Positions 1 to 64,000 of a stretch of 64,000 nt of DNA are shown here, one piece after another. The translations under genes were made by a program, and so were the position numbers. Positions within the stretch are counted from its first letter, which is position 1; each line of letters begins with the position of its first letter. Source of the DNA: Caldimonas brevitalea (GTDB lineage: Bacteria; Pseudomonadota; Gammaproteobacteria; Burkholderiales; Burkholderiaceae_C); NCBI RefSeq assembly GCF_001017435.1, contig NZ_CP011371.1, positions 3,534,001-3,598,000 on the forward strand, in the 5' to 3' direction. Under the pieces are notes generated by a model that was not told where the DNA came from, ran no database searches, and saw nothing but the letters and a program-made list of their open reading frames with translations.

Positions 1-1482
1 CAGGTCGGCAACGGCGAGCCGCAGACCAACGGCGTGATCGGCCTGCTCGGCCCCGGCACCGGCCTGGGCGTGTCCGGGCTGGTGCCGACCGGCGACCGCT
101 GGACGACACTGGCCACCGAGGGTGGCCATGTGAGCTTTTCGCCGGCCGACGAGCGCGAGCTGAAGGTGCTGACCTACGCGTGGAAGAAGATGTCCCACGT
201 GTCGGCCGAGCGTCTGGTCTCGGGCCCGGGCCTCGAAATCATCTACCAGGCGCTGACCGAGGCCGAGCCCGACGTCGCGCGCGACCTGAGCACGGCCGAC
301 ATCGTGCAGCGGGCGATCCAGAAGCTGTGCCCGTGGTGCGCTCAGGCCGTCGACTGCTTCTGCAACATGCTGGGCACCGTCGCCTCCAACCTGGCGCTGA
401 CGCTGGGCGCCACCGGCGGCATCTACATCGGCGGCGGCATCGTGCCGCGGCTGGGGAGTGCCTTTCTGGCGTCGGGGTTCCGCCAGCGTTTCGAGGCCAA
501 GGGCCGTTTTTCAGGCTACGTGTCGCGCATCCCGACCTACGTGCTGACGGCCGAGAACTCGGTCTTCCACGGCGTCTCGTCGCTGCTGGCCGAGCATGTG
601 CCGGCGCACGAGGGCGGCAATCCGCTGATGGAGCGGGTGCGCGTCGCGCGCAACAGCCTGTCGCCGGCCGAGAAGCGCGTCGCCGACGTGGTGCTGGAGA
701 ACCCGCGCACGGTGCTCAACGACGCCATCGCGGTGATCGCGCAAATGGCCGAGGTGAGCCAGCCGACGGTGATCCGTTTTTGCCGGTCGCTGGGCTTTCA
801 GGGATTGGCTGATTTCAAGCTCAAGCTCGCGTCCGGGCTGACCGGCAACATCCCCGTGCAGCGGACGCAGGTGCGCCGCCAGGACGCGACGCCCGATTTG
901 TGCGCCAAGGTGCTCGACAACACCATCTCGGCCATCGTGCAGTTCCGCGAGTCGCTCAATGTCGACGCGGTCGACCGGGCCATCACGATCCTGCGTGACG
1001 CCAAGCGGGTCGAGTTCTATGCGATGGGCAATTCGGCGGTGGTGGCGGTCGACGCCCAGCACAAGCTGTTCCGCTTCCGCATCCCGTCGGTGGCCCACAC
1101 GGATGCGTCGATGCAGACGCTGGCCGCCGAGTTGCTGGGCCCGCAGGACGTTGCAGTGTTCATCTCCAGCTCCGGTCAGCCGCCCGAGCTGGTGCGCGCG
1201 GCCGGCATGGCGCACGAGCGCGGCGCCGCCGTCATCTGCATCACCTCCAGCAAGTCGCCGCTGGCGCGCAAGGCCACCGTGTGCGTGCCGGTCGACCATG
1301 GCGAGGAAGGCTCGACCTTCATCTCGATGATCTCGCGCATCCTCCACCTGCTGGTGGTCGACATGGTGTCGGTCGGGGTGGCGATGCGCCGCGAGACCGG
1401 CGGCAACGTGCCGCGCCTGGGAAGCCCGGGCGAAGGCGGGAGCGCCGGCGCGCCGGGCGTGCTGATCTCGCACGTCGTGTAG
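1..1482 (+). CDS. Glucokinase-HexR fusion protein (5' end missing)
   Basis: The reading frame is open from the first base, so the true start lies left of the window; 493 residues remain. The first ~190 residues match the C-terminal part of bacterial glucokinase (motif GPGTGLGVSGLVP near residue 16, then a glycine-rich GGIYIGGGIVPR segment), which phosphorylates glucose to glucose-6-phosphate in the cytoplasm. From about residue 200 an RpiR/HexR helix-turn-helix domain follows (LSPAEKRVADVVLENP, then SQPTVIRFCRSLG). A sugar-isomerase (SIS) domain with an FISSSGQ phosphosugar-binding loop occupies ~320-460. Glk-HexR fusions are known in Burkholderiales; the HexR half represses Entner-Doudoroff and glucose genes and senses KDPG. 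The last ~20 residues are Gly/Ala-rich and probably disordered. The ATP-binding N-terminus cannot be checked. Confidence 0.93.
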   Translation, partial: QVGNGEPQTNGVIGLLGPGTGLGVSGLVPTGDRWTTLATEGGHVSFSPADERELKVLTYAWKKMSHVSAERLVSGPGLEIIYQALTEAEPDVARDLSTADIVQRAIQKLCPWCAQAVDCFCNMLGTVASNLALTLGATGGIYIGGGIVPRLGSAFLASGFRQRFEAKGRFSGYVSRIPTYVLTAENSVFHGVSSLLAEHVPAHEGGNPLMERVRVARNSLSPAEKRVADVVLENPRTVLNDAIAVIAQMAEVSQPTVIRFCRSLGFQGLADFKLKLASGLTGNIPVQRTQVRRQDATPDLCAKVLDNTISAIVQFRESLNVDAVDRAITILRDAKRVEFYAMGNSAVVAVDAQHKLFRFRIPSVAHTDASMQTLAAELLGPQDVAVFISSSGQPPELVRAAGMAHERGAAVICITSSKSPLARKATVCVPVDHGEEGSTFISMISRILHLLVVDMVSVGVAMRRETGGNVPRLGSPGEGGSAGAPGVLISHVV

Positions 1483-1528
1483 CGCGCGGCGCCCCGCGGC
1501 CGCCGTACCTGGCGGCCGCGACGCCGCC

Positions 1529-3796
1529 TCAGTCCTGCTTCACGCAGTCGACGTAGTACACACCTTCGCCGGTGTCGTCGATCTCTTCCACCAGCCCGTG
1601 CACGTCGGTGTCGAAGCCCGGGAACTTGCGGTTGAACTCGCGTGCGAAGCGCAGGTAGTCGACGATCTTCTTGTTGAAGCGTTCCCCCGGGATCAGCAGC
1701 GGGATGCCCGGCGGGTACGGCGTCAGCAGCGAGGTCGTCACCCGGCCTTCGAGCAGATCGATCTCGACCCGCTCGGTCTCGCGGTGGGCGATGCGCGCAT
1801 AGGCGTCGCTCGGCTTCATCGCCGGGTGCAGGTCAGACAAATACATGTCGGTGACCAGCCGCGCGATGTCGCTCTTGGCGTACATCTCGTGGATGCTCTG
1901 GCACAGGTCGCGCAGGCCGACGCGCTCGTAGCGCGGCTGCTGCGCGCAGAACTCCGGCAGGATGCGCCACATCGGCTGGTTCTTGTCGTAGTCGTCCTTG
2001 AACTGCTGCAGCGCGGTCAGCAAGGTGTTCCAGCGGCCCTTCGTGATGCCGATGGTGAACATGATGAAGAACGAATAAAGCCCGGTCTTCTCGACGATGA
2101 CACCATGCTCGGCCAGGTATTTCGTGACGATGCTGGCCGGGATGCCCGTTTTGGAGAACTTGCCGTTCAGGTCCAGCCCCGGCGTCACCACGGTCGACTT
2201 GATCGGGTCGAGCATGTTGAAGCCATCGGCCAGCGGGCCGAAGCCGTGCCACTTGGCATCGCCCTTGATGATCCAGTCCTCGCGCTCGCCGATGCCGGAG
2301 GCGGCCAGTTTCTCGGGGCCCCAGACCTTGAACCACCAGTCGCGCCCGAACTCTTTTTCGACCTTGCGCATCGCACGACGGAAGTCGAGTGCTTCACGGA
2401 TGCTCTCCTCCACCAGCGCCGTACCGCCGGGGGGCTCCATCATCGCCGCCGCCACGTCGCACGACGCGATGATCGCGTACTGCGGCGAGGTGGAGGTGTG
2501 CATCAGGTAGGCCTCGTTGAACAAATGCCGGTCGAGCTTGCGGTTGTGCGAGTCCTGCACCAGGATTTGCGAGGCCTGGCTCAGCCCGGCCAGCATCTTG
2601 TGCGTCGACTGGGTCGAGAACACCAGCGACTCCTGCGTGCGTGCGCGGTCCTTGCCCATCGCGTGCATGCCGGCATAGAAGTCGTGGAAGGCCGCGTGCG
2701 GCAGCCAGGCCTCGTCGAAGTGCAGCGTGTCGATGTAGCCGTCCAGCATCGACTTGATGGTCTCGGTGTTGTAGAGCACACCGTCGTAGGTGCTTTGCGT
2801 CAGCGTCAGGATGCGCGGCTTGACCTTCTTCGGGTCGACACCCTTCAGCAAGGGGTTGGCGGCAATCTTGCGCTCGATCGCCTCGCGGCTGAACTCGCTT
2901 TGCGGGATGGGCCCGATGATGCCGTAGTGGTTGCGGGTCGGCGTCAGGAACACCGGCACCGCGCCGGCCATGATGATGGCGTGCAGGTTGGACTTGTGGC
3001 AGTTGCGGTCGACCACCACCACGTCACCCGGTGCGACGGTGTGGTGCCAGACCATCTTGTTCGAGGTCGACGTGCCGTTGGTGACGAAGAAACAATGGTC
3101 GGCATTGAAGATGCGCGCCGCATTGCGCTCCGACGCCGCCACCGGGCCGGTGTGGTCGAGCAGCTGGCCCAGCTCCTCCACTGCGTTGCAGACGTCGGCC
3201 CGCAGCATGTTCTCACCGAAGAACTGGTGGAACATCTGGCCGATCGGGCTCTTCAGAAACGCGACGCCACCCGAGTGCCCCGGGCAGTGCCACGAATACG
3301 AACCGTCTTGCGCATAGTGCACCAGCGCGCGGAAGAACGGCGGCGCCAGCGAGTCGAGGTAGCTGCGCGCCTCACGGATGATGTGGCGCGCGACAAACTC
3401 CGGCGTGTCCTCGAACATGTGAATGAAGCCGTGCAGCTCTTTGAGCACGTCGTTCGGGATGTGCTGCGAGGTGCGCGTCTCGCCGTACAGATAGATCGGG
3501 ATTTCCGCGTTCTTGAAGCGGATTTCGCTGACGAAGGCGCGCAGGCTCTTCAGTGCCGTGTCGACCTCTTCCTTCGAGCCGGCGCCGAACTCCTCGTCGT
3601 CGATCGACAGGATGAACGCGCTGGCGCGGCTTTGCTGCTGGGCGAACTGCGACAGGTCGCCGTAGCTGGTGACCCCTAGCACCTCGAAGCCTTCCTTCTG
3701 GATGGCGTCGGCGAGGGCGCGGATGCCCAACCCCGACGCGTTTTCCGAGCGGAAGTCTTCGTCGATGATCACGATGGGGAAGCGGAAACGCAGCAT
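1529..3796 (-). CDS. Orn/Lys/Arg decarboxylase, class I (probable arginine or lysine decarboxylase)
   Basis: A 755-residue PLP enzyme of the fold-type I basic amino-acid decarboxylase family; it removes CO2 from arginine, lysine or ornithine to give a polyamine precursor. An N-terminal response-regulator-like wing domain (~1-130) precedes the PLP core. The Schiff-base lysine is Lys400 in STHKMLAG, the PLP-phosphate motif TNGTSTSNK lies near 239-247, and HFDEAW near 359 holds the aspartate that pairs with the PLP ring. Length equals that of AdiA-type enzymes. The frame continues upstream to 4093, but ATG 3796 has a clear GGAGG about 8 nt upstream and begins at the conserved wing-domain start, so I chose it. 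The substrate cannot be decided from sequence. The gene is convergent with glk-hexR and divergent from the nfeD-like gene. Confidence 0.92.
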   Translation of the reverse strand: MLRFRFPIVIIDEDFRSENASGLGIRALADAIQKEGFEVLGVTSYGDLSQFAQQQSRASAFILSIDDEEFGAGSKEEVDTALKSLRAFVSEIRFKNAEIPIYLYGETRTSQHIPNDVLKELHGFIHMFEDTPEFVARHIIREARSYLDSLAPPFFRALVHYAQDGSYSWHCPGHSGGVAFLKSPIGQMFHQFFGENMLRADVCNAVEELGQLLDHTGPVAASERNAARIFNADHCFFVTNGTSTSNKMVWHHTVAPGDVVVVDRNCHKSNLHAIIMAGAVPVFLTPTRNHYGIIGPIPQSEFSREAIERKIAANPLLKGVDPKKVKPRILTLTQSTYDGVLYNTETIKSMLDGYIDTLHFDEAWLPHAAFHDFYAGMHAMGKDRARTQESLVFSTQSTHKMLAGLSQASQILVQDSHNRKLDRHLFNEAYLMHTSTSPQYAIIASCDVAAAMMEPPGGTALVEESIREALDFRRAMRKVEKEFGRDWWFKVWGPEKLAASGIGEREDWIIKGDAKWHGFGPLADGFNMLDPIKSTVVTPGLDLNGKFSKTGIPASIVTKYLAEHGVIVEKTGLYSFFIMFTIGITKGRWNTLLTALQQFKDDYDKNQPMWRILPEFCAQQPRYERVGLRDLCQSIHEMYAKSDIARLVTDMYLSDLHPAMKPSDAYARIAHRETERVEIDLLEGRVTTSLLTPYPPGIPLLIPGERFNKKIVDYLRFAREFNRKFPGFDTDVHGLVEEIDDTGEGVYYVDCVKQD

Positions 3797-4019
3797 GGGG
3801 GGAGCCTCCGTACAGCCGGGTCGAAAAGCAAAAGCGCGAAGTGTAGAGCTTCCGGTCGACCACGTGATGTCCGAGCGCAGCAAACCTCGTGCGCACCGCA
3901 GGGCGAACACCGTACACTGCCCAACACCGGTGCACGCGCCGGAGCCGCTGCCGGCCTCGAACGGCTCGCCGTGGCGCACTGGCGGCCGGCGCCGGCGGTA
4001 CACAGGAGACAAACGGGTC

Positions 4020-4451
4020 ATGGAACTGAACGTTTCGACATGGTGGTGGATCGCGGCCGGCATTGCCGTCGCGGCCGAACTGGCCACCGGCACTTTCTAT
4101 TTGCTGATGCTCGCGCTCGGCCTCGCGGCCGGGGCCCTCGCCGCGCATGCCGGCTTGGGGTTCTCGGCGCAGCTGCTCGTCGCCGCTGTGGCGGGCGGCG
4201 GCGCGGTGGCCTTGTGGCGTTGGCGGCGCGGTCCCACGGCGGCAGCGTCGTCCCCGGGCGCCGACCGCGACGTGATCCTTGACGTGGGAGAACGGGTGGT
4301 GGTCGCAGCCTGGGACGGCAACACGGCCCGGGTGCGCTATCGCGGCGCCGAGTGGAGCGCACGCTACGCCGGCAGCGGCGAGCCGTTGCCCGGCTCCTAT
4401 GCCATCCGGGCGGTGGACGGCAACGTCCTGGTGCTCGTGCCGGCCGCCTGA
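4020..4451 (+). CDS. NfeD-like membrane protein
   Basis: A 143-residue protein with two to three hydrophobic segments in the first ~70 residues and a soluble C-terminal OB-fold-like domain (EGHAL-type beta region around GERVVVAAWDGNTARVRYRG). This is the NfeD-C architecture. NfeD proteins partner with SPFH proteins in membrane quality control, and an SPFH gene lies 58 bp downstream, the usual pairing. ATG 4020 is preceded by AGGAG; the longer frame upstream has no better start. No serine-protease NfeD domain is present, so this is the short form. Confidence 0.85.
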   Translation: MELNVSTWWWIAAGIAVAAELATGTFYLLMLALGLAAGALAAHAGLGFSAQLLVAAVAGGGAVALWRWRRGPTAAASSPGADRDVILDVGERVVVAAWDGNTARVRYRGAEWSARYAGSGEPLPGSYAIRAVDGNVLVLVPAA

Positions 4452-4509
4452 ACCCTGCTGTCACTCGACCGATTCGACATTTATCTTCCACGCAACGGAG
4501 GGACACTTC

Positions 4510-5448
4510 ATGGAATACCTGGCCCTGGTGCTGCTGGCGATCGCCGCCATCTTCGTCGTTCGTTCGCTCAAGGTGGTACCGCAGCAGCATGCGCTGGTGG
4601 TCGAACGCCTGGGCCGCTACTACGCCACCTTCGCGCCCGGCCTCAACATCCTGGTGCCGTTCGTCGACCGGGTGGCCTACAAGCACTCGCTGAAAGAGAT
4701 CCCACTCGACGTGCCCAGCCAGGTCTGCATCACCCGCGACAACACCCAGCTGACGGTCGACGGCATCCTCTACTTCCAGGTGACCGACCCGATGCGGGCC
4801 AGCTATGGCTCGTCGAACTACATCGTCGCGATCACGCAACTGGCCCAGACTACCTTGCGCTCGGTGATCGGCCGCATGGAGCTGGACAAGACCTTCGAGG
4901 AGCGCGACGCGATCAACGCGGCAGTGGTGAATGCGCTCGACGAAGCCGCGCAGACCTGGGGCGTCAAGGTGCTGCGCTACGAGATCAAGGACCTGACGCC
5001 GCCCGCCGAGATCTTGCGCTCGATGCAGCAGCAGATCACGGCCGAGCGCGAGAAGCGCGCGCTGATCGCCGCATCGGAGGGCCGCAAGCAGGAGCAGATC
5101 AACATCGCGACCGGCGAACGCGAGGCGTTCATCGCGAAGTCAGAAGGCGAGAAGCAGGCGGCGATCAACCGGGCGCAGGGGGAGGCGGCGGCCATCATCG
5201 CGGTGGCGGCGGCGTCGGCTGAGGCCATCGGCCGTATTGCCGCGGCCATCCGGGAGCCGGGTGGCATCGAGGCGGTGAACCTCAAGGTGGCCGAAAAGGC
5301 GGTCGAGGCGTTTGGCGAGCTGGCGCAGAAGACCAACACGATGATCGTGCCGGGCAACATGAGCGAGGTGTCGGGGTTGATCGGCAGCGCGATGACTTTG
5401 CTGAAGAAGACGCCCCCGCCGGGCGGCGCCGCGCCGGGAATGCGCTGA
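4510..5448 (+). CDS. qmcA: SPFH/band-7 (stomatin-like) protein, QmcA family
   Basis: A 312-residue protein with one N-terminal membrane anchor (residues ~2-18), an SPFH/band-7 domain (motifs VVPQQHALVVERLGRY, FAPGLNILVPFVDRV, IPLDVPSQVCITRDN) and a C-terminal coiled coil rich in Ala/Glu/Arg repeats (~185-260). Such proteins form large membrane-bound rings and work with FtsH-type proteases or NfeD in membrane protein quality control. It lies directly after the NfeD-like gene in the same direction, probably as one transcript. ATG 4510 follows a GGAGGGACACTTC ribosome site. Confidence 0.92.
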   Translation: MEYLALVLLAIAAIFVVRSLKVVPQQHALVVERLGRYYATFAPGLNILVPFVDRVAYKHSLKEIPLDVPSQVCITRDNTQLTVDGILYFQVTDPMRASYGSSNYIVAITQLAQTTLRSVIGRMELDKTFEERDAINAAVVNALDEAAQTWGVKVLRYEIKDLTPPAEILRSMQQQITAEREKRALIAASEGRKQEQINIATGEREAFIAKSEGEKQAAINRAQGEAAAIIAVAAASAEAIGRIAAAIREPGGIEAVNLKVAEKAVEAFGELAQKTNTMIVPGNMSEVSGLIGSAMTLLKKTPPPGGAAPGMR

Positions 5449-5607
5449 GGCGCGGTAGGGCCGACTCTTCTCGGCGCGGCAGTTCGCGCCCTGCCCTTCA
5501 ACTTGCGGCAGGCCGGCGCCGAGATGAATGAATGGGGTCTGGCGGGTTCGTAGCGCCAGCATCAGTCGGATCGCGCAAAGCATTCGCTCCAACGCCCCAA
5601 CTGTTGC

Positions 5608-5613
5608 TACAAT
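5608..5613 (+). promoter_or_regulatory. Probable -10 element of the tRNA-Ser promoter
   Basis: TACAAT lies about 55 bp before the tRNA and is followed by a GC-rich discriminator, as in stable-RNA promoters of Burkholderiales. The -35 region around 5583-5590 is weak, so only the -10 is reported. Confidence 0.5.
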
Positions 5614-5665
5614 GGCGGGCTTCGCGCCCACCACAGCGCGACCGGACATGTTCCGGCAGGATACT

Positions 5666-5756
5666 GGAGAGATGGATGAGTGGTTTAAGTCGCACGCCTG
5701 GAAAGCGTGTGTGGGTTAATAGCCCACCGCGGGTTCGAATCCCGCTCTCTCCGCCA
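5666..5756 (+). tRNA. tRNA-Ser (anticodon GGA)
   Basis: The 7-bp acceptor stem GGAGAGA pairs with TCTCTCC. The anticodon loop CTGGAAA sits between the CACGC and GCGTG stem arms and gives anticodon GGA. A long variable arm follows, as expected for class II tRNA-Ser, with a T arm containing GGTTCGAATCC. The discriminator base is G and CCA is encoded (5754-5756). Confidence 0.97.
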
Positions 5757-5838
5757 CAAAACCGGTTTTGATGGCGTTTTCGACGGTCTTCCCGCCTTGC
5801 CCATCAACTCACCCATCATCTAAGCAACACGCTTGATC

Positions 5839-5867
5839 AACGGCCCTTTCGAGGGCCGTTTCTTTTT
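5839..5867 (+). terminator. Rho-independent terminator after tRNA-Ser
   Basis: AACGGCCCT and AGGGCCGTT arms enclose a short loop and are followed by TTCTTTTT. It lies ~80 bp after the tRNA and closes its transcript. Confidence 0.85.
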
Positions 5868-5959
5868 GGCGCGGCTCGTTCGGTGCCGGCAACGCGGGGC
5901 TATCAGCGACGCCAGGCCGAGGCACCACCATCCGGTAATGGTCGAGAACACATCCAGTC

Positions 5960-6346
5960 CTACTGCCTGCTCGAGGTGCTGTCGCGCTTGGTCAGTTCGC
6001 TTTTGGGGGACTGGTAGAACCCCCTGACTGATGGACTCTTGGAAATGTAGGTTGCCGTGGCGATGGCCAGTCCGGCCCAGCAAATCCGTGCGGCCAAACC
6101 GAGTGCTGATTGAGCAGCAAACAATGGCAGAAGCAACGACAAGACGCCGGCGGCGTAGAGAAGGTATGTCAGAGCTGTGGCAGCCCATTGCTTGCCGAAT
6201 AATGCGCTGAGGCCGAGGGCGGCAAACAGCGCCGGCCAAAGCACGGCGGGAAAATGCGGTCCATTCGAGAGGGCAATCAGAAGGACCTTGCTGAAAATGA
6301 CGAGCGCGAGCAGGGCGACGAGTGGACGGGGCGCCGAGTTGACCAT
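5960..6346 (-). CDS. Small integral membrane protein, unknown function
   Basis: A 128-residue protein with about four hydrophobic segments between residues 7 and 105 (for example LVALLALVIFSKVLLIAL and YLLYAAGVLSLLLPLF) and a charged C-terminal tail. The ATG start and the membrane profile favour this frame over the overlapping 232-aa frame, which has no coherent composition. I do not recognise the family. Located between the tRNA and the Rhs block. Confidence 0.6.
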   Translation of the reverse strand: MVNSAPRPLVALLALVIFSKVLLIALSNGPHFPAVLWPALFAALGLSALFGKQWAATALTYLLYAAGVLSLLLPLFAAQSALGLAARICWAGLAIATATYISKSPSVRGFYQSPKSELTKRDSTSSRQ

Positions 6347-6559
6347 GTTGCTTGATATTCCGTGGTAAGCCTCCGTCCGCGTACAAAACCTTTGCCGCCT
6401 GCGAACCGGGTGGGGACAACGCGACGGATGTATTTGGTGGCGCTGCCATCGCGCCGCTCCCGGCGGATATCGGGCACCCTCGCCCCGATATCCGCCGCCT
6501 AGATATCGGCAGGTTCATCAGACCCGGAAGTCGAAACAGCGTCGTTTCCTTTGCCGAAT

Positions 6560-6742
6560 CTACCGGGGTTTGTCTGCATCTTCCTCGTTGTACAAACTGA
6601 ACTCGATGTCCTCTCCGTACTTCTGCCTGAGCTGGCGCTCCGCATCGCCCAAATCGTCAGCGAGTACCGTTGTCCGTTCGCCTGGCTTGTCGGGATCGCT
6701 ACTCCAAACCATGGCTTGATACACGCGCTTGTTCTCGTTCAT
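6560..6742 (-). CDS. Small acidic protein, unknown function
   Basis: A 60-residue soluble, charged protein (starts MNENKRVYQAMVWSSD). ATG 6742 is preceded by GGAGG at about 8 nt, a strong ribosome site, and this decided the start over the longer TTG-initiated frame. The alternation of hydrophobic and charged residues looks like real coding. No family recognised. It sits downstream of the Rhs gene and its partner on the same strand and may be another accessory gene of that locus. Confidence 0.55.
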   Translation of the reverse strand: MNENKRVYQAMVWSSDPDKPGERTTVLADDLGDAERQLRQKYGEDIEFSLYNEEDADKPR

Positions 6743-6968
6743 CAAACGGGCCTCCGTCATCCAATGCATGCCAGACAAGCCCGCTGTCGCAGACCCATCG
6801 GCGTGCCAGCCGCTGAACAGAAAAGTGATCTGGCCCGTTGCCGTCTCGGCGAATTCGTAGACCTGCTCCCGGGATATTGCCGAACCTTGCTACGTCCGCT
6901 TTAAGAACAAGGCGCCACCCTTGCCCGGCTTTAACGGCACCCGCAAATCACGTTGACCGTCTCGGATG

Positions 6969-7283
6969 TCAAAATGAGTCCTCAGACTCCGATACCGTCT
7001 CTGCGATGGCTACGGGCGTCTGACCGGCAGTCAGAACAAGCCTTCCACCCTTCGGTGGGAGCCTCGGTTCCATATCCTCGGTTAGTGCAAAGATCTTTGC
7101 CCTCTCCCACGGCCCGCGCGCTCCGGCTGCACTTTCAAATTTGACAAACACACTGAAGAGGTCGTCTGCTCCGAGTTCTTCTCTGTAGCAGGTCAGGCCA
7201 GCTGTAGCTTCGCGGGTCGGCTGATCAACCAACCAACACAATGTTGCGAGGACACCTCGGCGACGTGTGATCTGAGGGCTCAT
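6969..7283 (-). CDS. Candidate immunity protein coupled to the Rhs gene
   Basis: A 104-residue protein whose ATG overlaps the Rhs stop codon (ATGA at 7280-7283), which implies translational coupling. It has no signal peptide or membrane segment. In polymorphic-toxin loci the gene immediately after the toxin tip normally encodes the cognate immunity protein; position and size fit that role here. I recognise no named immunity family, so the assignment rests on context. It contains a CYREELGADDLFSVFVKFES segment that looks like a small alpha/beta domain. Confidence 0.6.
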   Translation of the reverse strand: MSPQITRRRGVLATLCWLVDQPTREATAGLTCYREELGADDLFSVFVKFESAAGARGPWERAKIFALTEDMEPRLPPKGGRLVLTAGQTPVAIAETVSESEDSF

Positions 7284-10200
7284 GGCAAGGCGTTCCCATT
7301 CAATGCGTCGATCGTCCCTCGGGAATTGATCTGTCGAAGAAGCGCTCCGTCCGCTGATCGGGCAGGGCCAATTCCGTCGAGCCTCGGCACCCTCATCATC
7401 TGCTGCGCGACATCGTCAGGTACTTGCACACGCAGAGTGAAGACCGGTTCTTTGTCGAAAGCATAGAACTTCTTGCCCCAGGCGGCCGCGTCCTCCGCAG
7501 ATTCTGCGAACCATTTGTTCCCCATTGAGCCGGGCCCGGGGGTAAAACCACCCGAAGTGGCCACGCTGTCCAGCTCAGCGCGAGAGACTGCCCGATACAG
7601 CGTAGTCGCTTCCTGCCGCCCCCCACGGGCCAGCGACATCAAACCCGTTGCCGCTGCCCTGAGACCAGAGGCGCCCGCTGCAAGTGACAGAGCGTTAGCA
7701 GCCAACTCCCCTGTCTCGGGCGCGTTGTAAACCGGCACTCCGTTCTGCCCGCGCTGGTTGTTGTACCAGTCCATGTAGCGACCTACGGAATAACCGCCGC
7801 CAGAAGAGCAGCTTACACCGCAAGACAGCTGGGCCGCCTGCTGGCTCGACATGCCCGCCGGATCCAGGAAATTGACCGGATCATTCCCGACGTACGCGTA
7901 CAAGTTGAGGTTGTCCTGATACCCGATCGGATCGGTTTGCAGGAACCGGCCGAGCGCCGGAGCGTAAAACCTCGCCTTGTAGTAGTAGAGATTCAACGGA
8001 CCGAGCAGTTGCTGTCCGGTATACCGGAAGCGCACGCCTGTGGTGGCATTGGGCTCGCCGTAGGGCCCGTAGGTATAGATCGCCGTGCTGGTCCCTGCGC
8101 TGTTCGCAGAGGCGACGACGCTGCCTTGGCTGTTGGTGTAGAGCCAGGTCTTGTTGGTCGTGTCGGCCCCCTCGTACCACACCAGCGGTTCGTCGATCCC
8201 CGGGGCGTGAACGTACCGTCTCAACAGCGCTCCACTGTCGGCATACTCGGCGACGAGGTCGGTTCCGTCATAACGCAGGTGCGTCGTGACACCCGCCATG
8301 ACGGTGCGATGCAACCGCGCTTCCGCGTCATAGTTCAGCCCGGCGGAATAGCCTGCCTTGGAAGCGCTCTTCAGCTTGTTGTCGGCGTCGTACGCATACG
8401 TCCAGACGCCATCGCCTGTCAGGTTGCCCTTGGTGTCGTACGCGAGAGCGACACCCGCAGCCGTCGTGTACTGGTTCAGCCCATTCGGCGTGTAGCTGCG
8501 CGAGCCATTCGAGTAGCCGCGCCACTGGTACAGATCGTTGCTCCAGGTATCGCTCTTGATCTCCTGCGCTTGGTTCCGTGCGTAGGCCCACGTCACGTCC
8601 TGGGCCGTACCGGCGAGGTTGTGTCCGACGCCGGCCAATTGCCCGCGAGCGTCGTAGCTGTAGCTGGTCGACGTTCCGTTGCCCAGGGTCACCACCGTGC
8701 GCCGCGACAAATCGTCGTAGGCATAGTGAACGAGGCGGGTCGTGTTCAGCTCTTTGATTTCATAAGGCCGATTCAGCGCGTCGTAATCCGTCGTGACATA
8801 GAAGTCGGTTTCCGGCCACGTAAGGCGCTTGCGGTTGCCCGCCGCGTCGTACTGATAGGTCAGCGCTTTGCTGCCCGACTGGGTGCGGGTCATGCGACCC
8901 GCGTTGTCCCATCCATACGTCACCATATGCGCGTTGTTCGCATACTTCGCTTCCAGGCGCCGACCGAGCAGGTCGTAGCGGAAGCTCAGGTTGTCGCCAA
9001 CGACCGGGTAGTTCCGGGCGATGAGGCGGTTCAGATCGTCATAGACCAGCGTGACGGTCTCGCCGCTGCGCTTGCGCTGGCTGGTCACATTGCCGTTCGC
9101 GTCGTATCCGAACTGCTCATAGTCCGTCGTCGACGAAGTGCTGGCCGTCGTCGGGTGGGGATAACGGACCTTCACGCGTCGGTCGTGGCCATCGTATTCG
9201 TACGTGGTCAGGTTGTTCTTCGCGTCCTTGATCGTCGCCGGCAGCCCGTTGGCGGTGTACGTGTGGGCGCTGTAGATCTGCGCCAGGCCCGTCCCCACCG
9301 CGCGCCGGACGTTCTGCACCTTGCCGTCGATGAAGTAATCCATCTCCGTGATGCGATTGCCGCCGTCGGCCACCGGCAAGTTCTCGATAACACGTTTGGG
9401 TCGATCCAGGTCGTCGTAGGTGTAGTCGGTCACCTTGACCGGCGCTGCCGCGGCGGGGCAGGTCGTTGGAAGGGCAACCAGCGCAGGGCCCCACACCTTG
9501 AGGAGCTTGCTGCTGGGCGTGTAGGTACGACAGCTGACCAACCACTGGGTGCCGTACTGCGCCGCGGTTCGAACCAGGCGCCCGTCGGCGTCATAGGCGC
9601 TGTGGGTGACCTTGTTCAGCGCATCCGTCACTTTCACGACCCGGCGCTCAGGGTCATGCCCGTACACGGTCACGTCGGCCACATCCGACCGCGGCCCGTC
9701 CACGCGGGTGCGGTTGCCCACGGCGTCATAGGTGTAGGTCGTGGTCAGGTTCAGCTTGCCGGTGCCCGGATCGACCACCAGCGTCTTGGGGACGTATTTG
9801 TTGGCCGGGTCGTAGCTGGTGCTGGTGACCACCGACTCCGTCGCGTTGATCTTCTTCGTCTCGGAGGTCGGAAGATAAAAGGTCGGGAACCCGGTGGCGG
9901 TGTAGGCCGTGTAGCCGAACTCTGTGTAGGGGCGGAGGCCAGCAACATCAGCCGGGCCGGTGATGGTGTGCGGCTGCCCCTGCGCCGTGTACGTATACGT
10001 GGTGACCTTGGCACGCGGGTCCGTGGCCATGTGCACCTTGTTGAAGGCGCTCTCGTATGTGTAGCTGCTGACGATCGCCGGCAACCCGGTGCCCGGCTTC
10101 GCCACCCGGCGTTCCACTTTGACGTTGTGCGTGCAGCGCTTTTCAGCGCGCGCACAAGATGCGTCGTCGTACTCGTACTCGATCAGATTGCCTTGGGGCA

Positions 10201-13200
10201 GCTTCTTCCGAACCACGCGGTCGTGCCCGTCGCGGACATACTCAATGACCCGGCGCAGCGGATCGACCGATCTGATCAGTTGACCTCGCTCGTTAAAGTA
10301 GGAGATGGTGACGATGCCGCCCGGCGCTGTTTCCCGGGTGCGCGGCGCCGCGAAGCCGTACGTGTACACCTTCCCTCGCGCATCCGTCTGGGTGTGGACG
10401 CGTCGCATCGCGTCGTATTGATTGATCAGGAAGGGAACGTCCGGGCTGCTGGGATTGAAGATGCGCTCCAGCAATCCTGGGAGACCGTATTCGTAGGTTT
10501 GCGTCTTCTGGTCGGCGTTCGTGAAGTTCCTCAAATTCCCGAAATCGTCAACGCCGTAGGTGACCGTACGTGTTCCGTCCGAGACGGATGTAAGGCGCGA
10601 ACCGCTGTAACCCAAGGTGAGCTTACGACCCAAGCTGTTGGCGACTTCTTGGAGCTTTCCGTCGACATACACGAACTTGGCTTGCACCCCGCTCGCATCG
10701 GTGTACGTCTTCAGGCGACCCTGTTCGAACAGCAGCTTGTCTTTGTGGAGCGTCTCGTATAGATACGTGCCGTCCGCATTCTTCACGAGGCGCGCCGAGC
10801 TGCCCGGAGGGGGGTTGTAGCTGCCGTCGGGCAACCTTACAAACACTTCGGCATTCAACCCCTGGCGCACCGTCACCGTATTGGAAGTCGCATGATCGCC
10901 GTACCAGCGATGCGTCAGCGTTGAAACGACAATCTTGTCCAACGGCCTGATCTCATCGAACATCAAATCGATCGACACCAGCGCCGCGACCAAGGCGGGC
11001 ACGGCATCCAGCGCCGAGTCCTCGCCCAAGGCCTGCAACCCGTCCGAGGCGACGGCCACATCGCTGATCAAGTTATGTGACCACCCAGGACCGAGCGGCC
11101 CCGTCTGTCGCCGACCACCGGAACTGAAAAGACGGCGGAACTCCAGGCTGCGAGGAAACGCGCCCTCCCCCACCTTCAGGTCATCGTTCACGAACAAGAA
11201 GTGCCCGTTGACCATGTCGATCGGGTCACCGTAGGACAACCCTCTCGTCTGGACCAGCGTGTTCGGATCGACAGTGCTCACCGCACTGTTGTTCACCGAC
11301 GTCAAGAGCGGCTGTGGCGTCGTTCCGAACCCACCGTGCAGGCCGCGTCCGACGTAGAAGTAGAACTGCGAACCGGCGCCATAGATGGCGTAGTAGCCGA
11401 GCCCGGTCCACGAATTCTCGGTCACGTTGCAGCGCGCAGGCAGGATCAATCGCCAGCCGGCATCGATCTTTTGCTGAAACTGCGCGGTGTATTCCGAGCA
11501 CCCGACCAGTTGCGGGGCGACCACGCTTGCGTAGTTGAACCCTTGCGCATCGAAGATGCGGTCGTTGTTTGCCGCGGCGATATCGACCAGCTTGACCGTC
11601 GACGCGGCACTCACGCCGTGCACCTGTTGCACCACGCTGGATTCCAGGATGCTCGACAGCATTCCCAATGCGAAGAACGCCGCTCTCGACGCGGCCCACT
11701 CGCCGTGCGTCGGCGTGATCATGATGCCCGGCAAGTCGATATAGGGCGTGCCCTCATGCCCCGCGACGCCGACGGTGTGCAGCATCAGCGTCCGGGTCCC
11801 GGCGAGCTGATCCACAAGCTGGCTGGCCTGCGCCACCTGCGCCGTCCAGATGGCCCCGAGCATGGAAAGGGACGAACCCACGATGCGCGGCGAGTTGTCC
11901 AGGTGCCCAGCGTTTTTGGCGGACGCCATCCTGTCACGATAGTGCTCGATGAGGCCCCGGCCCACCGGTCCCATCGCCTGCGTGATCACAAAACTGCCGC
12001 CTGCCTTGATGGACTGCGTGAAGGTCTGATCGGCGCCAGCAGTGGCGTGGGCGTGGTGTGTGATGCTGATCGTGAGATCGTTGAGAGTCCCCGGCGTGAG
12101 GGACGCTCCGGAGGCGACCAGCAGGTCGCCGACCCGCAGTTCCGGGGAGTAGCCGCTGGGTCCGTAGGTGATGAGCAGCGGTTGCCCCGTCAGGTCAGCC
12201 ATCCTGAACGTTTTGTCCATTCCCGCGTGCTGCACCCGAATGGTGGAGTAGTAGCGCTCGGGCACCTCCTCCGAAATACTCATCGCGCCGGGCACCTGAT
12301 AAGGGAGGTCCTTCTGGCGCAAGGCGACGCCGTACGACGGTACGACGACTTTGCCGCCCACCACGTCCCGAAGCGTAGCGCTGGGTTTGTTTGTCCGCAG
12401 GTAAGTGGAGAGGTTGTTCGCGTACTTCGTCAGGTTCGTGCGCACCGCGTTGCGGTTGATGCCCTGTACAAAGTCCTCCGTGATCGTGGCGCCGCTTCTG
12501 GCCGCATCCATGAAAGCGGTGGCGCTGTAGCCGGTTGCAGAACGAAGGTCGATCCCCGCCTTGATCTGATGGGTCTTCAGGCTGGGATCGAAGACGAACT
12601 GCTCGCCAGAAGGCAATGTCACGTTCAGCCATACGTGGCTGAACGTGATCCGGACCAAGGCGCCGTAGCCGCCAGGACAGGTGAGGTCCTGGGAGGCGAC
12701 TACATCGATAATCGGTACCTGGGCTCGCGCGAAGTAATCGACAACGCCGCACACGTCGGCTGTGTCCAGGTTCAGCCAGTCCTTGATCTGCTGAGCCGTC
12801 AGGGTGACGTCACCGAAAACGATGTGCGTCTGGTAGCCGCCGGGTATCGCCTGAAGCATCTTGCGCATCAGCTCCACCTGGTCGATCGCAGACCCCTGCT
12901 TCTCCAGCAGCGCGCCGGCAGCGCCCTTCACCACCCCCGCGCCATGGATGTACGCAATGTTGTTGCGAACATATTCATAGATCAGGTCGAGACTGCCGAG
13001 CGACGCCGCGATGGTCGCCACCTGCGTCGCCGGGTCCGCCACCGGATCTTCGACGCCGACGGCCATCGGACTCACCATCGTGGATCCGCTGCTGCTTGTC
13101 TTTAGAGCCGAGAGGTTCACGACGTTCTTCGCTCGCGGACGCGAGCGCATCGCCTTCTCGAAGTCCGCCCGCGTCACCGGTGCAGCGATGAACTGCTTGA

Positions 13201-13378
13201 CGCCTCCGATGGACTTGTCATGGTTCTGGTCGCCTGCGACCTTCAGCGACGGGTCCATCACCGCCGGCTTGCCCCCGAAGGTGACCTTCCCCTCGGCAAC
13301 CGCATGGGTCATGCAAACAGCAAGCAACCCGGGCAACAAGGCTTTGATGCGACGAAGAATCGCGTGTGAGACAGACAT
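7280..13378 (-). CDS. Rhs/YD-repeat protein with transglutaminase-like N-terminus and variable C-terminal toxin-like tip
   Basis: A 2032-residue protein. A signal peptide (ILRRIKALLPGLLAVCMTHAVA) is followed by a transglutaminase-like region at about 130-300 with His248 (HVWLNV) and Asp264 (VFDPS). The position where the catalytic Cys is expected (AIDQVEL, ~166) has none, so the domain may be structural. DUF6531-like and many YD repeats fill the middle. The Rhs core ends with GRFLQTDPIGY and NFLDPAG near 1843, and a 189-residue tip follows. The tip contains TLYRAVSR and GNKWFAESAEDAAAWG, which resemble the first two strands of ADP-ribosyltransferase-like toxins; this is a weak, by-eye similarity. 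ATG 13378 has GGAG at 7 nt and begins the signal peptide. Likely function: a secreted or surface YD shell delivering the tip, neutralised by the coupled downstream gene. Confidence 0.88.
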   Translation of the reverse strand: MSVSHAILRRIKALLPGLLAVCMTHAVAEGKVTFGGKPAVMDPSLKVAGDQNHDKSIGGVKQFIAAPVTRADFEKAMRSRPRAKNVVNLSALKTSSSGSTMVSPMAVGVEDPVADPATQVATIAASLGSLDLIYEYVRNNIAYIHGAGVVKGAAGALLEKQGSAIDQVELMRKMLQAIPGGYQTHIVFGDVTLTAQQIKDWLNLDTADVCGVVDYFARAQVPIIDVVASQDLTCPGGYGALVRITFSHVWLNVTLPSGEQFVFDPSLKTHQIKAGIDLRSATGYSATAFMDAARSGATITEDFVQGINRNAVRTNLTKYANNLSTYLRTNKPSATLRDVVGGKVVVPSYGVALRQKDLPYQVPGAMSISEEVPERYYSTIRVQHAGMDKTFRMADLTGQPLLITYGPSGYSPELRVGDLLVASGASLTPGTLNDLTISITHHAHATAGADQTFTQSIKAGGSFVITQAMGPVGRGLIEHYRDRMASAKNAGHLDNSPRIVGSSLSMLGAIWTAQVAQASQLVDQLAGTRTLMLHTVGVAGHEGTPYIDLPGIMITPTHGEWAASRAAFFALGMLSSILESSVVQQVHGVSAASTVKLVDIAAANNDRIFDAQGFNYASVVAPQLVGCSEYTAQFQQKIDAGWRLILPARCNVTENSWTGLGYYAIYGAGSQFYFYVGRGLHGGFGTTPQPLLTSVNNSAVSTVDPNTLVQTRGLSYGDPIDMVNGHFLFVNDDLKVGEGAFPRSLEFRRLFSSGGRRQTGPLGPGWSHNLISDVAVASDGLQALGEDSALDAVPALVAALVSIDLMFDEIRPLDKIVVSTLTHRWYGDHATSNTVTVRQGLNAEVFVRLPDGSYNPPPGSSARLVKNADGTYLYETLHKDKLLFEQGRLKTYTDASGVQAKFVYVDGKLQEVANSLGRKLTLGYSGSRLTSVSDGTRTVTYGVDDFGNLRNFTNADQKTQTYEYGLPGLLERIFNPSSPDVPFLINQYDAMRRVHTQTDARGKVYTYGFAAPRTRETAPGGIVTISYFNERGQLIRSVDPLRRVIEYVRDGHDRVVRKKLPQGNLIEYEYDDASCARAEKRCTHNVKVERRVAKPGTGLPAIVSSYTYESAFNKVHMATDPRAKVTTYTYTAQGQPHTITGPADVAGLRPYTEFGYTAYTATGFPTFYLPTSETKKINATESVVTSTSYDPANKYVPKTLVVDPGTGKLNLTTTYTYDAVGNRTRVDGPRSDVADVTVYGHDPERRVVKVTDALNKVTHSAYDADGRLVRTAAQYGTQWLVSCRTYTPSSKLLKVWGPALVALPTTCPAAAAPVKVTDYTYDDLDRPKRVIENLPVADGGNRITEMDYFIDGKVQNVRRAVGTGLAQIYSAHTYTANGLPATIKDAKNNLTTYEYDGHDRRVKVRYPHPTTASTSSTTDYEQFGYDANGNVTSQRKRSGETVTLVYDDLNRLIARNYPVVGDNLSFRYDLLGRRLEAKYANNAHMVTYGWDNAGRMTRTQSGSKALTYQYDAAGNRKRLTWPETDFYVTTDYDALNRPYEIKELNTTRLVHYAYDDLSRRTVVTLGNGTSTSYSYDARGQLAGVGHNLAGTAQDVTWAYARNQAQEIKSDTWSNDLYQWRGYSNGSRSYTPNGLNQYTTAAGVALAYDTKGNLTGDGVWTYAYDADNKLKSASKAGYSAGLNYDAEARLHRTVMAGVTTHLRYDGTDLVAEYADSGALLRRYVHAPGIDEPLVWYEGADTTNKTWLYTNSQGSVVASANSAGTSTAIYTYGPYGEPNATTGVRFRYTGQQLLGPLNLYYYKARFYAPALGRFLQTDPIGYQDNLNLYAYVGNDPVNFLDPAGMSSQQAAQLSCGVSCSSGGGYSVGRYMDWYNNQRGQNGVPVYNAPETGELAANALSLAAGASGLRAAATGLMSLARGGRQEATTLYRAVSRAELDSVATSGGFTPGPGSMGNKWFAESAEDAAAWGKKFYAFDKEPVFTLRVQVPDDVAQQMMRVPRLDGIGPARSADGALLRQINSRGTIDALNGNALP

Positions 13379-13514
13379 AGGAACTCCGTGCCGCAAGCCA
13401 TGAAACGCTGCGGACCTACGAGACACAAGACGCACGAAAACGTGCCCGGCCGATCAATGGATGGCCGAACAGACGCAGTCAGGAAGGGATTGAAGCGCGG
13501 TACCCCGCGCAGGG

Positions 13515-13778
13515 CTATGAAGCGCCGGCCGTCACCACGCTCGTGCGGTTCCCCGCTGCGTCGTAGGTGTAGGTGATCACCACGCCGTTGCTGTAGGTGA
13601 CCGTCTTGACTCTGCCCAGGGTGTCGTAGGTGTATGTCACCGAACCCGCTAGAGCCGGAGCCGCGACCATCAGTGCGGCGACTCCACCGACAAGGCATTG
13701 CCGCACTTGTCGCAGCAGCACAGCTGCCTTGCTCCCTCTACCCCTTGCGTTGCGCAAGGTGACCCATTTTGTTATCAC
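13515..13778 (-). CDS. Mini-Rhs protein A: signal peptide plus one YD-repeat pair
   Basis: 87 residues from GTG 13778, which has GGGAGAGAACAA just upstream. It has an N-terminal signal peptide (CLVGGVAALMVAAPALAG). The mature part of ~40 residues is just two YD motifs (SVTYTYDTLGRVKTV and ITYTYDAAGNRTSVV) and ends in GAS. It is the same length as, and strongly similar to, the protein at 14702-14965, and it shares promoter, ribosome site and a hairpin with it. A single YD pair cannot form the usual Rhs shell. Function unknown; it may be a secreted decoy, a subunit or a remnant. It lies 136 bp before the large Rhs gene. Confidence 0.72.
   Translation of the reverse strand: MITKWVTLRNARGRGSKAAVLLRQVRQCLVGGVAALMVAAPALAGSVTYTYDTLGRVKTVTYSNGVVITYTYDAAGNRTSVVTAGAS
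13743..13759 (-). repeat. Hairpin CCTTGCG-N3-CGCAAGG inside mini-Rhs gene A
   Basis: A perfect 7-bp inverted repeat with a 3-nt loop, located about 19 nt inside the coding region and translated as part of TLRNAR. The same hairpin with a different loop occurs at the same place in the twin gene (14933-14949). Confidence 0.75.
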
Positions 13779-13871
13779 TTGTTCTCTCCCAGAGGTGGGT
13801 GGACGGTCATTGCAATCCACCCGCTTGATCTCAAGTTCGCTTGGTCTGCTCGCCGCGAACGTTGACGCGCC

Positions 13872-13900
13872 ATTGTTAGAAGTGTTCCATGCGCTGTCAA
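13872..13900 (-). promoter_or_regulatory. Promoter of mini-Rhs gene A
   Basis: On the minus strand, -35 TTGACA (13900-13895) and -10 AACAAT (13877-13872) are separated by 17 bp. The sequence just upstream (AATCTTG) and the -35 are also present before the twin gene. Confidence 0.6.
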
Positions 13901-14003
13901 CAAGATTCCCGTTGCAAACGGTGTAACCGACATCAGACCTCTGCCTCCCGCACGTCGCGGGGAGGTGCCGGCACATCAGCTGTTTGGCGTCCCGCTGTCC
14001 GTC

Positions 14004-14096
14004 TCAGCGAGTACGCGAGCCGGGCATCCTTACGAGCTCGAGAACAACCGCGTCCACTTCCTCCGGCTTGAAGGCGAACACGGTCAGCCGGCCCAT
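14004..14096 (-). CDS. Possible 30-residue small protein
   Basis: A short frame starting ATGGGCCGG, 9 bp after the stop of the 135-aa gene on the same strand (product begins MGRLTVFAFKPEEVD). The amphipathic start and close spacing suggest it could be the end of a small operon. No clear ribosome site and no known family. Listed as tentative. Confidence 0.25.
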   Translation of the reverse strand: MGRLTVFAFKPEEVDAVVLELVRMPGSRTR

Positions 14097-14105
14097 GACG
14101 GCCTC

Positions 14106-14513
14106 TCACGAAAGCCGGGCGGCAGCCATCCGAATCTCTCCTTCTGCCTCGGCCAGGAAGCGCCTCACTGCAGCAACCCAGTCGGCGGCCCAGTGTTCCA
14201 AGGGCGATTCGGCGATCTGCGCAGGGCCCGTAGCGCCGGGCCCCTCCGCAACCACCGCACCGTCGTCGGTGCAAATATCCGACGACGCTGACCACCCGTC
14301 TCCCGTCGCTTGAACATCAACGACGACTGCCAACTCGTCGCCAGTCGGCGACCGCCGTACAGCCAAATATGCACGAACTGGAAACGCGTCGTTTGACGTG
14401 CACGCGACCTCGCATGCCAGGGTGGAATCGAACTTTTCAATCTCGGCCGCGACGGCGGCCAAGATGACGTGCAGATCGCGCCACAGCCTGTCGGCGCCGA
14501 CAGTCAGTTTCAC
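14106..14513 (-). CDS. Unknown soluble protein between the two mini-Rhs genes
   Basis: 135 residues from GTG 14513, preceded by GAGGG at ~6 nt. No signal peptide or membrane segment. It is acidic, with alternating beta-rich and helical stretches and a final amphipathic helix (HWAADWVAAVRRFLAEAE). Family not recognised. Its size, composition and place in a YD/Rhs block fit an immunity or adaptor protein, but that is inference from context. Confidence 0.6.
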   Translation of the reverse strand: MKLTVGADRLWRDLHVILAAVAAEIEKFDSTLACEVACTSNDAFPVRAYLAVRRSPTGDELAVVVDVQATGDGWSASSDICTDDGAVVAEGPGATGPAQIAESPLEHWAADWVAAVRRFLAEAEGEIRMAAARLS

Positions 14514-14701
14514 GTCGCCCTCACTTCATGACCGTACCCGCCAACGCATCGGATAACAATTCCGAGGCCCGTTGTCATGCCTGTTTCCCTTGTTGGCCTG
14601 TTGACCTTGAGCGGTGAGACGCTCTTCACCTACCAAATCTGCGTCACGTGGCGTCAGTGGCGATCTTCTGTAAGGTGAGGCCGCGTTTGCGGCCAGGCGT
14701 A

Positions 14702-14965
14702 CTACGAAGCCCCGGTGGTCACCACGGCCGTGCGGTTGCCCGCTGCGTCGTAGGTGTAGGTGATCAAGGCACCGGTGCTGTACTGAACCGTCTTGACGCG
14801 CCCAAGCGCGTCATAGGTGTAGGTGACCGAGCCCGCGACGGAAGGCGCTGCGCTGAAGACGGCGGCGCATGCCAGGACCCATGCAGGTGCTGCAGCCGTG
14901 AGGAAACGCCGAGGCCGGCGCTCTCCCTCATACCTTGCGTCACGCAAGGTTCGCGTTGTTCTCAT
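14702..14965 (-). CDS. Mini-Rhs protein B: signal peptide plus one YD-repeat pair
   Basis: 87 residues from ATG 14965, preceded by GGGGAGAGAACA. The N-terminus is basic (MRTTRTLRDAR), then a signal peptide ending SAAPSVAG and a ~40-residue mature part with two YD motifs (SVTYTYDALGRVKTV and ITYTYDAAGNRTAVV). It is the paralogue of the protein at 13515-13778: the mature parts differ at only a few positions, while the signal peptides differ widely. Longer frames upstream lack a ribosome site. Transcribed divergently from gspE. Confidence 0.72.
   Translation of the reverse strand: MRTTRTLRDARYEGERRPRRFLTAAAPAWVLACAAVFSAAPSVAGSVTYTYDALGRVKTVQYSTGALITYTYDAAGNRTAVVTTGAS
14933..14949 (-). repeat. 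Hairpin CCTTGCG-N3-CGCAAGG inside mini-Rhs gene B
   Basis: Identical arms to the hairpin in gene A, with loop TCA instead of TTG, again just downstream of the start codon. Conservation in two paralogues whose flanking codons differ suggests a role at RNA or DNA level. Confidence 0.75.
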
Positions 14966-15064
14966 TGTTCTCTCCCCTGTTTGAATGGGCCGCTGTTGCA
15001 GGCCCACATATCGCCGGGAAGTTCGCATAGACTGCTCGGCGCGAACCGTCAGGCAATGTGAGTG

Positions 15065-15094
15065 ATTGTCCTGATCACTCATCTCAGCTGTCAA
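15065..15094 (-). promoter_or_regulatory. Promoter of mini-Rhs gene B
   Basis: Minus strand -35 TTGACA (15094-15089) and -10 GACAAT (15070-15065), 18 bp apart. It is preceded by AATCTTG as in the twin promoter. It lies about 60 bp from the gspE start, so the two transcripts diverge here. Confidence 0.55.
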
Positions 15095-15151
15095 CAAGAT
15101 TTCGGCCGCGCAACACATGCGACTCTTTTGTGACGGCACCCGCCATCGACC

Positions 15152-16918
15152 ATGCGCTTGAGTTCCCTTGCCTCATCAGAACAGCCGCACCGCACCGACC
15201 GGGCATCGGCTGACCTGTCGGCGCTGGTCGACGAGGATCCCCAGGCCGCACTCGCGCAAGCGTTGTTGGAGCAGGGGCTGCTGACGGCCGAAGGCATCGA
15301 GCGCACCTTGCATGCGTCGCGCGCCAGCGGCACACCGTTGTCTTCCGTGGCCACCCGTTTGGGCCTGGTCACCGAGCGGGAGATGGCGCGCGCGTTCTCC
15401 GCACTGCTCGAGATCCCGCTCGTCACGCGTGCGGAGTTCCCAGCCACGTTGCCCCATCTGGGCGGCCTCAACCCGCATTACCTGCGCACCAAACGCATCC
15501 TGCCGGTCAACCTGCGCGAGGGCCGCCTGGACCTCGCGATGGCGAACCCGATGGACACCGCCGCGGTGGCCGGGGTCGCCTATGCCGCCGGGTGCCCGGT
15601 GCGGCCCCTGGCGGCGCTCGAGTCGGACATCGAGGACTACTTCGAGCGCCAAGACGAGCGCCATGCCGTGCGCCACGATGCATCGGAAGCGGGTTCTGCA
15701 ACCGCCCGCACCAGCGACGACATCGACCGGCTGTCCGACCTCGCCTCGGACGCGCCGGTGATCCGGCTGGTGCAGCGTCTGTTGGGCGCCGCCATCGACG
15801 CCGGCGCCTCCGACGTGCACCTGGAACCCGGCCCCGACGCACTCTCGGTGCGATACCGCATCGACGGCCTGCTGCACGAAACCGAGGTGCTGTCCGGTCG
15901 CTTGGCCGAGCCCGTGGTGTCGCGCGTGAAGCTGATGGCGAGGCTCGACATCGCGGACAAGCGCGTGCCCCAGGACGGCCGCATCCGCTTTGCCTCTCGC
16001 GGGCGCAGTCTCGACATGCGGGTGGCCACCTTCCCCACCCTGCACGGCGAAGCGGTCGTGCTGCGGCTGCTGGGCCAGCAGACCGTCGCGTTGCAGCTCG
16101 AAGCCCTGGGACTGTCTCGGAGCGGGCTGCAAACGCTGCGCGAAGCGCTGCGGCGGCCGCACGGCATCGTGCTGATCACCGGCCCCACGGGCAGCGGCAA
16201 GACCACCACCTTGTATGCCGCACTCAACGAGATCCGCCGTCCCGAGTTGAAGATCGTCACGGTCGAAGATCCGATCGAGTACACCTTGCCGGGGGTTTCG
16301 CAGCTCCAGGTCAAGGCGGAGATCGGTCTGACCTATGCCTCGGCGTTGCGCTCGGTGCTGCGCAACGATCCCGACGTCATCATGATCGGCGAGATCCGCG
16401 ATCGCGAAACCGCCGACATCGCGGTGCGCGCAGCGCTGACCGGGCATCTCGTGTTGGCGACCCTGCACACCAACACCGCGGCCGGCGCGGTGACCCGTCT
16501 GCTGGACCTGGGCGTCGAAGACTATCTGCTCGCGTCGACGCTGGTGCTGTCGGCGGCCCAGCGCCTGGTGCGCCGTCTGTGCGCCCACTGCAAACTGTGG
16601 ACCGATGCCGATGACTCGGCGGCGCGGATGCTGGCCTGCGTGGCCCAGGGCGCGGACGCGCCCAGGCTGGCCCAGGCCCGGGGCTGTCCGCACTGCCTCG
16701 GCCGCGGCTACTCAGGCCGGCTGCCCCTGTTCGAGGCCTTGCCGCTGGGCGCAGCAGAACGCGACCTGATCCGCACCAGCCGCTCGGAGGAAGCCCTGCG
16801 GGCCAGCGCGGCGCGCCACGGTTCGGACAGTTTGTGGCGCCACGGCTTGCAACAGGTCCAGGCCGGCGAGACGACCCTCGACGAGGTCCTGTCGGTCGTA
16901 GAGGAGCGCGGGAGATGA
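15152..16918 (+). CDS. gspE: Type II secretion ATPase GspE
   Basis: A 588-residue cytoplasmic hexameric ATPase that powers pseudopilus assembly. N-terminal GspE/PilB domain (~30-165). The ATPase core has Walker A GPTGSGKT (344-351), an aspartate box (VEDPIEY ~371-377), Walker B with VIMIGEIRD (~409-417) and a His box (ATLHTNT). A tetracysteine zinc motif CxxC...CxxC is seen in LCAHCKLW and CPHCLGRG. First gene of the gsp operon; its stop overlaps the gspF start (ATGA). The ribosome site before ATG 15152 is poor. PilB is the alternative, but the neighbouring pseudopilin genes settle it as T2SS. Confidence 0.95.
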   Translation: MRLSSLASSEQPHRTDRASADLSALVDEDPQAALAQALLEQGLLTAEGIERTLHASRASGTPLSSVATRLGLVTEREMARAFSALLEIPLVTRAEFPATLPHLGGLNPHYLRTKRILPVNLREGRLDLAMANPMDTAAVAGVAYAAGCPVRPLAALESDIEDYFERQDERHAVRHDASEAGSATARTSDDIDRLSDLASDAPVIRLVQRLLGAAIDAGASDVHLEPGPDALSVRYRIDGLLHETEVLSGRLAEPVVSRVKLMARLDIADKRVPQDGRIRFASRGRSLDMRVATFPTLHGEAVVLRLLGQQTVALQLEALGLSRSGLQTLREALRRPHGIVLITGPTGSGKTTTLYAALNEIRRPELKIVTVEDPIEYTLPGVSQLQVKAEIGLTYASALRSVLRNDPDVIMIGEIRDRETADIAVRAALTGHLVLATLHTNTAAGAVTRLLDLGVEDYLLASTLVLSAAQRLVRRLCAHCKLWTDADDSAARMLACVAQGADAPRLAQARGCPHCLGRGYSGRLPLFEALPLGAAERDLIRTSRSEEALRASAARHGSDSLWRHGLQQVQAGETTLDEVLSVVEERGR

Positions 16919-18135
16919 CACGCTACGCCGTGAAGGCCGTGAGTGCGAGCGGCGAGGCGCGCCACCTCTACAAGGAGGCCGCCTGCGAAAACGAGGCCGC
17001 GCTGGCGACGCTGCACGACGGTCTCACGCCCGTCTCGATCTCCCCTGCCGGCCAGGGCTGGATGCAGCGGCTCGGACAACCGGTGGTGCTGCGCGGACGC
17101 ATGCGGCTGCCGGACATCGCGTTGTTCTGCGAGCAGATGGGCGTGATGGCCGCGTCCGGACTGACGGTCGAGGAGTCGCTCACGGTGTTGTCGCGCCAGA
17201 GTCAGGACCGCCCGGCTGCCGGGCTCGCCCGCCGACTGCTGCCGCGCATCCAGGCCGGCATGCCGCTGTCGGATGCCTTGCAACCCGAACCACACCTGCC
17301 CGCCTATCTGCCATCCATGGTGCGCGCAGCAGAAACCGGCGGACGTGTGGGCGACGGCTTTGCCGAAGCCGGGAAGTATCTGGCGCGCCAGTCCGCCACG
17401 CGCAGCACGCTGGTCAACGCCCTGACCTATCCCGCCGTCGTCATGGGCACCGTGCTGGTCGCCATGGTCTTGGTCCTGACGGTGGTCGTGCCCGGCTTCG
17501 AGCCGATCTTCGCCGGCGAAGAGCACCGCCTTCCGGCATTGACGCGGGCCGTCCTGTGGCTGTCGGCCGTCGTGACACAGCATGGCGTCGGTGTCAGCCT
17601 GCTGCTGCTGGCCTGGGTCCTGGTCCCGGCCCTGCTGCTGCGCCGCAGTTCCCGATGGCGCAAGCGTATCGTCGGTACTGCCGCCCGCCTTCGCCCAGTG
17701 CGCCTGGCCCGACAACTCGACGTCGCGCGCGTGCTGGGCGTCCTCGGACTGCTGCTGCGCGGCGGGGTCGAAGTGTCTGAGGCGGTTGCGTTGTCGGCCC
17801 CGGCCGCGGCGTCGGGCGCCCTACGCGACAGTCTCGCCGCCTGCTCACGCCGGCTGCGCGAAGGCGCGTCGATCTCCGCAGCCCTGCGCGCCGTCGTCGC
17901 GATTCCGGAGGAGACGCGCGCGCTGATCGAAGTCGGCGAGCACACGGGCGAGCTTGGCGCCACCACCATGCGAGCAGCCCAGTTGCTCGAGGCCGACACC
18001 TCACAACAGATCGAGCGGCTGGTGGCACTCGCCAACCCGCTCGCGATCGCCCTGCTCGGGCTGGTCGTCGGCCTGCTGGTCGGCGGCGTCATGCTCGGCA
18101 TCCTCAGCATCAACCAGCTGGCACTCCGCCCTTGA
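16915..18135 (+). CDS. gspF: Type II secretion inner-membrane platform protein GspF
   Basis: 406 residues with two tandem GspF domains (~65-190 and ~270-395), separated by a membrane segment (VVMGTVLVAMVLVLTVVVPGF), and a hydrophobic C-terminus (IALLGLVVGLLVGGVMLGIL). It forms the inner-membrane platform that works with GspE, L and M. The ATG overlaps the gspE stop, which fixes the start. Family-typical length. Confidence 0.95.
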   Translation: MTRYAVKAVSASGEARHLYKEAACENEAALATLHDGLTPVSISPAGQGWMQRLGQPVVLRGRMRLPDIALFCEQMGVMAASGLTVEESLTVLSRQSQDRPAAGLARRLLPRIQAGMPLSDALQPEPHLPAYLPSMVRAAETGGRVGDGFAEAGKYLARQSATRSTLVNALTYPAVVMGTVLVAMVLVLTVVVPGFEPIFAGEEHRLPALTRAVLWLSAVVTQHGVGVSLLLLAWVLVPALLLRRSSRWRKRIVGTAARLRPVRLARQLDVARVLGVLGLLLRGGVEVSEAVALSAPAAASGALRDSLAACSRRLREGASISAALRAVVAIPEETRALIEVGEHTGELGATTMRAAQLLEADTSQQIERLVALANPLAIALLGLVVGLLVGGVMLGILSINQLALRP

Positions 18136-18584
18136 ACACCTCACCCTTTCCGATGCGCCGCCGTCTTGCCCCGAGCCGTGGCTTCACCCTGCTGGAGCTC
18201 CTCATCGTCCTCGTGATCATGGGCCTCATCATGGCGGTCGTCACGCCACAGGTAATGAACATGTTTTCGGGTGCGAAGACCGATGCGGCGGCGCTGCAGG
18301 TCGAAACGCTGACCACTGCGATCAATTACTATCACATGGACACGCGCAGCTACCCGGACACCGAACAGGGTCTGGCGGCCCTGCTGAAGGCGCCCAGCGG
18401 CGTGCAACGCTGGAATGGCCCGTACGTGCGCAAGCGCCAGCATCTGGTCGACCCGTGGGGCAGGCCTTATCGCTACCGATATCCGGGACAACACGGAACG
18501 GTCGACGTCTACACCCTCGGTGCGGACGATCGTGAAGGGGGGGAGGGAGAAAATGCCGACGTCGGCAATTGGGATGCGCCGTGA
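18132..18584 (+). CDS. gspG: Major pseudopilin GspG
   Basis: 150 residues from TTG 18132 (overlapping the gspF stop) or 143 from ATG 18153. Prepilin peptidase cleavage site G/FTLLEL with Glu at +5, then the hydrophobic helix. The C-terminal part has the GspG hallmarks YPDTEQGLAALL, GPYV and DPWGRPYRY and the acidic calcium-binding tail (LGADDREGG). It builds the pseudopilus that pushes substrates through the secretin. Confidence 0.96.
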   Translation: MNTSPFPMRRRLAPSRGFTLLELLIVLVIMGLIMAVVTPQVMNMFSGAKTDAAALQVETLTTAINYYHMDTRSYPDTEQGLAALLKAPSGVQRWNGPYVRKRQHLVDPWGRPYRYRYPGQHGTVDVYTLGADDREGGEGENADVGNWDAP

Positions 18585-18957
18585 AGCCGGCTTCACGCTG
18601 CTCGAGATGTTGGTCGTGGTCGCGGTGATCGCGATCCTCACCTCGATCGGCGCACAAACCTTGTTTCGCTCGGGGAGCGAGCTGGATCGGCAAGTGGCAC
18701 GTGTCGAACGGCGGCTGCAGGCCGCGCGCCTGCAAGCGCGCACGACCGGCAGCACCGTACTCCTGCCCTGTCAGGCGCTCGCCACGGCGAGCAACTCTCG
18801 ACTGAGCTGCCGGCGCGACGGCGCGCCCTTGCCCGCGCTCGCGTTCTACCCCGACGGTTCGACGAGCGGCGGCGCGCTCGACATCGACACGGACAGCGAC
18901 GGCGCCCGGCTCTCGCTGGACTGGCTCTCAGGAGGGGTCGTGCGTGACCACCGCTAG
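18553..18957 (+). CDS. gspH: Minor pseudopilin GspH
   Basis: 134 residues from ATG 18553, preceded by GGAGGGAGAAA; overlaps the 3' end of gspG by 32 bp. Prepilin signal REAG/FTLLEM followed by a hydrophobic helix, then a short beta-rich domain as in GspH. The longer upstream frame overlaps gspG more deeply and lacks a ribosome site. Confidence 0.88.
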   Translation: MPTSAIGMRREAGFTLLEMLVVVAVIAILTSIGAQTLFRSGSELDRQVARVERRLQAARLQARTTGSTVLLPCQALATASNSRLSCRRDGAPLPALAFYPDGSTSGGALDIDTDSDGARLSLDWLSGGVVRDHR

Positions 18958-19333
18958 CGCATCCCGCGGCGCCCGCGGCTTCAGTCTCCTGGAAGTGCTG
19001 GTGGCACTGGCGATCTGTGCGCTGATGCTCGCCGCCTTGCTGCCGGCTTCGGTGGCAGCCGTCGAGCGGCTGGAGCATGCTTCCGAGCAGGGCCGGTCGC
19101 TGCGCCTGGCGCGCTCGATACTCGAGCGGCATGCGGCGGCCGCTCGCATCGCGGAAGGTGCGTCGCAAGGACGTCAGGGCGGCCTGAACTGGAAGGTGCA
19201 GGTGGAACGGCTGCAGCCCCAGTCCGAGCAAGCCAACTTGCTGGTGCTCCGGCGCATACGCGTGGACGTCACACCCGAGGGCTCGGCGTCGACGGTGTCG
19301 CTGACCGCGTACCGGGTCGGAGAGCCGTCATGA
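18944..19333 (+). CDS. gspI: Minor pseudopilin GspI
   Basis: 129 residues from GTG 18944 with AGGAGGGG upstream; overlaps gspH by 14 bp. Prepilin signal RGARG/FSLLEV and helix VLVALAICALMLAALLP. Forms the pseudopilus tip with GspJ and GspK. Ends in an ATGA overlap with gspJ. Confidence 0.9.
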   Translation: MTTASASRGARGFSLLEVLVALAICALMLAALLPASVAAVERLEHASEQGRSLRLARSILERHAAAARIAEGASQGRQGGLNWKVQVERLQPQSEQANLLVLRRIRVDVTPEGSASTVSLTAYRVGEPS

Positions 19334-20178
19334 GCCCCCGCACGGCCGCCCGAAGGGGCTCGCACCGCAGTGCGCAGCACGAAGGTTTTCCCATCACCCC
19401 CCGCACGGCCGCCCGAAGGGGCTCGCACCGCAGTGCGCAGCACGAAGGTTTTCCCATCACCCCCCGCACGGCCGCCCGAAGGGGCTCGCACCGCAGCGCG
19501 CAGCACGCAAGTTATCCAATGAGGGTCGCCGGGCTCGGCCGACGTGCGGCAGGCTTCACCCTCATCGAGATGCTCGCCGCGGTGGCGGTGGGCTCGCTAT
19601 TGGTGTACCTGCTGTCCCAGACCCTGACACTGACCCAGCAAGGCCTGAGCCGTGCGACCCGGCTGGGCGACCAAAGAATGCAGGAGGAGACTGCCGACCG
19701 CGTCTTGCGAGGCCTGCTCGGGCAACTGCTGCCTGCGTCTCCCGGTCGCGCCACCACCGCGTTGCACGGCTCCGCCTCGTTTGTCGAGTTCTCGACCCTG
19801 CCACCTCAGTCACGCTGGTCCGACGGGGTGCTCCAGGCCCGCCTCGCGGTCGAGCCCGACGGCCCCTCCCGCCACGCCCTGGTGTTGACGCTGACATCCC
19901 CGGCAGCCGCGCCGATGCCGCCAGCGCGTGTCGAGCGGCGCGTCCTGCTCAGCGGCCTCGCCACGGCCCGTCTCACCTACTACTACACCGACTCCGGGCG
20001 GGACCGGCTCGCCGCAACGCCCATCGACCCGCACCGCTTGCCCGAGCTGGTGGTCGCCGACTGGACCTACTCGGACGGGGGGGCCCGGCAAGGCGGCGAA
20101 ATCGCTGTACGTCCACGGGTGCAGGCGCCGGGCGACTGTGATCTCGACATGACCACCGCGACATGCAGACCCTCGTGA
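19330..20178 (+). CDS. gspJ: Minor pseudopilin GspJ with a repeat-expanded leader
   Basis: The mature part is a normal GspJ (cleavage site RAAG/FTLIEM, hydrophobic helix, then a beta-rich domain ending GDCDLDMTTATC). From ATG 19330, which overlaps the gspI stop, the leader would be about 74 residues, containing three copies of a 21-residue unit (RTAARRGSHRSAQHEGFPI plus two residues). Class III leaders are usually 6-30 residues. ATG 19519 (MRVAGLGRRAAG) would give a normal 12-residue leader, so the repeats may be untranslated spacer or an in-frame extension. The 3' end overlaps gspL by 16 bp. Confidence 0.86.
   Translation: MSPRTAARRGSHRSAQHEGFPITPRTAARRGSHRSAQHEGFPITPRTAARRGSHRSAQHASYPMRVAGLGRRAAGFTLIEMLAAVAVGSLLVYLLSQTLTLTQQGLSRATRLGDQRMQEETADRVLRGLLGQLLPASPGRATTALHGSASFVEFSTLPPQSRWSDGVLQARLAVEPDGPSRHALVLTLTSPAAAPMPPARVERRVLLSGLATARLTYYYTDSGRDRLAATPIDPHRLPELVVADWTYSDGGARQGGEIAVRPRVQAPGDCDLDMTTATCRPS
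19336..19514 (+). repeat. 63-bp tandem repeat, three copies, at the gspI-gspJ junction
   Basis: The unit begins CCCCGCACGGCCGCCCGAAG. Copies at 19336-19398 and 19399-19461 look identical. The third (from 19462) is identical for about 35 bases, then diverges before ATG 19519. The period is a multiple of three and keeps frame with gspJ. The pattern suggests recent duplication of an ancestral single copy, the third. Confidence 0.95.
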
Positions 20179-21257
20179 TGCTCCTGCGCGAGCGCAGCCG
20201 TTTCCCCGTGTCGCTCCTCGCCACCGGTCTACGGTGGTGGCGCGACGAGTTGATCGGGCTCGTCGAGCCGGTGCTGGAACGCTTCGGTTGGCGCTCGGTA
20301 CCCCCTCGTCTGCTCATGACAGCCGACGGCGAACTTCACCTCGCGGCAGCTCCCGAGGCGAAGCTGTCGCACGGGCAGGCGGCCAGCACCGGCAGCAGCG
20401 ACTGGCAAACTGTCTGCAGGGGGCGGCAGACCTTCGTCTGCCTGGACCCGTCCGCCGTGTTGACGCTGTCGCTGCGCCTGCCGCGCGCCGCCGCCGCTCG
20501 CTTGCGTGAGGCGGCGGGGTACCGCCTGATCACCGAGTCGCCGCTGCCGCCGGAGCAGATCTGCTTCGATGTGCGGCCCGCCCCCTCTTTGGCACACAGC
20601 TCGCCACGCCGTCACGAGCTCGATGTGGAGGTCGCGCTGTGCACCCGGGAGCGACTGCGAGCGCTCGGCGAGCGGCTGGACGCGGCCGGGGTCCAGGACC
20701 ACGTCATCGGCTACGGGACGCAACCGGACGGGCGGCCGGCGTTCGTGTTCCAGACCTCCGGCGCCGCCCAACAGGGGTCCGGCAGCGCAAGGCGGCATCG
20801 CCTGCTGGTGGCGTCCGCCCTGCTGGTCTCCCTCGCCGCCTTGCCCTTGACCTACCTGGGCGCGCACTGGCTGGCGCAGCGTGCCGAGCAAGACATCCGC
20901 GCGCTGCGTGCGGCGCAGGACGGCGTGATGAAGCTCTACGAGCAGGAAGCGGTGGTGCGTGCGGCACGCGACGAACTGCACCGGCAGACGGGCGGCGCCC
21001 AGCTGGCGGCGGTGCTCGACGACGTTGCGCGGCACCTGCCGGCATCCGCGTGGTTGCACACCGTGCGTCTGGAACAAGGCAGCCTGAAGCTGGCCGGTTC
21101 CAGCAGCGAACCGGCTGCCGTCGCACGGGCCCTCGAAGCGTCACGGCGGGTGCGTCAGGTCAAGCTCGAAGCGGTGACGGCCACCACCACCTCGCCGGAC
21201 GAGAAGGCGGTGCAATTCGAGCTCTCGGCCCTGCTGGCCGACCCGGAGCAGCCATGA
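20163..21257 (+). CDS. gspL: Type II secretion protein GspL-like
   Basis: 364 residues: an actin-like cytoplasmic domain (~1-215), one transmembrane segment (~223-245, LLVASALLVSLAALPLTYLG) and a periplasmic coiled coil plus ferredoxin-like PilN-type domain. It links GspE to the inner-membrane platform. The N-terminal part is diverged from canonical GspL. ATG 20163 overlaps gspJ; the stop overlaps the gspM start (ATGA). Confidence 0.85.
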   Translation: MQTLVMLLRERSRFPVSLLATGLRWWRDELIGLVEPVLERFGWRSVPPRLLMTADGELHLAAAPEAKLSHGQAASTGSSDWQTVCRGRQTFVCLDPSAVLTLSLRLPRAAAARLREAAGYRLITESPLPPEQICFDVRPAPSLAHSSPRRHELDVEVALCTRERLRALGERLDAAGVQDHVIGYGTQPDGRPAFVFQTSGAAQQGSGSARRHRLLVASALLVSLAALPLTYLGAHWLAQRAEQDIRALRAAQDGVMKLYEQEAVVRAARDELHRQTGGAQLAAVLDDVARHLPASAWLHTVRLEQGSLKLAGSSSEPAAVARALEASRRVRQVKLEAVTATTTSPDEKAVQFELSALLADPEQP

Positions 21258-21841
21258 CACCGCCGCGCCCCGAGATCCGCCGCCTGGCCGCCGTCGGCCT
21301 GTTGCTCCTGCTGATGCTGTCGCTCTGGAACCTCGCGCTCGCGCCGCTACATCGCGCCACCGCCGAGAAGGTCGATCAACTGCACGACCGCCGTTTCGAA
21401 CTCGAGCGCCTCACTGCGCTGGCGCGCCGCGGCGCCGCGACGACACCCGAGGCACTGCAAGCCGAGCGGGACGAACTGCTGACCCAGCTGTACAGCGGCA
21501 CCACCGACGCCGACGTCGAGTCCCGATTCATCGCCGGCATCAATGCGCTCTTGCAGACCTCGGAGGTGCGGCTGGTCCACCTGAAGGCCGGCAGCGTGGG
21601 ACGCACCGGCCCCTTGCTGCGCCTGTCGGTCGACATGCAGTTGGCTGGCACCGAAGCCCAACTGGTTGGGTTGCTGTCCGCCCTGCATCACCATCGCCCG
21701 CGTTTGATCGTCGATCGAGCCGCACTGGTCTCGCCGAGCGCAGGGGCCGGGGTCGACACGCCCGCACCCGAGCTGGCGGTCGAACTGCGCGTGGCCGGCT
21801 TCGGCCTCGTCGAGGCCAAACCCACGAGGGCGACACCATGA
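21254..21841 (+). CDS. gspM: Type II secretion protein GspM, subtype b-like
   Basis: 195 residues: an N-terminal membrane helix (LAAVGLLLLLMLSLWNLALAP), a coiled coil (~38-80) and a ferredoxin-like domain (~95-185) with repeated short beta strands. It pairs with GspL in the platform. ATG 21254 overlaps the gspL stop and the 3' end overlaps the next gene. Subtype b is suggested by the length and the long coiled linker. Confidence 0.82.
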   Translation: MTPPRPEIRRLAAVGLLLLLMLSLWNLALAPLHRATAEKVDQLHDRRFELERLTALARRGAATTPEALQAERDELLTQLYSGTTDADVESRFIAGINALLQTSEVRLVHLKAGSVGRTGPLLRLSVDMQLAGTEAQLVGLLSALHHHRPRLIVDRAALVSPSAGAGVDTPAPELAVELRVAGFGLVEAKPTRATP

Positions 21842-22353
21842 AACGCTGGCCCAAGCTGACCCTGGCGTTGTGCTGCGTGAACCTGGCCGCGGCGCTCGGT
21901 GCCGGCGGCTTCGTCTTGTCCTCGCTCTCGACGGTGCCGACCGCGGCCGGCCGCGAGACTCCCCCTGCTGCCGACGCCGCGCCCACACCGCGGCTTGCGG
22001 CCCAGCCGCTGTCGACCGATGCTTGGTCCGCCAGTCCCTTGTTCACCGCCAGCCGAAAACCACCGGCACCGGTGGCAGCGCCGACCGAGCCGGTCAGCCT
22101 GCCGCCCTCGCCTCGCCTGGTCGGCATCGTCACCGACGGTGCGCGCGGGCGCCGCGCACTGCTGGAAAGCCCCGATGCCACGACCCGCCAGTTGCTCGCC
22201 GTCGGACAGGAGAGCGGCGGCTGGCGCGTCATCGCGATCGACCGCCGCTCCATCAGACTCACACCTTCGGATGCCGGCAGCGCCGAGACCGGAGCTGAGA
22301 CGACCCTTCGTTTGCCGTCCCTGGATACACCGGCGACCGTTCCTCATGACTGA
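21838..22353 (+). CDS. T2SS GspC/GspN-like inner-membrane protein (HR domain)
   Basis: 171 residues: one N-terminal transmembrane helix (LALCCVNLAAALGAGGFVL), a Pro/Ala-rich linker (~35-90) and a small beta domain (PRLVGIVTDGARGRRALLE ... GWRVIAIDRRSIRLT) that resembles the homology region with which GspC contacts the secretin. No PDZ domain follows, so it is shorter than classical GspC. Its position between gspM and gspD supports a coupling role. Start and stop both overlap neighbours. Confidence 0.72.
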   Translation: MKRWPKLTLALCCVNLAAALGAGGFVLSSLSTVPTAAGRETPPAADAAPTPRLAAQPLSTDAWSASPLFTASRKPPAPVAAPTEPVSLPPSPRLVGIVTDGARGRRALLESPDATTRQLLAVGQESGGWRVIAIDRRSIRLTPSDAGSAETGAETTLRLPSLDTPATVPHD

Positions 22354-24445
22354 TCACACCAACGCCCCCCGGTGGGCTTTTTGTCTGCTGCTGTCCTGCC
22401 TGTTGGGCGCCTGCAGCACTCCGCCTCCGCCCGCAAAACGGCCGCCCCCTGCCTGGAAGGCGATTCCTCCGCCGACCACGCCGCCCGTCGGCGCAGCCCA
22501 ACACGAGGTCGCCATCGACCCGACGGCGCCGCAGCGCCGCACCGACTACCTCGACGCCCTACCTGCCTTGCCTGAAGGCGGCCCCACCGCCGCTGCGCCG
22601 GCGTCACGCCGGGGCGAGACCTATGAACTGAACTTCCAGGACGCCGACCTGCGAGGCGTGATCGACGCGGTGCTCGGAGAGATGCTCAAGGTCGATTACG
22701 TCATCGCCCCGACGGTGCAGGGGCGCATCACCTTGAAGACGGCCCGCCCGGTCGGGCGAGCCTCGCTGCTGCCGGCGCTGGAAGCGGCCTTGGCGTCGGT
22801 GTCGGTGGCCATCGTCAAGACCGATCAGGCGTACCAGGTGCTGCCGCTGGAAGAAGCACCGCGCCGTGTGCGAGGGGCACAACGCATGACGAGCGGCACA
22901 CCCAGCACGCCGGGTTTCGCGGTCGAGATCGTTCCGCTGCGCTACGTCAATGCCAACGAGATGAAGGGCCTGCTCGAGACCTTCGTTCCCAAGGGCAGCG
23001 TCTTGCAGGCCGACGCCAACCTCGGCCATGTCGTGATCGCCGGCAGCAGCCAGGACCGTGCGGCCATCGCACGCACGGTGGAGACCTTCGATGTCGACTG
23101 GATGCGGGGGATGACCTTTGCCGTCTACCGGCTCGAACAGGCGCGCCCGGAGACGCTGGTGGCGGAGTTGCGGACCATCTTCCAGGGCCCGCAAGACCTG
23201 TTCACCCACCGCATCCGTCTGGTGCCGCTGGAGCGGACACGCTCGGTGCTGGGCATGGCGCGCAACAAGGCCGACCTGGAACTGCTGGAGCAATGGATCG
23301 CCCGCCTGGACGTCTCGAACGGCGGCGACCGCAAGATATTTGTCTACAACGTGCAGAACGGCAACGCCAAGGAACTGGTGGCCTCGCTGCGCCAGGTGCT
23401 GACGGGTGAGCAAGGCGCGCCGGAGACGACAGGCGCGAGCGCCAAGAGCGGCACCGTCACGACAGCGAGCGGCGCCAACAGCCTCTCCGCACCGCCGGGC
23501 TCGCCATTGTCGGCGCAGGCCGGTGGTGGCGATCTCGCCCGCCTGGTCGCGATCGAGGAGAACAACTCCTTGTTGTTCCATGGCACCGACCAGGAGTACC
23601 GTGTGATCCGCGAGGCGCTGCGCCAGATCGACGTGCTGCCCCGGCAGGTGATGATCGAAGCCATTCTCGCGGAGGTGACGCTGAACGACAGCCTGCGCTA
23701 TGGCGTGCAGTGGTTCTTCGATTCCGGCGAGAACACGGTCACGCTCAGCGCCGCGGGCGGCGGCGCCGTGGCCTCGCAGTTTCCCGGCTTCTCTTATGTG
23801 TACTCGGGCCGCGCCGATGCGCGGGTGGTGCTCAACGCATTGCAGGCCAAAACCGAGGTGCGCATTCTGTCGGCACCGAAGATCTCGGTGCTCAACAACC
23901 AGAAGGCCAGCCTGCAGGTCGGTGACCAGGTGCCGATCATCACGCAAACCTCGCAGAGCACCGGCGCCCCCGGTGCTCCAGTGGTGAGTTCCGTCGAGAT
24001 GCGCGACACCGGCGTCATCCTCGAGGTGACACCGCGTGTCAACGACAACGGCAACGTCATCCTCGACGTGATGCAAGAGGTCAGCGAGGTGGCGCAAACC
24101 ACGTCATCCGGCATCGATTCGCCGACCATCCAGCGTCGCAAGATCCACAGCGTCGTGGCCACGCGGGACGGCTTCACCGTCGCGCTCGGCGGCCTCATCC
24201 GCGAAAACGGCGCCCGCGGCACCGGTGGGGTGCCAGTGTTGAAGGATCTGCCGGTCCTCGGGCATGCCTTCAAGAACACCACCGTCGATTCACGCCGCAC
24301 CGAGCTGGTCGTGCTGCTGGTGCCACACGTGATGCGCAACCAGGCCGAAACGCAGGCCGTCGTCGACGCACTGATCGACGGTTTCGATGCCGCAGGACGT
24401 CTCGCCGACCATGCCGCACCCTTGCTCCCGCAGCCACCCAAGTAG
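22346..24445 (+). CDS. gspD: Type II secretion outer-membrane secretin GspD
   Basis: 699 residues with a lipoprotein signal (lipobox LLGAC, Cys23). An N0 domain (YELNFQDADLRGVIDAVL, ~95) precedes N1-N3 repeats with a Ser/Gly-rich N3 loop (~375-400). The secretin core begins near VMIEAILAEVTL and contains VPIITQT and the late motif RTELVVLLVPHVM. It forms the outer-membrane channel. A lipidated secretin may not need a separate pilotin. ATG 22346 overlaps the previous gene by 8 bp. Confidence 0.95.
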   Translation: MTDHTNAPRWAFCLLLSCLLGACSTPPPPAKRPPPAWKAIPPPTTPPVGAAQHEVAIDPTAPQRRTDYLDALPALPEGGPTAAAPASRRGETYELNFQDADLRGVIDAVLGEMLKVDYVIAPTVQGRITLKTARPVGRASLLPALEAALASVSVAIVKTDQAYQVLPLEEAPRRVRGAQRMTSGTPSTPGFAVEIVPLRYVNANEMKGLLETFVPKGSVLQADANLGHVVIAGSSQDRAAIARTVETFDVDWMRGMTFAVYRLEQARPETLVAELRTIFQGPQDLFTHRIRLVPLERTRSVLGMARNKADLELLEQWIARLDVSNGGDRKIFVYNVQNGNAKELVASLRQVLTGEQGAPETTGASAKSGTVTTASGANSLSAPPGSPLSAQAGGGDLARLVAIEENNSLLFHGTDQEYRVIREALRQIDVLPRQVMIEAILAEVTLNDSLRYGVQWFFDSGENTVTLSAAGGGAVASQFPGFSYVYSGRADARVVLNALQAKTEVRILSAPKISVLNNQKASLQVGDQVPIITQTSQSTGAPGAPVVSSVEMRDTGVILEVTPRVNDNGNVILDVMQEVSEVAQTTSSGIDSPTIQRRKIHSVVATRDGFTVALGGLIRENGARGTGGVPVLKDLPVLGHAFKNTTVDSRRTELVVLLVPHVMRNQAETQAVVDALIDGFDAAGRLADHAAPLLPQPPK

Positions 24446-25199
24446 CGGCTTCGTGCTGCTGCACGCCTTGTGGCTCCTGCTGGCCGCTTGCGCGGCCCTG
24501 ACCACCATGCTGACCCTTGCGTCACGCGCGGCATTGGAGACCGGTGCCGCCGAGCAGCAAGTGCAGACCGAGTTGGCGCAGGAGTCCGCGGTCGAGCAAG
24601 TCATCTACGAGTTGGTGACACAGGGCCAGGTCAGCCCCTGGCTGCAGGGGCCACAGACTGGTCGGCGTCTTGAGATCGGCGCCCAGGCGGTGGACGTCAC
24701 CGTGCAACACGTCGCCGGTCTGCTCGATGCCGGCATGGCCGACGCCAAGGTCGCCGCCACCCTCCTGGCCGCCCGCCTCGGGCGCGATGCGTCGCCGGTG
24801 CTGCAGCGGCTGCTCGACGCCCGGGCTCGTCGCGGCGCGCGCCCGTTCGGCTCGTATGCCGAATTGCAGGCCGTCTTGCAACTCGCGGACGAACAGTTTG
24901 CGTGCCTCTATCCGGACCTCACGCTGTTCTCCGGCCGGTCCGAACCCGACCCTGAGCACGCCGCACCGCGCCTGAGACAGCTGCTGCGCCTGGCACCCCG
25001 CCAGGCGTCCGGGCCTTCCGCAATGGAGGCGCAGGCGACGCCGGCTGGTTCGACCTTCCGTTTGCTGGCGACCCCGGTAGGGACTGGGGGTCAGGCGCTG
25101 GTGGCCGAAGTCGCGATCACCGGCCTTGTCCGGCCCAGCCACCTGGTCCGCAGCTGGACCTTCCGGCCGCAACGCGCTGCAACCGACCCTTGCGGCTGA
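24411..25199 (+). CDS. gspK: Minor pseudopilin GspK-like
   Basis: 262 residues from ATG 24411 (an alternative ATG at 24387 adds eight). Cleavage site HPSSG/FVLLHALW, without the usual Glu at +5, as is typical of GspK, then a helix and a mostly helical domain with the GspK-type DAG/AxV insertion (AGLLDAGMADAKVAATLLAARLG). It is expected to cap the pseudopilus tip. It is placed after gspD at the operon end instead of after gspJ, which is unusual. It overlaps gspD. Confidence 0.85.
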   Translation: MPHPCSRSHPSSGFVLLHALWLLLAACAALTTMLTLASRAALETGAAEQQVQTELAQESAVEQVIYELVTQGQVSPWLQGPQTGRRLEIGAQAVDVTVQHVAGLLDAGMADAKVAATLLAARLGRDASPVLQRLLDARARRGARPFGSYAELQAVLQLADEQFACLYPDLTLFSGRSEPDPEHAAPRLRQLLRLAPRQASGPSAMEAQATPAGSTFRLLATPVGTGGQALVAEVAITGLVRPSHLVRSWTFRPQRAATDPCG

Positions 25200-25235
25200 A
25201 GACGGGCGCAGGCGGACAGGACGGGATCGCCCGGG

Positions 25236-26729
25236 TCAGTCCAGCACGGCCCCCGGGTACAACCGCCACAACAGCGTCCGACTCACCTCCACCAGCCACG
25301 CTTGCAAGCGCGCCACCAGTTCGCCCGCATCCTGCGGCCCGGCGCCCGCCTGCCGCAGCGACTGCAGTTCGACCCACATCGCCTGCAAGGCCTCATGGCG
25401 CTCCGCCACCACGGCCTGCACGCTGTCCTGCCAGAAGGCCGGTCCTTCCTCTTCGGCCCATGGGCCGCGGCCCCGCCCGTAGTGCGCCACCGCCAAATAG
25501 CCCAGCAAGGCCGAGCGCACCTGCTCGTCCAGCACCTCGGGCGCCCAGCCTAACGTCGGCGTCTCGACCCCGCGCAGCAGGTTGAAGCCGCGCGCCAGGC
25601 CCGCCGCGCCCAAGGCCCCGAGCAACCCGCCCGCGAGCAAGCCGCCACCCAGCGTCATGCCGCCGCTCAGCACATCCGCCTTCAGCCCCGCGAGCGCACC
25701 CGCCACCGCACCGCCCCAGACGGCCGCCCGGCCCTCGTTCACCGGTTCCTGCACCGCGTAGTGCTCGGCCAGACGGGTGAGCACCACGTCGGTCGCATGT
25801 CCTTCCAGGCGGTGCAGATCGATCAAACGGTCGGTGCACTGGCGGATGTCCTCGGCGAGCCGGGCCGCCAGCCTTTGCATCGCCAGTTCACGCGGGGTCG
25901 ATGCCCCCTCGCGGCGCAGCCCGAGCAAAGCGCCGACGTCCCGCAAGCGCCCGCCCAGGCCGCCGTCCTCGATGGCTTCGCGATCCAGCGCAGCCCGCAC
26001 CAGGCGCTGCGCCAACACCGCCATCGACGCGTGCCAGGTGGCGCTGCTGCGCTGGCGCCAGGCGGCGCGCAGGCGGTCGAAGGCCGCATGGCGGTCGGCC
26101 GGCAGCACGCCGGCCACGGCGCCCAGCAGCGCATCTTCCTGTACCCAGCAGCGTGCAAACGCATCCAGCGCCAGCACCTGCCGCACGCAGCGGGCCTCGG
26201 CGGTGCGGCGGCGCCAGCGTTCCAACTCCTGCGTTTCGGCCGCCGGCGTCTGCGGGCGGCCCAGCTGGTTGAGCAGCACCACCACCGGCTTCGCCGCCAG
26301 GTCGAGCACCTCCAACTCGGCGTCCAGATAGCCCACGTCTTCGGGGGTTTCGGCGGCATTGACGAGGTAGAGCACCACGTCCGCCTGCTCCAGCACGTTG
26401 CGCACGGCACGCTGGCCGGACCAGAAGGCACGGTCGCGAAAGCGGTCCCAGACCTCGGTCATGAACCAGCCCAGCGGATTGCCGGCTTGCGCCAGCCGAC
26501 GCGCCAGCCGCACGCTGTCGCCGAAGCCGGGCGTGTCCCACAGTTGCAAGCGATCGCCGGCTGGTGATTCGATCATCGTGTACGGCTCGGCCTCGCGGGT
26601 CACGTGGGCCTCGTCGCGCACCTCGCCGATGTCGGCGCGCAGCAGCGTGCGCGCCAAGGTGGTCTTGCCCACGTTGGTGTGCGAGATGAGGCTGAGCCCC
26701 AAGGTCTGGGGATCGAGGTCGTCGCTCAC
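25236..26729 (-). CDS. DUF3482-type GTPase
   Basis: 497 residues. Em-Era-type GTPase domain at the N-terminus: P-loop SHTNVGKTT (16-24; the first Gly of GxxxxGKT is Ser here), G3 DTPGFGD (~64-70) and G4-like LLNQLG. The C-terminal DUF3482 region contains a Gly/Ala-rich hydrophobic stretch (~365-410) that could insert in membrane. GTG 26729 overlaps the stop of the upstream DUF2868 gene. The two families are almost always adjacent; their cellular role is unknown. Convergent with gspK, 36 bp away. Confidence 0.88.
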   Translation of the reverse strand: MSDDLDPQTLGLSLISHTNVGKTTLARTLLRADIGEVRDEAHVTREAEPYTMIESPAGDRLQLWDTPGFGDSVRLARRLAQAGNPLGWFMTEVWDRFRDRAFWSGQRAVRNVLEQADVVLYLVNAAETPEDVGYLDAELEVLDLAAKPVVVLLNQLGRPQTPAAETQELERWRRRTAEARCVRQVLALDAFARCWVQEDALLGAVAGVLPADRHAAFDRLRAAWRQRSSATWHASMAVLAQRLVRAALDREAIEDGGLGGRLRDVGALLGLRREGASTPRELAMQRLAARLAEDIRQCTDRLIDLHRLEGHATDVVLTRLAEHYAVQEPVNEGRAAVWGGAVAGALAGLKADVLSGGMTLGGGLLAGGLLGALGAAGLARGFNLLRGVETPTLGWAPEVLDEQVRSALLGYLAVAHYGRGRGPWAEEEGPAFWQDSVQAVVAERHEALQAMWVELQSLRQAGAGPQDAGELVARLQAWLVEVSRTLLWRLYPGAVLD

Positions 26730-28138
26730 GGCGTGGGCTCCTCCAGGGGTTGCGCCGCCAGGTCGACGAACAAGCCCTCGTGGCCGGTTTCGGCCAACAC
26801 GCTTTGCCACGCGGCGCGGCGCTGCTCCAGCCGCTTGGTGTCGGTGGGGAAACGTTGCCGGAAGCCCGATTCGTCGACCACCACCACCACTTGCCGGGAC
26901 CCGCCCCCGCGGCCTGCCAATGCCTGCACAAAGGCCCCGTGGTTCTCGCGCTCGGGCGTCGCCGTCAGCGGGAACAGGGCGATGGTCACGCCGTCGCCCG
27001 CCGTGCCCGCTTGCCAGCGCGCGGGCTCGTCTTCGCCCCCCAAGGGCACGCTGGGTGCGAGCGTCAGCACCACCTCGCCGCCAAGCGCCTCCCGCAAGTG
27101 CTGCTGCAGCGGCCCCAGCAGCGCCGGGCCCACCTGATAGCTGTAGGGAAACACACGCGCGGCCACGGTCTCCCCACGGCCCACCACGCCGACCAGGCGG
27201 CTGAAATACCGATCGTCGAGCGACAACGGAAAGCGCCTTGCGAGCCCGCGCGCGCGCAAGGCGGCCCACCCGGCCAGCAGCAATCGCGGCACCGCCACTG
27301 CGCAGGCCAGCGTGATGGCGTACAGATGGATCCAGCGGGCCGCGTTCTCGCCACCGCCGCTCGACGCACGCAGTTCGGCGAGTTCGGCCGCCGCGGGCAG
27401 TTCGATGTCACCCAGGCGGGCCGCCGGTGTCAGCACCAGCCGCAGCAGGCCCTCGACGGCCTCGGGTGCCAGAAAGGTGCTGTCCCACGCGGCGCGGTAC
27501 TCGAAGGCCAGGCCGCGCAAGTACAACCCTGACACCGCCCCGATCGCCACCATCGCCGCCGCCGCATGCAGCACCGCCGCCAGCCGCGCAGCCTGCAAAG
27601 GCCGGCTGGCGTGCCACCAGGCCTCGGCGTAACGGCGCAGCGGCGGTGGGACGCCGGCACGATGCAGCCATCGCGCCATCGGCCCCACCCACCCTGCCAA
27701 CGATGCCACCGCAAGACGCAGCGGCCCGCCCTGCTTTGCGCCCCGGCGCAGCGTGGCCCAGACCAGGCCGACATACACGAGCAGGTTCCACACCAACAGG
27801 GCCAGCAGCGGTGGCGCGAGGATGTTGATGCGCTGCGACGGCCCGATCGCGTTGCCGGCCAGCCCGACCAGCAGGGCCAGCCCCAACGCGGCGGCGGTCC
27901 ACAGCGGCGACGGGCGCACGGCGTGCAGGGCTGCCGGCACTTGCGCGCTGCGCTCGCCCAGCCGCTCGACCGCGAGCGCGCCGCGGCGCACCAGCACACG
28001 CTCCGGTGGCGCCGCCTCGCCTTCGAGCCGGCGCGCCTCGCGGCTGGCCCAGAGGGCATCGGCCTCGCTCCAGGGTGGTGTGAGCGGGTCTTCGTGGGCG
28101 CGGATCAACAGCAGCTGCGAGGCGTCGGATTCGGTCAT
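26726..28138 (-). CDS. DUF2868 membrane protein
   Basis: 470 residues. An N-terminal cytoplasmic part (motif PPWSEADALWASREARR) precedes four to five transmembrane segments between ~95 and 325. A C-terminal soluble domain has a Rossmann-like pattern (RQVVVVVDESGFRQRF). Partner of the downstream DUF3482 GTPase, start and stop overlapping (GTGA). ATG 28138 starts at the conserved region; the longer frame to 28246 lacks a ribosome site. Confidence 0.85.
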   Translation of the reverse strand: MTESDASQLLLIRAHEDPLTPPWSEADALWASREARRLEGEAAPPERVLVRRGALAVERLGERSAQVPAALHAVRPSPLWTAAALGLALLVGLAGNAIGPSQRINILAPPLLALLVWNLLVYVGLVWATLRRGAKQGGPLRLAVASLAGWVGPMARWLHRAGVPPPLRRYAEAWWHASRPLQAARLAAVLHAAAAMVAIGAVSGLYLRGLAFEYRAAWDSTFLAPEAVEGLLRLVLTPAARLGDIELPAAAELAELRASSGGGENAARWIHLYAITLACAVAVPRLLLAGWAALRARGLARRFPLSLDDRYFSRLVGVVGRGETVAARVFPYSYQVGPALLGPLQQHLREALGGEVVLTLAPSVPLGGEDEPARWQAGTAGDGVTIALFPLTATPERENHGAFVQALAGRGGGSRQVVVVVDESGFRQRFPTDTKRLEQRRAAWQSVLAETGHEGLFVDLAAQPLEEPTP

Positions 28139-28276
28139 GCGGCGCAAGGAGGAACGATCGGCATTGTGCAGGCGAACGGCCCTGTCAGCGGCACGGCCCC
28201 GATGGGGCGCCGGCCCACCGCAAGACGCGGTCCCTGGACGCCGCAAGCAAACCAGGAACCCGGCGAGTGCGGCCTC

Positions 28277-29443
28277 TCAATCGAGCGTCTGGCGATAGCG
28301 GGCCATCGCGACGACGGCCACCACCAGCAAAAATGCGGCAATCGCGCCCGCATCGGCGGCGACATCGGCCCACCCAGCGCCCTTGAGCATGACCGCCCTG
28401 ACGATCCGCACGAAGTGGGTCAGCGGCAGCAACTCGCCCAGCGCCTGAGCCCACCCCGGCATGCCGCGAAACGGAAACATGAACCCGGACAGCAGGATGT
28501 TGGGCAGGAAATAGAACAGCGTCAGCTGCATCGACTGCATCTGCGACCGGGCCACGGTCGAGAACGCGAAGCCGACCGCCAGCGTGGCGACGATGAACAG
28601 CAGCACCATGGCCGACAGCAGCGCGAAGCTGCCCAGCATGGGCACGTCGAACAACAGCCGGGCCGCCGAGAACACGATGAGCACCTGCAGGTAGCCGATC
28701 AGCACATACGGCAGGATCTTGCCCAGCATCATCTCGACCGGGCGCACCGGCGTGGCCAACAGGTTCTCGAGCGTGCCGCGATCGCGTTCGCGTGTCATCG
28801 CCATCGCGGTCATCATCACGAGGGTCATCGTCAAGATCACGCCCACCAGGCCGGGCACCACGTTGTACGCCGTCAACCCTTCAGGGTTGTAGCGCCGGTG
28901 CACGCGCAGCTCGAAGGGCTCGGGCCCGGGCCGCAGTGTCGCCAGAGGGCCGTGCAGGTCGTGCGCCAGCGCCACCCGCGGCAATGCCTGCAAGGCCGAC
29001 AACGCCGGCCCGGCCGCAGCCGGGTCGGTGGCATCGGCATAGACGGCCACCGCCGGTCGCTCGCCGCGCAGCAAACGGGTGGAGAAGTCCGACGGGACGA
29101 CCAGCACGAACTGCACTTGTCCGGCGCGCAGCAGGCGCTCCGCCTCGCCGTCGGACACCGCCCCCAGCACGCGGAAATAGCCGGTGGTCTCGACCGAGCG
29201 CACCAGTGAGCGCACCAGCGGCCCACGGTCGCTGCTGACCACGACTGTCGGCAAGTGTCGAGGGTCGGCATTGATCGCGTAGCCGAACAGCACCAGCTGC
29301 AGGATGGGCACGCCGATCATCATCGCGAAGGTCAGCCGGTCGCGGCGCAGCTGCACGAACTCCTTGCGCAGCACGGCCAGCACGCGGCCCCATGAAAAAG
29401 GCCCGTCGCGACCGGCGCCGTTATTTGAAGTTGTCTTCGGCAT
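28277..29443 (-). CDS. ABC-2 type export permease
   Basis: 388 residues. One transmembrane helix near the N-terminus (FAMMIGVPILQLVLFGYAIN), a large extracytoplasmic domain (~55-190) and five C-terminal helices: the YhhJ/YbhR type. The motif RERDRGTLENLLATPV is the ABC-2 coupling region. Last gene of a TetR-HlyD-ATPase-permease operon; it probably exports a drug or hydrophobic compound. Only one permease gene is present, so a homodimer is likely. Overlaps the ATPase gene by 23 bp. Confidence 0.9.
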   Translation of the reverse strand: MPKTTSNNGAGRDGPFSWGRVLAVLRKEFVQLRRDRLTFAMMIGVPILQLVLFGYAINADPRHLPTVVVSSDRGPLVRSLVRSVETTGYFRVLGAVSDGEAERLLRAGQVQFVLVVPSDFSTRLLRGERPAVAVYADATDPAAAGPALSALQALPRVALAHDLHGPLATLRPGPEPFELRVHRRYNPEGLTAYNVVPGLVGVILTMTLVMMTAMAMTRERDRGTLENLLATPVRPVEMMLGKILPYVLIGYLQVLIVFSAARLLFDVPMLGSFALLSAMVLLFIVATLAVGFAFSTVARSQMQSMQLTLFYFLPNILLSGFMFPFRGMPGWAQALGELLPLTHFVRIVRAVMLKGAGWADVAADAGAIAAFLLVVAVVAMARYRQTLD

Positions 29444-30344
29444 GGCGGGTCAGCGCGATGAACACGTCTTCCAGGCCGGTCTCGATCGACCGCACCTCCC
29501 AGGCCCCGGGCTGCGGCTGGCGCGCCAGCCACTCGGGCAAATCGCCGTCCCCCGCAGCGCTCACATGCAAGGTGCTGCCGAACGGCGCCACCAGCCAGCG
29601 TGCGTCGTGCTGCAGCAAGCCCGTCGCGTGGGCCAGGTCGCTGCCGCGCAGCTCCCAGGTGCGCAGCCCGGCCTGCGCGATCACCTCGTCGGCGCTGCCG
29701 GCCGCCATCAATCGGCCATAGGAGATGTAGGCGAGCCGGTGGCAGCGCTCGGCTTCGTCCATGTAGTGTGTGCTGACCAGTACCGTCAGGCCGTCGGCTG
29801 CCAGTTGGTGGATCTCGCGCCAGAAGTCGCGTCGCGCTTTGGGATCGACCCCGGCCGTGGGCTCGTCGAGCAGCAACAGGTCGGGCGCGTGCAGCATGCA
29901 GGCCGCCAGCGCAAGGCGCTGCTTCCAGCCGCCCGACAATGAGCCGGCCAGCTGCGCCCGGCGTCCCTCCAGGCCCAGGCGCTCGAGGGCGTGGCGCACC
30001 ACGGCACGCCGGTCGGCCATACCGTAGGCACGCGCGACGAAATCGAGGTTCTCTTCGATCGACAGGTCTTCGTAGAGCCCGAAGCGCTGCGTCATATAGC
30101 CCACGCGCCGCTTGATGCGCGCCGCGTCGCGCCGGATGTCGAGCCCCAGGCAGCGGCCCTCGCCCGCGTCCGGCTTGAGCAGGCCGCACAGCATCCGGAT
30201 GGTGGTGGTCTTGCCGCTGCCGTTCGGACCGAGAAAGCCACAGATCTCGCCGCGCGGCACCCGGATCGCGACATCGTCGACCACCTTGCGGCCACCGAAC
30301 TGCTTGGTCAGGCCGCGTACGTCGATGGCTGGTTCTGCCGTCAT
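29421..30344 (-). CDS. ABC exporter ATP-binding protein
   Basis: 307 residues: Walker A GPNGSGKT (39-46), Q-loop MTQRFGLYEDLS, ABC signature LSGGWKQRL (Trp in place of the usual Gln), Walker B LLLLDEPTAGVDP, H-loop STHYMDEA. The C-terminal extension (~215-307) is typical of YbhF-like export ATPases. ATG 30344 overlaps the hlyD-like stop. Confidence 0.94.
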   Translation of the reverse strand: MTAEPAIDVRGLTKQFGGRKVVDDVAIRVPRGEICGFLGPNGSGKTTTIRMLCGLLKPDAGEGRCLGLDIRRDAARIKRRVGYMTQRFGLYEDLSIEENLDFVARAYGMADRRAVVRHALERLGLEGRRAQLAGSLSGGWKQRLALAACMLHAPDLLLLDEPTAGVDPKARRDFWREIHQLAADGLTVLVSTHYMDEAERCHRLAYISYGRLMAAGSADEVIAQAGLRTWELRGSDLAHATGLLQHDARWLVAPFGSTLHVSAAGDGDLPEWLARQPQPGAWEVRSIETGLEDVFIALTRHAEDNFK

Positions 30345-31294
30345 CGCTGGGCCTCGCCAAACCGCACGTCGACCGGCTGACCGGGGTGCAGCGCCGCCGA
30401 CGCGTCCGGTTGGGCCTCGACCAGGTAGACCAGCTTGCTGCGGCTCTGGTTGCTATAGATCACCGGCGGGGTGAACTCGGCCTGCGGCGAGACCCAACGG
30501 ATGCGAGCCGTCAAGCCGGCGGCACAGCCGTCGCAAGAGAAGCGCACCTGGCTGCCGACGCGGGCCTGCGGCAAGGCGCGCTGCGGCACGAAAAAGCGCA
30601 GCTTGAGCGCGTCGGCCGGCAACAGCGCCACGACCGGTGCCCCGGGCGCCACCCATTCCCCGGGGCGGTACATCACGTCGAAGACCCGGCCCGACACCGG
30701 CGCCATGCGCTGCTTCTCGCCTTCGTGCCATCCGGCCAGCGCCGCGTCGGCCCCGGCCGCGCGGGCCTCGGCCGAGGCCGCTGCCACTTCGAGGCGGCGC
30801 GCGCCCAAGGTCGCCAGCTCACGCTGCGCTTGCAACTCGCGCAGCCGCGCCGCGTCGCGCTCGCGTGCCGCGGCCAATTCCTCCAGGCGGATCGGCGCGA
30901 TGTAGCCCTGCTCGACCAGCTGCTGTTGGCGTCGCCATGCCGAGGTGGAGAGCTGCAGGGCCGACCGCGCCTGGGCCAGCTGCTGATCGATCGCGCGCAG
31001 CTCGACCGGGCGGCGCCCCTCGCGCAGGTCGTGCGCTTGTGCCTCTGCGCGCTCGCGGCGCGCCTGGGCCGCGTCGCGCTCGAGACGCTCCGGGTCGGCA
31101 TCGAGCGCGTAAAGCTGCTGCCCGGGCACGACGGCATCCCCCCGCTGCACCGCCATCGTGCGCAAGGTGCCGCCGGACGACGGGGCCAGATACACCAGAT
31201 CGGCTTCGAGATAGCCGCTCATCGGCGCCTCCTCCCGCTGGGCGCCGCACCCGGCCAGCCCTAGCGTCCACAGCATCACCATGCACCGTCTCAT
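30341..31294 (-). CDS. HlyD-family membrane fusion lipoprotein
   Basis: 317 residues with lipobox LAGC (~Cys16), a biotinyl-lipoyl-like half motif (LAPSSGGTLRTMAVQRGDAVVPGQ), a long coiled coil (~75-185) and the second half motif (APVSGRVFDVMYRPGEWV). It bridges the inner-membrane ABC exporter to an outer-membrane channel. The short loop SCDGCAAGL contains a Cys pair not common in the family. The stop overlaps the ATPase start (ATGA), and the start overlaps the tetR stop. Confidence 0.9.
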   Translation of the reverse strand: MRRCMVMLWTLGLAGCGAQREEAPMSGYLEADLVYLAPSSGGTLRTMAVQRGDAVVPGQQLYALDADPERLERDAAQARRERAEAQAHDLREGRRPVELRAIDQQLAQARSALQLSTSAWRRQQQLVEQGYIAPIRLEELAAARERDAARLRELQAQRELATLGARRLEVAAASAEARAAGADAALAGWHEGEKQRMAPVSGRVFDVMYRPGEWVAPGAPVVALLPADALKLRFFVPQRALPQARVGSQVRFSCDGCAAGLTARIRWVSPQAEFTPPVIYSNQSRSKLVYLVEAQPDASAALHPGQPVDVRFGEAQR

Positions 31295-31950
31295 CGCTTC
31301 GACTCCCTGTTGTGCCCGGCGGCAAGACCCGTCAAGGCCCAGCCAAGGCGTGTCTCGATCTGCGCCGGGTCGATCGTCAACGGCGTGAGCGCGGCGGCCA
31401 GCGTGGGCGGACCGATGCCATGCCGGCCGATCAAGTGGAACAACAGGACCGGTGCCGCACAGCTGCTCATCAAGAACAGCATCTGGTGCACCGGATCGCC
31501 GGCTTGCAAGCGTCCGGCCTGCTGCGCCTGCGTGATCAAGCGCAGCAGCAACACCGGATGGCGCCGGTCGAGCGACTCCAGGAAGCTCCGGGCGCCCGCC
31601 TCACCGGCGCCGGCGTCGAGCACGAGCTGCGCCAGGAAGGCCCGGTGCTCGACGATCCAGCGCAGCAGCTGCAACAAGGTGAGGCGCAGTGATTCGAGCG
31701 GGTCGGCGGCCTCTTCGGCGGTCAGCTGCAGCTGCTCGAACAGCGGTGCATACCAGCGCTCGATCAGCTCCTCGATGAAGGCCTCGCGGGTGCCGAAGTG
31801 GTAGACGAAGGTGCCCAGGTTCGCCCCGGCCTGCGCCGCCACCGCGCGCACCGTCGTGCCCTTGAGTCCCCGCTCGCGTGCCACCGCCCAGCCGGCCTGC
31901 AGCAGGTGCTCGCGGGTGTCGCTCGGAGGTGCAGGACGCTGGGTGGACAT
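31291..31950 (-). CDS. TetR-family repressor of the export operon
   Basis: 219 residues, N-terminal TetR DNA-binding domain (TTVRAVAAQAGANLGTFVYHFGTREAFIEEL, split here as ~25-60), C-terminal CecR-like ligand domain. First gene of the operon continuing into hlyD, ATPase and permease. ATG 31950 was chosen because the domain begins there and the palindrome at 31962-31977 sits just upstream; the longer frame reads through that palindrome. Confidence 0.9.
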   Translation of the reverse strand: MSTQRPAPPSDTREHLLQAGWAVARERGLKGTTVRAVAAQAGANLGTFVYHFGTREAFIEELIERWYAPLFEQLQLTAEEAADPLESLRLTLLQLLRWIVEHRAFLAQLVLDAGAGEAGARSFLESLDRRHPVLLLRLITQAQQAGRLQAGDPVHQMLFLMSSCAAPVLLFHLIGRHGIGPPTLAAALTPLTIDPAQIETRLGWALTGLAAGHNRESKR

Positions 31951-31961
31951 GTCGAGACAGT

Positions 31962-31977
31962 TTATACACCCGTATAA
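31962..31977. promoter_or_regulatory. Candidate TetR operator
   Basis: Perfect inverted repeat TTATAC-ACCC-GTATAA, 12 bp before the tetR start codon, in an AT-rich patch within GC-rich DNA. Position and symmetry fit an autoregulatory operator for the export operon. Confidence 0.65.
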
Positions 31978-32064
31978 CAAGACGCAAAAAAATTCGCGCG
32001 CCAGCGCCCGGGCCACGGCGCCGAGCTGCGGCGTCGGCGCCAGCGGCGGGACGGCCGGGGCGGC

Positions 32065-33102
32065 TCAGACGCTCGCGCGGGCCATCTTGGGCGACACGCC
32101 ATAGCGCCGCTTGAACGCGGTGGCGAAGTTGGCGGCGCTGGTGTAGCCCGCCAGACGTGCCGCTTCGGTGACACTGACGCCGTCGCGCTCGAGGGCCTCG
32201 CGTGCACGCTGCAGCCGGCGCTCGCGCAGGTAATCGAAGATGGTGGTGCCGAACGCGGCACGGAAATGACGTTGCAGCGTGTTGGCGTTGACGCCGGCGC
32301 GGCGCGCCAGTTCGTCCAGGCTCGACACCCAGCTGTCCTCGCTGTCGAGCAGCTCGCGCACGCGCTGCACGCGCAGGTGTTCCTGTGGCCGCAACGGCGC
32401 CAGCGGCGTCGGCTCGCAGCGCAGTGAGCCGAGCGCCTCGGCCAACAGTTCGAGCGCCCGGCTCTCCAGGTAAAGGTTTTGCAGCAACGGCTCGAGCGGC
32501 GGCGGCCGCAGCATCTGCTCGGCGACCACCACGGCGCGCGGCGACGGGCACCAGCGCTCCACAGCGAGGTGGCGGCCAAGCAAGGCGCGCACGGGCGAGT
32601 CGGCCGGCAGCGGGCTGTTGTCGAACCATTCCGGCTCGGCCCCGATGCTCACCTTGCGCTCGTGCGCGCCGCGGCGCCAGTGCCGCACGAACAGTTCAGG
32701 CTCGGTCAGGCAGATCAGCGCAGCGTCGGCGCGCTGCACGGGTGCGGCGCCGCCACGCGCCTTCAAGCGGACCAGCCGGGGGCCGAACGACACCTCGGCC
32801 TCGCCGTCGAGCAACAGCACGGCGCGCAGGCCGGGCTGCAACAACACCTGGGTCTGCATGCTGTGCAGATCGCTGACGTCGGTGCAATGCACCGTCAGCC
32901 CGGGGCGCAAGCGCGTCAAACGGAACTGGCCCGACAGCACCGGCTCGCCGCGCGACAACGCGGTCGACACGAAACGGTAGTCGGACCCGACCGGCTCGAC
33001 CAGTTGCGCCAGTTCGTTGCCGCTGACGTGGCTCGGCGCCTTCACCGCCCGCTGGGCCGGGGTCGCGGCGGGCGCGATGGCGCCGGGGTGGCGGGGCCGC
33101 AC
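32065..33102 (-). CDS. AraC-family regulator, PchR-like
   Basis: 345 residues. A diverged N-terminal sensing domain is followed by two helix-turn-helix motifs at ~245-345 (SSLDELARRAGVNANTLQRHF and SVTEAARLAGYTSAANFATAFK). PchR-type regulators activate siderophore receptor genes when the ferri-siderophore is present. It is divergent from a TonB siderophore receptor gene, which supports this. GTG 33102 was chosen because GGAGGG lies ~7 nt upstream; the longer frame to 33213 crosses the Fur-like box. Confidence 0.88.
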   Translation of the reverse strand: MRPRHPGAIAPAATPAQRAVKAPSHVSGNELAQLVEPVGSDYRFVSTALSRGEPVLSGQFRLTRLRPGLTVHCTDVSDLHSMQTQVLLQPGLRAVLLLDGEAEVSFGPRLVRLKARGGAAPVQRADAALICLTEPELFVRHWRRGAHERKVSIGAEPEWFDNSPLPADSPVRALLGRHLAVERWCPSPRAVVVAEQMLRPPPLEPLLQNLYLESRALELLAEALGSLRCEPTPLAPLRPQEHLRVQRVRELLDSEDSWVSSLDELARRAGVNANTLQRHFRAAFGTTIFDYLRERRLQRAREALERDGVSVTEAARLAGYTSAANFATAFKRRYGVSPKMARASV

Positions 33103-33192
33103 GGCATTCCCTCCGACAGATGCCTCAAACGTTTTTGTTGATACCGCAAACACATCGATGCCGCGGACATGGGATGCTAGCGCCGCCCTTGC

Positions 33193-33211
33193 GCAAATGC
33201 AACTCATTCTC
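33193..33211. promoter_or_regulatory. Fur-box-like site
   Basis: GCAAATGCAACTCATTCTC matches the 19-bp Fur consensus at 13 of 19 positions by my alignment. It lies between the araC-type gene and the TonB receptor start, 17 bp before ATG 33228. Iron-dependent repression of the uptake operon is therefore likely. Confidence 0.6.
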
Positions 33212-33227
33212 AATTGCTGATCGTGTC

Positions 33228-35381
33228 ATGCCCCAGTCCTCTCGACCCGTTGCCCGCCGCGTCGCGCCGGCACTCGCCACGGCCTTGCTGACGCTGCAGG
33301 CCGGCGCCTCTGCACAATCCGTCCGCGCCGACGAAGCTGCCACCGCCTCGCTGCCTGCCGTGCGGGTGGGTGGCAAGCGCAGCGACGAAAGCTCCGAGCA
33401 CACCGACCGCTATGGCAGCACGGCCACCACCGCAGGCAGCAAGACGCCGGTCAAGCCGCGCGAGCTGCCGCAATCGGTCACGGTGATCACGCGCCAGCGC
33501 ATCGAGGACCAGAACCTGGTGTCGCTCGAAGACGCCATGCGCAAGACGCCCGGCGCCCTGGTGTTGAACAACGACCCGGGCCGCGGCAGCGTGTTCGTGC
33601 GCGGCTTCGAGCTCGACACCTATCTGGTCGATGGCCTGCCCGCGCCGCTGTCGAGCATCTACGGTACCCAGCCCGACCTGGCGCTGTTCGATCGCGTCGA
33701 AGTGCTGCGCGGCCCGTCCGGCCTCTACGCCGGCACCGGCGAACCCGGCGGGACCGTCAACCTGGCCCGCAAGCGGGCGCTGGCGCGCTTTGGCGGCTCC
33801 GCTTCGCTGTCGTATGGCTCCTGGCACAACCGCAGGGTGGAGGCCGACGTGACGGGCGCGCTGGATGCGGCCGGCCGCGTGCGTGGCCGGGTGGTGGTCG
33901 CCGAGCAGGCCCGCGACAGCTGGACCGACGTGACCGACAGCCAGCAGCGGGTGGCCTACGGCACGCTCGAGTTCGACCTCGCACCGGCCACCACCTTGTC
34001 GCTGGCGCTGACGCGGCAGGAACGCGAGACCACACCGTTCAACGGCCTGCCCACCGAGGCCAACGGCCGGCTGGCCGACGTGCGGCGCTCGACCTTCATC
34101 GGCGCCGACTGGAATCGCTTCGACAGCGACGCGACCGAGGCCTATGCGGAACTGGAACATCGCTTCGACGACGGCGGCCACGCCCGTGTGTCGATGCGCC
34201 ACGCCGACCGCAACGTCGACTTCACGTACGCCTATGCCGGCTCGCCGATCGGCCCGTCGGGCAGCGTGGCGCAGCTCGCGGTGATCGGCCGCCGACTGTG
34301 GGAACGGTCGCTCGCAGTCGACGCCCACGTGGCCCGGCCCTTCGACCTGTTCGGTCGTCGTCACGAATGGGTGGCCGGGGTAGATCACCGCCGTTACGAC
34401 CAGAAGACGCATGCCAACGGCAACACGAACATCGCAGGGCCGTTCCCGTTGGTGGGCTTCGACCCCGACATCGTCGAGCCGGTCGTGCCGCTGACACAAC
34501 GCACCCGCGTCGAGCCCGAGCAGACCGGCCTCTACGGTCAGCTGCGACTCAAGCCCCGTGCCGACCTGAGCGTGATCATGGGCAGCCGGGTGAGCCGCTA
34601 CAAGAGCGAGACGACCCAGCTCGCCACCGGTGTCGTGTCGGCCCGCACGCAGGTCGACAGCGAGTGGACGCCCTATGCCGGGTTGGTCTATGACCTCACG
34701 CCGCATTGGTCGTTCTACGCCAGCGCCACCGACGTGTTCCAGCCGCAAACGGCGACCGGTCCCAACGGCGAGGTGCTGGACCCGCGCGAAGGCCGCCAGT
34801 TCGAGACCGGCCTCAAGGGCGAGTGGTTCGACGGCCGCCTCAACGTGTCGGCAGCGCTGTTCCGTTTGCGCGACGACAAGCGTGCCGTGGCGGTGCAAGG
34901 CACCTCGTTTTCGACCGCCTCGGGCGAGGTGCAGGTGCAGGGACTGGAACTGGAAGCCAGCGGCACCGTGCGGCCAGGCTGGGAGGTGGCTGGCGGTTAT
35001 GCCTATACCGAGACCGAACATCTCGACGGCAGCCCGACCCAGGTGGGCCAGGTCTTCAGCACCTGGACACCTCGCCACACGCTGACGCTCTGGACCCGCT
35101 ACCGCCCGACCGACGCGCGCCTGCAAGGTCTGCAGGTGGGAGGCGGGGTGCGCGCGGTGAGCGACTACCATTCCCAGTCGGGCGCACTGCGCATCGAGCA
35201 AGGCGGCCATGCGGTGTTCGACGCGCAGGTGGGTTACCGCTGGCCCACCGGGCTGGAACTGGCGCTGACCGTGCAGAACCTGTTCGACCGCCGCTACTAC
35301 GCGCGCGTCGGCGGCACCTCGGTCTTCAACTACTACGGCGAGCCGCGCAGCGCGCTGCTGAAAGCGACCTACCGCTTCTAA
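33228..35381 (+). CDS. TonB-dependent siderophore receptor
   Basis: 717 residues. Signal peptide ending GASAQS. A plug domain (ELPQSVTVITRQRIEDQN through DRVEVLRGPSGLYAGTGEPGG, ~75-195) of the FpvA/FhuE hydroxamate-receptor type precedes a 22-strand beta-barrel ending in aromatic KATYRF. It imports a ferric siderophore across the outer membrane. No TonB-box signalling extension typical of sigma/anti-sigma transducers is evident, consistent with control by the AraC-type neighbour. Confidence 0.94.
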   Translation: MPQSSRPVARRVAPALATALLTLQAGASAQSVRADEAATASLPAVRVGGKRSDESSEHTDRYGSTATTAGSKTPVKPRELPQSVTVITRQRIEDQNLVSLEDAMRKTPGALVLNNDPGRGSVFVRGFELDTYLVDGLPAPLSSIYGTQPDLALFDRVEVLRGPSGLYAGTGEPGGTVNLARKRALARFGGSASLSYGSWHNRRVEADVTGALDAAGRVRGRVVVAEQARDSWTDVTDSQQRVAYGTLEFDLAPATTLSLALTRQERETTPFNGLPTEANGRLADVRRSTFIGADWNRFDSDATEAYAELEHRFDDGGHARVSMRHADRNVDFTYAYAGSPIGPSGSVAQLAVIGRRLWERSLAVDAHVARPFDLFGRRHEWVAGVDHRRYDQKTHANGNTNIAGPFPLVGFDPDIVEPVVPLTQRTRVEPEQTGLYGQLRLKPRADLSVIMGSRVSRYKSETTQLATGVVSARTQVDSEWTPYAGLVYDLTPHWSFYASATDVFQPQTATGPNGEVLDPREGRQFETGLKGEWFDGRLNVSAALFRLRDDKRAVAVQGTSFSTASGEVQVQGLELEASGTVRPGWEVAGGYAYTETEHLDGSPTQVGQVFSTWTPRHTLTLWTRYRPTDARLQGLQVGGGVRAVSDYHSQSGALRIEQGGHAVFDAQVGYRWPTGLELALTVQNLFDRRYYARVGGTSVFNYYGEPRSALLKATYRF

Positions 35382-35472
35382 CCTGGCGTGCTCCCCGATG
35401 ACCACCGAGACCGCCGCGCGGCCCGCCACACGTCAACACCCAGACCCCCACGAATGTGATGGAGACGTCACG

Positions 35473-36600
35473 ATGAACAGACTGCTACGCCGCCTGGCGG
35501 CCACCCTGCTGGGCTGCGCCGCGATCTCCGCTGCTGCGCAGCCCGCCGACCGCATCGAGCTGGTCGACCTGGCCGGCCGCCGTGTCGAACTGCCGGCCAA
35601 GGTCGACCGATTGCTGCTCGGCGAAGGCCGCTTCCTGCCGACGCTGGCCATCCTCGAGCGCGACGCGCCGCTGCGGCGTGTGGTTGGCACGATGGGCGAG
35701 TTCGAGCGCGTCGACCCGGACGGCTATGCCGTCTGGGCACGCCACCATCCCGACCTCGACCGGCTGCCACGCATCGGTCGCACGGCGGTCGGCAGCTTCA
35801 GCGTGGAGCAGGCCATCGCGCTCAGACCTCAGGTGGCGATCTTCGGGCTGGAAGGCCACGGACCCGCCCCCAAGGACCGCGAGACCATCGCCCGGCTGCA
35901 GGCCGCGGGCACCGCCATCGTCTTCATCGACCTGCGCCAGGACCCGCTGGTCAACACGCCCCGCAGCGTGACCCTGCTGGGCCGCATCCTCGGCCGCGAA
36001 CAAGAGGCTGCTGCCTTCACGCGCTACTACGAGTCGCAGGTGCGGCTGGTGACGCAGCGGCTGCGGGCGCGCCGACCGCCGTCGCCGTCGGTGTTCCTCG
36101 AAAGCCGGGTCGGGCTGGTCGACGGCTGCTGCGAGACGATGGTGGGCATGCTGGGCAAGCTGCTCGACGCCGCCGGCGGCCTCAACATCGCCCACGGGCT
36201 GATCCCTGGCGAGCATGGCAACCTCAACCCGGAATACCTGATCGCGCGCCAGCCCGACGTCTACATCGGCACCGCCATCGGTGCCAACGCGCCGAGCCAC
36301 AAGTCGTTGCGCATCGTGCTCGGCGCAGCCGCCAGCCGCGAGACCGCACGCGCGTCGCTGCAGCGCGCCGCCAGCCGCCGTGGCATGGCGCAGTTGCACG
36401 CGGTGCAGCGCCAGCAGGCCTATGCCGTGTGGCACCACTTCTACAACTCGCCGCTCAACGTGGTGGCGCTGCAGGTGATGGCGAAGTGGCTGCACCCGGA
36501 CCTGTTCCACGACCTCGACCCCCAGGCCACGCTGGGCGAGATGTACCGCCGCTTCCAGCCCATCCCGCTGACCGGCGAGTATTGGATCGGCTTGCAATGA
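35473..36600 (+). CDS. Periplasmic ferric-siderophore-binding protein
   Basis: 375 residues. N-terminal signal peptide (LLRRLAATLLGCAAISAAAQ), FecB/BtuF-type fold (RIELVDLAGRRVELPAKVDRLLL near the start, later NLNPEYLIARQPDVYIGT). It delivers the siderophore to the downstream FecCD-type permease. ATG 35473 follows GGAG and starts the signal peptide; the upstream in-frame ATG at 35398 is less likely. Its stop overlaps the permease start. Confidence 0.9.
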   Translation: MNRLLRRLAATLLGCAAISAAAQPADRIELVDLAGRRVELPAKVDRLLLGEGRFLPTLAILERDAPLRRVVGTMGEFERVDPDGYAVWARHHPDLDRLPRIGRTAVGSFSVEQAIALRPQVAIFGLEGHGPAPKDRETIARLQAAGTAIVFIDLRQDPLVNTPRSVTLLGRILGREQEAAAFTRYYESQVRLVTQRLRARRPPSPSVFLESRVGLVDGCCETMVGMLGKLLDAAGGLNIAHGLIPGEHGNLNPEYLIARQPDVYIGTAIGANAPSHKSLRIVLGAAASRETARASLQRAASRRGMAQLHAVQRQQAYAVWHHFYNSPLNVVALQVMAKWLHPDLFHDLDPQATLGEMYRRFQPIPLTGEYWIGLQ

Positions 36601-37664
36601 GCGCGGCTGCCGAGACTCAGACCGTCCCGCCGGCGCTGGCCACCCGTTACCGCCAGGTGGTGCGCAGCCGCGTGATCGCACTCGCGCTGATGGCCGCCGT
36701 GCTGCTCGCGTCGCTGGCGGTGGACGTGGCGAGCGGGCCGTCGAGCTTCCCGCTGTCGCAGCTCGCCACCGGCCTGTGGCGGCCCGACACCCTCGACGCC
36801 GCACAGCGCGTGATCTTGTGGGACGTGCGCCTGCCCTACGCGGTGATGGCGGTGCTGGTGGGCGCCTCGCTCGGCCTCGCCGGCGCCGAGATGCAGACCG
36901 CGCTCGACAACCCGCTGGCCAGCCCGTTCACGCTGGGCATCGCGGCGGCGGCATCGGTGGGCGCCTCGCTCGTCATCGTCAGCGGTTTCGACGCCTACGG
37001 GCTCGGCGAGCCGATCGCCGTGCCGGCCGGCGCCTTCCTGTGCGCGGCCGGTGCGACGCTGTTGATCCAGACGCTCACGCGCGTCTGGGGCGCCGGCGTC
37101 GACACGGTGGTGCTGTTCGGCATCGCCTTGATGTTCACGTTCGAGGCGCTGCTGTGGCTGCTGCAGTTCATCGCCAGCCCCGATTCACTGCAGCAGATCG
37201 TGTTCTGGGTCATGGGCAGCCTGTCGCGCGCCACCTGGGACAAGATCGCCGTGGTAGCCACGACCTTGCTGGTGTGCATGGTGTGGGCGCAGCGCCAGGC
37301 CTGGACGATGACGGCGCTGCGGGGCGGCGAGGACCAGGCGCGCAGCCTCGGCATCGCGGTCGAACGGCTGCGGCTGGTCACCTTGCTGCGCGTCAGCCTG
37401 CTGTCGGCGGCGGCGCTCGCGTTTGTCGGCACGATCGGCTTCGTCGGCCTGGTCGGCCCGCACATCGCCCGGCTGCTGCTTGGCGAAGACCATCGGTTCC
37501 TGCTGCCCGGCAGCGCCCTGGCCGGCGCCGTGATGTTGTCGGTCGCCTCGGTGTTGAGCAAGACGCTGGTCCCGGGCGTGGTGCTGCCGGTCGGCATCAT
37601 CACGGCACTGGTGGGCGTGCCCGTCTTCATGGGCCTGATCCTCAAACACCGGTCGCGCAGATGA
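36597..37664 (+). CDS. FecCD-family siderophore ABC permease
   Basis: 355 residues with about nine to ten transmembrane segments. Family motifs: RLPYAVMAVLVGASLGLAG, TALDNPLASPFTLGIA and, near the C-terminus, FVGTIGFVGLVGPHIARLL. It forms the inner-membrane channel of the iron transporter. A cytoplasmic region with ALRGGEDQARSLGI is the ATPase contact. ATGA overlaps on both sides show tight translational coupling. Confidence 0.95.
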   Translation: MSAAAETQTVPPALATRYRQVVRSRVIALALMAAVLLASLAVDVASGPSSFPLSQLATGLWRPDTLDAAQRVILWDVRLPYAVMAVLVGASLGLAGAEMQTALDNPLASPFTLGIAAAASVGASLVIVSGFDAYGLGEPIAVPAGAFLCAAGATLLIQTLTRVWGAGVDTVVLFGIALMFTFEALLWLLQFIASPDSLQQIVFWVMGSLSRATWDKIAVVATTLLVCMVWAQRQAWTMTALRGGEDQARSLGIAVERLRLVTLLRVSLLSAAALAFVGTIGFVGLVGPHIARLLLGEDHRFLLPGSALAGAVMLSVASVLSKTLVPGVVLPVGIITALVGVPVFMGLILKHRSRR

Positions 37665-38476
37665 CGGCCGGACTGATCGTCGAGCACCTCAGCGTCGGCT
37701 ACCGTGGCCGAACCGTGCTGCAGTCGGTGGACCTGCCTGCCGTGCCCTCGGGGTCGCTGGTGGCGGTGGTGGGCCCGAACGGCGCCGGCAAGTCGACACT
37801 GCTGCGTGCGCTCGCCGGGCTGGTGGCGGCCCAGGGCCAGGTCTGGCTGGATGGCACCGACCTGCAGCAGCTGCGTTTGCCCGAACGGCTGCAACGGGTC
37901 GGCTATCTGCCGCAGGCTTTGCCGCAGCCGACGTCGCTGCTCGCCTACGAGGCGCTGCTGTGCGCCGCGCGCGCGGCCTTGCCCGGCAGCGGGCGCCGGC
38001 AGATCGAGACGCGCATCGAGACGCGCATCGAGACGCTGGTCGAGCGCCTGGGCCTGGGCGCGCTGGCGCTGCGCCGCATCGACGAACTGTCGGGCGGCCA
38101 ACGCCAGCTGCTGGGCCTGGCCCAGGTGCTGGTGCGCGAGCCGGCGCTGCTGCTGCTCGACGAGCCGACCAGCGCGCTCGACCTGCGCTGGCAGCTGCGC
38201 GTGTTGCAAGGGGTGCGCGACCTGCTCAGCTCGCGCGGCGGCATCTGCCTGGTCGCGCTGCACGACCTCAACCTCGCCCTGCGCCTGTGCGACCGCATGC
38301 TGGTGCTGGGCCACGGAGGCGTGCTCGCGCAAGGCCCGCCCGCCGACATCTTCACGCCCGCCCTGCTGCGTCGCGCCTATGGCGTGCAAGGCCGCGTGGA
38401 GCGCTGTTCACAAGGCCAGCAGATGGTGGTGGTGGACCACACCCTCGACGACTTCGATGTCGCCGACCTGCGCTGA
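37661..38476 (+). CDS. Siderophore ABC transporter ATPase (FepC-like)
   Basis: 271 residues: Walker A GPNGAGKS, signature LSGGQRQLL, Walker B LLLLDEPTSALD, H-loop VALHDLN. It energises the FecCD permease. A run IETRIETRIETLVERLG in the helical region comes from a 12-bp tandem repeat (38003-38038). Confidence 0.94.
   Translation: MTAGLIVEHLSVGYRGRTVLQSVDLPAVPSGSLVAVVGPNGAGKSTLLRALAGLVAAQGQVWLDGTDLQQLRLPERLQRVGYLPQALPQPTSLLAYEALLCAARAALPGSGRRQIETRIETRIETLVERLGLGALALRRIDELSGGQRQLLGLAQVLVREPALLLLDEPTSALDLRWQLRVLQGVRDLLSSRGGICLVALHDLNLALRLCDRMLVLGHGGVLAQGPPADIFTPALLRRAYGVQGRVERCSQGQQMVVVDHTLDDFDVADLR
38003..38038 (+). repeat. 12-bp tandem repeat (three copies) within the ATPase gene
   Basis: Unit ATCGAGACGCGC, the last copy ending CTG. 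It encodes IETR repeated, in frame, within the helical subdomain. Confidence 0.85.
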
Positions 38477-38523
38477 CCGCTGCTCACCCCTGACCCATTC
38501 CTCTGTTTGTTGGTAGTCCCCGC

Positions 38524-38817
38524 ATGAAACAACGCAAGGGCCGCGTGGCCACACCCGACGCCAGTCGCTGGCTGACCCGGTTGTGCCTGCACTTCAGCCG
38601 CAAGATCGACGTGACACACGACGCGCACCAGGGCCTCGCCCACTTCCCCTGGGGCCGCTGCCGACTGCACGTCGACGGCGCATGCCTGTGCTTCGACTGT
38701 GACGCCGATGACGAAGAGGGCCTGACGCAGGTTGTGTATGTGATCGACGCGCACGTCAAGCTGTTCTCGCGCAAACAGCCGCTGCAAGTCGAGTGGGACA
38801 CAGTGCAGTCGGCCTGA
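38524..38817 (+). CDS. DUF2218 protein of the iron-uptake operon
   Basis: 97 residues, soluble. It matches the DUF2218 pattern: RWLTRLCLHFSRKIDV near the start, FPWGRCRLHVDGACLCFDCDA in the middle and IDAHVKLFSRKQPLQVEW at the end. DUF2218 genes often accompany siderophore transport and may have a reductive or iron-release role, which is unproven. It follows the ATPase by 47 bp on the same strand. Confidence 0.85.
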   Translation: MKQRKGRVATPDASRWLTRLCLHFSRKIDVTHDAHQGLAHFPWGRCRLHVDGACLCFDCDADDEEGLTQVVYVIDAHVKLFSRKQPLQVEWDTVQSA

Positions 38818-38856
38818 GGCGCCGCTCCTGGCACACCGCGCCGGCACGCACGAATG

Positions 38857-38893
38857 AAAAAAGCGGGCGTCGCGTCGAGCGACCCCGCCTTGC
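38857..38893 (-). terminator. Rho-independent terminator of argG
   Basis: Read on the minus strand: a GC-rich hairpin (GCGGGGTCGC / GCGACGCCCGC with one bulge) followed by TTTTTT. It lies ~40 bp beyond the argG stop. The DUF2218 gene ends convergently just upstream on the other strand. Confidence 0.7.
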
Positions 38894-38932
38894 TTACGGC
38901 CCACATCGCCGCCTCGTCGGCGGCGACGCTCC

Positions 38933-40273
<1,341 letters not shown>

Positions 40274-40466
40274 CTACTTACTCAAAACCGTTAACAGTAG
40301 GATGAACCGAAAGAGCACCGGCCGCTATTGTCAACGCAATTGGGGCTGCCGCCGCGGTGGCGCGCGACCTGGCAACGTGACGGGCCTTGCGGCACCGAGC
40401 GCTGCCGATCCGCACCCGACCCGCACCCGGCGTGCCGTGAACCGCCGACCAGCTCTCGCCCTGGTT

Positions 40467-40490
40467 TAATTTCTCTCTTGACAGAAATTA
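40467..40490. promoter_or_regulatory. Inverted-repeat operator before the GbsR-type gene
   Basis: TAATTTCT-N8-AGAAATTA, a perfect 8-bp inverted repeat that also embeds a TTGACA -35 element (40478-40483). A related 24-bp site occurs at 41177-41200 before the next gene (18 of 24 identical). It is likely the binding site of the regulator encoded directly downstream. Confidence 0.65.
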
Positions 40491-40512
40491 CAGAAGCCGC
40501 AACCATCGCGAC

Positions 40513-41064
40513 ATGGAACTGAGTGAAACCGGCCGGCGCTTCGTGACCCACTGGGGGGAGATGGGCTCCGCCTGGGGTGTCAACCGTACCGTCGCGCAAA
40601 TCCACGCGCTGCTGTTTTTCCACGGCAAACCGCTGAACGCGGAGCAGTTGTCGGAAACGCTGGGCGTGGCCCGCTCCAATGTCAGCACCAGCCTGAAAGA
40701 GCTGCTGAACTGGAACCTGGTGCGGGTGGCCCATGTGCTGGGCGATCGGCGCGACTACTTCGAAACCTCGCACGACGTCTGGGAGCTGTTCCGCACCATC
40801 GTGCGTGAGCGCAAGGAACGCGAGTTCGATCCCACCACCCGGGTCTTGCGTGGGTTGGTCGACGCCAGCGAGTTCAACGCCGAGCCCCCCGACGTGCAAG
40901 ACCGGCTGCGCGAGACGCTGCACTTCATGGAAGCGCTCGGCGCCTGGTCGGACGAGATGTTGCGGCTGACGCCGGCGACGCTCGAGAAGGTGCTGCGCCT
41001 GGGCGCGGCGGTGCAAAAGTTCGTGCGCCCAGGTGACGCCGCCGCGCGCAAAGGGTCGGCGTGA
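40513..41064 (+). CDS. GbsR/MarR-type transcriptional regulator
   Basis: 183 residues. Winged helix-turn-helix at ~25-95 (LLFFHGKPLNAEQLSETLGVARSNVSTSLKELLNWNLV), then a helical C-terminal dimerisation part. GbsR relatives are repressors; in Bacillus GbsR senses choline, but many proteobacterial members are uncharacterised. The inverted repeat overlapping its promoter suggests autoregulation, and the matching site before the gene at 41222 suggests control of the three following genes. Confidence 0.88.
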   Translation: MELSETGRRFVTHWGEMGSAWGVNRTVAQIHALLFFHGKPLNAEQLSETLGVARSNVSTSLKELLNWNLVRVAHVLGDRRDYFETSHDVWELFRTIVRERKEREFDPTTRVLRGLVDASEFNAEPPDVQDRLRETLHFMEALGAWSDEMLRLTPATLEKVLRLGAAVQKFVRPGDAAARKGSA

Positions 41065-41176
41065 TGACGGCCCGCACGCCCCGCATCAACCGTCGACTTG
41101 CAGCCTGCGGCGCCCGGCGTCGCAGCGCGACGCACACCTCTGGAGGTGAGCCGATCACCTCCATTTTTTTGCCCAC

Positions 41177-41200
41177 CTATTTCTCTCTCTACAGAAACTT
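41177..41200. promoter_or_regulatory. Second copy of the GbsR-type operator motif
   Basis: CTATTTCTCTCTCTACAGAAACTT aligns without gaps to the site at 40467-40490 and keeps the TTTCT...AGAAA core. It lies 22 bp before the TTG start of the DUF393 gene. Confidence 0.55.
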
Positions 41201-41221
41201 CTGACCAAAAAAGAGGACAAC

Positions 41222-41671
41222 TTGGACGGCACCGTTTACCCCCTGACGCTCTACTACGACGCGGCCTGCCCGCTGTGCAACGCGGAGATGGGCAACCTGA
41301 TGCTGCGCAACACCGAGGGCCGTTTGCGTTTCGTCGACGTCAGCTCCCCCACGTTCGGGGAGCCGCCGCCCGGCACCACCCGGGACGAGCTGATGTCGGT
41401 GATGCATGCGAGCACCGCCGACGGACGGTTGGTGCGCGGGGTGGCGGTGTTCCGCCTGGCCTATCGTGCCGTGGGCCTGGGCTGGGTGGTCGCGCCGACG
41501 GCCTGGCCGCTGCTGCGCCCGTTGGCGGACCGGCTCTACCCCTGGATTGCCCGCCACCGCCACCGCCTGCCGCGCCGCCTGGTCGGCTGGCTGTTCGAAA
41601 CCGGCGCCCGGCGCGCCGCCGAGCATGCAGCCGGCCGCCGTTGCGACCCCGACGGCAGCTGCCGTCTCTGA
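41222..41671 (+). CDS. DUF393 thiol-disulfide oxidoreductase-like protein
   Basis: 149 residues with the DUF393 signature LYYDAACPLCNAEM; the CPLC motif is at about residues 16-19. Later: GVAVFRLAYRAVGLGW and a basic segment RHRHRLPRRL. DUF393 proteins are predicted thiol-disulfide oxidoreductases. TTG 41222 is preceded by AGAGGA and begins at the conserved region, with no in-frame ATG nearby. First of three genes behind the second operator copy. Confidence 0.85.
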   Translation: MDGTVYPLTLYYDAACPLCNAEMGNLMLRNTEGRLRFVDVSSPTFGEPPPGTTRDELMSVMHASTADGRLVRGVAVFRLAYRAVGLGWVVAPTAWPLLRPLADRLYPWIARHRHRLPRRLVGWLFETGARRAAEHAAGRRCDPDGSCRL

Positions 41672-41694
41672 CATCTCTGACATCTCTGACATCT
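41668..41694 (+). repeat. 9-bp tandem repeat CTGACATCT, three copies
   Basis: The first copy overlaps the DUF393 stop codon, and the array fills most of the 38-bp gap before the next gene. The ribosome site ACAGGAG follows directly. Confidence 0.9.
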
Positions 41695-41709
41695 TCACAG
41701 GAGCTCTTC

Positions 41710-42093
41710 ATGTCGACCTATTTGTTCGTGTTGTCCCTCGCCGTCGGCGTCGTCGCGCCCATCCTCGCCGTCAGCTATTTGCGGCCCATCCTGCTCAAGG
41801 TGCTGCGCTCGCTGTGCGATGCCGACGGCGGCGCCGAGTTCTGGCTGCGCAGCGCCTACCTGCTGGCGGTCTGCGGCACGCTGCTGTTGATCCTGAGCTT
41901 CGGCGCCTTCGAGCCCGGGGTGCCAATGGTCGACTCGTTGCGGCGCACGCTGTGGCTGGTCTTCGCAGGCCTGTTCTTCACCGCGACCTTCATCGCCCGC
42001 AATGTCTGGCAGCGGGTGAGCGTGGCCGTGGCCGAAGGGCAAGTCGACCGCTCCCCGCGCGAGCCCGGCACTCCCGCCACCCCGTCCGCCTGA
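41710..42093 (+). CDS. Small membrane protein, unknown function
   Basis: 127 residues with three predicted transmembrane segments (FVLSLAVGVVAPILAVSYL, YLLAVCGTLLLILSFGAF and LWLVFAGLFFTATFIA) and a charged Pro-rich tail. ATG 41710 follows AGGAG. Family not recognised. Cotranscription with the DUF393 and DUF2269 genes is likely from spacing. Confidence 0.72.
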   Translation: MSTYLFVLSLAVGVVAPILAVSYLRPILLKVLRSLCDADGGAEFWLRSAYLLAVCGTLLLILSFGAFEPGVPMVDSLRRTLWLVFAGLFFTATFIARNVWQRVSVAVAEGQVDRSPREPGTPATPSA

Positions 42094-42121
42094 GCTGTTA
42101 CATCCGCGAAGGAGCCTGGTC

Positions 42122-42601
42122 GTGAACACTTATCTCGTCGTCAAATGGGTCCACGTCGTCTCGAGCGTGTTGATGGTCGGCACCGGGTTCGGCTCGGCCT
42201 TCTTCATGTTCGTCGTCAACCGCAGCGGGAGCCTCGCCGCGCAGGCGGTGGTCAGCCGCTGGGTGGTACGCGCCGACTGGTGGTTCACCACGCCGACGGC
42301 GCTGATCCAGCCGCTCACCGGCTTCTGGCTGGCACACATGGCCGGCTGGCCTCTCGACACGCCATGGCTCGCCCTGTCGATCACGCTGTTCGTGCTGTCT
42401 GGCGCCTGCTGGCTCCCAGTGGTGTGGTTGCAGTTGCGCATGGCCGCCTTGGCACAGACGGCAGGCACCCGGTCGGCGCCGCTGCCCTCGCTGTACTGGC
42501 GCTATGCACGCGCCTGGGAGTGGCTCGGCTACCCGGCCTTTATCGCGATGCTCGGGGTGTATTTCCTGATGGTGACCAAGCCGGCCTTGTGGGGCGGCTG
42601 A
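42122..42601 (+). CDS. DUF2269 membrane protein
   Basis: 159 residues, four transmembrane segments. The pattern YLVVKWVHVVSSVLMVGTGFGSAFFM with conserved His, and RWVVRADWWFTTPTALIQPLTG, are DUF2269 hallmarks (CopD-like topology). GTG 42122 follows AAGGAG. Function unknown; the conserved His suggests a haem or metal role, which is inference. Last gene of the GbsR-linked group; its 3' end faces the UbiA gene. Confidence 0.85.
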   Translation: MNTYLVVKWVHVVSSVLMVGTGFGSAFFMFVVNRSGSLAAQAVVSRWVVRADWWFTTPTALIQPLTGFWLAHMAGWPLDTPWLALSITLFVLSGACWLPVVWLQLRMAALAQTAGTRSAPLPSLYWRYARAWEWLGYPAFIAMLGVYFLMVTKPALWGG

Positions 42602-42622
42602 GGTGCGGCCGGAGGGCCCGGC

Positions 42623-43576
42623 TCACACGAGCCGGGCCACGGCGATGTTGATCAGGAAGAACAGCACCATAGCCCCTCCGAAGTAGGGCTTCAGCGACAC
42701 CGCTTCCTGGCGCGACACGATGAAACCTTGCAGTCCGACGGCCGCCGGCAACAAGGCGAACCACGGCAGTGGCGACGCGGCGCCCGCACCCGCACTCAAA
42801 TGGGCCCAGGTGGCCAGTGCGCAAGCCGCTCCGCCGAACAGCATGCAGGCGGCGCTGGCCCCCGGCACACCGAGCGCGAGCGCATAGCCGTTCTCGCCGG
42901 CCGCCGCCAGGTGTGGCCACTTCAACTTGCGCCCGAACTCGAGATGCAGAAACACCGCGACGTGGGCCAACAGCACCGGCACTGCCTGCTGCAGAGGGGG
43001 CGCCAGGCCGCGCGAGGCCAGAAACAGATAGGCGTAGACGTTGAGCGCCGCGCTCACCGGCAAGGTCACGCACAGGTTGAGCAGGATCCGGCGGCGAAAA
43101 GTGGCCGAATGCCGTTCGAGCAGCAGCAGCCCGATGCCATAGGCCATCTGCAGCGCGGCGAACACCGCGAGCCGCGGCGACAGCCAGGCACTGAGCGCCA
43201 GCACCACCACCGCGACCGCCGCCGCCAGCCCCCACACCTCCCCCAGGCTGACGGCGCCCCTCACCAGGGGCCGCATCGGGTTGTGCCGCCGGTCGTAATC
43301 GAGGTCCTTCACCTCGTCCACCGCGCGCAGGAACAGCAGGATCAGGAAAAAAGCCAACGCGACCGCCGCGCCCTCGATGCCGAGGGCCGCACCGGCCCGC
43401 GGCGGCAACAGCATCGACAGCAGCGAGTACGCCCAGCCAGCGCACACGACGGCATAGATCGGCGGCGGATGGGCTTCGCAGACGAAGCCGAACAAGCGGC
43501 GCAGGCGCGAGCCCGGGACCCTGGCGACACGACCAGCGGCGGCCTCGCCGAACGGCGGCACGGGCGGCCCCTTCAT
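42623..43576 (-). CDS. UbiA-family prenyltransferase
   Basis: 317 residues, about eight to nine transmembrane helices. The first Asp-rich motif is clear: AVDEVKDLDYDRRHNPMRPL (Asp87, Asp91, Asp95 region), which binds the prenyl diphosphate through Mg2+. The second Asp-rich loop expected after helix six is replaced by EFGRKLKWPHLAAAGENGY, so the catalytic set may be altered. UbiA enzymes transfer prenyl groups to aromatic or polar-head acceptors. Last gene of the AfsA-type operon; ATG 43576 overlaps the stop of the phosphotransferase gene. The acceptor is unknown. Confidence 0.88.
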   Translation of the reverse strand: MKGPPVPPFGEAAAGRVARVPGSRLRRLFGFVCEAHPPPIYAVVCAGWAYSLLSMLLPPRAGAALGIEGAAVALAFFLILLFLRAVDEVKDLDYDRRHNPMRPLVRGAVSLGEVWGLAAAVAVVVLALSAWLSPRLAVFAALQMAYGIGLLLLERHSATFRRRILLNLCVTLPVSAALNVYAYLFLASRGLAPPLQQAVPVLLAHVAVFLHLEFGRKLKWPHLAAAGENGYALALGVPGASAACMLFGGAACALATWAHLSAGAGAASPLPWFALLPAAVGLQGFIVSRQEAVSLKPYFGGAMVLFFLINIAVARLV

Positions 43577-46257
43577 GCGGCGTCGAGGAACCGAACCACA
43601 CCCCGCCCCCCATCGATCTCGATCGGGGCGCCGTCGGCGATCCGTCGGCAGGCGTCGTCGACGCCCACCACCGTCGGGATGCCGAACTTGCGGCCGGTGA
43701 TCGCGGTGTGCGAGAGCATGCTGCCGCGCTCGACCACGATGCCGGTCGACGCGAGCATCAGGAACAGCCAGCCGGGGTCGGTCTCGCGGGTCACGAGGAT
43801 GGTGTCGGGCGGCAGGTCTTCGACCTGGTGCGGGTCGAGCACCACACGGGCACGGCCTTGCGCCACGCCCATGCTGGAACCCAACCCCTGCAACGCTTGC
43901 CCGGCCACGCCCGGTGCGGCCTCTGCCCGCGCCAACGGATTGCTGCGCAAGGCGCCCTGGGTCGCCAGCGTCTCCGGCACCTCTTGCTGCGCATAGGCCT
44001 GCAGCTGCCGGCGGCGCCGCTCGACCGTCTCGCGGAATGCCTCGTCGACCCCGGTGCCGTCGGTGTAGCCGGTGATCTCGTCGACGGTGAGGTAGTAGAT
44101 GTCGTCGGCCCGTTCGATCGCCCCCTGCGCCACCAGATGGGCGGCTTGCGCACGGAAGAGGTCGCGGCAGATGCCGAACAGCTCGCTGCGGCAGTAGCGC
44201 GAGTTCTCGCGATGCGCGATCACCTCGCGCAGCAGCTTCAACATCCACCGCAGCAGGCCTTTGCGCAACGACCGGCGGCCGAAGCGCTGGTCGAGTGCCG
44301 CCTCGGCCTCGGCGCGCTGCTTCAGTTCGGCCGCGCGCGAGGCATCGGGGTCGAGCCCGGCCTTGACGAAGCGGCGCACGCCGCGTAGCAGCACCGTCGG
44401 GTCGTCACGCAAGCTCGGGTTTTCCATTTTCAGCTCCTGCATCGAGCGGTCGCCGTAGGCGGCGATGTGGTCGTCGAGCAGGGTCAGCAGCGTCGCGTGG
44501 AGGCGGCGAGCCCGAAAGCGTTGCACCAGCGTGGCGTCGTCGCTGGCAAGGAAGTCGGCACACAGCGTCGGCTGGCTGCGCACCCAGGCCGCGATGCGCA
44601 GCACCGACAGAAACACCTCGACGCTCTCGATCTGGTCGTCGCCGCACAGCAGATTGCTCAGCAGCGCCGGGTCTTCATCGAGCCGCCAGCGTTTGAACAG
44701 TGCCTGGACGATGGCGTGCAGCGTGAAGATGTAGGCGTCGTTGATCAGCGTCACGCCCCAGTGCCGGCCGACGTCGCGCCACAAGCGGTGGAACTCCTCG
44801 GTCAGCGCCAAGGCATCGCGCTCGTCCTGCAGCACCCGGCGTGACTGCAGCGCACGCTCGCGCCACCATTGCTTGTAGGCCCGCATGCGGCGCGGCAGCA
44901 TCAGGAACTCGCGCGCGAAAATGCTCCAGCCCCGCAGCTGCTGCCACCCGCGGCGCCAGGCCGGCAGCACCGGTGCTGCCTCGCCGGCATCGATGAAATA
45001 GGAGGTCTTGAGGCCCACCATGTTCTCCCAGGCCTTGCACAGCCACGGGAAGATCGGCACCAGGCCGTGCAGCAGGTAGAAGGCGTTGAGCGAGTAGTAG
45101 ATGCGGCCATTGACGTAGCCGATCATCCGGTCGAGACGGTGGTGGTGCTCGGTGAGCTGCCGGTCGGGTGCGCCGGCGCGACGGTAGATGTCGCGAAAGA
45201 TCACGCGGTAGAACAGCCGTGCCAGGCTGTAGGTCAGCGGGCTCGAAACGCCCGGGTAACTCTCGGCGATGTTGAGCCCGGTCCACAGGCGCTTGCGCAC
45301 GAAGTCGATCGACACCGGCCGCGCCTGCAGGATGTGCACCCGACCTTGCGCATCCAGCGTGCCTTCGATGTCTTGCGGCCAGCCGAACACCTGTTCGATC
45401 TTGCGACCCAAGGCTTGCAGCGTCCGGATCTCGTCGTCGTCGAGGCAGGCCGCCTCGCGCCGCTCGGGCGCGACTTCGAATTCGCGCAGGCCCTGGCCAC
45501 GCTCCGCGTCGAAGCCGAGCCCGACATGCTTGACCGCGAGCCGGCGCTCGATCGCGCCGCTTTTCGCGTTGACGAAATAGTGGTCGACCGGCACCGCTTC
45601 CTGCACCACACCTTCGCCGATACCGTGCCCGGCGATCAGCAAGGTGTCGCGTGCGGTCGTGTTCGGGTCGCAGGTGAACATCACGAACGAACGTTCGCCG
45701 AACACCATGCGCTGCACGCCGATGGCGACGCTGACGCCCAGTGCATCCTGCCCCTGCGTCAGGCGGTAGAGCAGCGCCTGTTCGCTGTAGGCGCTGGCCC
45801 AACCGTCACGCACCCTCGCGATCACATCTTCGCGCCGCACATAGAGCGCCGTCGCGCTGATCCCGGCATGCGGGTCGTGCACCGAGTCCTCGCTCCACTC
45901 GGGCCGGGCGCCGAGCATGCAGGCACGCACCGAGACGTATTCGGCATTGCCGAGGTGACGGTCGAGGGCGTCGTGCACCGCGCGGCAGGTGGCCGCGTCG
46001 ATGTCCAGCGTGTGCACCAGCGCCTGCAGCCGTCGAGCGGCGTCCGTCACGCTGGCCCGGTCTCGCGGGTCGACGGTCGCCAGCAACGCGGCCGCCTCTG
46101 CACGCGCCGGTTGCCACCAACGGTCGTGCAGCCGCCTCGAGAGACAGAAGAAGTCGGGTACCGGGATGCCACGGCCTCGCAGCAGCGCCTGCACGTGGAA
46201 CTTGCCGCCGACCTCGGCACGCGCCATACGTCGGTAGTCCGAAATGATCTCGTTCAT
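43573..46257 (-). CDS. PEP-synthase-like phosphotransferase (PEP/pyruvate-binding and mobile domains)
   Basis: 894 residues. An N-terminal PPDK/PEP-synthase ATP-grasp domain (~1-320) contains VGGKFHVQALLRGRGIPVPDFF and ends with EGTLDAQGRVHILQARPV. A long central helical region follows, and the C-terminal swivelling phosphohistidine domain has catalytic His850 in GSMLSHTAITG. This three-part order is that of rifampin phosphotransferase and other dikinase-type enzymes, which move a phosphate from ATP through His to a small molecule. The classical C-terminal PEP-binding barrel of PEP synthase is absent, so the acceptor is probably not pyruvate. Start and stop overlap neighbours in the operon. 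Confidence 0.87.
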   Translation of the reverse strand: MNEIISDYRRMARAEVGGKFHVQALLRGRGIPVPDFFCLSRRLHDRWWQPARAEAAALLATVDPRDRASVTDAARRLQALVHTLDIDAATCRAVHDALDRHLGNAEYVSVRACMLGARPEWSEDSVHDPHAGISATALYVRREDVIARVRDGWASAYSEQALLYRLTQGQDALGVSVAIGVQRMVFGERSFVMFTCDPNTTARDTLLIAGHGIGEGVVQEAVPVDHYFVNAKSGAIERRLAVKHVGLGFDAERGQGLREFEVAPERREAACLDDDEIRTLQALGRKIEQVFGWPQDIEGTLDAQGRVHILQARPVSIDFVRKRLWTGLNIAESYPGVSSPLTYSLARLFYRVIFRDIYRRAGAPDRQLTEHHHRLDRMIGYVNGRIYYSLNAFYLLHGLVPIFPWLCKAWENMVGLKTSYFIDAGEAAPVLPAWRRGWQQLRGWSIFAREFLMLPRRMRAYKQWWRERALQSRRVLQDERDALALTEEFHRLWRDVGRHWGVTLINDAYIFTLHAIVQALFKRWRLDEDPALLSNLLCGDDQIESVEVFLSVLRIAAWVRSQPTLCADFLASDDATLVQRFRARRLHATLLTLLDDHIAAYGDRSMQELKMENPSLRDDPTVLLRGVRRFVKAGLDPDASRAAELKQRAEAEAALDQRFGRRSLRKGLLRWMLKLLREVIAHRENSRYCRSELFGICRDLFRAQAAHLVAQGAIERADDIYYLTVDEITGYTDGTGVDEAFRETVERRRRQLQAYAQQEVPETLATQGALRSNPLARAEAAPGVAGQALQGLGSSMGVAQGRARVVLDPHQVEDLPPDTILVTRETDPGWLFLMLASTGIVVERGSMLSHTAITGRKFGIPTVVGVDDACRRIADGAPIEIDGGRGVVRFLDAA

Positions 46258-47270
46258 GCTCTCGCCCTCCCCTCGACGTGCAGCCCTTGCAAGGCACGGC
46301 GCACCGCCTCGCGCGGGTCGGTCTGCAGCCAGTCGTTGCCGAGTGCCGCACGCAGCTTGGCGACGTCCCCATAGTGGTCGTGGCCGACCAAACGCAATCG
46401 CTGCACCATCTGGCGCAATCGTGCCGCCGGCAGTCGGCCGATCAGGCGCAGCAACGGCTCGTACACCGGCAGTCGCCAGCGCGGTGGTGGCAGCGGCTGC
46501 CGCTCGTCCAACAGCGCGCGGATCTCGCCGAGCGAGATGGGCCGTTCGTAGCCCACGTTGTAGGCCTCGAAGCGTGCCCGCGGCGCCGTCCCGTTCAAGT
46601 GCCGCTCGGCAAACGCGAGCAGGATGCGCGCGAAGTCGTCGACGTCGATCACCGAGTAGCGCTGATCGCCATTGCCGACCGACAGTCCCGCGGCCAGCAA
46701 GCGGGCAAGCCCCGGCAGCACATGGCGGTCACCAGGCCCCAGCACGAAACGCGTGCGGAACACCGACACCGCGCAGGCCCCTCGCGCCGCCAACGCGGCG
46801 AGCGCCGTCTCACACTGGGCGCGCGACAAGGCCAGCGGCGAGGCCGGCTGCAACGGCGCGTCTTCGCGCACACCGCGCTGCGGCCCCTCGCCGTACACCG
46901 AGTGAGAACTGACGAACAAGATGGCCCGCGTCTCGCGGTTGACCGCCCGCGCAAGGTGCTCGACACCCGTCACATTGACGCCAAAGCCGCTGCCGTCGTG
47001 GTCGATCTGTTTGCTGGCGCAATGGATCACGACGTGCGGGAAGGCCGGCAACAGGCCGTCGGGCAAGGCGGCGACGGAGCCGGCATGCACGCTGGCACCG
47101 TCGGGTAGCAAGGGCAAGCGGCGCCGGTGAACCAGCAATCGGACGTCGCCGAAGCGGCGCCCGCACGACACTTGCGTCGCCAGCTGGCGCACCACCGCCG
47201 AGCCGACGAACCCGGTGGCACCGAGCAGCACCACACCCCGGTCGCTGGCCGGCACTGCGGCCCGGCTCAC
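46254..47270 (-). CDS. NAD(P)-dependent epimerase/reductase-like protein (extended SDR)
   Basis: 338 residues. Nucleotide-binding motif VVLLGATGFVGSAVVRQL and a conserved SSHSVYGE segment. In the place of the catalytic YxxxK I read SPLALSRAQCE, so Tyr and Lys are replaced by Leu and Arg. It could be a reductase with changed chemistry or a scaffold protein. GTG 47270 overlaps the preceding stop (GTGA) and the 3' end overlaps the phosphotransferase start. In butyrolactone pathways a reductase acts after the AfsA step; whether this one does so is inference. Confidence 0.85.
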   Translation of the reverse strand: MSRAAVPASDRGVVLLGATGFVGSAVVRQLATQVSCGRRFGDVRLLVHRRRLPLLPDGASVHAGSVAALPDGLLPAFPHVVIHCASKQIDHDGSGFGVNVTGVEHLARAVNRETRAILFVSSHSVYGEGPQRGVREDAPLQPASPLALSRAQCETALAALAARGACAVSVFRTRFVLGPGDRHVLPGLARLLAAGLSVGNGDQRYSVIDVDDFARILLAFAERHLNGTAPRARFEAYNVGYERPISLGEIRALLDERQPLPPPRWRLPVYEPLLRLIGRLPAARLRQMVQRLRLVGHDHYGDVAKLRAALGNDWLQTDPREAVRRALQGLHVEGRARA

Positions 47271-47950
47271 CACACCCCCGGTGCCAGACGCGCCCGCCCG
47301 GCGGCGAAGGCCCGATAGGCGGGCATTTGCAGCAGATGCGCTTCCTCGACCCGGATGCGGCACACCAGCGCCGGCACGAACACACCGCACAGCGCGGCCA
47401 GCAACCACCCGTTGAAGCACAGCACCAGAACCCCCACGTGGGCCAGCAACATGCCCGCATACGCCGGATGACGCAGCACCCGATACGGTCCGGTGTCGAC
47501 GATGGCCTCGCCGTCGGGGGTGCGCACCCGATGCGAGTACGCCTGACCCAGCGTTCGGATCGCCCAGGCCCGCAGCCCGATGCCCGCGGCAAAGAGCGAC
47601 AGCCCGATGGGCAGCCAGGCGCCCGTCGACGACCAGATCGACTCGAAGCCGAAGGCGCAGGCCATCGTGATGAAGCGCGCGGTCGCATAGGCCTCGCAGG
47701 TGGCGCCGTCGGTGCGGGTGTCCTGGCTCTTTGCGGAGGCGGTGATGCGGAACTCGGACAGGATCCACACCACATAGACGAAGGCCAGGCCCGCCAGCAG
47801 CGCGCGTGTGGGGCCGGTCGCGGTGAGGGCCCGCCAGCCTCCGAGCAGCAGCATCAGCAGGATGCCGATCACCGCGATCAGCAAGGCGGCATGGGACCGA
47901 TGGGGCCGCGCAGACCCGTCAGGCCCGGGCGATGAGGATGTGGAAGGCAT
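47267..47950 (-). CDS. Isoprenylcysteine carboxyl methyltransferase-like membrane protein
   Basis: 227 residues, about five to six transmembrane segments. The C-terminal ICMT/PEMT signature GPYRVLRHPAYAGMLLAHVG is followed by EEAHLLQMPAYRAF, the SAM-binding region of membrane methyltransferases. Such enzymes methylate carboxyl or lipid head groups; some relatives are reductases. Second gene of the operon, 26 bp after the AfsA-type gene. ATG 47950 has a weak ribosome site, so it may depend on upstream translation. Confidence 0.85.
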   Translation of the reverse strand: MPSTSSSPGPDGSARPHRSHAALLIAVIGILLMLLLGGWRALTATGPTRALLAGLAFVYVVWILSEFRITASAKSQDTRTDGATCEAYATARFITMACAFGFESIWSSTGAWLPIGLSLFAAGIGLRAWAIRTLGQAYSHRVRTPDGEAIVDTGPYRVLRHPAYAGMLLAHVGVLVLCFNGWLLAALCGVFVPALVCRIRVEEAHLLQMPAYRAFAAGRARLAPGVW

Positions 47951-47975
47951 GGGGGGTATGTCTTTCGCGGTGCTG

Positions 47976-48986
47976 TCAGGCCATCAGGAACCGGCTGCTG
48001 GCGACCAGGCGCTCACCCTGGCGGGCTTCGACGTGGAGACGCTCGGGCGGGCCCATCACGTCGGGCTGCCCGGCAGGACGCGCGGTGAGGTAAACGGGGC
48101 AGTCCAGTTCCGCGAAGCTCGTGAAATCGACCTCCATCTCGCGCAGCAAGGCCTCGCCGTCGTATCGCCGATAGCGGCTGGCAACGTCGAGGGCCAGCCG
48201 TCGCATGCCTTCGAGCACCAACAGACCGGGTACATGGTCGTTCTGGTGGTCGAAGAAAAACCGGTTGTCTCGCTCGACCCGCAGCGTGCCAACGAAGCTG
48301 TGGTCGGTGCGGCTCACCCACAGGGTGTCCTCGATCACCGCCCGCGCGGCGCTCGCGTGCGCACGCACCCGGAAGCCACCGGCCAACGGCGGCTCGTCGC
48401 CTTGCGGCACGGGCGGCCGACGCACGTGCCGCAGCCGCGCCAGCTCGCGCAGCCGAAGGTAGCGATGCTGGGGCTGCACGGTCCACCCGCTGCTCTGCCG
48501 ACACACACACTGCTCGCCGACGTAGAACGTGCCCTCGGCCCTGACCGAGACCAGCTCGTGCTCGGCGCCCAGCTTGCAGTCGCGCACGGTCATGTGCACC
48601 CACAGCCGCTCGGCGGTGCGCCAGTCGATGCTGTGCCAGGCGGGCATCGGCTCGAAGCGCATGTCGTCGAGGATGAAGGCATGCCCGTGGGGGACGCCGA
48701 GAAACTCGTGCGAGACGGCAATGCCGATCTGCCGACCGATCTCGACCAGCGAGAGCGTCACGTCCTGCGGGCCCAGTCGCATGTCGTTGATGTACTGGTT
48801 CGACTGCGGCACGAAAGCGCCGATCAGGAACTCGCTGTCCGACAGCTGGTGGAGCGACGTCACGTAGACGCTCTCCAGTTGCCGCTTGTGCGCCAGCTCA
48901 CGCGCGATGGTGCGTTGGTGGGCCGAGTTCTGGATCCGGCCCCACTCATGATCGAAACTTCGCTCTGCCTGTGTGATGGCATTCAT
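47976..48986 (-). CDS. AfsA-type double-hotdog protein (gamma-butyrolactone synthase family)
   Basis: 336 residues from ATG 48986; ATG 48992 is an alternative, but its ribosome site (AGAGAGG) would be too close. Two A-factor-type hotdog repeats: one around ~55-115, with degenerate motif and ending HAFILDDMRFE, and a second with the family signature DHQNDHVPGLLVLEGMRR (246-263). AfsA condenses a beta-ketoacyl-ACP with dihydroxyacetone phosphate to give a butenolide phosphate, the first step to A-factor-like signals in actinomycetes. First gene of the operon that continues to the UbiA gene. No signal peptide or membrane segment. A homologue in this host group is unusual to my knowledge. Confidence 0.88.
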   Translation of the reverse strand: MNAITQAERSFDHEWGRIQNSAHQRTIARELAHKRQLESVYVTSLHQLSDSEFLIGAFVPQSNQYINDMRLGPQDVTLSLVEIGRQIGIAVSHEFLGVPHGHAFILDDMRFEPMPAWHSIDWRTAERLWVHMTVRDCKLGAEHELVSVRAEGTFYVGEQCVCRQSSGWTVQPQHRYLRLRELARLRHVRRPPVPQGDEPPLAGGFRVRAHASAARAVIEDTLWVSRTDHSFVGTLRVERDNRFFFDHQNDHVPGLLVLEGMRRLALDVASRYRRYDGEALLREMEVDFTSFAELDCPVYLTARPAGQPDVMGPPERLHVEARQGERLVASSRFLMA

Positions 48987-49013
48987 CGACATTTCCCTCT
49001 CTGAGTTATGCAA

Positions 49014-49967
49014 AGGCGCTCGCAGGAGCTAGCGTCCCTCGCCGACCGCGTCGCGTCGCGCCGCCCGGCGACGCCGCCAACGTCCGCGATGCCGGCCTCC
49101 ACGGCCTCGGCCGTCCAGCGCTCGAAGGTGCGAATCAGCCAGAACGAGAGCGTTCTCGACAGCACCGCCGTGCCCGCGCCGAATGGCATATACCGCAGCG
49201 TTTGCTGCCTTTACTCGATAACACGCGGGGCGCCGAATCAAATCCGACACCGCATTTCAGCAGCACGCTCCTGTGGCTGCTCCTGAATAACAACCCCGGG
49301 ATTTACCCGGGTCGTCACGATGTTAGGAATTCACTGACATTCCACTACCCTCGATCTCCGGGGTAGGCAAGTGATAGAAATTATGCTGAACCATTGTGCG
49401 TCGCAGCAAATGGAATGACAAGGGCTCATCTCGCAAAATTGGAGCGGCTCCGGTGCTGCATTGCAGGCCCTCGAACTGCACAGCAGTTAACCCTGCCCGC
49501 GGGCGACCTGTCGAATCTGTCCGGTGCAGAAACCCCTTACGAAGTTCGAAACTGCAATCCCACATGAAATATCGGGCCAAACCGCAAATTCCCGGACGCT
49601 GTTATTTGATCCGTGGGCCGAAATTAGCCATCTCGGTGCAGACCCAGAACATTTCCTTGCGCCCCAGCAGATACTCCACCGCTCGCCGCACTGAACGGGG
49701 TTGATTCACCCTTTCACATTTCTTGTTTCAGCGCCACCGCCTTTTCGGTGCGGCACGCCCGAGGGCGGTGCATATTGAGCTCGGCACGGCACCATTACCT
49801 TCACCGCGCCCGCGGCCTCACCCGGGATACGTTCCCGTCCTACATCCCATTGCCGCCGTCACTGACGCCGAAGAGCCATCCCCCCGCTACGATGGCCCCG
49901 TCTTCCTAATGGCATCGCGGCCGGTGATGGAGTTGTGCCGGGGCGTGCCGACCACCGAAAGGACACG
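49014..49967. other. Long intergenic region upstream of the AfsA-type operon
   Basis: About 950 bp without a convincing gene, between two divergent transcripts. Its middle (~49200-49720) is clearly more AT-rich than its surroundings. Short inverted repeats: AGAAC-N6-GTTCT (49141-49156), GGAAT-N8-ATTCC (49326-49343) and CTACCC-N10-GGGTAG (49345-49366). These may be regulator sites for the operon or chance. Short open frames here start at TTG without ribosome sites and are not called. Confidence 0.6.
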
Positions 49968-51599
49968 ATGGCCGAGCACTGGTACAAGAACGCGATCATC
50001 TACTGCCTGGATGTCAAGACGTTTGCAGACGGCAACGGCGACGGCATCGGCGACTTCGTCGGGCTGCGCGACAAGCTCGACTACCTGGCCGGGCTGAACG
50101 TCGATTGCGTCTGGCTGCAGCCCTTCTATCCCTCGCCGATGCGGGACAACGGCTACGACATCGTCGACTACTACAACGTCGACCCGCGCCTCGGCACGCT
50201 GGGGGACTTCGTCGAGTTCTCGCGCCGCGCCCGCGACCGCGGCATGCGCGTGATGATCGACCTGGTGGTCAACCACACGTCGATCGACCACCCGTGGTTC
50301 CAGTCGGCCCGGCGTGACGCCTCATCGCCGTACCGCGACTACTACGTCTGGTCCGAAGACAAGCCCGCCGACGCCGGCGAAGGTATGGTCTTCGCCGGCG
50401 AGCAGACCACCACCTGGACCTGGGACCGCGAGGCCAAGGCCTATTACTTCCACCGCTTCTACGACCACCAGGCCGAGCTCAACATCTCGAGCCCGCTGGT
50501 GCGCCGCGAGATCGAGAAGATCACCGGCTTCTGGCTGCAGCTCGGCGTGACCGGCTTTCGCATCGACGCCCTGCCGTTTCTGATCGAACTCAAGGGCCTG
50601 CCGTCCGAAGGTCAGCAAGACCCGCATGACTATTTGCGCGAGCTGCGCCAGCATGTGCAGACCTTGTGCGGCGACGCCTGCCTGATGGCCGAGGCCAACC
50701 TGCCGCCGGAGGAGGTGCCGAACTACTTCGGCGACGGCGACAAGATCCACATGTCGTTCAACTTCTGGCTCAACCAGCACCTGTTCCTCGCGCTGGCCCG
50801 CAAAGACGGCCGGCCCGTGCGGCAGGCCTGGGAGCAGTTGCCACCGTTGCCGCGCAACTGCCAGTGGAACAACTTCTTGCGCAGCCACGACGAGCTGGAC
50901 CTGGGCCGGCTCACCGACGCCGAACGTCAGGAAGTGTTCGCCGCCTTCGGCCCGGAGCCCGACATGCAGCTCTACGGCCGTGGCATACGCCGTCGCCTGG
51001 CCCCCATGCTCGGCAACGACCGCCGTCGGCTCGAGCTGTGCCATAGCCTGATGCTGACCTTGCCCGGCACACCGGTGCTGCGCTACGGCGACGAGATCGG
51101 CATGGGCGACGACCTCGGCCTGCCCGACCGCGAATCGGTGCGCACGCCGATGCAATGGAGCGCCGACGACAACGGCGGCTTCTCGCAGGCTCCGCCCGAA
51201 CGGCTGGCCTTGCCGCCGGTCGGCGAAGGCGAGTTCGGCTATGCCAGCGTGAATGTCGAAGCCCAGCGCCGCGACCCGCAATCGCTGCTGAACTGGCTCG
51301 AGCGCATGACACGGCGGCGCAAGGAGACGTCCGAGTTCGGGCTGGGCGAGTTCAGCTGGATCGAGACCGACAAGCCCGAGCTACTGGCCCACCGCTGCGA
51401 TCTCGACACATCGACCGTGTTCGCGGTGCACAACTTCTCGCCGCGGCGGCAGAAGTTCTCGCTGCCCATCGGCCCCGGCGTGAACTGCGTCCACGACGTG
51501 CTGGCCGACCACCGCCACGAGGTGACCGAAGACGGCCACTACCGGTGCGAACTGGAACCCTACGGCTACCGCTGGCTGCGCGCGCGCCGCGCGGGTTGA
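49968..51599 (+). CDS. Trehalose-synthase-like alpha-amylase (GH13)
   Basis: 543 residues of GH13 with TreS-like features: YKNAIIYCLDVKTFADGNGDGIGDF at the start, nucleophile Asp200 in GFRIDALPF, acid/base Glu242 in LMAEANLPPEE and Asp308 in RSHDEL. TreS interconverts maltose and trehalose; many relatives annotated as TreS act on other alpha-glucosides. The C-terminal maltokinase domain of some homologues is absent. ATG 49968 follows GAAAGGA. A phospholipase-D-type gene follows after 13 bp. Confidence 0.88.
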   Translation: MAEHWYKNAIIYCLDVKTFADGNGDGIGDFVGLRDKLDYLAGLNVDCVWLQPFYPSPMRDNGYDIVDYYNVDPRLGTLGDFVEFSRRARDRGMRVMIDLVVNHTSIDHPWFQSARRDASSPYRDYYVWSEDKPADAGEGMVFAGEQTTTWTWDREAKAYYFHRFYDHQAELNISSPLVRREIEKITGFWLQLGVTGFRIDALPFLIELKGLPSEGQQDPHDYLRELRQHVQTLCGDACLMAEANLPPEEVPNYFGDGDKIHMSFNFWLNQHLFLALARKDGRPVRQAWEQLPPLPRNCQWNNFLRSHDELDLGRLTDAERQEVFAAFGPEPDMQLYGRGIRRRLAPMLGNDRRRLELCHSLMLTLPGTPVLRYGDEIGMGDDLGLPDRESVRTPMQWSADDNGGFSQAPPERLALPPVGEGEFGYASVNVEAQRRDPQSLLNWLERMTRRRKETSEFGLGEFSWIETDKPELLAHRCDLDTSTVFAVHNFSPRRQKFSLPIGPGVNCVHDVLADHRHEVTEDGHYRCELEPYGYRWLRARRAG

Positions 51600-51612
51600 C
51601 GGAGCGTCCGCC

Positions 51613-52905
51613 ATGCTCGAGTTCTTCAGCGCGTCGGAGATGTCGGTCCCCCGCGCCCTGCTGCTGTTGCTGATCGTCGCGGTGCTGCTGCTGGTGCTGT
51701 GCGTGTGGTCGATCAAGCGGCACCGCAACCCTTATCTGGTGGTCAAGAGCGACGAGCCGCTGGACGCGCTGCTGCCCTCGGTGTGCGGCCTGACGCACGG
51801 GACCCTTTGCGAAGGCAACCGGGTGGACGTGTTCGAGAACGGGGCCTTCTTCGAGATGATGTTCGACGAGATTGCCGCCGCGCGCCGCTCGGTGCACTTC
51901 GAGACCTTCTTGTGGAAAGAGGGGGCGTTGGGGCAGCGGCTGGTGGAGGCCCTGGTGGCACGCAGCCGCGCCGGCGTGCAGGTGCGGGTGTTGGTCGACG
52001 CCCGCGGCGGCCACAAGATGGGCAAGTCAGCGCGGCAGCAACTGGTCGACGGCGGCTGCTCCTTTCAGTACTACCACCCGATGAAGCTGGCCAACATCGG
52101 CGTGTTCAACGAACGCGACCACCGCAAGCTGGTGGTGATCGACGGGCGCGTCGCACTGGTGGGCGGCCACTGCATCGTCGACAGCTGGCTCGGCAACGCC
52201 GAGGACCGCAACCACTTCCGCGACATCGGGGCGCGTTTGCGCGGCCCGGTGGTGCATGCCATCCAGTCCACCTTCAGCGAAAACTGGGTCGAGGTGACGG
52301 GCGAACTGCTGGTGGGCGACGCCGTCTTTCCGCCGCTGCAACCCGAAGGTGAGGTCGGCGTGCACGTCGCGCGTGTCAAACCGGAAGGCTCGGCGCCAGC
52401 GGTGAAGATCCTGCACCACTTGATGCTGTGCCTGGCACGCGAGCGCATCTACATCCAGAACCCCTATTTCCTGCCCGAGGCCGAAGCCGTCAAGGCGCTC
52501 GGCCAGGCCGTGGCGCGCGGTGTCGATGTGCGCGTGATGGTGCCGTCGGTCGACGCATCGGACATGCCCTTCGTGCAACGCGCCGCACACCGCAATTTCG
52601 AAGCTTTGCTCGAGTCGGGCGTGCGCGTCTTCGAGTACACCCGCACCCTGCTGCACCAGAAGGTCATGACCGTCGACGGCGTGTGGTGCGCTATCGGTTC
52701 GAGCAACTTCGACGATCGCTCATTCGAGATCAACGACGAAGTCACCATCGGTCTGCGCGACGCCACGCTGGCCCGCCACTTCGAGGCCATTTTCGAACGT
52801 GACGCGCAAGACTGCGTCGAGCTGAAGCTCGACCGCTGGCGCCGGCGCCCCTGGCGTCACAAGGTGCTCGACCACGTGCTCTACAGCTTCAACGAATTGC
52901 TCTGA
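51613..52905 (+). CDS. Cardiolipin-synthase-like phospholipase D protein
   Basis: 430 residues: an N-terminal transmembrane helix (LLLLLIVAVLLLVLCVW) and two HKD motifs, HRKLVVID (His170, Lys172, Asp177) and HQKVMTVD (His348, Lys350, Asp355). It probably makes cardiolipin by transesterification at the inner membrane. Only one N-terminal helix is present instead of the usual two. Tight linkage to the amylase gene suggests one transcript, but I see no biochemical link. Confidence 0.9.
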   Translation: MLEFFSASEMSVPRALLLLLIVAVLLLVLCVWSIKRHRNPYLVVKSDEPLDALLPSVCGLTHGTLCEGNRVDVFENGAFFEMMFDEIAAARRSVHFETFLWKEGALGQRLVEALVARSRAGVQVRVLVDARGGHKMGKSARQQLVDGGCSFQYYHPMKLANIGVFNERDHRKLVVIDGRVALVGGHCIVDSWLGNAEDRNHFRDIGARLRGPVVHAIQSTFSENWVEVTGELLVGDAVFPPLQPEGEVGVHVARVKPEGSAPAVKILHHLMLCLARERIYIQNPYFLPEAEAVKALGQAVARGVDVRVMVPSVDASDMPFVQRAAHRNFEALLESGVRVFEYTRTLLHQKVMTVDGVWCAIGSSNFDDRSFEINDEVTIGLRDATLARHFEAIFERDAQDCVELKLDRWRRRPWRHKVLDHVLYSFNELL

Positions 52906-53262
52906 GCTGAAGCATCGGCCACCGATGGGCACGCTCTACACCGGCCGCATGGCAAGCCTGCAACAGACTGTTCGCACGCCACACCACGGTTGAGCTGCAC
53001 CTCTCGCCAGCCGCATTGCGCCCGACCGGCGCAACCTCCGCAGCGGTTCAAGCGCTTCACAAGTGCAAGGACGCACTCACATCTTCAGGTCCACTTGCCG
53101 GCCCGTCGGCCGGCGCTGGAACAGCTTCCACCGGCCCCCCTCACCTCGGGGGAACACCGCGCCAAGCCGCTCCACGCCTGGGTTTCGCCGCCTACACTGC
53201 CCCCGCTCCAACGCAAGATTGCGTGGGGCGCTCAACAACATAGATGTTTCGGGGAAGTCAAC
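52906..53262. other. Intergenic region before the PEP-CTERM gene
   Basis: No gene recognised. It holds a strong hairpin GCCGGCC-CGTC-GGCCGGC (53097-53114) without a T tract and probably the promoter of the next gene; no clear -35/-10 or -24/-12 pair was found. Confidence 0.5.
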
Positions 53263-53913
53263 ATGAAGATGTCGCGTCTGGGTTCATGGGCTGCTTCTGC
53301 ATCGGCCTGTGCCGTTGCACTGCTGGCTCCGATCGGCGCTGCGCATGCAGGGATCTACACCTCCACCGGCGAGACGTTCGAGGCGTCGGCGCAGTATCAG
53401 GCTGGCCAGCGTCTCGACTGGGTCACCGTGGCCCACCAATCCGAGCTGACCAACCAGGGCGGCGGCTTCGGCTATGCGGGCGCCTACAACGAGTCGCGCT
53501 TCGTGCAACACGCCGGTGACATCGACACCTTCGGCGGATACCAACAGAGCGTGTTCGACATGCTCGGCGGCAACGTCGACTCCCTGCAACTGAACGGCAA
53601 CGCGCAGGCACAACTGCGCGGCGGCTCGATCTCCTCGCTGCTCCGCACCGACGAGGCCCGCATCACGATCTACGGCAGCAGCTTCCAGTTCGAGAACAAC
53701 CTGTTGTCCGGCACCTGGGCCGACGGCACGGCGTTCAGCTTCTGGCTGTTCGACGGCACGCAAGGCAACACCTTCGCCGCCAACCTCGACTACGTGTCGT
53801 TCGTGCAACTGGCACCCGTGCCCGAGCCCACCACCTACGCCCTCACCGGCTTGGGCCTGGCCGCCCTCGGCGTGGCAGCGCGCCGCCGCCGTCGCAACGG
53901 CGACGCCGGCTGA
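53263..53913 (+). CDS. PEP-CTERM sorted secreted protein
   Basis: 216 residues. Signal peptide (SACAVALLAPIGAAHAG), a beta-rich Gln/Gly-rich middle and a C-terminal sorting signal VPEPTTYALTGLGLAALGV followed by RRRRR. PEP-CTERM proteins are processed by an exosortase and tied to exopolysaccharide export; no exosortase gene is in the window. The middle (GNVDSLQLNGNAQAQLRGG) resembles short beta-helix turns. ATG 53263 follows GGGGAAG. Confidence 0.92.
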   Translation: MKMSRLGSWAASASACAVALLAPIGAAHAGIYTSTGETFEASAQYQAGQRLDWVTVAHQSELTNQGGGFGYAGAYNESRFVQHAGDIDTFGGYQQSVFDMLGGNVDSLQLNGNAQAQLRGGSISSLLRTDEARITIYGSSFQFENNLLSGTWADGTAFSFWLFDGTQGNTFAANLDYVSFVQLAPVPEPTTYALTGLGLAALGVAARRRRRNGDAG

Positions 53914-54022
53914 GCCTCGCGGGGGCCGCGCGCAAGGCGCTACACGGCGCCTTCCCGTTTGCCTCCCTGCCGGCCCAACCCGCCGGCTGCTGCCGGTCCC
54001 ACACGACCTGCAGCCCCCACGG

Positions 54023-54048
54023 CCCCGCTTCGGCGGGGTTTTGCTTTT
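54023..54048 (+). terminator. Rho-independent terminator of the PEP-CTERM gene
   Basis: CCCCGC-TTCG-GCGGGG, a UUCG-capped hairpin, followed by TTTTGCTTTT. Confidence 0.9.
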
Positions 54049-54381
54049 GGGGCCTGACCGCCGATGGTCGTTTCGCCGCAACGCGTCGGCTTGGCCACAC
54101 ACCGCGTGCCTTCGGCACCGCCGGCCCACCGGGCGAGCAGTAGCGATGTGCCGGCGAGGCGTCTTTCGCATCGCCTCCTTCACGTGCCCGAGTGTCGTCC
54201 GACCCTCGCGGCGTCGGCACACCGGTACCGCCTCCCGATACCGCAAGAGCCCCTGACTCGTACCTCGCCGGCCGACGCGCCGTCCGCCCTCGATGCTCCC
54301 CAGAATCGCGCCTCGCGACCTGTCGCAAGGCCGCCCCGCACCAGGCCGGAGCCCCACACGCACTCGAGGAGAGACAGCATC
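54049..54381. other. Intergenic region
   Basis: About 330 bp between the terminator and the ceramidase-like gene. No gene, repeat or clear promoter was seen beyond a GAGGAGA ribosome site at its end. Confidence 0.4.
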
Positions 54382-55206
54382 TTGACCACCCCCACGCGAC
54401 CCCAGCCCACGCCGCAGACTGCCCTCGTGGTGTCCCCCTCCGCCACCGTGTCGGTCGGCCCCGTCGTCCGTTCCTGGATGTTGGCCGTCGCCGCCTTCGG
54501 ACTGTGTGGACTGCTACCACCGATCGCACAGCCGCAGGACTACCACGCCTTTGCCGCGGCGCATGCCTGGGGCGGGCTCGAGGACGCCGGGAACGTGCTG
54601 TCCAACCTCGCGTTCCTGGCAGTTGCGCTATGGGGGGCCTTGCGGTTGGCACGGCTGCAGCGGCTCACCCCGCCCTCCGGTAGCGCCGCCGTCCATGCCG
54701 CCGCGTGGACGCTGGTCGCGGGCCTCGTGCTGACCGCCGGCGGCAGCGCCTGGTATCACGCCACCCCCAGCGACCAGAGCCTGGTGTGGGACCGGCTCGC
54801 GATGGTGCTCAGCTTCGCTGCGGTGCTGGCGCTGTCGCTGCAGCGCGGAGGCCCGTCGCGAGGCACGCCCACCGTGTTGCTGCCGTTGACCGCCTTCGGT
54901 TGCGCTGCCGTGGCGCTTTGGGTCGCGACCGGCAACCTCACGCCCTACCTCGTGCTGCAAGTAGGCGGCACCCTCTTCATCGGCGCGCAGGCGCTGTGTG
55001 GCCAGCACCGACGCGGCGCCTTCCCGGCGGCCGCCGTGTTCGCCTGGTATGGCACGGCCAAGTTGCTCGAGCATTTCGACGCGCTGGTGGCAGAGGTGAC
55101 GCACGGGCTCGTCGCCGGCCATCCACTCAAGCACCTCGCAGCCGCGATCGCGGCCGGCGTGATCCTCCACGCCTATCTCAGGGCCGCCCTGCCCGACCGC
55201 CCTTGA
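54382..55206 (+). CDS. Alkaline-ceramidase-like membrane protein
   Basis: 274 residues from TTG 54382 (GAGGAGA upstream); ATG 54478 would give a shorter form that still holds the whole conserved core. Seven hydrophobic segments. Conserved spots fit the CREST/alkaline-ceramidase superfamily: DYHAFAAAHAW, NVLSNLAFLAVAL, SAWYHATPSDQSLVWDRL and GHPLKHLAAA, with His and Asp positions for a metal site. Members hydrolyse amide bonds in membrane lipids; the bacterial substrate is unknown. Confidence 0.75.
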   Translation: MTTPTRPQPTPQTALVVSPSATVSVGPVVRSWMLAVAAFGLCGLLPPIAQPQDYHAFAAAHAWGGLEDAGNVLSNLAFLAVALWGALRLARLQRLTPPSGSAAVHAAAWTLVAGLVLTAGGSAWYHATPSDQSLVWDRLAMVLSFAAVLALSLQRGGPSRGTPTVLLPLTAFGCAAVALWVATGNLTPYLVLQVGGTLFIGAQALCGQHRRGAFPAAAVFAWYGTAKLLEHFDALVAEVTHGLVAGHPLKHLAAAIAAGVILHAYLRAALPDRP

Positions 55207-55555
55207 GGCTGCAACGTGAAGACCCTTCACGACCTTGCGTTCATCTCGACGCACTCATTCACGAGCCGAGACATGCGGTAAAGCGAAGTGCGCCGAATGT
55301 GACAAGTGCAGGGTCGAGTCCACGCTGTACGCACATTCAGCGTCAGCACAACCTAGCGAAATGTGAATGGGGTAAGAGATGTCACCCAGCCCGCGTCCAT
55401 GCTGGACTCACCCCTCGTTCTGGCTTTCAATTCCGCCCATCACACCGGACGCCCAGCGCACGGTCCGACGGCTTCCTCGGCAGCTCGGCGGGCGCGTGCT
55501 TTGTGCGTCCACACCCGATTGACCACGTTCCTTTGAACCCTCCCGGGCCTACAAC
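55207..55555. other. Intergenic region with a hairpin
   Basis: No gene recognised. A perfect hairpin CGTGAAG-ACC-CTTCACG (55215-55231) sits 8 bp after the ceramidase-like stop, without a T tract; it may stabilise the RNA end. Confidence 0.45.
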
Positions 55556-56407
55556 ATGAAAGATCGCAAGATGCTTGTCGTCGCGGCCGTCGTGCTGACG
55601 CTAGGCGGCCTCGCTGCGTGGCGACTGTGGGGGCCGCCCGCTGCTTCGCCCGAAATCGGAACCGCTTCCATCGGCACCACCGTTTCCCCAGCCGTTGCAG
55701 GCGCCACGGCCCTGTCCGCCACCGAGGCGGGGCCCGGCGGTGCACGACCGGCCGGCCTCGCCAGCGCCGGCGCAATGCCGACCGCCACCCCTGTCGGCGG
55801 CCGGCGTGGCACCGGCGTCGAACCCGACAAGCTGTTCGTCGGCGACAACCCGGAGTACCCCACGCTGGCCACCCGCATGACCGAGATGACGGCACGCCGC
55901 GATGGCGAACCCGTCGACCCGGAGCAGGCCCTCGCCGCGATGCAGCAGGCTGCCGCCTGGACGGCCGATCCGAGCGTGGCCTCGCAGTTGAAGCTGTCGG
56001 CCAGCGAAATGACCGACGGCCGCAGCTTCGTGCGATTCAACCCGATGAAGCTCGAAACGCTGATGCCCGGCGACACCCTGGCGATTCCGGTCCAGCACAC
56101 CAACGCGACCTACAAGATGCAGATCGAGAACGTCACCGCGCACGGTGACGGCAGCATCACCTGGTCGGGCCGGCTCAAGGACTTTTCGTCCGAGAACCAG
56201 GCCAGCATCACGCAAAGCAAAGGGGTGACGATCGGCGGCTTCTCGACGCCCGACGGTCCTCATGTGCTGGAGGTGCGTGGCGACAAAGGATGGATCGTGC
56301 CGAGCGGCACGCTCTTCAAGCCCACCGGCGACGACCACGACCGCACTGGCGTTCATCCGATGGGACCCGGCCACGACCCCCACACCGACCCGATCGTGCT
56401 GCGCTGA
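55556..56407 (+). CDS. Secreted prodomain-like protein paired with the M12-type protease
   Basis: 283 residues with an N-terminal membrane/signal segment (MLVVAAVVLTLGGLAAW), a Pro/Ala/Thr linker and a beta-rich C-terminal domain (GDTLAIPVQHTNATYKMQIEN ... IGGFSTPDGPHVLEV, with GWIVPSG). The latter resembles the N-terminal prodomain of peptidyl-Asp-type metalloproteases, here encoded as a separate gene 75 bp before the protease. It ends in a His/Asp-rich tail (DDHDRTGVHPMGPGHDPH) that could bind metal. The role as chaperone or inhibitor is inferred. Confidence 0.65.
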   Translation: MKDRKMLVVAAVVLTLGGLAAWRLWGPPAASPEIGTASIGTTVSPAVAGATALSATEAGPGGARPAGLASAGAMPTATPVGGRRGTGVEPDKLFVGDNPEYPTLATRMTEMTARRDGEPVDPEQALAAMQQAAAWTADPSVASQLKLSASEMTDGRSFVRFNPMKLETLMPGDTLAIPVQHTNATYKMQIENVTAHGDGSITWSGRLKDFSSENQASITQSKGVTIGGFSTPDGPHVLEVRGDKGWIVPSGTLFKPTGDDHDRTGVHPMGPGHDPHTDPIVLR

Positions 56408-56482
56408 CCTTGGCGGCCGCGCGCCGCCACCCCCCTCGCCGCCCGCGTCGGGCGGCATCCTCAACAACCATGGAGAGACGAC

Positions 56483-57709
56483 ATGAGACGCTCCTCAAAG
56501 GAAGGCGCGCGGCCCGCGCTCGTCAAGGCATTGCGCCAACCGCGCATCTGGGCCGCGGCCCTGCTGGCCGCCGGCAGCTGCGCCGCACAGGCGGTGACAC
56601 TCGACCTGCTGGTGCTGTACGACACCCACACGCAGAACCACTTCGATGGGCAGCCGCAAACGGCGATCCGCAACTGGGTCGACCAGGTCAATGCGATCTA
56701 TGCGAACAGCCAGGTGGACGTGCAGCTGCGGCTGGTGGGCACGCAGCTGCACAACGCCGACGGCAACGACATGGGCGACGTGCTGGGCCGTTTGCGCCAG
56801 AACTCGACCATTGCCCGGCGCCGCGATGAGCTGGGCGCCGACTTCGTCACCCAGCTGCACCGCCACGGCGCCTGCGGCGTGGCCTACATGGCCGTGAGCG
56901 CCAGCGCCGCCTACAGCGTGGTCGGCCCGCAATGCGGCCCGTACACGCTTGCCCACGAACTCGGCCACAACATGGGCTTGAGCCACTCGCGCCGGCAAGG
57001 CGACACCCGTGGTGCCCGCTACGAGTACGCGCTGGGGCATGGGGTCGAGCGCTTGTTCGGCACCATCATGGCTTATGCGCACGTGTTCAACGCGCCGCGC
57101 ATCGGCAAGTTCTCGAACCCGCGCCAGACCTGCAGCGGCCAGCCCTGTGGCGTGCCCGAAGGGCAGTCGCAACAGGCCGACGCGGTCAAGGCCATCAACA
57201 ACGTGAGGGCCGAGCTGGAGAACTTCCGGCCCACCCGCGTCGGCGGCCCGCCGCCCCCGCCGCCGCCGGGCGGCTCGGTGGCCAACGGCACCTACCTCGT
57301 CAAATCCAAGAACTCGGGCAAGTGCGTCGACGTGCAAGGCGCCGGCAAGGCCGACTGGGTCAACGTGCTGCAATGGTCCTGCCACAGCGGCAACAACCAA
57401 CGCTGGACCTTCACCGCGGGCGCTGACGGCTATTACGAGGTGAAGGCGAAACACAGCGGCAAGTGCCTCGACGTGTACCGCAGCGGCACCACCAACGGCA
57501 CCAACGTGCAGCAGTTCGCCTGCAACGGCAGCACGGCCCAGCAGTGGAAGCCGATCGCCAACGGCGACGGCAGCTACCGGCTGGTGGCGCGCGTGGGCGG
57601 CAAGGTGCTCGACGTGGCGGCCCCCACCGGCGGCAACGGCGCCAACATCCGCCAATGGGACTGGGGCAACCAGGCCCATCAGAGCTGGACCTTGCAGAAG
57701 CTCGAATAA
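56483..57709 (+). CDS. Secreted M12-type zinc metalloprotease with ricin-type lectin domain
   Basis: 408 residues: signal peptide (~20-37), catalytic domain with HELGHNMGLSH (His158, Glu159, His162, His168; metzincin HExxHxxGxxH) and a Met-turn at IMAYA (Met196). A PPPPPPP linker (~256-262) leads to a ricin B-type domain (~268-408) with three QxW-like repeats (NQRWTF, AQQWKP and HQSWTL). It resembles peptidyl-Asp metalloendopeptidases. It lacks its own prodomain: the catalytic domain begins directly after the signal. The type II system in this window is a possible exporter. ATG 56483 follows a GGAGAGACGAC site. Confidence 0.9.
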   Translation: MRRSSKEGARPALVKALRQPRIWAAALLAAGSCAAQAVTLDLLVLYDTHTQNHFDGQPQTAIRNWVDQVNAIYANSQVDVQLRLVGTQLHNADGNDMGDVLGRLRQNSTIARRRDELGADFVTQLHRHGACGVAYMAVSASAAYSVVGPQCGPYTLAHELGHNMGLSHSRRQGDTRGARYEYALGHGVERLFGTIMAYAHVFNAPRIGKFSNPRQTCSGQPCGVPEGQSQQADAVKAINNVRAELENFRPTRVGGPPPPPPPGGSVANGTYLVKSKNSGKCVDVQGAGKADWVNVLQWSCHSGNNQRWTFTAGADGYYEVKAKHSGKCLDVYRSGTTNGTNVQQFACNGSTAQQWKPIANGDGSYRLVARVGGKVLDVAAPTGGNGANIRQWDWGNQAHQSWTLQKLE

Positions 57710-57732
57710 GCCTCGGGCCGACCGCAGACGAA

Positions 57733-57765
57733 GGGCAGGCGCGCTCGGTGCGCCTGCCCTTCTTG
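57733..57765 (+). terminator. Rho-independent terminator of the protease gene
   Basis: GGGCAGGCGC and GCGCCTGCCC arms around a 7-nt loop, followed by TTCTTGC-type T-rich sequence. A strong 10-bp stem. Confidence 0.88.
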
Positions 57766-57897
57766 CTTGGGGCGTCCCGCGGGCCCCCACCCGGCCGCCG
57801 TTGCAAGGCTGACCACCGCATGGGCGGCGATAGCGCCGGCAGAAGTGGCTGGCCCGGCGTGCAGACGATCGCCGGCCGCGGGGCCCCCGGGCGGCGG

Positions 57898-58803
57898 CTA
57901 GGCCACGGCTTTCACGTCGCGGACCTGGGGCCGCACGTCCGCCTCGCTGGCGGGCGGCGCCGCAAGCGCCGGCCGGTGCGCCAGGTAGTGACGCAGGATG
58001 GCCTGCTCGACCTTGACGCGCTCATGCGGCCGGCACACATAGCGCAGCGCCAGTGTCGCCTGCTTCGAGTCGCCCAGTTCCACCACCACACGCGGCTCGG
58101 CCGACGGCAGGTCGACGTTGCGGATCTCCTCCAGCCGGCTCAGGTGCTCGCTCGCCTCGCTGCGCCACGGCTCGCAGATCTCGCGCGCCGCATCGAGCAG
58201 CAGGCCTTCGTGCAGCAGCAGATCCTCTTTCGGGTCGAGCCCGACATGCAGCAGGTGCACGACGAACTGGCCGGTGACACTGAGGTTGCGCACCGGTTGC
58301 GTCAACAGCATCGAATTGGGCACGGTGACGGTGCGACCGGTGGCCTGGTGCCCCTCCAGCGTCTCGACCAGCGTGGTGCTCATCGCGTCGACGTCGACCA
58401 CCCGGCCGCTGGCCGAGCCGATGCTGATGTAGTCGCCGATGCGGTAGGGCCGGGACACGGTCATCATCGCGAAACCCAACAGGTTGGAGATCGCCTCCTT
58501 GCTGACGATCAGCATCGCACCCGCCACCGCCGCCAGCGAAAGCGCGAACCCCGCGATCTTCGACGCCCACACCGCCGTGACCGCGGTGATGCCGACCAGG
58601 ATGATGACGTTGCGGCTGAACACGAAACGCTCGCGCTTTTCGGCCATCGAACCGTCGCGCCGCCGTAAATGCTTCTGCGCAAGCCGGAGCATGGCGGTGG
58701 TGCCGATGACGGCGGCGATGGTGAAGGCGATACGCCAGGTGTCGCCGAGCGCGTAACGATGCAAGAGATCGACCAGTTGCTGCATGAGATCTTGTGGTGT
58801 CAT
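57898..58803 (-). CDS. MscS-family mechanosensitive channel
   Basis: 301 residues. Three to four N-terminal transmembrane helices (~20-125), with the pore-lining helix followed by the MscS beta domain (RPYRIGDYISIGSASGRVVDVDAMSTTL, then TVTVPNSMLLTQPVRNLS) and an alpha/beta C-terminal vestibule. It releases solutes on hypo-osmotic shock. ATG 58803 begins MTPQDLMQQ; the upstream extension is Arg/Gly-rich and unlikely. Confidence 0.9.
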   Translation of the reverse strand: MTPQDLMQQLVDLLHRYALGDTWRIAFTIAAVIGTTAMLRLAQKHLRRRDGSMAEKRERFVFSRNVIILVGITAVTAVWASKIAGFALSLAAVAGAMLIVSKEAISNLLGFAMMTVSRPYRIGDYISIGSASGRVVDVDAMSTTLVETLEGHQATGRTVTVPNSMLLTQPVRNLSVTGQFVVHLLHVGLDPKEDLLLHEGLLLDAAREICEPWRSEASEHLSRLEEIRNVDLPSAEPRVVVELGDSKQATLALRYVCRPHERVKVEQAILRHYLAHRPALAAPPASEADVRPQVRDVKAVA

Positions 58804-58948
58804 CTGGCCTGCATTGTCCCTCTGCCCGGGCCGGCCGGGCCGCCGCGCCGGTAACACGACTTGTCCCCACGCGACCGGGGGCCAACCTCACGCACCTCGC
58901 ATGGGCCAACGGAGCATGTGACCATCGCGGGAACCTCCAGGAGGACGC

Positions 58949-59716
58949 ATGAGACTTGAACACCGTGTTGCGCTGGTCAGCGGCGCCGCCCAAGGCATCG
59001 GCCAGGCCATCGCGCTGCGTTTCGCACAGGAAGGGGCCGACATCGCCCTCAACGTCCGCAAAGACGACGAGCGCGCCGCCGACACCCGCCGGCAGATCGA
59101 AGCCCTGGGGCGCCGTTGCGCCGTGCTGGTGGGCGATGTGTCACGCGTGGCGGACGTACGTGCGGTGGTGGCGGGGGCGGTCGAGCAACTGGGCCGTCTC
59201 GACGTGCTGGTCAACAACGCCGGCATCGAGAAGCGCGCCGACTTTCTCGACATCACCGAAGACGACTACGACCGGGTGCTCGACGTCAACCTCAAGGGCG
59301 CCTTCTTTCTCACCCAGGCCTTTGCCACCCACCTGCGCGACAGCGGTCGCGGCGGCAAGGTGATCAACATCAGCTCGGTGCACGAAGAGCTGCCCTTCCC
59401 GCATTTCACCGCCTATTGCCTCAGCAAGGGCGGCATGAAGATGATGATGCGCAACCTGGCGATCGAGCTGGCACCACTGGGCATCACGGTCAACAACATC
59501 GCACCCGGCGCGATCCGCACCCCGATCAACGCGAAGCTGCTCGACCAGCCTGACCTGCTGCAACCACTGCTCGCGCAGATTCCCTTGCGCCGACTCGGCC
59601 AGCCGGGCGACGTGGCAGGGGTTGCGGTGTTCCTCGCCAGCGCCGACGCCGACTACGTCACCGGCACCACCAGCGTCGTCGATGGCGGCCTGCTGTGGCA
59701 CTACCAAGAGCAGTGA
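58949..59716 (+). CDS. Short-chain dehydrogenase (glucose-1-dehydrogenase-like)
   Basis: 255 residues, classical SDR: cofactor motif SGAAQGIGQAIA, NNAG at ~92-95, catalytic Ser in NISSVHE, Tyr and Lys in YCLSKGG, and PGAIRTPIN. The best general resemblance is to glucose 1-dehydrogenases, but SDR substrates are hard to predict. ATG 58949 follows AGGAGG. The convergent neighbour is an SMP-30 lactonase, which suggests sugar oxidation followed by lactone hydrolysis. Confidence 0.88.
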   Translation: MRLEHRVALVSGAAQGIGQAIALRFAQEGADIALNVRKDDERAADTRRQIEALGRRCAVLVGDVSRVADVRAVVAGAVEQLGRLDVLVNNAGIEKRADFLDITEDDYDRVLDVNLKGAFFLTQAFATHLRDSGRGGKVINISSVHEELPFPHFTAYCLSKGGMKMMMRNLAIELAPLGITVNNIAPGAIRTPINAKLLDQPDLLQPLLAQIPLRRLGQPGDVAGVAVFLASADADYVTGTTSVVDGGLLWHYQEQ

Positions 59717-59780
59717 CACCGCGCGCTTGCGCAGCCTTCGATGCCGGCGCCCGCCCACCAGGCGGAGGAACAACCACGCC

Positions 59781-60704
59781 TCAGCCCTGCCGGTCGCTGA
59801 AGTTGAGCTTCAGCCCCGGCCGCGGCCACCTCAGCTTGTAGAGCTTGCCCGTCCCCGAGGCGGTCACCCACACGTCTCGCAGGTCCGCGCCGCCGAAGCA
59901 CAGGTTGGTGCACAGCGGGTCCGGCAGCGGCAGGTGTTCGGTGCTGCCATCGGGCGCGAAGGTCGTGATGCCGCCATTGGCGATGGTCGCCACGCAGACC
60001 CGGCCGTCCGCCTCGACCGCCAGGCTGTCGAGCAGCTGGAAGCCGGGCAGGTTGGCCACCACGCGCCCCGGCTGCATGCGCGACACCCGAGCCACCGTCC
60101 CGGGCCCGCTGATGTCGAAGGCCCACAGCCGGCCCAGCTGGGTGTCGGCCACGTAGACCACGTCTTCGTCGGGTGAGAGCCCCACTCCATTGGGCGACAC
60201 CAGGGGGCCCGCAGCCTGTCGGATCGACGACCCGTCGGCGCGCGCGTAGTAGAGCCCGCCGTGCCGCCGGCCTTCGGCGTCGCTTGCGCCGTGATCGGTA
60301 AACCAGAAGCCGCCGCTGCGGTCGAACACGAGGTCGTTTGGCGCACCGAGCGGCCGGCCGTCGCAGTGGTCGTACAGCGTGTGCACCTCGCCGGTCGCGA
60401 GGTCGACCCGTTCGATGCGGCCGCCACGGTGCGGCACCGGGGGCGGGCCCGGGAGGTTGAGGCCGTCGCGCAGGTAGAAGCCGAACGAGCCGCCGTTGTT
60501 GGTGACATAGACCGCACCGTCCGGACCCAGGGCGGCTCCGTTCGGCCCACCGTCGAAGCGGGCCACGACGCTGTGGCGCCCGTCCGGGCCGATGCGGCTC
60601 AGCGTGCGGGCCTGGATTTCGACCAGCAAGACCGAGCCGTCGGCCAGCGCGATCGGCCCCTCGGGAAACTGCAGGCCTTCGGCGACCATCTCGATGTCCA
60701 ACAT
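59781..60704 (-). CDS. SMP-30/gluconolactonase-family protein
   Basis: 307 residues of six-bladed beta-propeller type: LQFPEGPIALADGSVLLVEI near the start (metal-binding Glu), PNGAALGPDGAVYVTNN, GAPNDLVFDRSGGFWFTD and SPNGVGLSPDEDVVYVADT. It hydrolyses sugar lactones using a divalent metal. ATG 60704 follows GGAGGAG. The longer frame to 60920 crosses the inverted repeat at 60829-60859. Confidence 0.9.
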   Translation of the reverse strand: MLDIEMVAEGLQFPEGPIALADGSVLLVEIQARTLSRIGPDGRHSVVARFDGGPNGAALGPDGAVYVTNNGGSFGFYLRDGLNLPGPPPVPHRGGRIERVDLATGEVHTLYDHCDGRPLGAPNDLVFDRSGGFWFTDHGASDAEGRRHGGLYYARADGSSIRQAAGPLVSPNGVGLSPDEDVVYVADTQLGRLWAFDISGPGTVARVSRMQPGRVVANLPGFQLLDSLAVEADGRVCVATIANGGITTFAPDGSTEHLPLPDPLCTNLCFGGADLRDVWVTASGTGKLYKLRWPRPGLKLNFSDRQG

Positions 60705-61076
60705 CACTCCTCCGGGTGGGTGCAGCGACGCACTGTAGGCAGCACCGCTGCCGCGCCCTGTCGCGCAGGCGACGGGGCTGGAGGCCGGGCCGGTCCTGCC
60801 GCCGGGAAAAGCCCCGGCCCGCGATGTCGTCCACAGTCCCTGTGGACCGCCCTGTGGACAAGCTGTCGACCCGCCGGCCCGGGCGTACATCCCATGCGGC
60901 TTGTCATCACATTGCCACATGAACGGGCACCACGGTCATGCCGCCGAGAAGATGCACCCGGGACGTGCGACGGTGCGCAGCGCGCACGCGCGAAACATCA
61001 GGGCTCAATTTGGCCGCCGTCGCGGCGCCGCTGCGTGATAGCGTGCCGCGGCTCAAATATCAAGAAGGGTTTCCCC
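60705..61076. other. Divergent intergenic region between the SMP-30 and M14 genes
   Basis: About 370 bp with no gene. It contains the inverted/direct repeat described separately (60829-60859) and an AAGAAGGG ribosome site near its right end. Confidence 0.55.
60829..60859. promoter_or_regulatory. Operator-like repeat GTCCACAG-TCC-CTGTGGAC plus a third half-site
   Basis: A perfect 8-bp inverted repeat (60829-60847) followed 4 bp later by another CTGTGGAC (60852-60859), in the divergent promoter region. The regulator is unknown. Confidence 0.55.
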
Positions 61077-62846
61077 ATGCTCCGTGCTGTCTCGCTATGC
61101 CTCTCCCTCCTCGGTCTGACCTTCGCCGCGCAGGCGGCGAACGGACCGCTGACCACCGTCGCCGAACGCTCCGGCTTTCAGCGCACCGGGCGCTATGACG
61201 AAGTGCTGACCTTGTGCAAGTCTTTCGAGCGCGCCTATCCGAGGTTCGTGCGCTGCACCGAGTTCGGCCGCACGCCTGAAGGGCGCCCGATGGTGGCGCT
61301 GGTGGCATCGCGCACCGGCGCCCTTGACGCCGACGCGGCGCGCAAGCGCGGCTGGCCGGTAGTGCTGATGCAAGGCGGCATCCATGCCGGCGAGATCGAC
61401 GGCAAGGACGCCGGCTTCCTGGCGCTGCGCGAAGTGCTCGAGGGCCGCGCCGCACCGGGCGCGCTCGACCGGCAGGTGTGGGTCTTCGTGCCGGTCTTCA
61501 ACGTCGACGGGCACGAGCGCTTCGGGCGCTGGATGCGGCCGAACCAGCGCGGCCCCGAGGAAATGGGCTGGCGCACGACGGCACAGAACTACAACCTCAA
61601 CCGCGACTACGCCAAGGCGGACGCACCCGAGATGCAGGCCATGCTGGCACTGGTCAACCGCTGGGACCCGCTCGCCTATATCGACCTGCACGTGACCGAC
61701 GGCGCGAAGTTCGAGCACGACATCGCGATCCAGGTGGAGCCGGTCTACGCGGGTGATGCCGAGCTGCGCAAGGCTGGCCTCGCGCTGCGCGACGCGGTGA
61801 TCGCCGACCTCGCCGCCCAGGGCTCGTTGCCGCTGCCCTTCTACCCGTCGTTCGACGTCGAGGACGACCCGTCCTCGGGCGTCACCGACTCAGTGGTGCC
61901 GCCACGCTATTCGACCGGCTACTTCCACTTGCGCAACCGCTTCGCGATGCTGGTCGAAACCCATTCCTGGAAGGACTACCCGACCCGCGTGAAGATCACC
62001 TACAACACCATCGTCTCGGTGTTGTCGCAGGTGGCGTCGCATGGCCGCGACTGGGCCCGCATCGCGGCAGAAGCCGACCAGCGCTCGACACGGCTGGCCG
62101 GGCAAGGCGTGGCGCTGGACTACAAGGCCACCGACAAGACCCGCACCGTCGACTTCCGCGGTTATGCCTATACCCGCACGCCGTCCGACATCTCGGGTGC
62201 CTTGATGACACGCTACGACGAGACCCGGCCGCAGATCTGGAAGCTGCCGCTGCGCGACGACGTGCAGCCGTCGCTCACCGTCAACGCGCCCGGCGCCGGC
62301 TACCTGGTGCCGGCGGCGCACGCCCGCGCGATCGGCGAGAAACTGCGCCAGCACGGCGTCAGCTTCCGCGAGCTGTCGCGCCCCGCCGACGCGGTTGCGG
62401 TGCAGGCGTTCCGCGCCGACAAGCGCACCTTTGGCGCGGACTCCAGCGAAGGCCACCAGCGCCTGACGGTCGAGGGCCGCTGGGCACCCGAGCAACGCCC
62501 GCTCGGCGCCGGCGCGCTGTTCGTACCGATCGCCCAGCCCAAGGCGCGTTTGGTGATGGCCCTGCTCGAACCGCAGGCCCCCGACTCGTTGCTGGCCTGG
62601 GGCGAGTTCAACACCGCGTTCGAGATGAAGGAATACATGGAGCCCTACGTCGCCGAAGAAGTCGCCCGCCAACAGCTGGCGGCGGACCCGGCGCTCGCGG
62701 CCGAGTTCAAGCGCAAGCTTGAAACCGACGCCGAGTTCGCGAAGAACCCGGCGGCCCGTCTCGAGTTCTTCTACCGGCGCCACCCGTCCTGGGACGAGCG
62801 CTTCAACCTGTACCCGGTGCTGCGGATCGAGACGCTGCCGCGCTGA
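61077..62846 (+). CDS. M14-family zinc carboxypeptidase, secreted
   Basis: 589 residues, signal peptide (SLCLSLLGLTFAAQA). Zinc ligands His103 and Glu106 (GGIHAGEIDG) and His205 (YIDLHVTDG); general base Glu294 in MLVETHSW. An additional C-terminal ~270 residues include a beta domain (LTVNAPGAGYLVPAA) and a helical tail. The M14 catalytic set is complete. Murein or peptide substrates are possible. ATG 61077 was chosen for the signal peptide; the frame is open far upstream but without signal. Confidence 0.9.
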   Translation: MLRAVSLCLSLLGLTFAAQAANGPLTTVAERSGFQRTGRYDEVLTLCKSFERAYPRFVRCTEFGRTPEGRPMVALVASRTGALDADAARKRGWPVVLMQGGIHAGEIDGKDAGFLALREVLEGRAAPGALDRQVWVFVPVFNVDGHERFGRWMRPNQRGPEEMGWRTTAQNYNLNRDYAKADAPEMQAMLALVNRWDPLAYIDLHVTDGAKFEHDIAIQVEPVYAGDAELRKAGLALRDAVIADLAAQGSLPLPFYPSFDVEDDPSSGVTDSVVPPRYSTGYFHLRNRFAMLVETHSWKDYPTRVKITYNTIVSVLSQVASHGRDWARIAAEADQRSTRLAGQGVALDYKATDKTRTVDFRGYAYTRTPSDISGALMTRYDETRPQIWKLPLRDDVQPSLTVNAPGAGYLVPAAHARAIGEKLRQHGVSFRELSRPADAVAVQAFRADKRTFGADSSEGHQRLTVEGRWAPEQRPLGAGALFVPIAQPKARLVMALLEPQAPDSLLAWGEFNTAFEMKEYMEPYVAEEVARQQLAADPALAAEFKRKLETDAEFAKNPAARLEFFYRRHPSWDERFNLYPVLRIETLPR

Positions 62847-62877
62847 AGCTAGTGGCGCCGGAAGAGCCGCGGGCAAC

Positions 62878-64000
62878 TCAGTTGCCAGTTCGCTCCGGCG
62901 TCGCTGCCCGGGCGTGTTCGGCACCGGCCTTCCCCACCGCCATCTGGCGCCACCAGTCCCAGCCCAACCGCGGTGCGTGCAGCGCGAGGCCTTCGCCCAT
63001 TTGAGGCGTCGCCAGGGCAACACCCTGCGCTTGCGCCAATGCCGTGATGCGCTCGAGCGGGTCGTCCCAGGTGTGCAGCGCGAGGTCGAAGGTGCCGTTG
63101 TGCACCGGCAGCAGCACCTTGCCCCGCAGGTCGAGGTGGGCCTGCAGCGTCTGCTCGGGCTGCATGTGCACATCGGGCCATTGCACGTCGTAGGCGCCCG
63201 TCTCGAGAAAGGTGACGTCGAAGGGTCCGTAGCGCTCGCCGATGCGGCGGAAGTCGGCGTGGTAGCCGGTGTCGCCGCTGAAGAAGAGCCGCAGGCCGCC
63301 GCCGAGGATGACCCACGACGCCCACAAGGTGCGGTTGCGGTCGTTGAGCGCGCGCCCGGAGAAATGCTGTGCGGGTGTCGCGACGAGTTCGACGCCCCCG
63401 AGCGACGTCGACTGCCACCAGTCGAGCTGCTGTACCTTCGCCGCGTCCACACCCCAGTCGACCAGCCGGTCGCCGACGCCCAGGGGCGTGACGAAGCGGG
63501 CCACCTTGGGCGCCAGTTGCAAGATCGCCGCGTGGTCGAGGTGATCGTAATGGTCGTGCGAGAGGATCACCGCCTCGATCGGTGGCAGCTGGTCGATCTC
63601 GATGGGCGGCGCGTGAAAGCGTTTCGGCCCCACCCACTGGAGCGGTGAGGCGCGCTCCGAGAACACCGGGTCGGTCAGCCAGAAGCGGCCGTCGAGCTTC
63701 AACAGCAGCGTCGAATGGCCCAGGCGGTACAAGCTGCCGTCCGAGGCGGCCAGCAATTGCGCAGTGGTGAGCGAGCGGACCGGAACCGGCTGTGCCGGCA
63801 CGGTGCCGGCCGGCTTGTCGAACGCAAAGCGCCACATGATCTCGAGGTTCTTTAGCAAGCCCGTCGGTTCATGGTTCACGACGTTGTGAAAGCGGCCGTC
63901 TCGCTGCTGCGGCGAGGCGGCATGGCGAGGCTCGACCGTGCTGCAAGAGCAAAGCGTCAGATAGGCCATGGTGCTGAGGACTCCGATGAGGGCCAGGCGG
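62878..64000 (-). CDS. MBL-fold metallohydrolase lipoprotein (5' end beyond window)
   Basis: The frame is open to the right edge and reads RLALIGVLSTMAYLTLCSCS upstream of and through ATG 63969. This looks like a lipoprotein signal with lipobox LCSC, so the start probably lies outside the window. The metallo-beta-lactamase motif SHDHYDHLDH is clear, with later metal ligands at AQHFSGR, SGDTGYH and LPVHNGT. The overall pattern (RLGHSTLLLKLDGRFWLTDPVF) is that of UlaG/NAPE-PLD-like hydrolases. Substrate unknown; convergent with the M14 gene. Confidence 0.88.
   Translation of the reverse strand, partial: RLALIGVLSTMAYLTLCSCSTVEPRHAASPQQRDGRFHNVVNHEPTGLLKNLEIMWRFAFDKPAGTVPAQPVPVRSLTTAQLLAASDGSLYRLGHSTLLLKLDGRFWLTDPVFSERASPLQWVGPKRFHAPPIEIDQLPPIEAVILSHDHYDHLDHAAILQLAPKVARFVTPLGVGDRLVDWGVDAAKVQQLDWWQSTSLGGVELVATPAQHFSGRALNDRNRTLWASWVILGGGLRLFFSGDTGYHADFRRIGERYGPFDVTFLETGAYDVQWPDVHMQPEQTLQAHLDLRGKVLLPVHNGTFDLALHTWDDPLERITALAQAQGVALATPQMGEGLALHAPRLGWDWWRQMAVGKAGAEHARAATPERTGN

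Follow-up and report, generated by a model that had tools for sequence, protein, structure and literature searches.

Gene content and layout of the operon

Within a 64,000-nucleotide stretch of Caldimonas brevitalea contig NZ_CP011371.1 (the window, numbered from its first letter), open reading frame calls place five genes on the minus strand. The first encodes an AfsA-type double-hotdog protein of 338 amino acids (47976 to 48992; 336 amino acids from the ATG at 48986), and the second an ICMT-like membrane methyltransferase of 227 amino acids (47267 to 47950). They are followed by an extended SDR with an altered active site (338 amino acids, 46254 to 47270, GTG start at 47270), a PEP-synthase/rifampin-phosphotransferase-like enzyme with PPDK_N and PEP-utilizers domains (PPS; 894 amino acids, 43573 to 46257), and a UbiA-fold membrane protein of 317 amino acids (42623 to 43576). 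The ORF coordinates and Pfam profiles confirmed the original prediction of five genes on one strand, the last four overlapping by a few bases: ICMT, SDR, PPS, and UbiA are joined by three overlaps of 4 bases each (GTGA, ATGA, and ATGA). AfsA and ICMT are a close pair, as had been described, although 25 bases, not 26 bp, separate the AfsA stop from the ICMT start.

Upstream lies a stretch of lower G+C content that may be a regulatory region (49014 to 49934, no strand assigned; 60% G+C at 49000 to 49999). A weak promoter-like match at 49421 to 49393 on the minus strand is the one site in 42400 to 50000, where 0.4 were expected. The G+C content of the operon is 69.0%, compared to 67.5% for the rest of the window, and very recent acquisition, as judged by this measure, was therefore rejected. 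Across four hosts, the G+C content of the operon tracks that of the host from 45 to 69%.

Sequence features of the five proteins

The AfsA protein matches PF03756 in two stretches (103.5 bits; Pfam gathering cutoff, 24), which places it within the AfsA family, as originally proposed. Its predicted AlphaFold model (pLDDT 82) matches tandem hotdogs, a PDB sequence search gave 0 hits, and residues E84, R87, Q88, H95, D252, and H253 are present in all 26 rows of alignment A6. With a Streptomyces ScbA/BarX protein it shares the domain family, the double hotdog, and 18 invariant columns (alignment A4), but the two are 26% identical, and the score against the ScbA/BarX equivalog NF041195 (NCBIfam) is 148.2 bits, under the cutoff of 200. 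The ICMT protein likewise passes the Pfam cutoff (PF04140, 69.6 bits versus 24) and falls under that of the isoprenylcysteine methyltransferase equivalog NF040696 (NCBIfam, 41 bits versus 160). The family motif RHPxYxG was present in 6/6 copies compared, both Streptomyces copies included, in the form RHPAYxGM, as was YSH(R/H)V. The assignment of the third protein as an extended SDR was upheld by the Epimerase profile (PF01370, 81 bits; Pfam cutoff, 20.9) and by a retained GxxGxxG, but the catalytic YxxxK of classical extended SDRs is absent and is replaced by LAx(S/T)R in all four operon copies. This SDR without YxxxK is the putative counterpart of the BprA-like butenolide phosphate reductase of A-factor systems.

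The PPS protein scored 165.9 bits against PPDK_N (cutoff 27) and 77.8 bits against PEP-utilizers (cutoff 23.1) in Pfam, with no match to the PEP-binding barrel in the profile search. Its best three PDB chains by sequence form the 5hv2/5fbs/5hv1 group, which we take to be rifampin phosphotransferase (RPH); 5hv2, listed as phosphoenolpyruvate synthase, is presumably the enzyme of Listeria. Residues K19, R111, E298, Q311, R313, and H850, presumably the ATP-site residues and catalytic histidine of RPH, are kept in every compared copy that covers them. The likeness to RPH thus extends over PPDK_N, the histidine domain, and these residues, whereas the NCBIfam score is 300.1 bits against an equivalog cutoff of 999, and the window PPS sits in a biosynthetic operon. 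Scores for RedH (279.5) and PigC (247.4) are also far under their cutoffs. PEP synthase phosphorylates pyruvate, while PigC and RedH are PPS-like proteins able to drive condensations with no phosphate left behind. That PPS is the ordinary PEP synthase of the genome was rejected because a separate PPDK_N gene, at C1:2614054, scores higher (410 versus 169 bits). A phage search with PPS gave nine records, the five listed being at 28 to 30%.

The UbiA protein scored 26.4 bits against PF01040, under the Pfam gathering cutoff of 34.2. We considered whether the call was spurious on this account and rejected that idea, since structure prediction gave a UbiA fold; the protein (P0027) also carries a precomputed PF01040 label in the protein database. 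The first Asp-rich motif (D90, D94, and D98) and residues E216 and K220 are present in 39/39 rows. The window protein has no Asp beyond residue 98, and a second Asp-rich motif, DxxxD past residue 130, is missing from all 18 rows of alignment A2 and from 37 of the 39 rows of A5 (P0045 and P0062 hold a DxxxD, not necessarily at the equivalent place). Because no Asp follows residue 98, it is doubtful that the protein has the standard two-metal site for prenyl diphosphate. The original assignment as a UbiA prenyltransferase therefore stood as to fold and first motif but not as to the second motif or the Pfam cutoff, and with that motif missing the suggestion of a prenylated product was not borne out. 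PMC10994848 describes how the UbiA-fold phosphoribosyltransferase Rv3806c uses Lys143 and Lys208 in place of the second Mg that UbiA enzymes require.

Related loci and their distribution

All five genes recur in the same order in a genome of the same family (G243), in Alkalilimnicola (Gammaproteobacteria), and in a Cyclobacteriaceae MAG (Bacteroidota), and for every gene the identity to the window decreases from the first of these to the third; two of the five Alkalilimnicola genes are apparently frame-broken. The same-family locus agrees with the betaproteobacterial placement. Co-conservation of the set in relatives, which the original prediction had named among its checks, is thus seen at three further loci, and this identical order led us to reject a chance neighbourhood. 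Neither of the two refuting outcomes that could be examined, unlinked genes in relatives or a hotdog protein foreign to the AfsA family, was observed. Of 379 family genomes, 2 had close ICMT genes (E ≤ 1e-25; top 7 candidates scored per genome), and these are the two that carry the operon; a close PPS gene (E ≤ 1e-60; at most 2 candidates scored per genome) was found in the window's own genome only among 378 phylum genomes. UbiA-like matches in nine other phylum genomes (up to 5 candidates scored per genome) were weak and had no partner matches in 3-kb stretches. These samples were draws that included the own genome, and one further search of this kind scored the top 10 candidates per genome. 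At four other AfsA loci in the family the partner genes are absent; at control locus L026 (genome G396) AfsA lies near a contig end with one side visible, and another AfsA piece from the same genome was viewed without flanks. Among eight genomes of the same genus there was no full-length AfsA relative; in one, 64 residues matched within a long reading frame.

Scanning contigs of genomes with a single AfsA query returned nothing, and a scan with an AfsA alignment, which was not exhaustive, returned 3 loci from 107 stretches. Of 12 AfsA genes on contigs of at least 6 kb, 5 apparently share the contig with a UbiA match, 2 more (G243 and Cyclobacteriaceae) have UbiA by tblastn, 1 is from Streptomyces, and 4 are unassigned. 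In genome G749, AfsA and PPS-like genes lie ∼8 kb apart, the PPS pieces being 35% alike. A third round of protein searching added two proteins. The distribution of the operon is rare and scattered. No title or abstract among those searched dealt with the AfsA-ICMT-PPS-UbiA set; key salinipostin papers were outside the scope of that search.

AfsA, ICMT, and PPS are also common to two kinds of Streptomyces plasmid, one of which carries UbiA as well (from the best 40 of 222 records, with rank set by the product of letters covered and identity). On the Streptomyces clavuligerus plasmid (CP065237.1), PPS is 42%, ICMT 48%, and UbiA 40% (over 225 residues) identical to the window proteins; on S. durmitorensis p1, PPS and ICMT are each 37% identical, and both clusters resemble the operon in their tight coupling. 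S. clavuligerus has a different type of AfsA, in which PF03756 matches one stretch and not two as in the window protein. In the S. durmitorensis cluster, nitroreductase, P450, and KAS III genes are present, and UbiA has no match. Neither plasmid cluster has an SDR match, but both have an oxidoreductase of another type inside or beside them, suggesting that the reductase position varies. No product of either cluster was found among the listings searched. Plasmids of Streptantibioticus and Streptomyces sp. BHT-5-2 have ICMT matches with no PPS, SDR, or UbiA match within 9 kb; at one ICMT-match plasmid locus (L032), weak AfsA matches lie 6 to 7 kb away. A Roseinatronobacter plasmid carries a UbiA-PPS-DUF3419 cluster without an annotated AfsA, its PPS being 30% and its UbiA 28% (over 204 residues) identical to those of the window.

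AfsA enzymes as such are already known in betaproteobacteria. In Burkholderia gladioli, the producer of gladiostatin/gladiofungin, AfsA is fused to a polyketide synthase (PMC7756379, PMC7756420), and the domain is described as condensing 3-ketothioesters with dihydroxyacetone phosphate in vitro (PMC7756379). The likeness to the window lies in the AfsA chemistry; that AfsA is a chain-release domain on a trans-AT polyketide synthase, whereas the window AfsA is free-standing among tailoring enzymes. Free-standing AfsA genes do occur in the A-factor-like clusters of Chromobacterium and Pseudomonas, but not with PPS, ICMT, and UbiA: in Chromobacterium the AfsA-HAD gene pair is accompanied by a DUF2165 gene (PMC12114271), and the alternative partners described for this group are hydrolase, P450, and MFS genes (PMC8719888).

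Proposed product and alternative readings

We propose that the operon probably builds a phosphate-bearing relative of the Streptomyces butyrolactone hormones, a product predicted from its genes. In the fuller form of this proposal, to which we give about an even chance, the five genes would be a self-contained pathway in which an AfsA butenolide is phosphorylated and finished at the membrane. Judging from its family, AfsA would join a beta-ketoacyl thioester to dihydroxyacetone phosphate, giving a 2-acyl-3-(phosphooxymethyl)butenolide whose ring the atypical SDR may then reduce or isomerise. PPS would phosphorylate one of the scaffold oxygens, with the 2-acyl-lactone enol as the most plausible site, much as PEP synthase acts on pyruvate. 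At the membrane, ICMT and the UbiA-fold protein would attach methyl as well as a further group, such as a longer alkyl or a prenyl, yielding a phosphate-bearing amphiphile that could work as a signal or hydrolase inhibitor. In Pfam, no phosphatase family was matched by any of the five proteins, in contrast to the Chromobacterium AfsA-HAD pair and gladiostatin, for which putative phosphatases are described (PMC7756379), and this fits a phosphate retained in the product. Counted against the pathway were the UbiA protein without Asp after residue 98, the SDR without YxxxK, the S. clavuligerus AfsA of another type, the Roseinatronobacter PPS-UbiA pair without an annotated AfsA, and the phosphate-free outcome of condensations driven by PigC/RedH-type proteins.

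AfsA butenolides serve bacteria as hormones and building blocks, and here a fixed enzyme set around AfsA recurs in Pseudomonadota and Bacteroidota, and partly in Actinomycetota, with unusual PEP-synthase-like and UbiA-like members. A product that keeps its phosphate would count as a new lipid signal or a new inhibitor of hydrolases, and the gene set would reveal which enzymes assemble a phosphotriester. A cyclic enol phosphate resembling cyclophostin or salinipostin would fit the chemistry. Salinipostin, cyclipostin, and cyclophostin are A-factor-related bicyclic enol phosphates, for which a 2019 review, in its remarks on their origin, only suggests a biosynthesis shared with A-factor (PMC6681047); spt is listed as an 11.1-kb butyrolactone cluster, RS20900 to RS20940 (PMC7888443). 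Such enol phosphates would call for a phosphotransferase and O-alkylating enzymes. We think it unlikely, though worth stating, that the operon belongs to a machinery for cyclic enol-phosphate butyrolactones that spans phyla, and forms its Gram-negative branch; PPS would then make the enol phosphate and ICMT and a one-metal UbiA the phosphate esters. We know of no such route outside actinomycetes, and this would be the first; it would also explain, in terms of enzymes, how nature assembles phosphotriesters.

The operon might instead make a plain gamma-butyrolactone or butenolide hormone that PPS, ICMT, and UbiA only decorate for recognition or export. This is consistent with AfsA family membership and with the gamma-butyrolactone cluster homologues in 12 phyla cited in PMC12114271, but we consider it improbable. 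The original prediction of a signal was not borne out at the level of a receptor: none of 28 TetR matches in the genome passes the NCBIfam cutoff for an ScbR/ArpA-type receptor (best, 80.8 versus 150 bits), and weak TetR matches to the ScbR profile occur likewise in 13 of 14 control genomes. The operon differs from Streptomyces A-factor clusters in having no receptor over that cutoff in its genome as well as in its added PPS, ICMT, and UbiA genes. In the sample of flanking ORFs scanned (5 in the window and 10 at loci L017 to L019 and L023), no family of regulators turns up repeatedly; one of the five window ORFs is MarR-like. Moreover, a plain hormone would have no need of three extra enzymes kept across phyla.

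Two further readings we regard as quite improbable. PPS may be an ATP-driven ligase of the PigC/RedH kind that couples the product of AfsA to another building block, with UbiA and ICMT modifying the joined lipid and no phosphate remaining. Its RedH and PigC scores, about equal to that for RPH, agree with this, but the five-gene block shows no gene that would provide this other component, and the three best PDB chains belong to the group taken to be rifampin phosphotransferase. Alternatively, PPS and UbiA could form an older lipid-phosphate module of their own, in which case AfsA and ICMT would contribute to a cofactor or lipid head group and not to a signal. Since the PPS-UbiA pair occurs in Roseinatronobacter without an annotated AfsA, these two enzymes need not act on a butenolide, and E216 and K220 without a second Asp-rich motif recall the lysines of Rv3806c, the equivalence of K220 being putative (PMC10994848). 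A rare, scattered distribution counts against a core lipid, however, and the Roseinatronobacter PPS is more distant from the AfsA-linked PPS proteins (29 to 33%) than these are from each other (35 to 70%, with a 34-column overlap of two Alkalilimnicola pieces left out).

Layout and family assignment of the operon

The operon comprises five minus-strand genes, which encode an AfsA protein (48992-47976), an ICMT-like methyltransferase (ICMT; 47950-47267), an extended SDR (47270-46254), an enzyme resembling PEP synthase and rifampin phosphotransferase (PPS; 46257-43573), and a UbiA-fold membrane protein (UbiA; 43576-42623). The AfsA and ICMT genes are 25 bases apart, and four-base overlaps (GTGA, ATGA, and ATGA) join the ICMT, SDR, PPS, and UbiA genes. 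Four of the five proteins exceeded their Pfam cut-offs, while UbiA fell under its own (26.4 versus 34.2 bits). NCBIfam matches included ScbA/BarX, isoprenylcysteine methyltransferase, and rifampin phosphotransferase, with none of the families shown (25 of 26 for PPS) reaching its curated cut-off. A DUF2269 gene is convergent to the operon, and an alpha-amylase family gene is divergent from it, 0.9 kb away. A protein with a PEP-CTERM sorting motif (PF07589; 53200-53913) is encoded at some distance beyond the amylase gene, on its downstream side.

Linkage in other Gram-negatives and on plasmids

A protein search recovered 24 AfsA proteins at 40 to 57% identity to the window AfsA, compared to 26% for one Streptomyces ScbA/BarX protein. 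Partner genes were sought by tblastn with the five operon proteins as queries. All five genes, in the window order, were found in the same-family genome G243 (AfsA, 50%; ICMT, 61%; SDR, 57%; PPS, 70%; UbiA, 60%), in Alkalilimnicola ehrlichii AK92 (41%, 55%, 50%, 53% and 58% for PPS in two pieces, and 49%), and in a Cyclobacteriaceae MAG (26%, 42%, 37%, 45%, and 38%), such that identity declines in step across all five genes. In Alkalilimnicola the PPS is frame-broken (12582-15256 of that locus) and the AfsA match ends early (10729-10885); either errors in sequencing or decay of the operon would account for this. For five more AfsA proteins, the contig has the same length as one with a UbiA match, which suggests that the two contigs are the same. 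In a gammaproteobacterial MAG the AfsA gene sits at a contig end, so that any partners would lie outside the contig. ICMT, SDR, PPS, and UbiA partners were absent from four other same-family AfsA loci (G344, G301, G396, and G023; 17 to 20 kb each, with G396 near a contig end and covered by one of its two AfsA fragments). The G344 protein (9892-10755 of its locus) is of another AfsA type and shorter (287 aa).

Searching 72,556 plasmid records with PPS gave 222 matching records, of which the best 40 were considered. Among these 40, the top 16 were all from Streptomyces clavuligerus (42%), followed by S. durmitorensis p1 (37%) and 23 matches at ≤32%. UbiA matched 16 records, all S. clavuligerus and adjoining PPS, and the same two species again ranked highest with ICMT; 16 S. 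clavuligerus records carry PPS, UbiA, and ICMT matches. Gene order, read in one record of each kind, was AfsA-ICMT-PPS-UbiA followed by a zinc-dehydrogenase family gene in S. clavuligerus pF1D25A (CP065237.1, 12387-17722) and AfsA-ICMT-nitroreductase-PPS-P450 in S. durmitorensis p1. Both AfsA proteins are of other types: the S. clavuligerus protein has one PF03756 stretch, and in the S. durmitorensis protein the order of the two domains seems to be reversed; therefore, the partner enzymes are more firmly kept than the AfsA type. The pF1D25A UbiA is annotated merely as a hypothetical protein, and in S. durmitorensis (4669-13909) the P450 gene precedes SnoaL-like, nucleotidyltransferase, thymidylate kinase, and KAS III genes. 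One PPS-UbiA pair, in Roseinatronobacter, adjoins a DUF3419 gene without an annotated AfsA. This cluster (sp. S2 plasmid, 523-8507; UbiA-PPS-DUF3419-two unknowns-AMP-binding) places PPS and UbiA in another setting.

Frequency and base composition

The operon is rare and scattered. PF03756 matched in 9 of 399 family genomes, six of them over the cut-off, and among these six the operon was seen in G243 and its own genome only. The same two carried the only close ICMT (E ≤ 1e-25) among 379 family genomes. PPS had a close match (E ≤ 1e-60, with up to two candidates per genome scored) in 1 of 378 phylum genomes, and UbiA had a strong match in 1 of 398 (weak matches in nine), each time its own genome. 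Among 60 relatives, including its own genome and eight of the genus, there was no other full-length AfsA relative, and three had short partial matches. Operon and flank G+C contents in four hosts were 69.0/67.5, 68.6/66.0, 58.9/57.9, and 44.8/45.0%. Because operon G+C tracks the host, neither a very recent acquisition nor a contaminating contig seems likely.

Creamer et al. 2021 reportedly described clusters like the Salinispora salinipostin cluster (spt) outside that genus, and the present operon may be among them. That study is cited for butyrolactone cluster homologues in 12 phyla (PMC12114271). Among the titles and abstracts listed by literature searches, none dealt with the AfsA-ICMT-PPS-UbiA set. 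The AfsA clusters described from Chromobacterium (PMC12114271) and Pseudomonas (PMC8719888) differ from the present operon in gene make-up.

Proposed chemistry and possible signalling

AfsA-type enzymes join 3-ketothioesters and DHAP to give phosphorylated butenolides, a reaction described in vitro for a Burkholderia AfsA domain (PMC7756379). Other AfsA pathways are described with a known or putative phosphatase, namely, SabP and GdsA/GdsG (PMC7756379) or the Chromobacterium HAD (PMC12114271). Cyclophostin, cyclipostins, and salinipostins are presented as A-factor-related bicyclic enol phosphates, and one laboratory route proceeds by phosphorylation of the enol of a 2-acetyl-butyrolactone, followed by ring closure (PMC6681047). 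None of the five operon proteins matched a phosphatase family in Pfam; a phosphate-transferring enzyme type is present instead. PEP synthase converts pyruvate to its enol phosphate. By analogy, the PPS-like enzyme would phosphorylate the enol of an acyl-lactone; if ICMT (with methyl) and the UbiA-fold protein then O-alkylated this intermediate, a cyclophostin/salinipostin-type product would result. The case for an enol-phosphate product from PPS, ICMT, and UbiA is a chemical argument. The PPS relatives PigC and RedH catalyze condensation instead. The second Asp motif is absent from the UbiA sequence, so the UbiA donor could be of more than one kind.

A signalling role for the product is possible but unsupported. 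No TetR protein of the genome (28 matches) reached the ScbR cut-off, and the subset of flanking ORFs that was scanned held no recurring regulator family. The window holds a MarR-like gene at 40513-41064.
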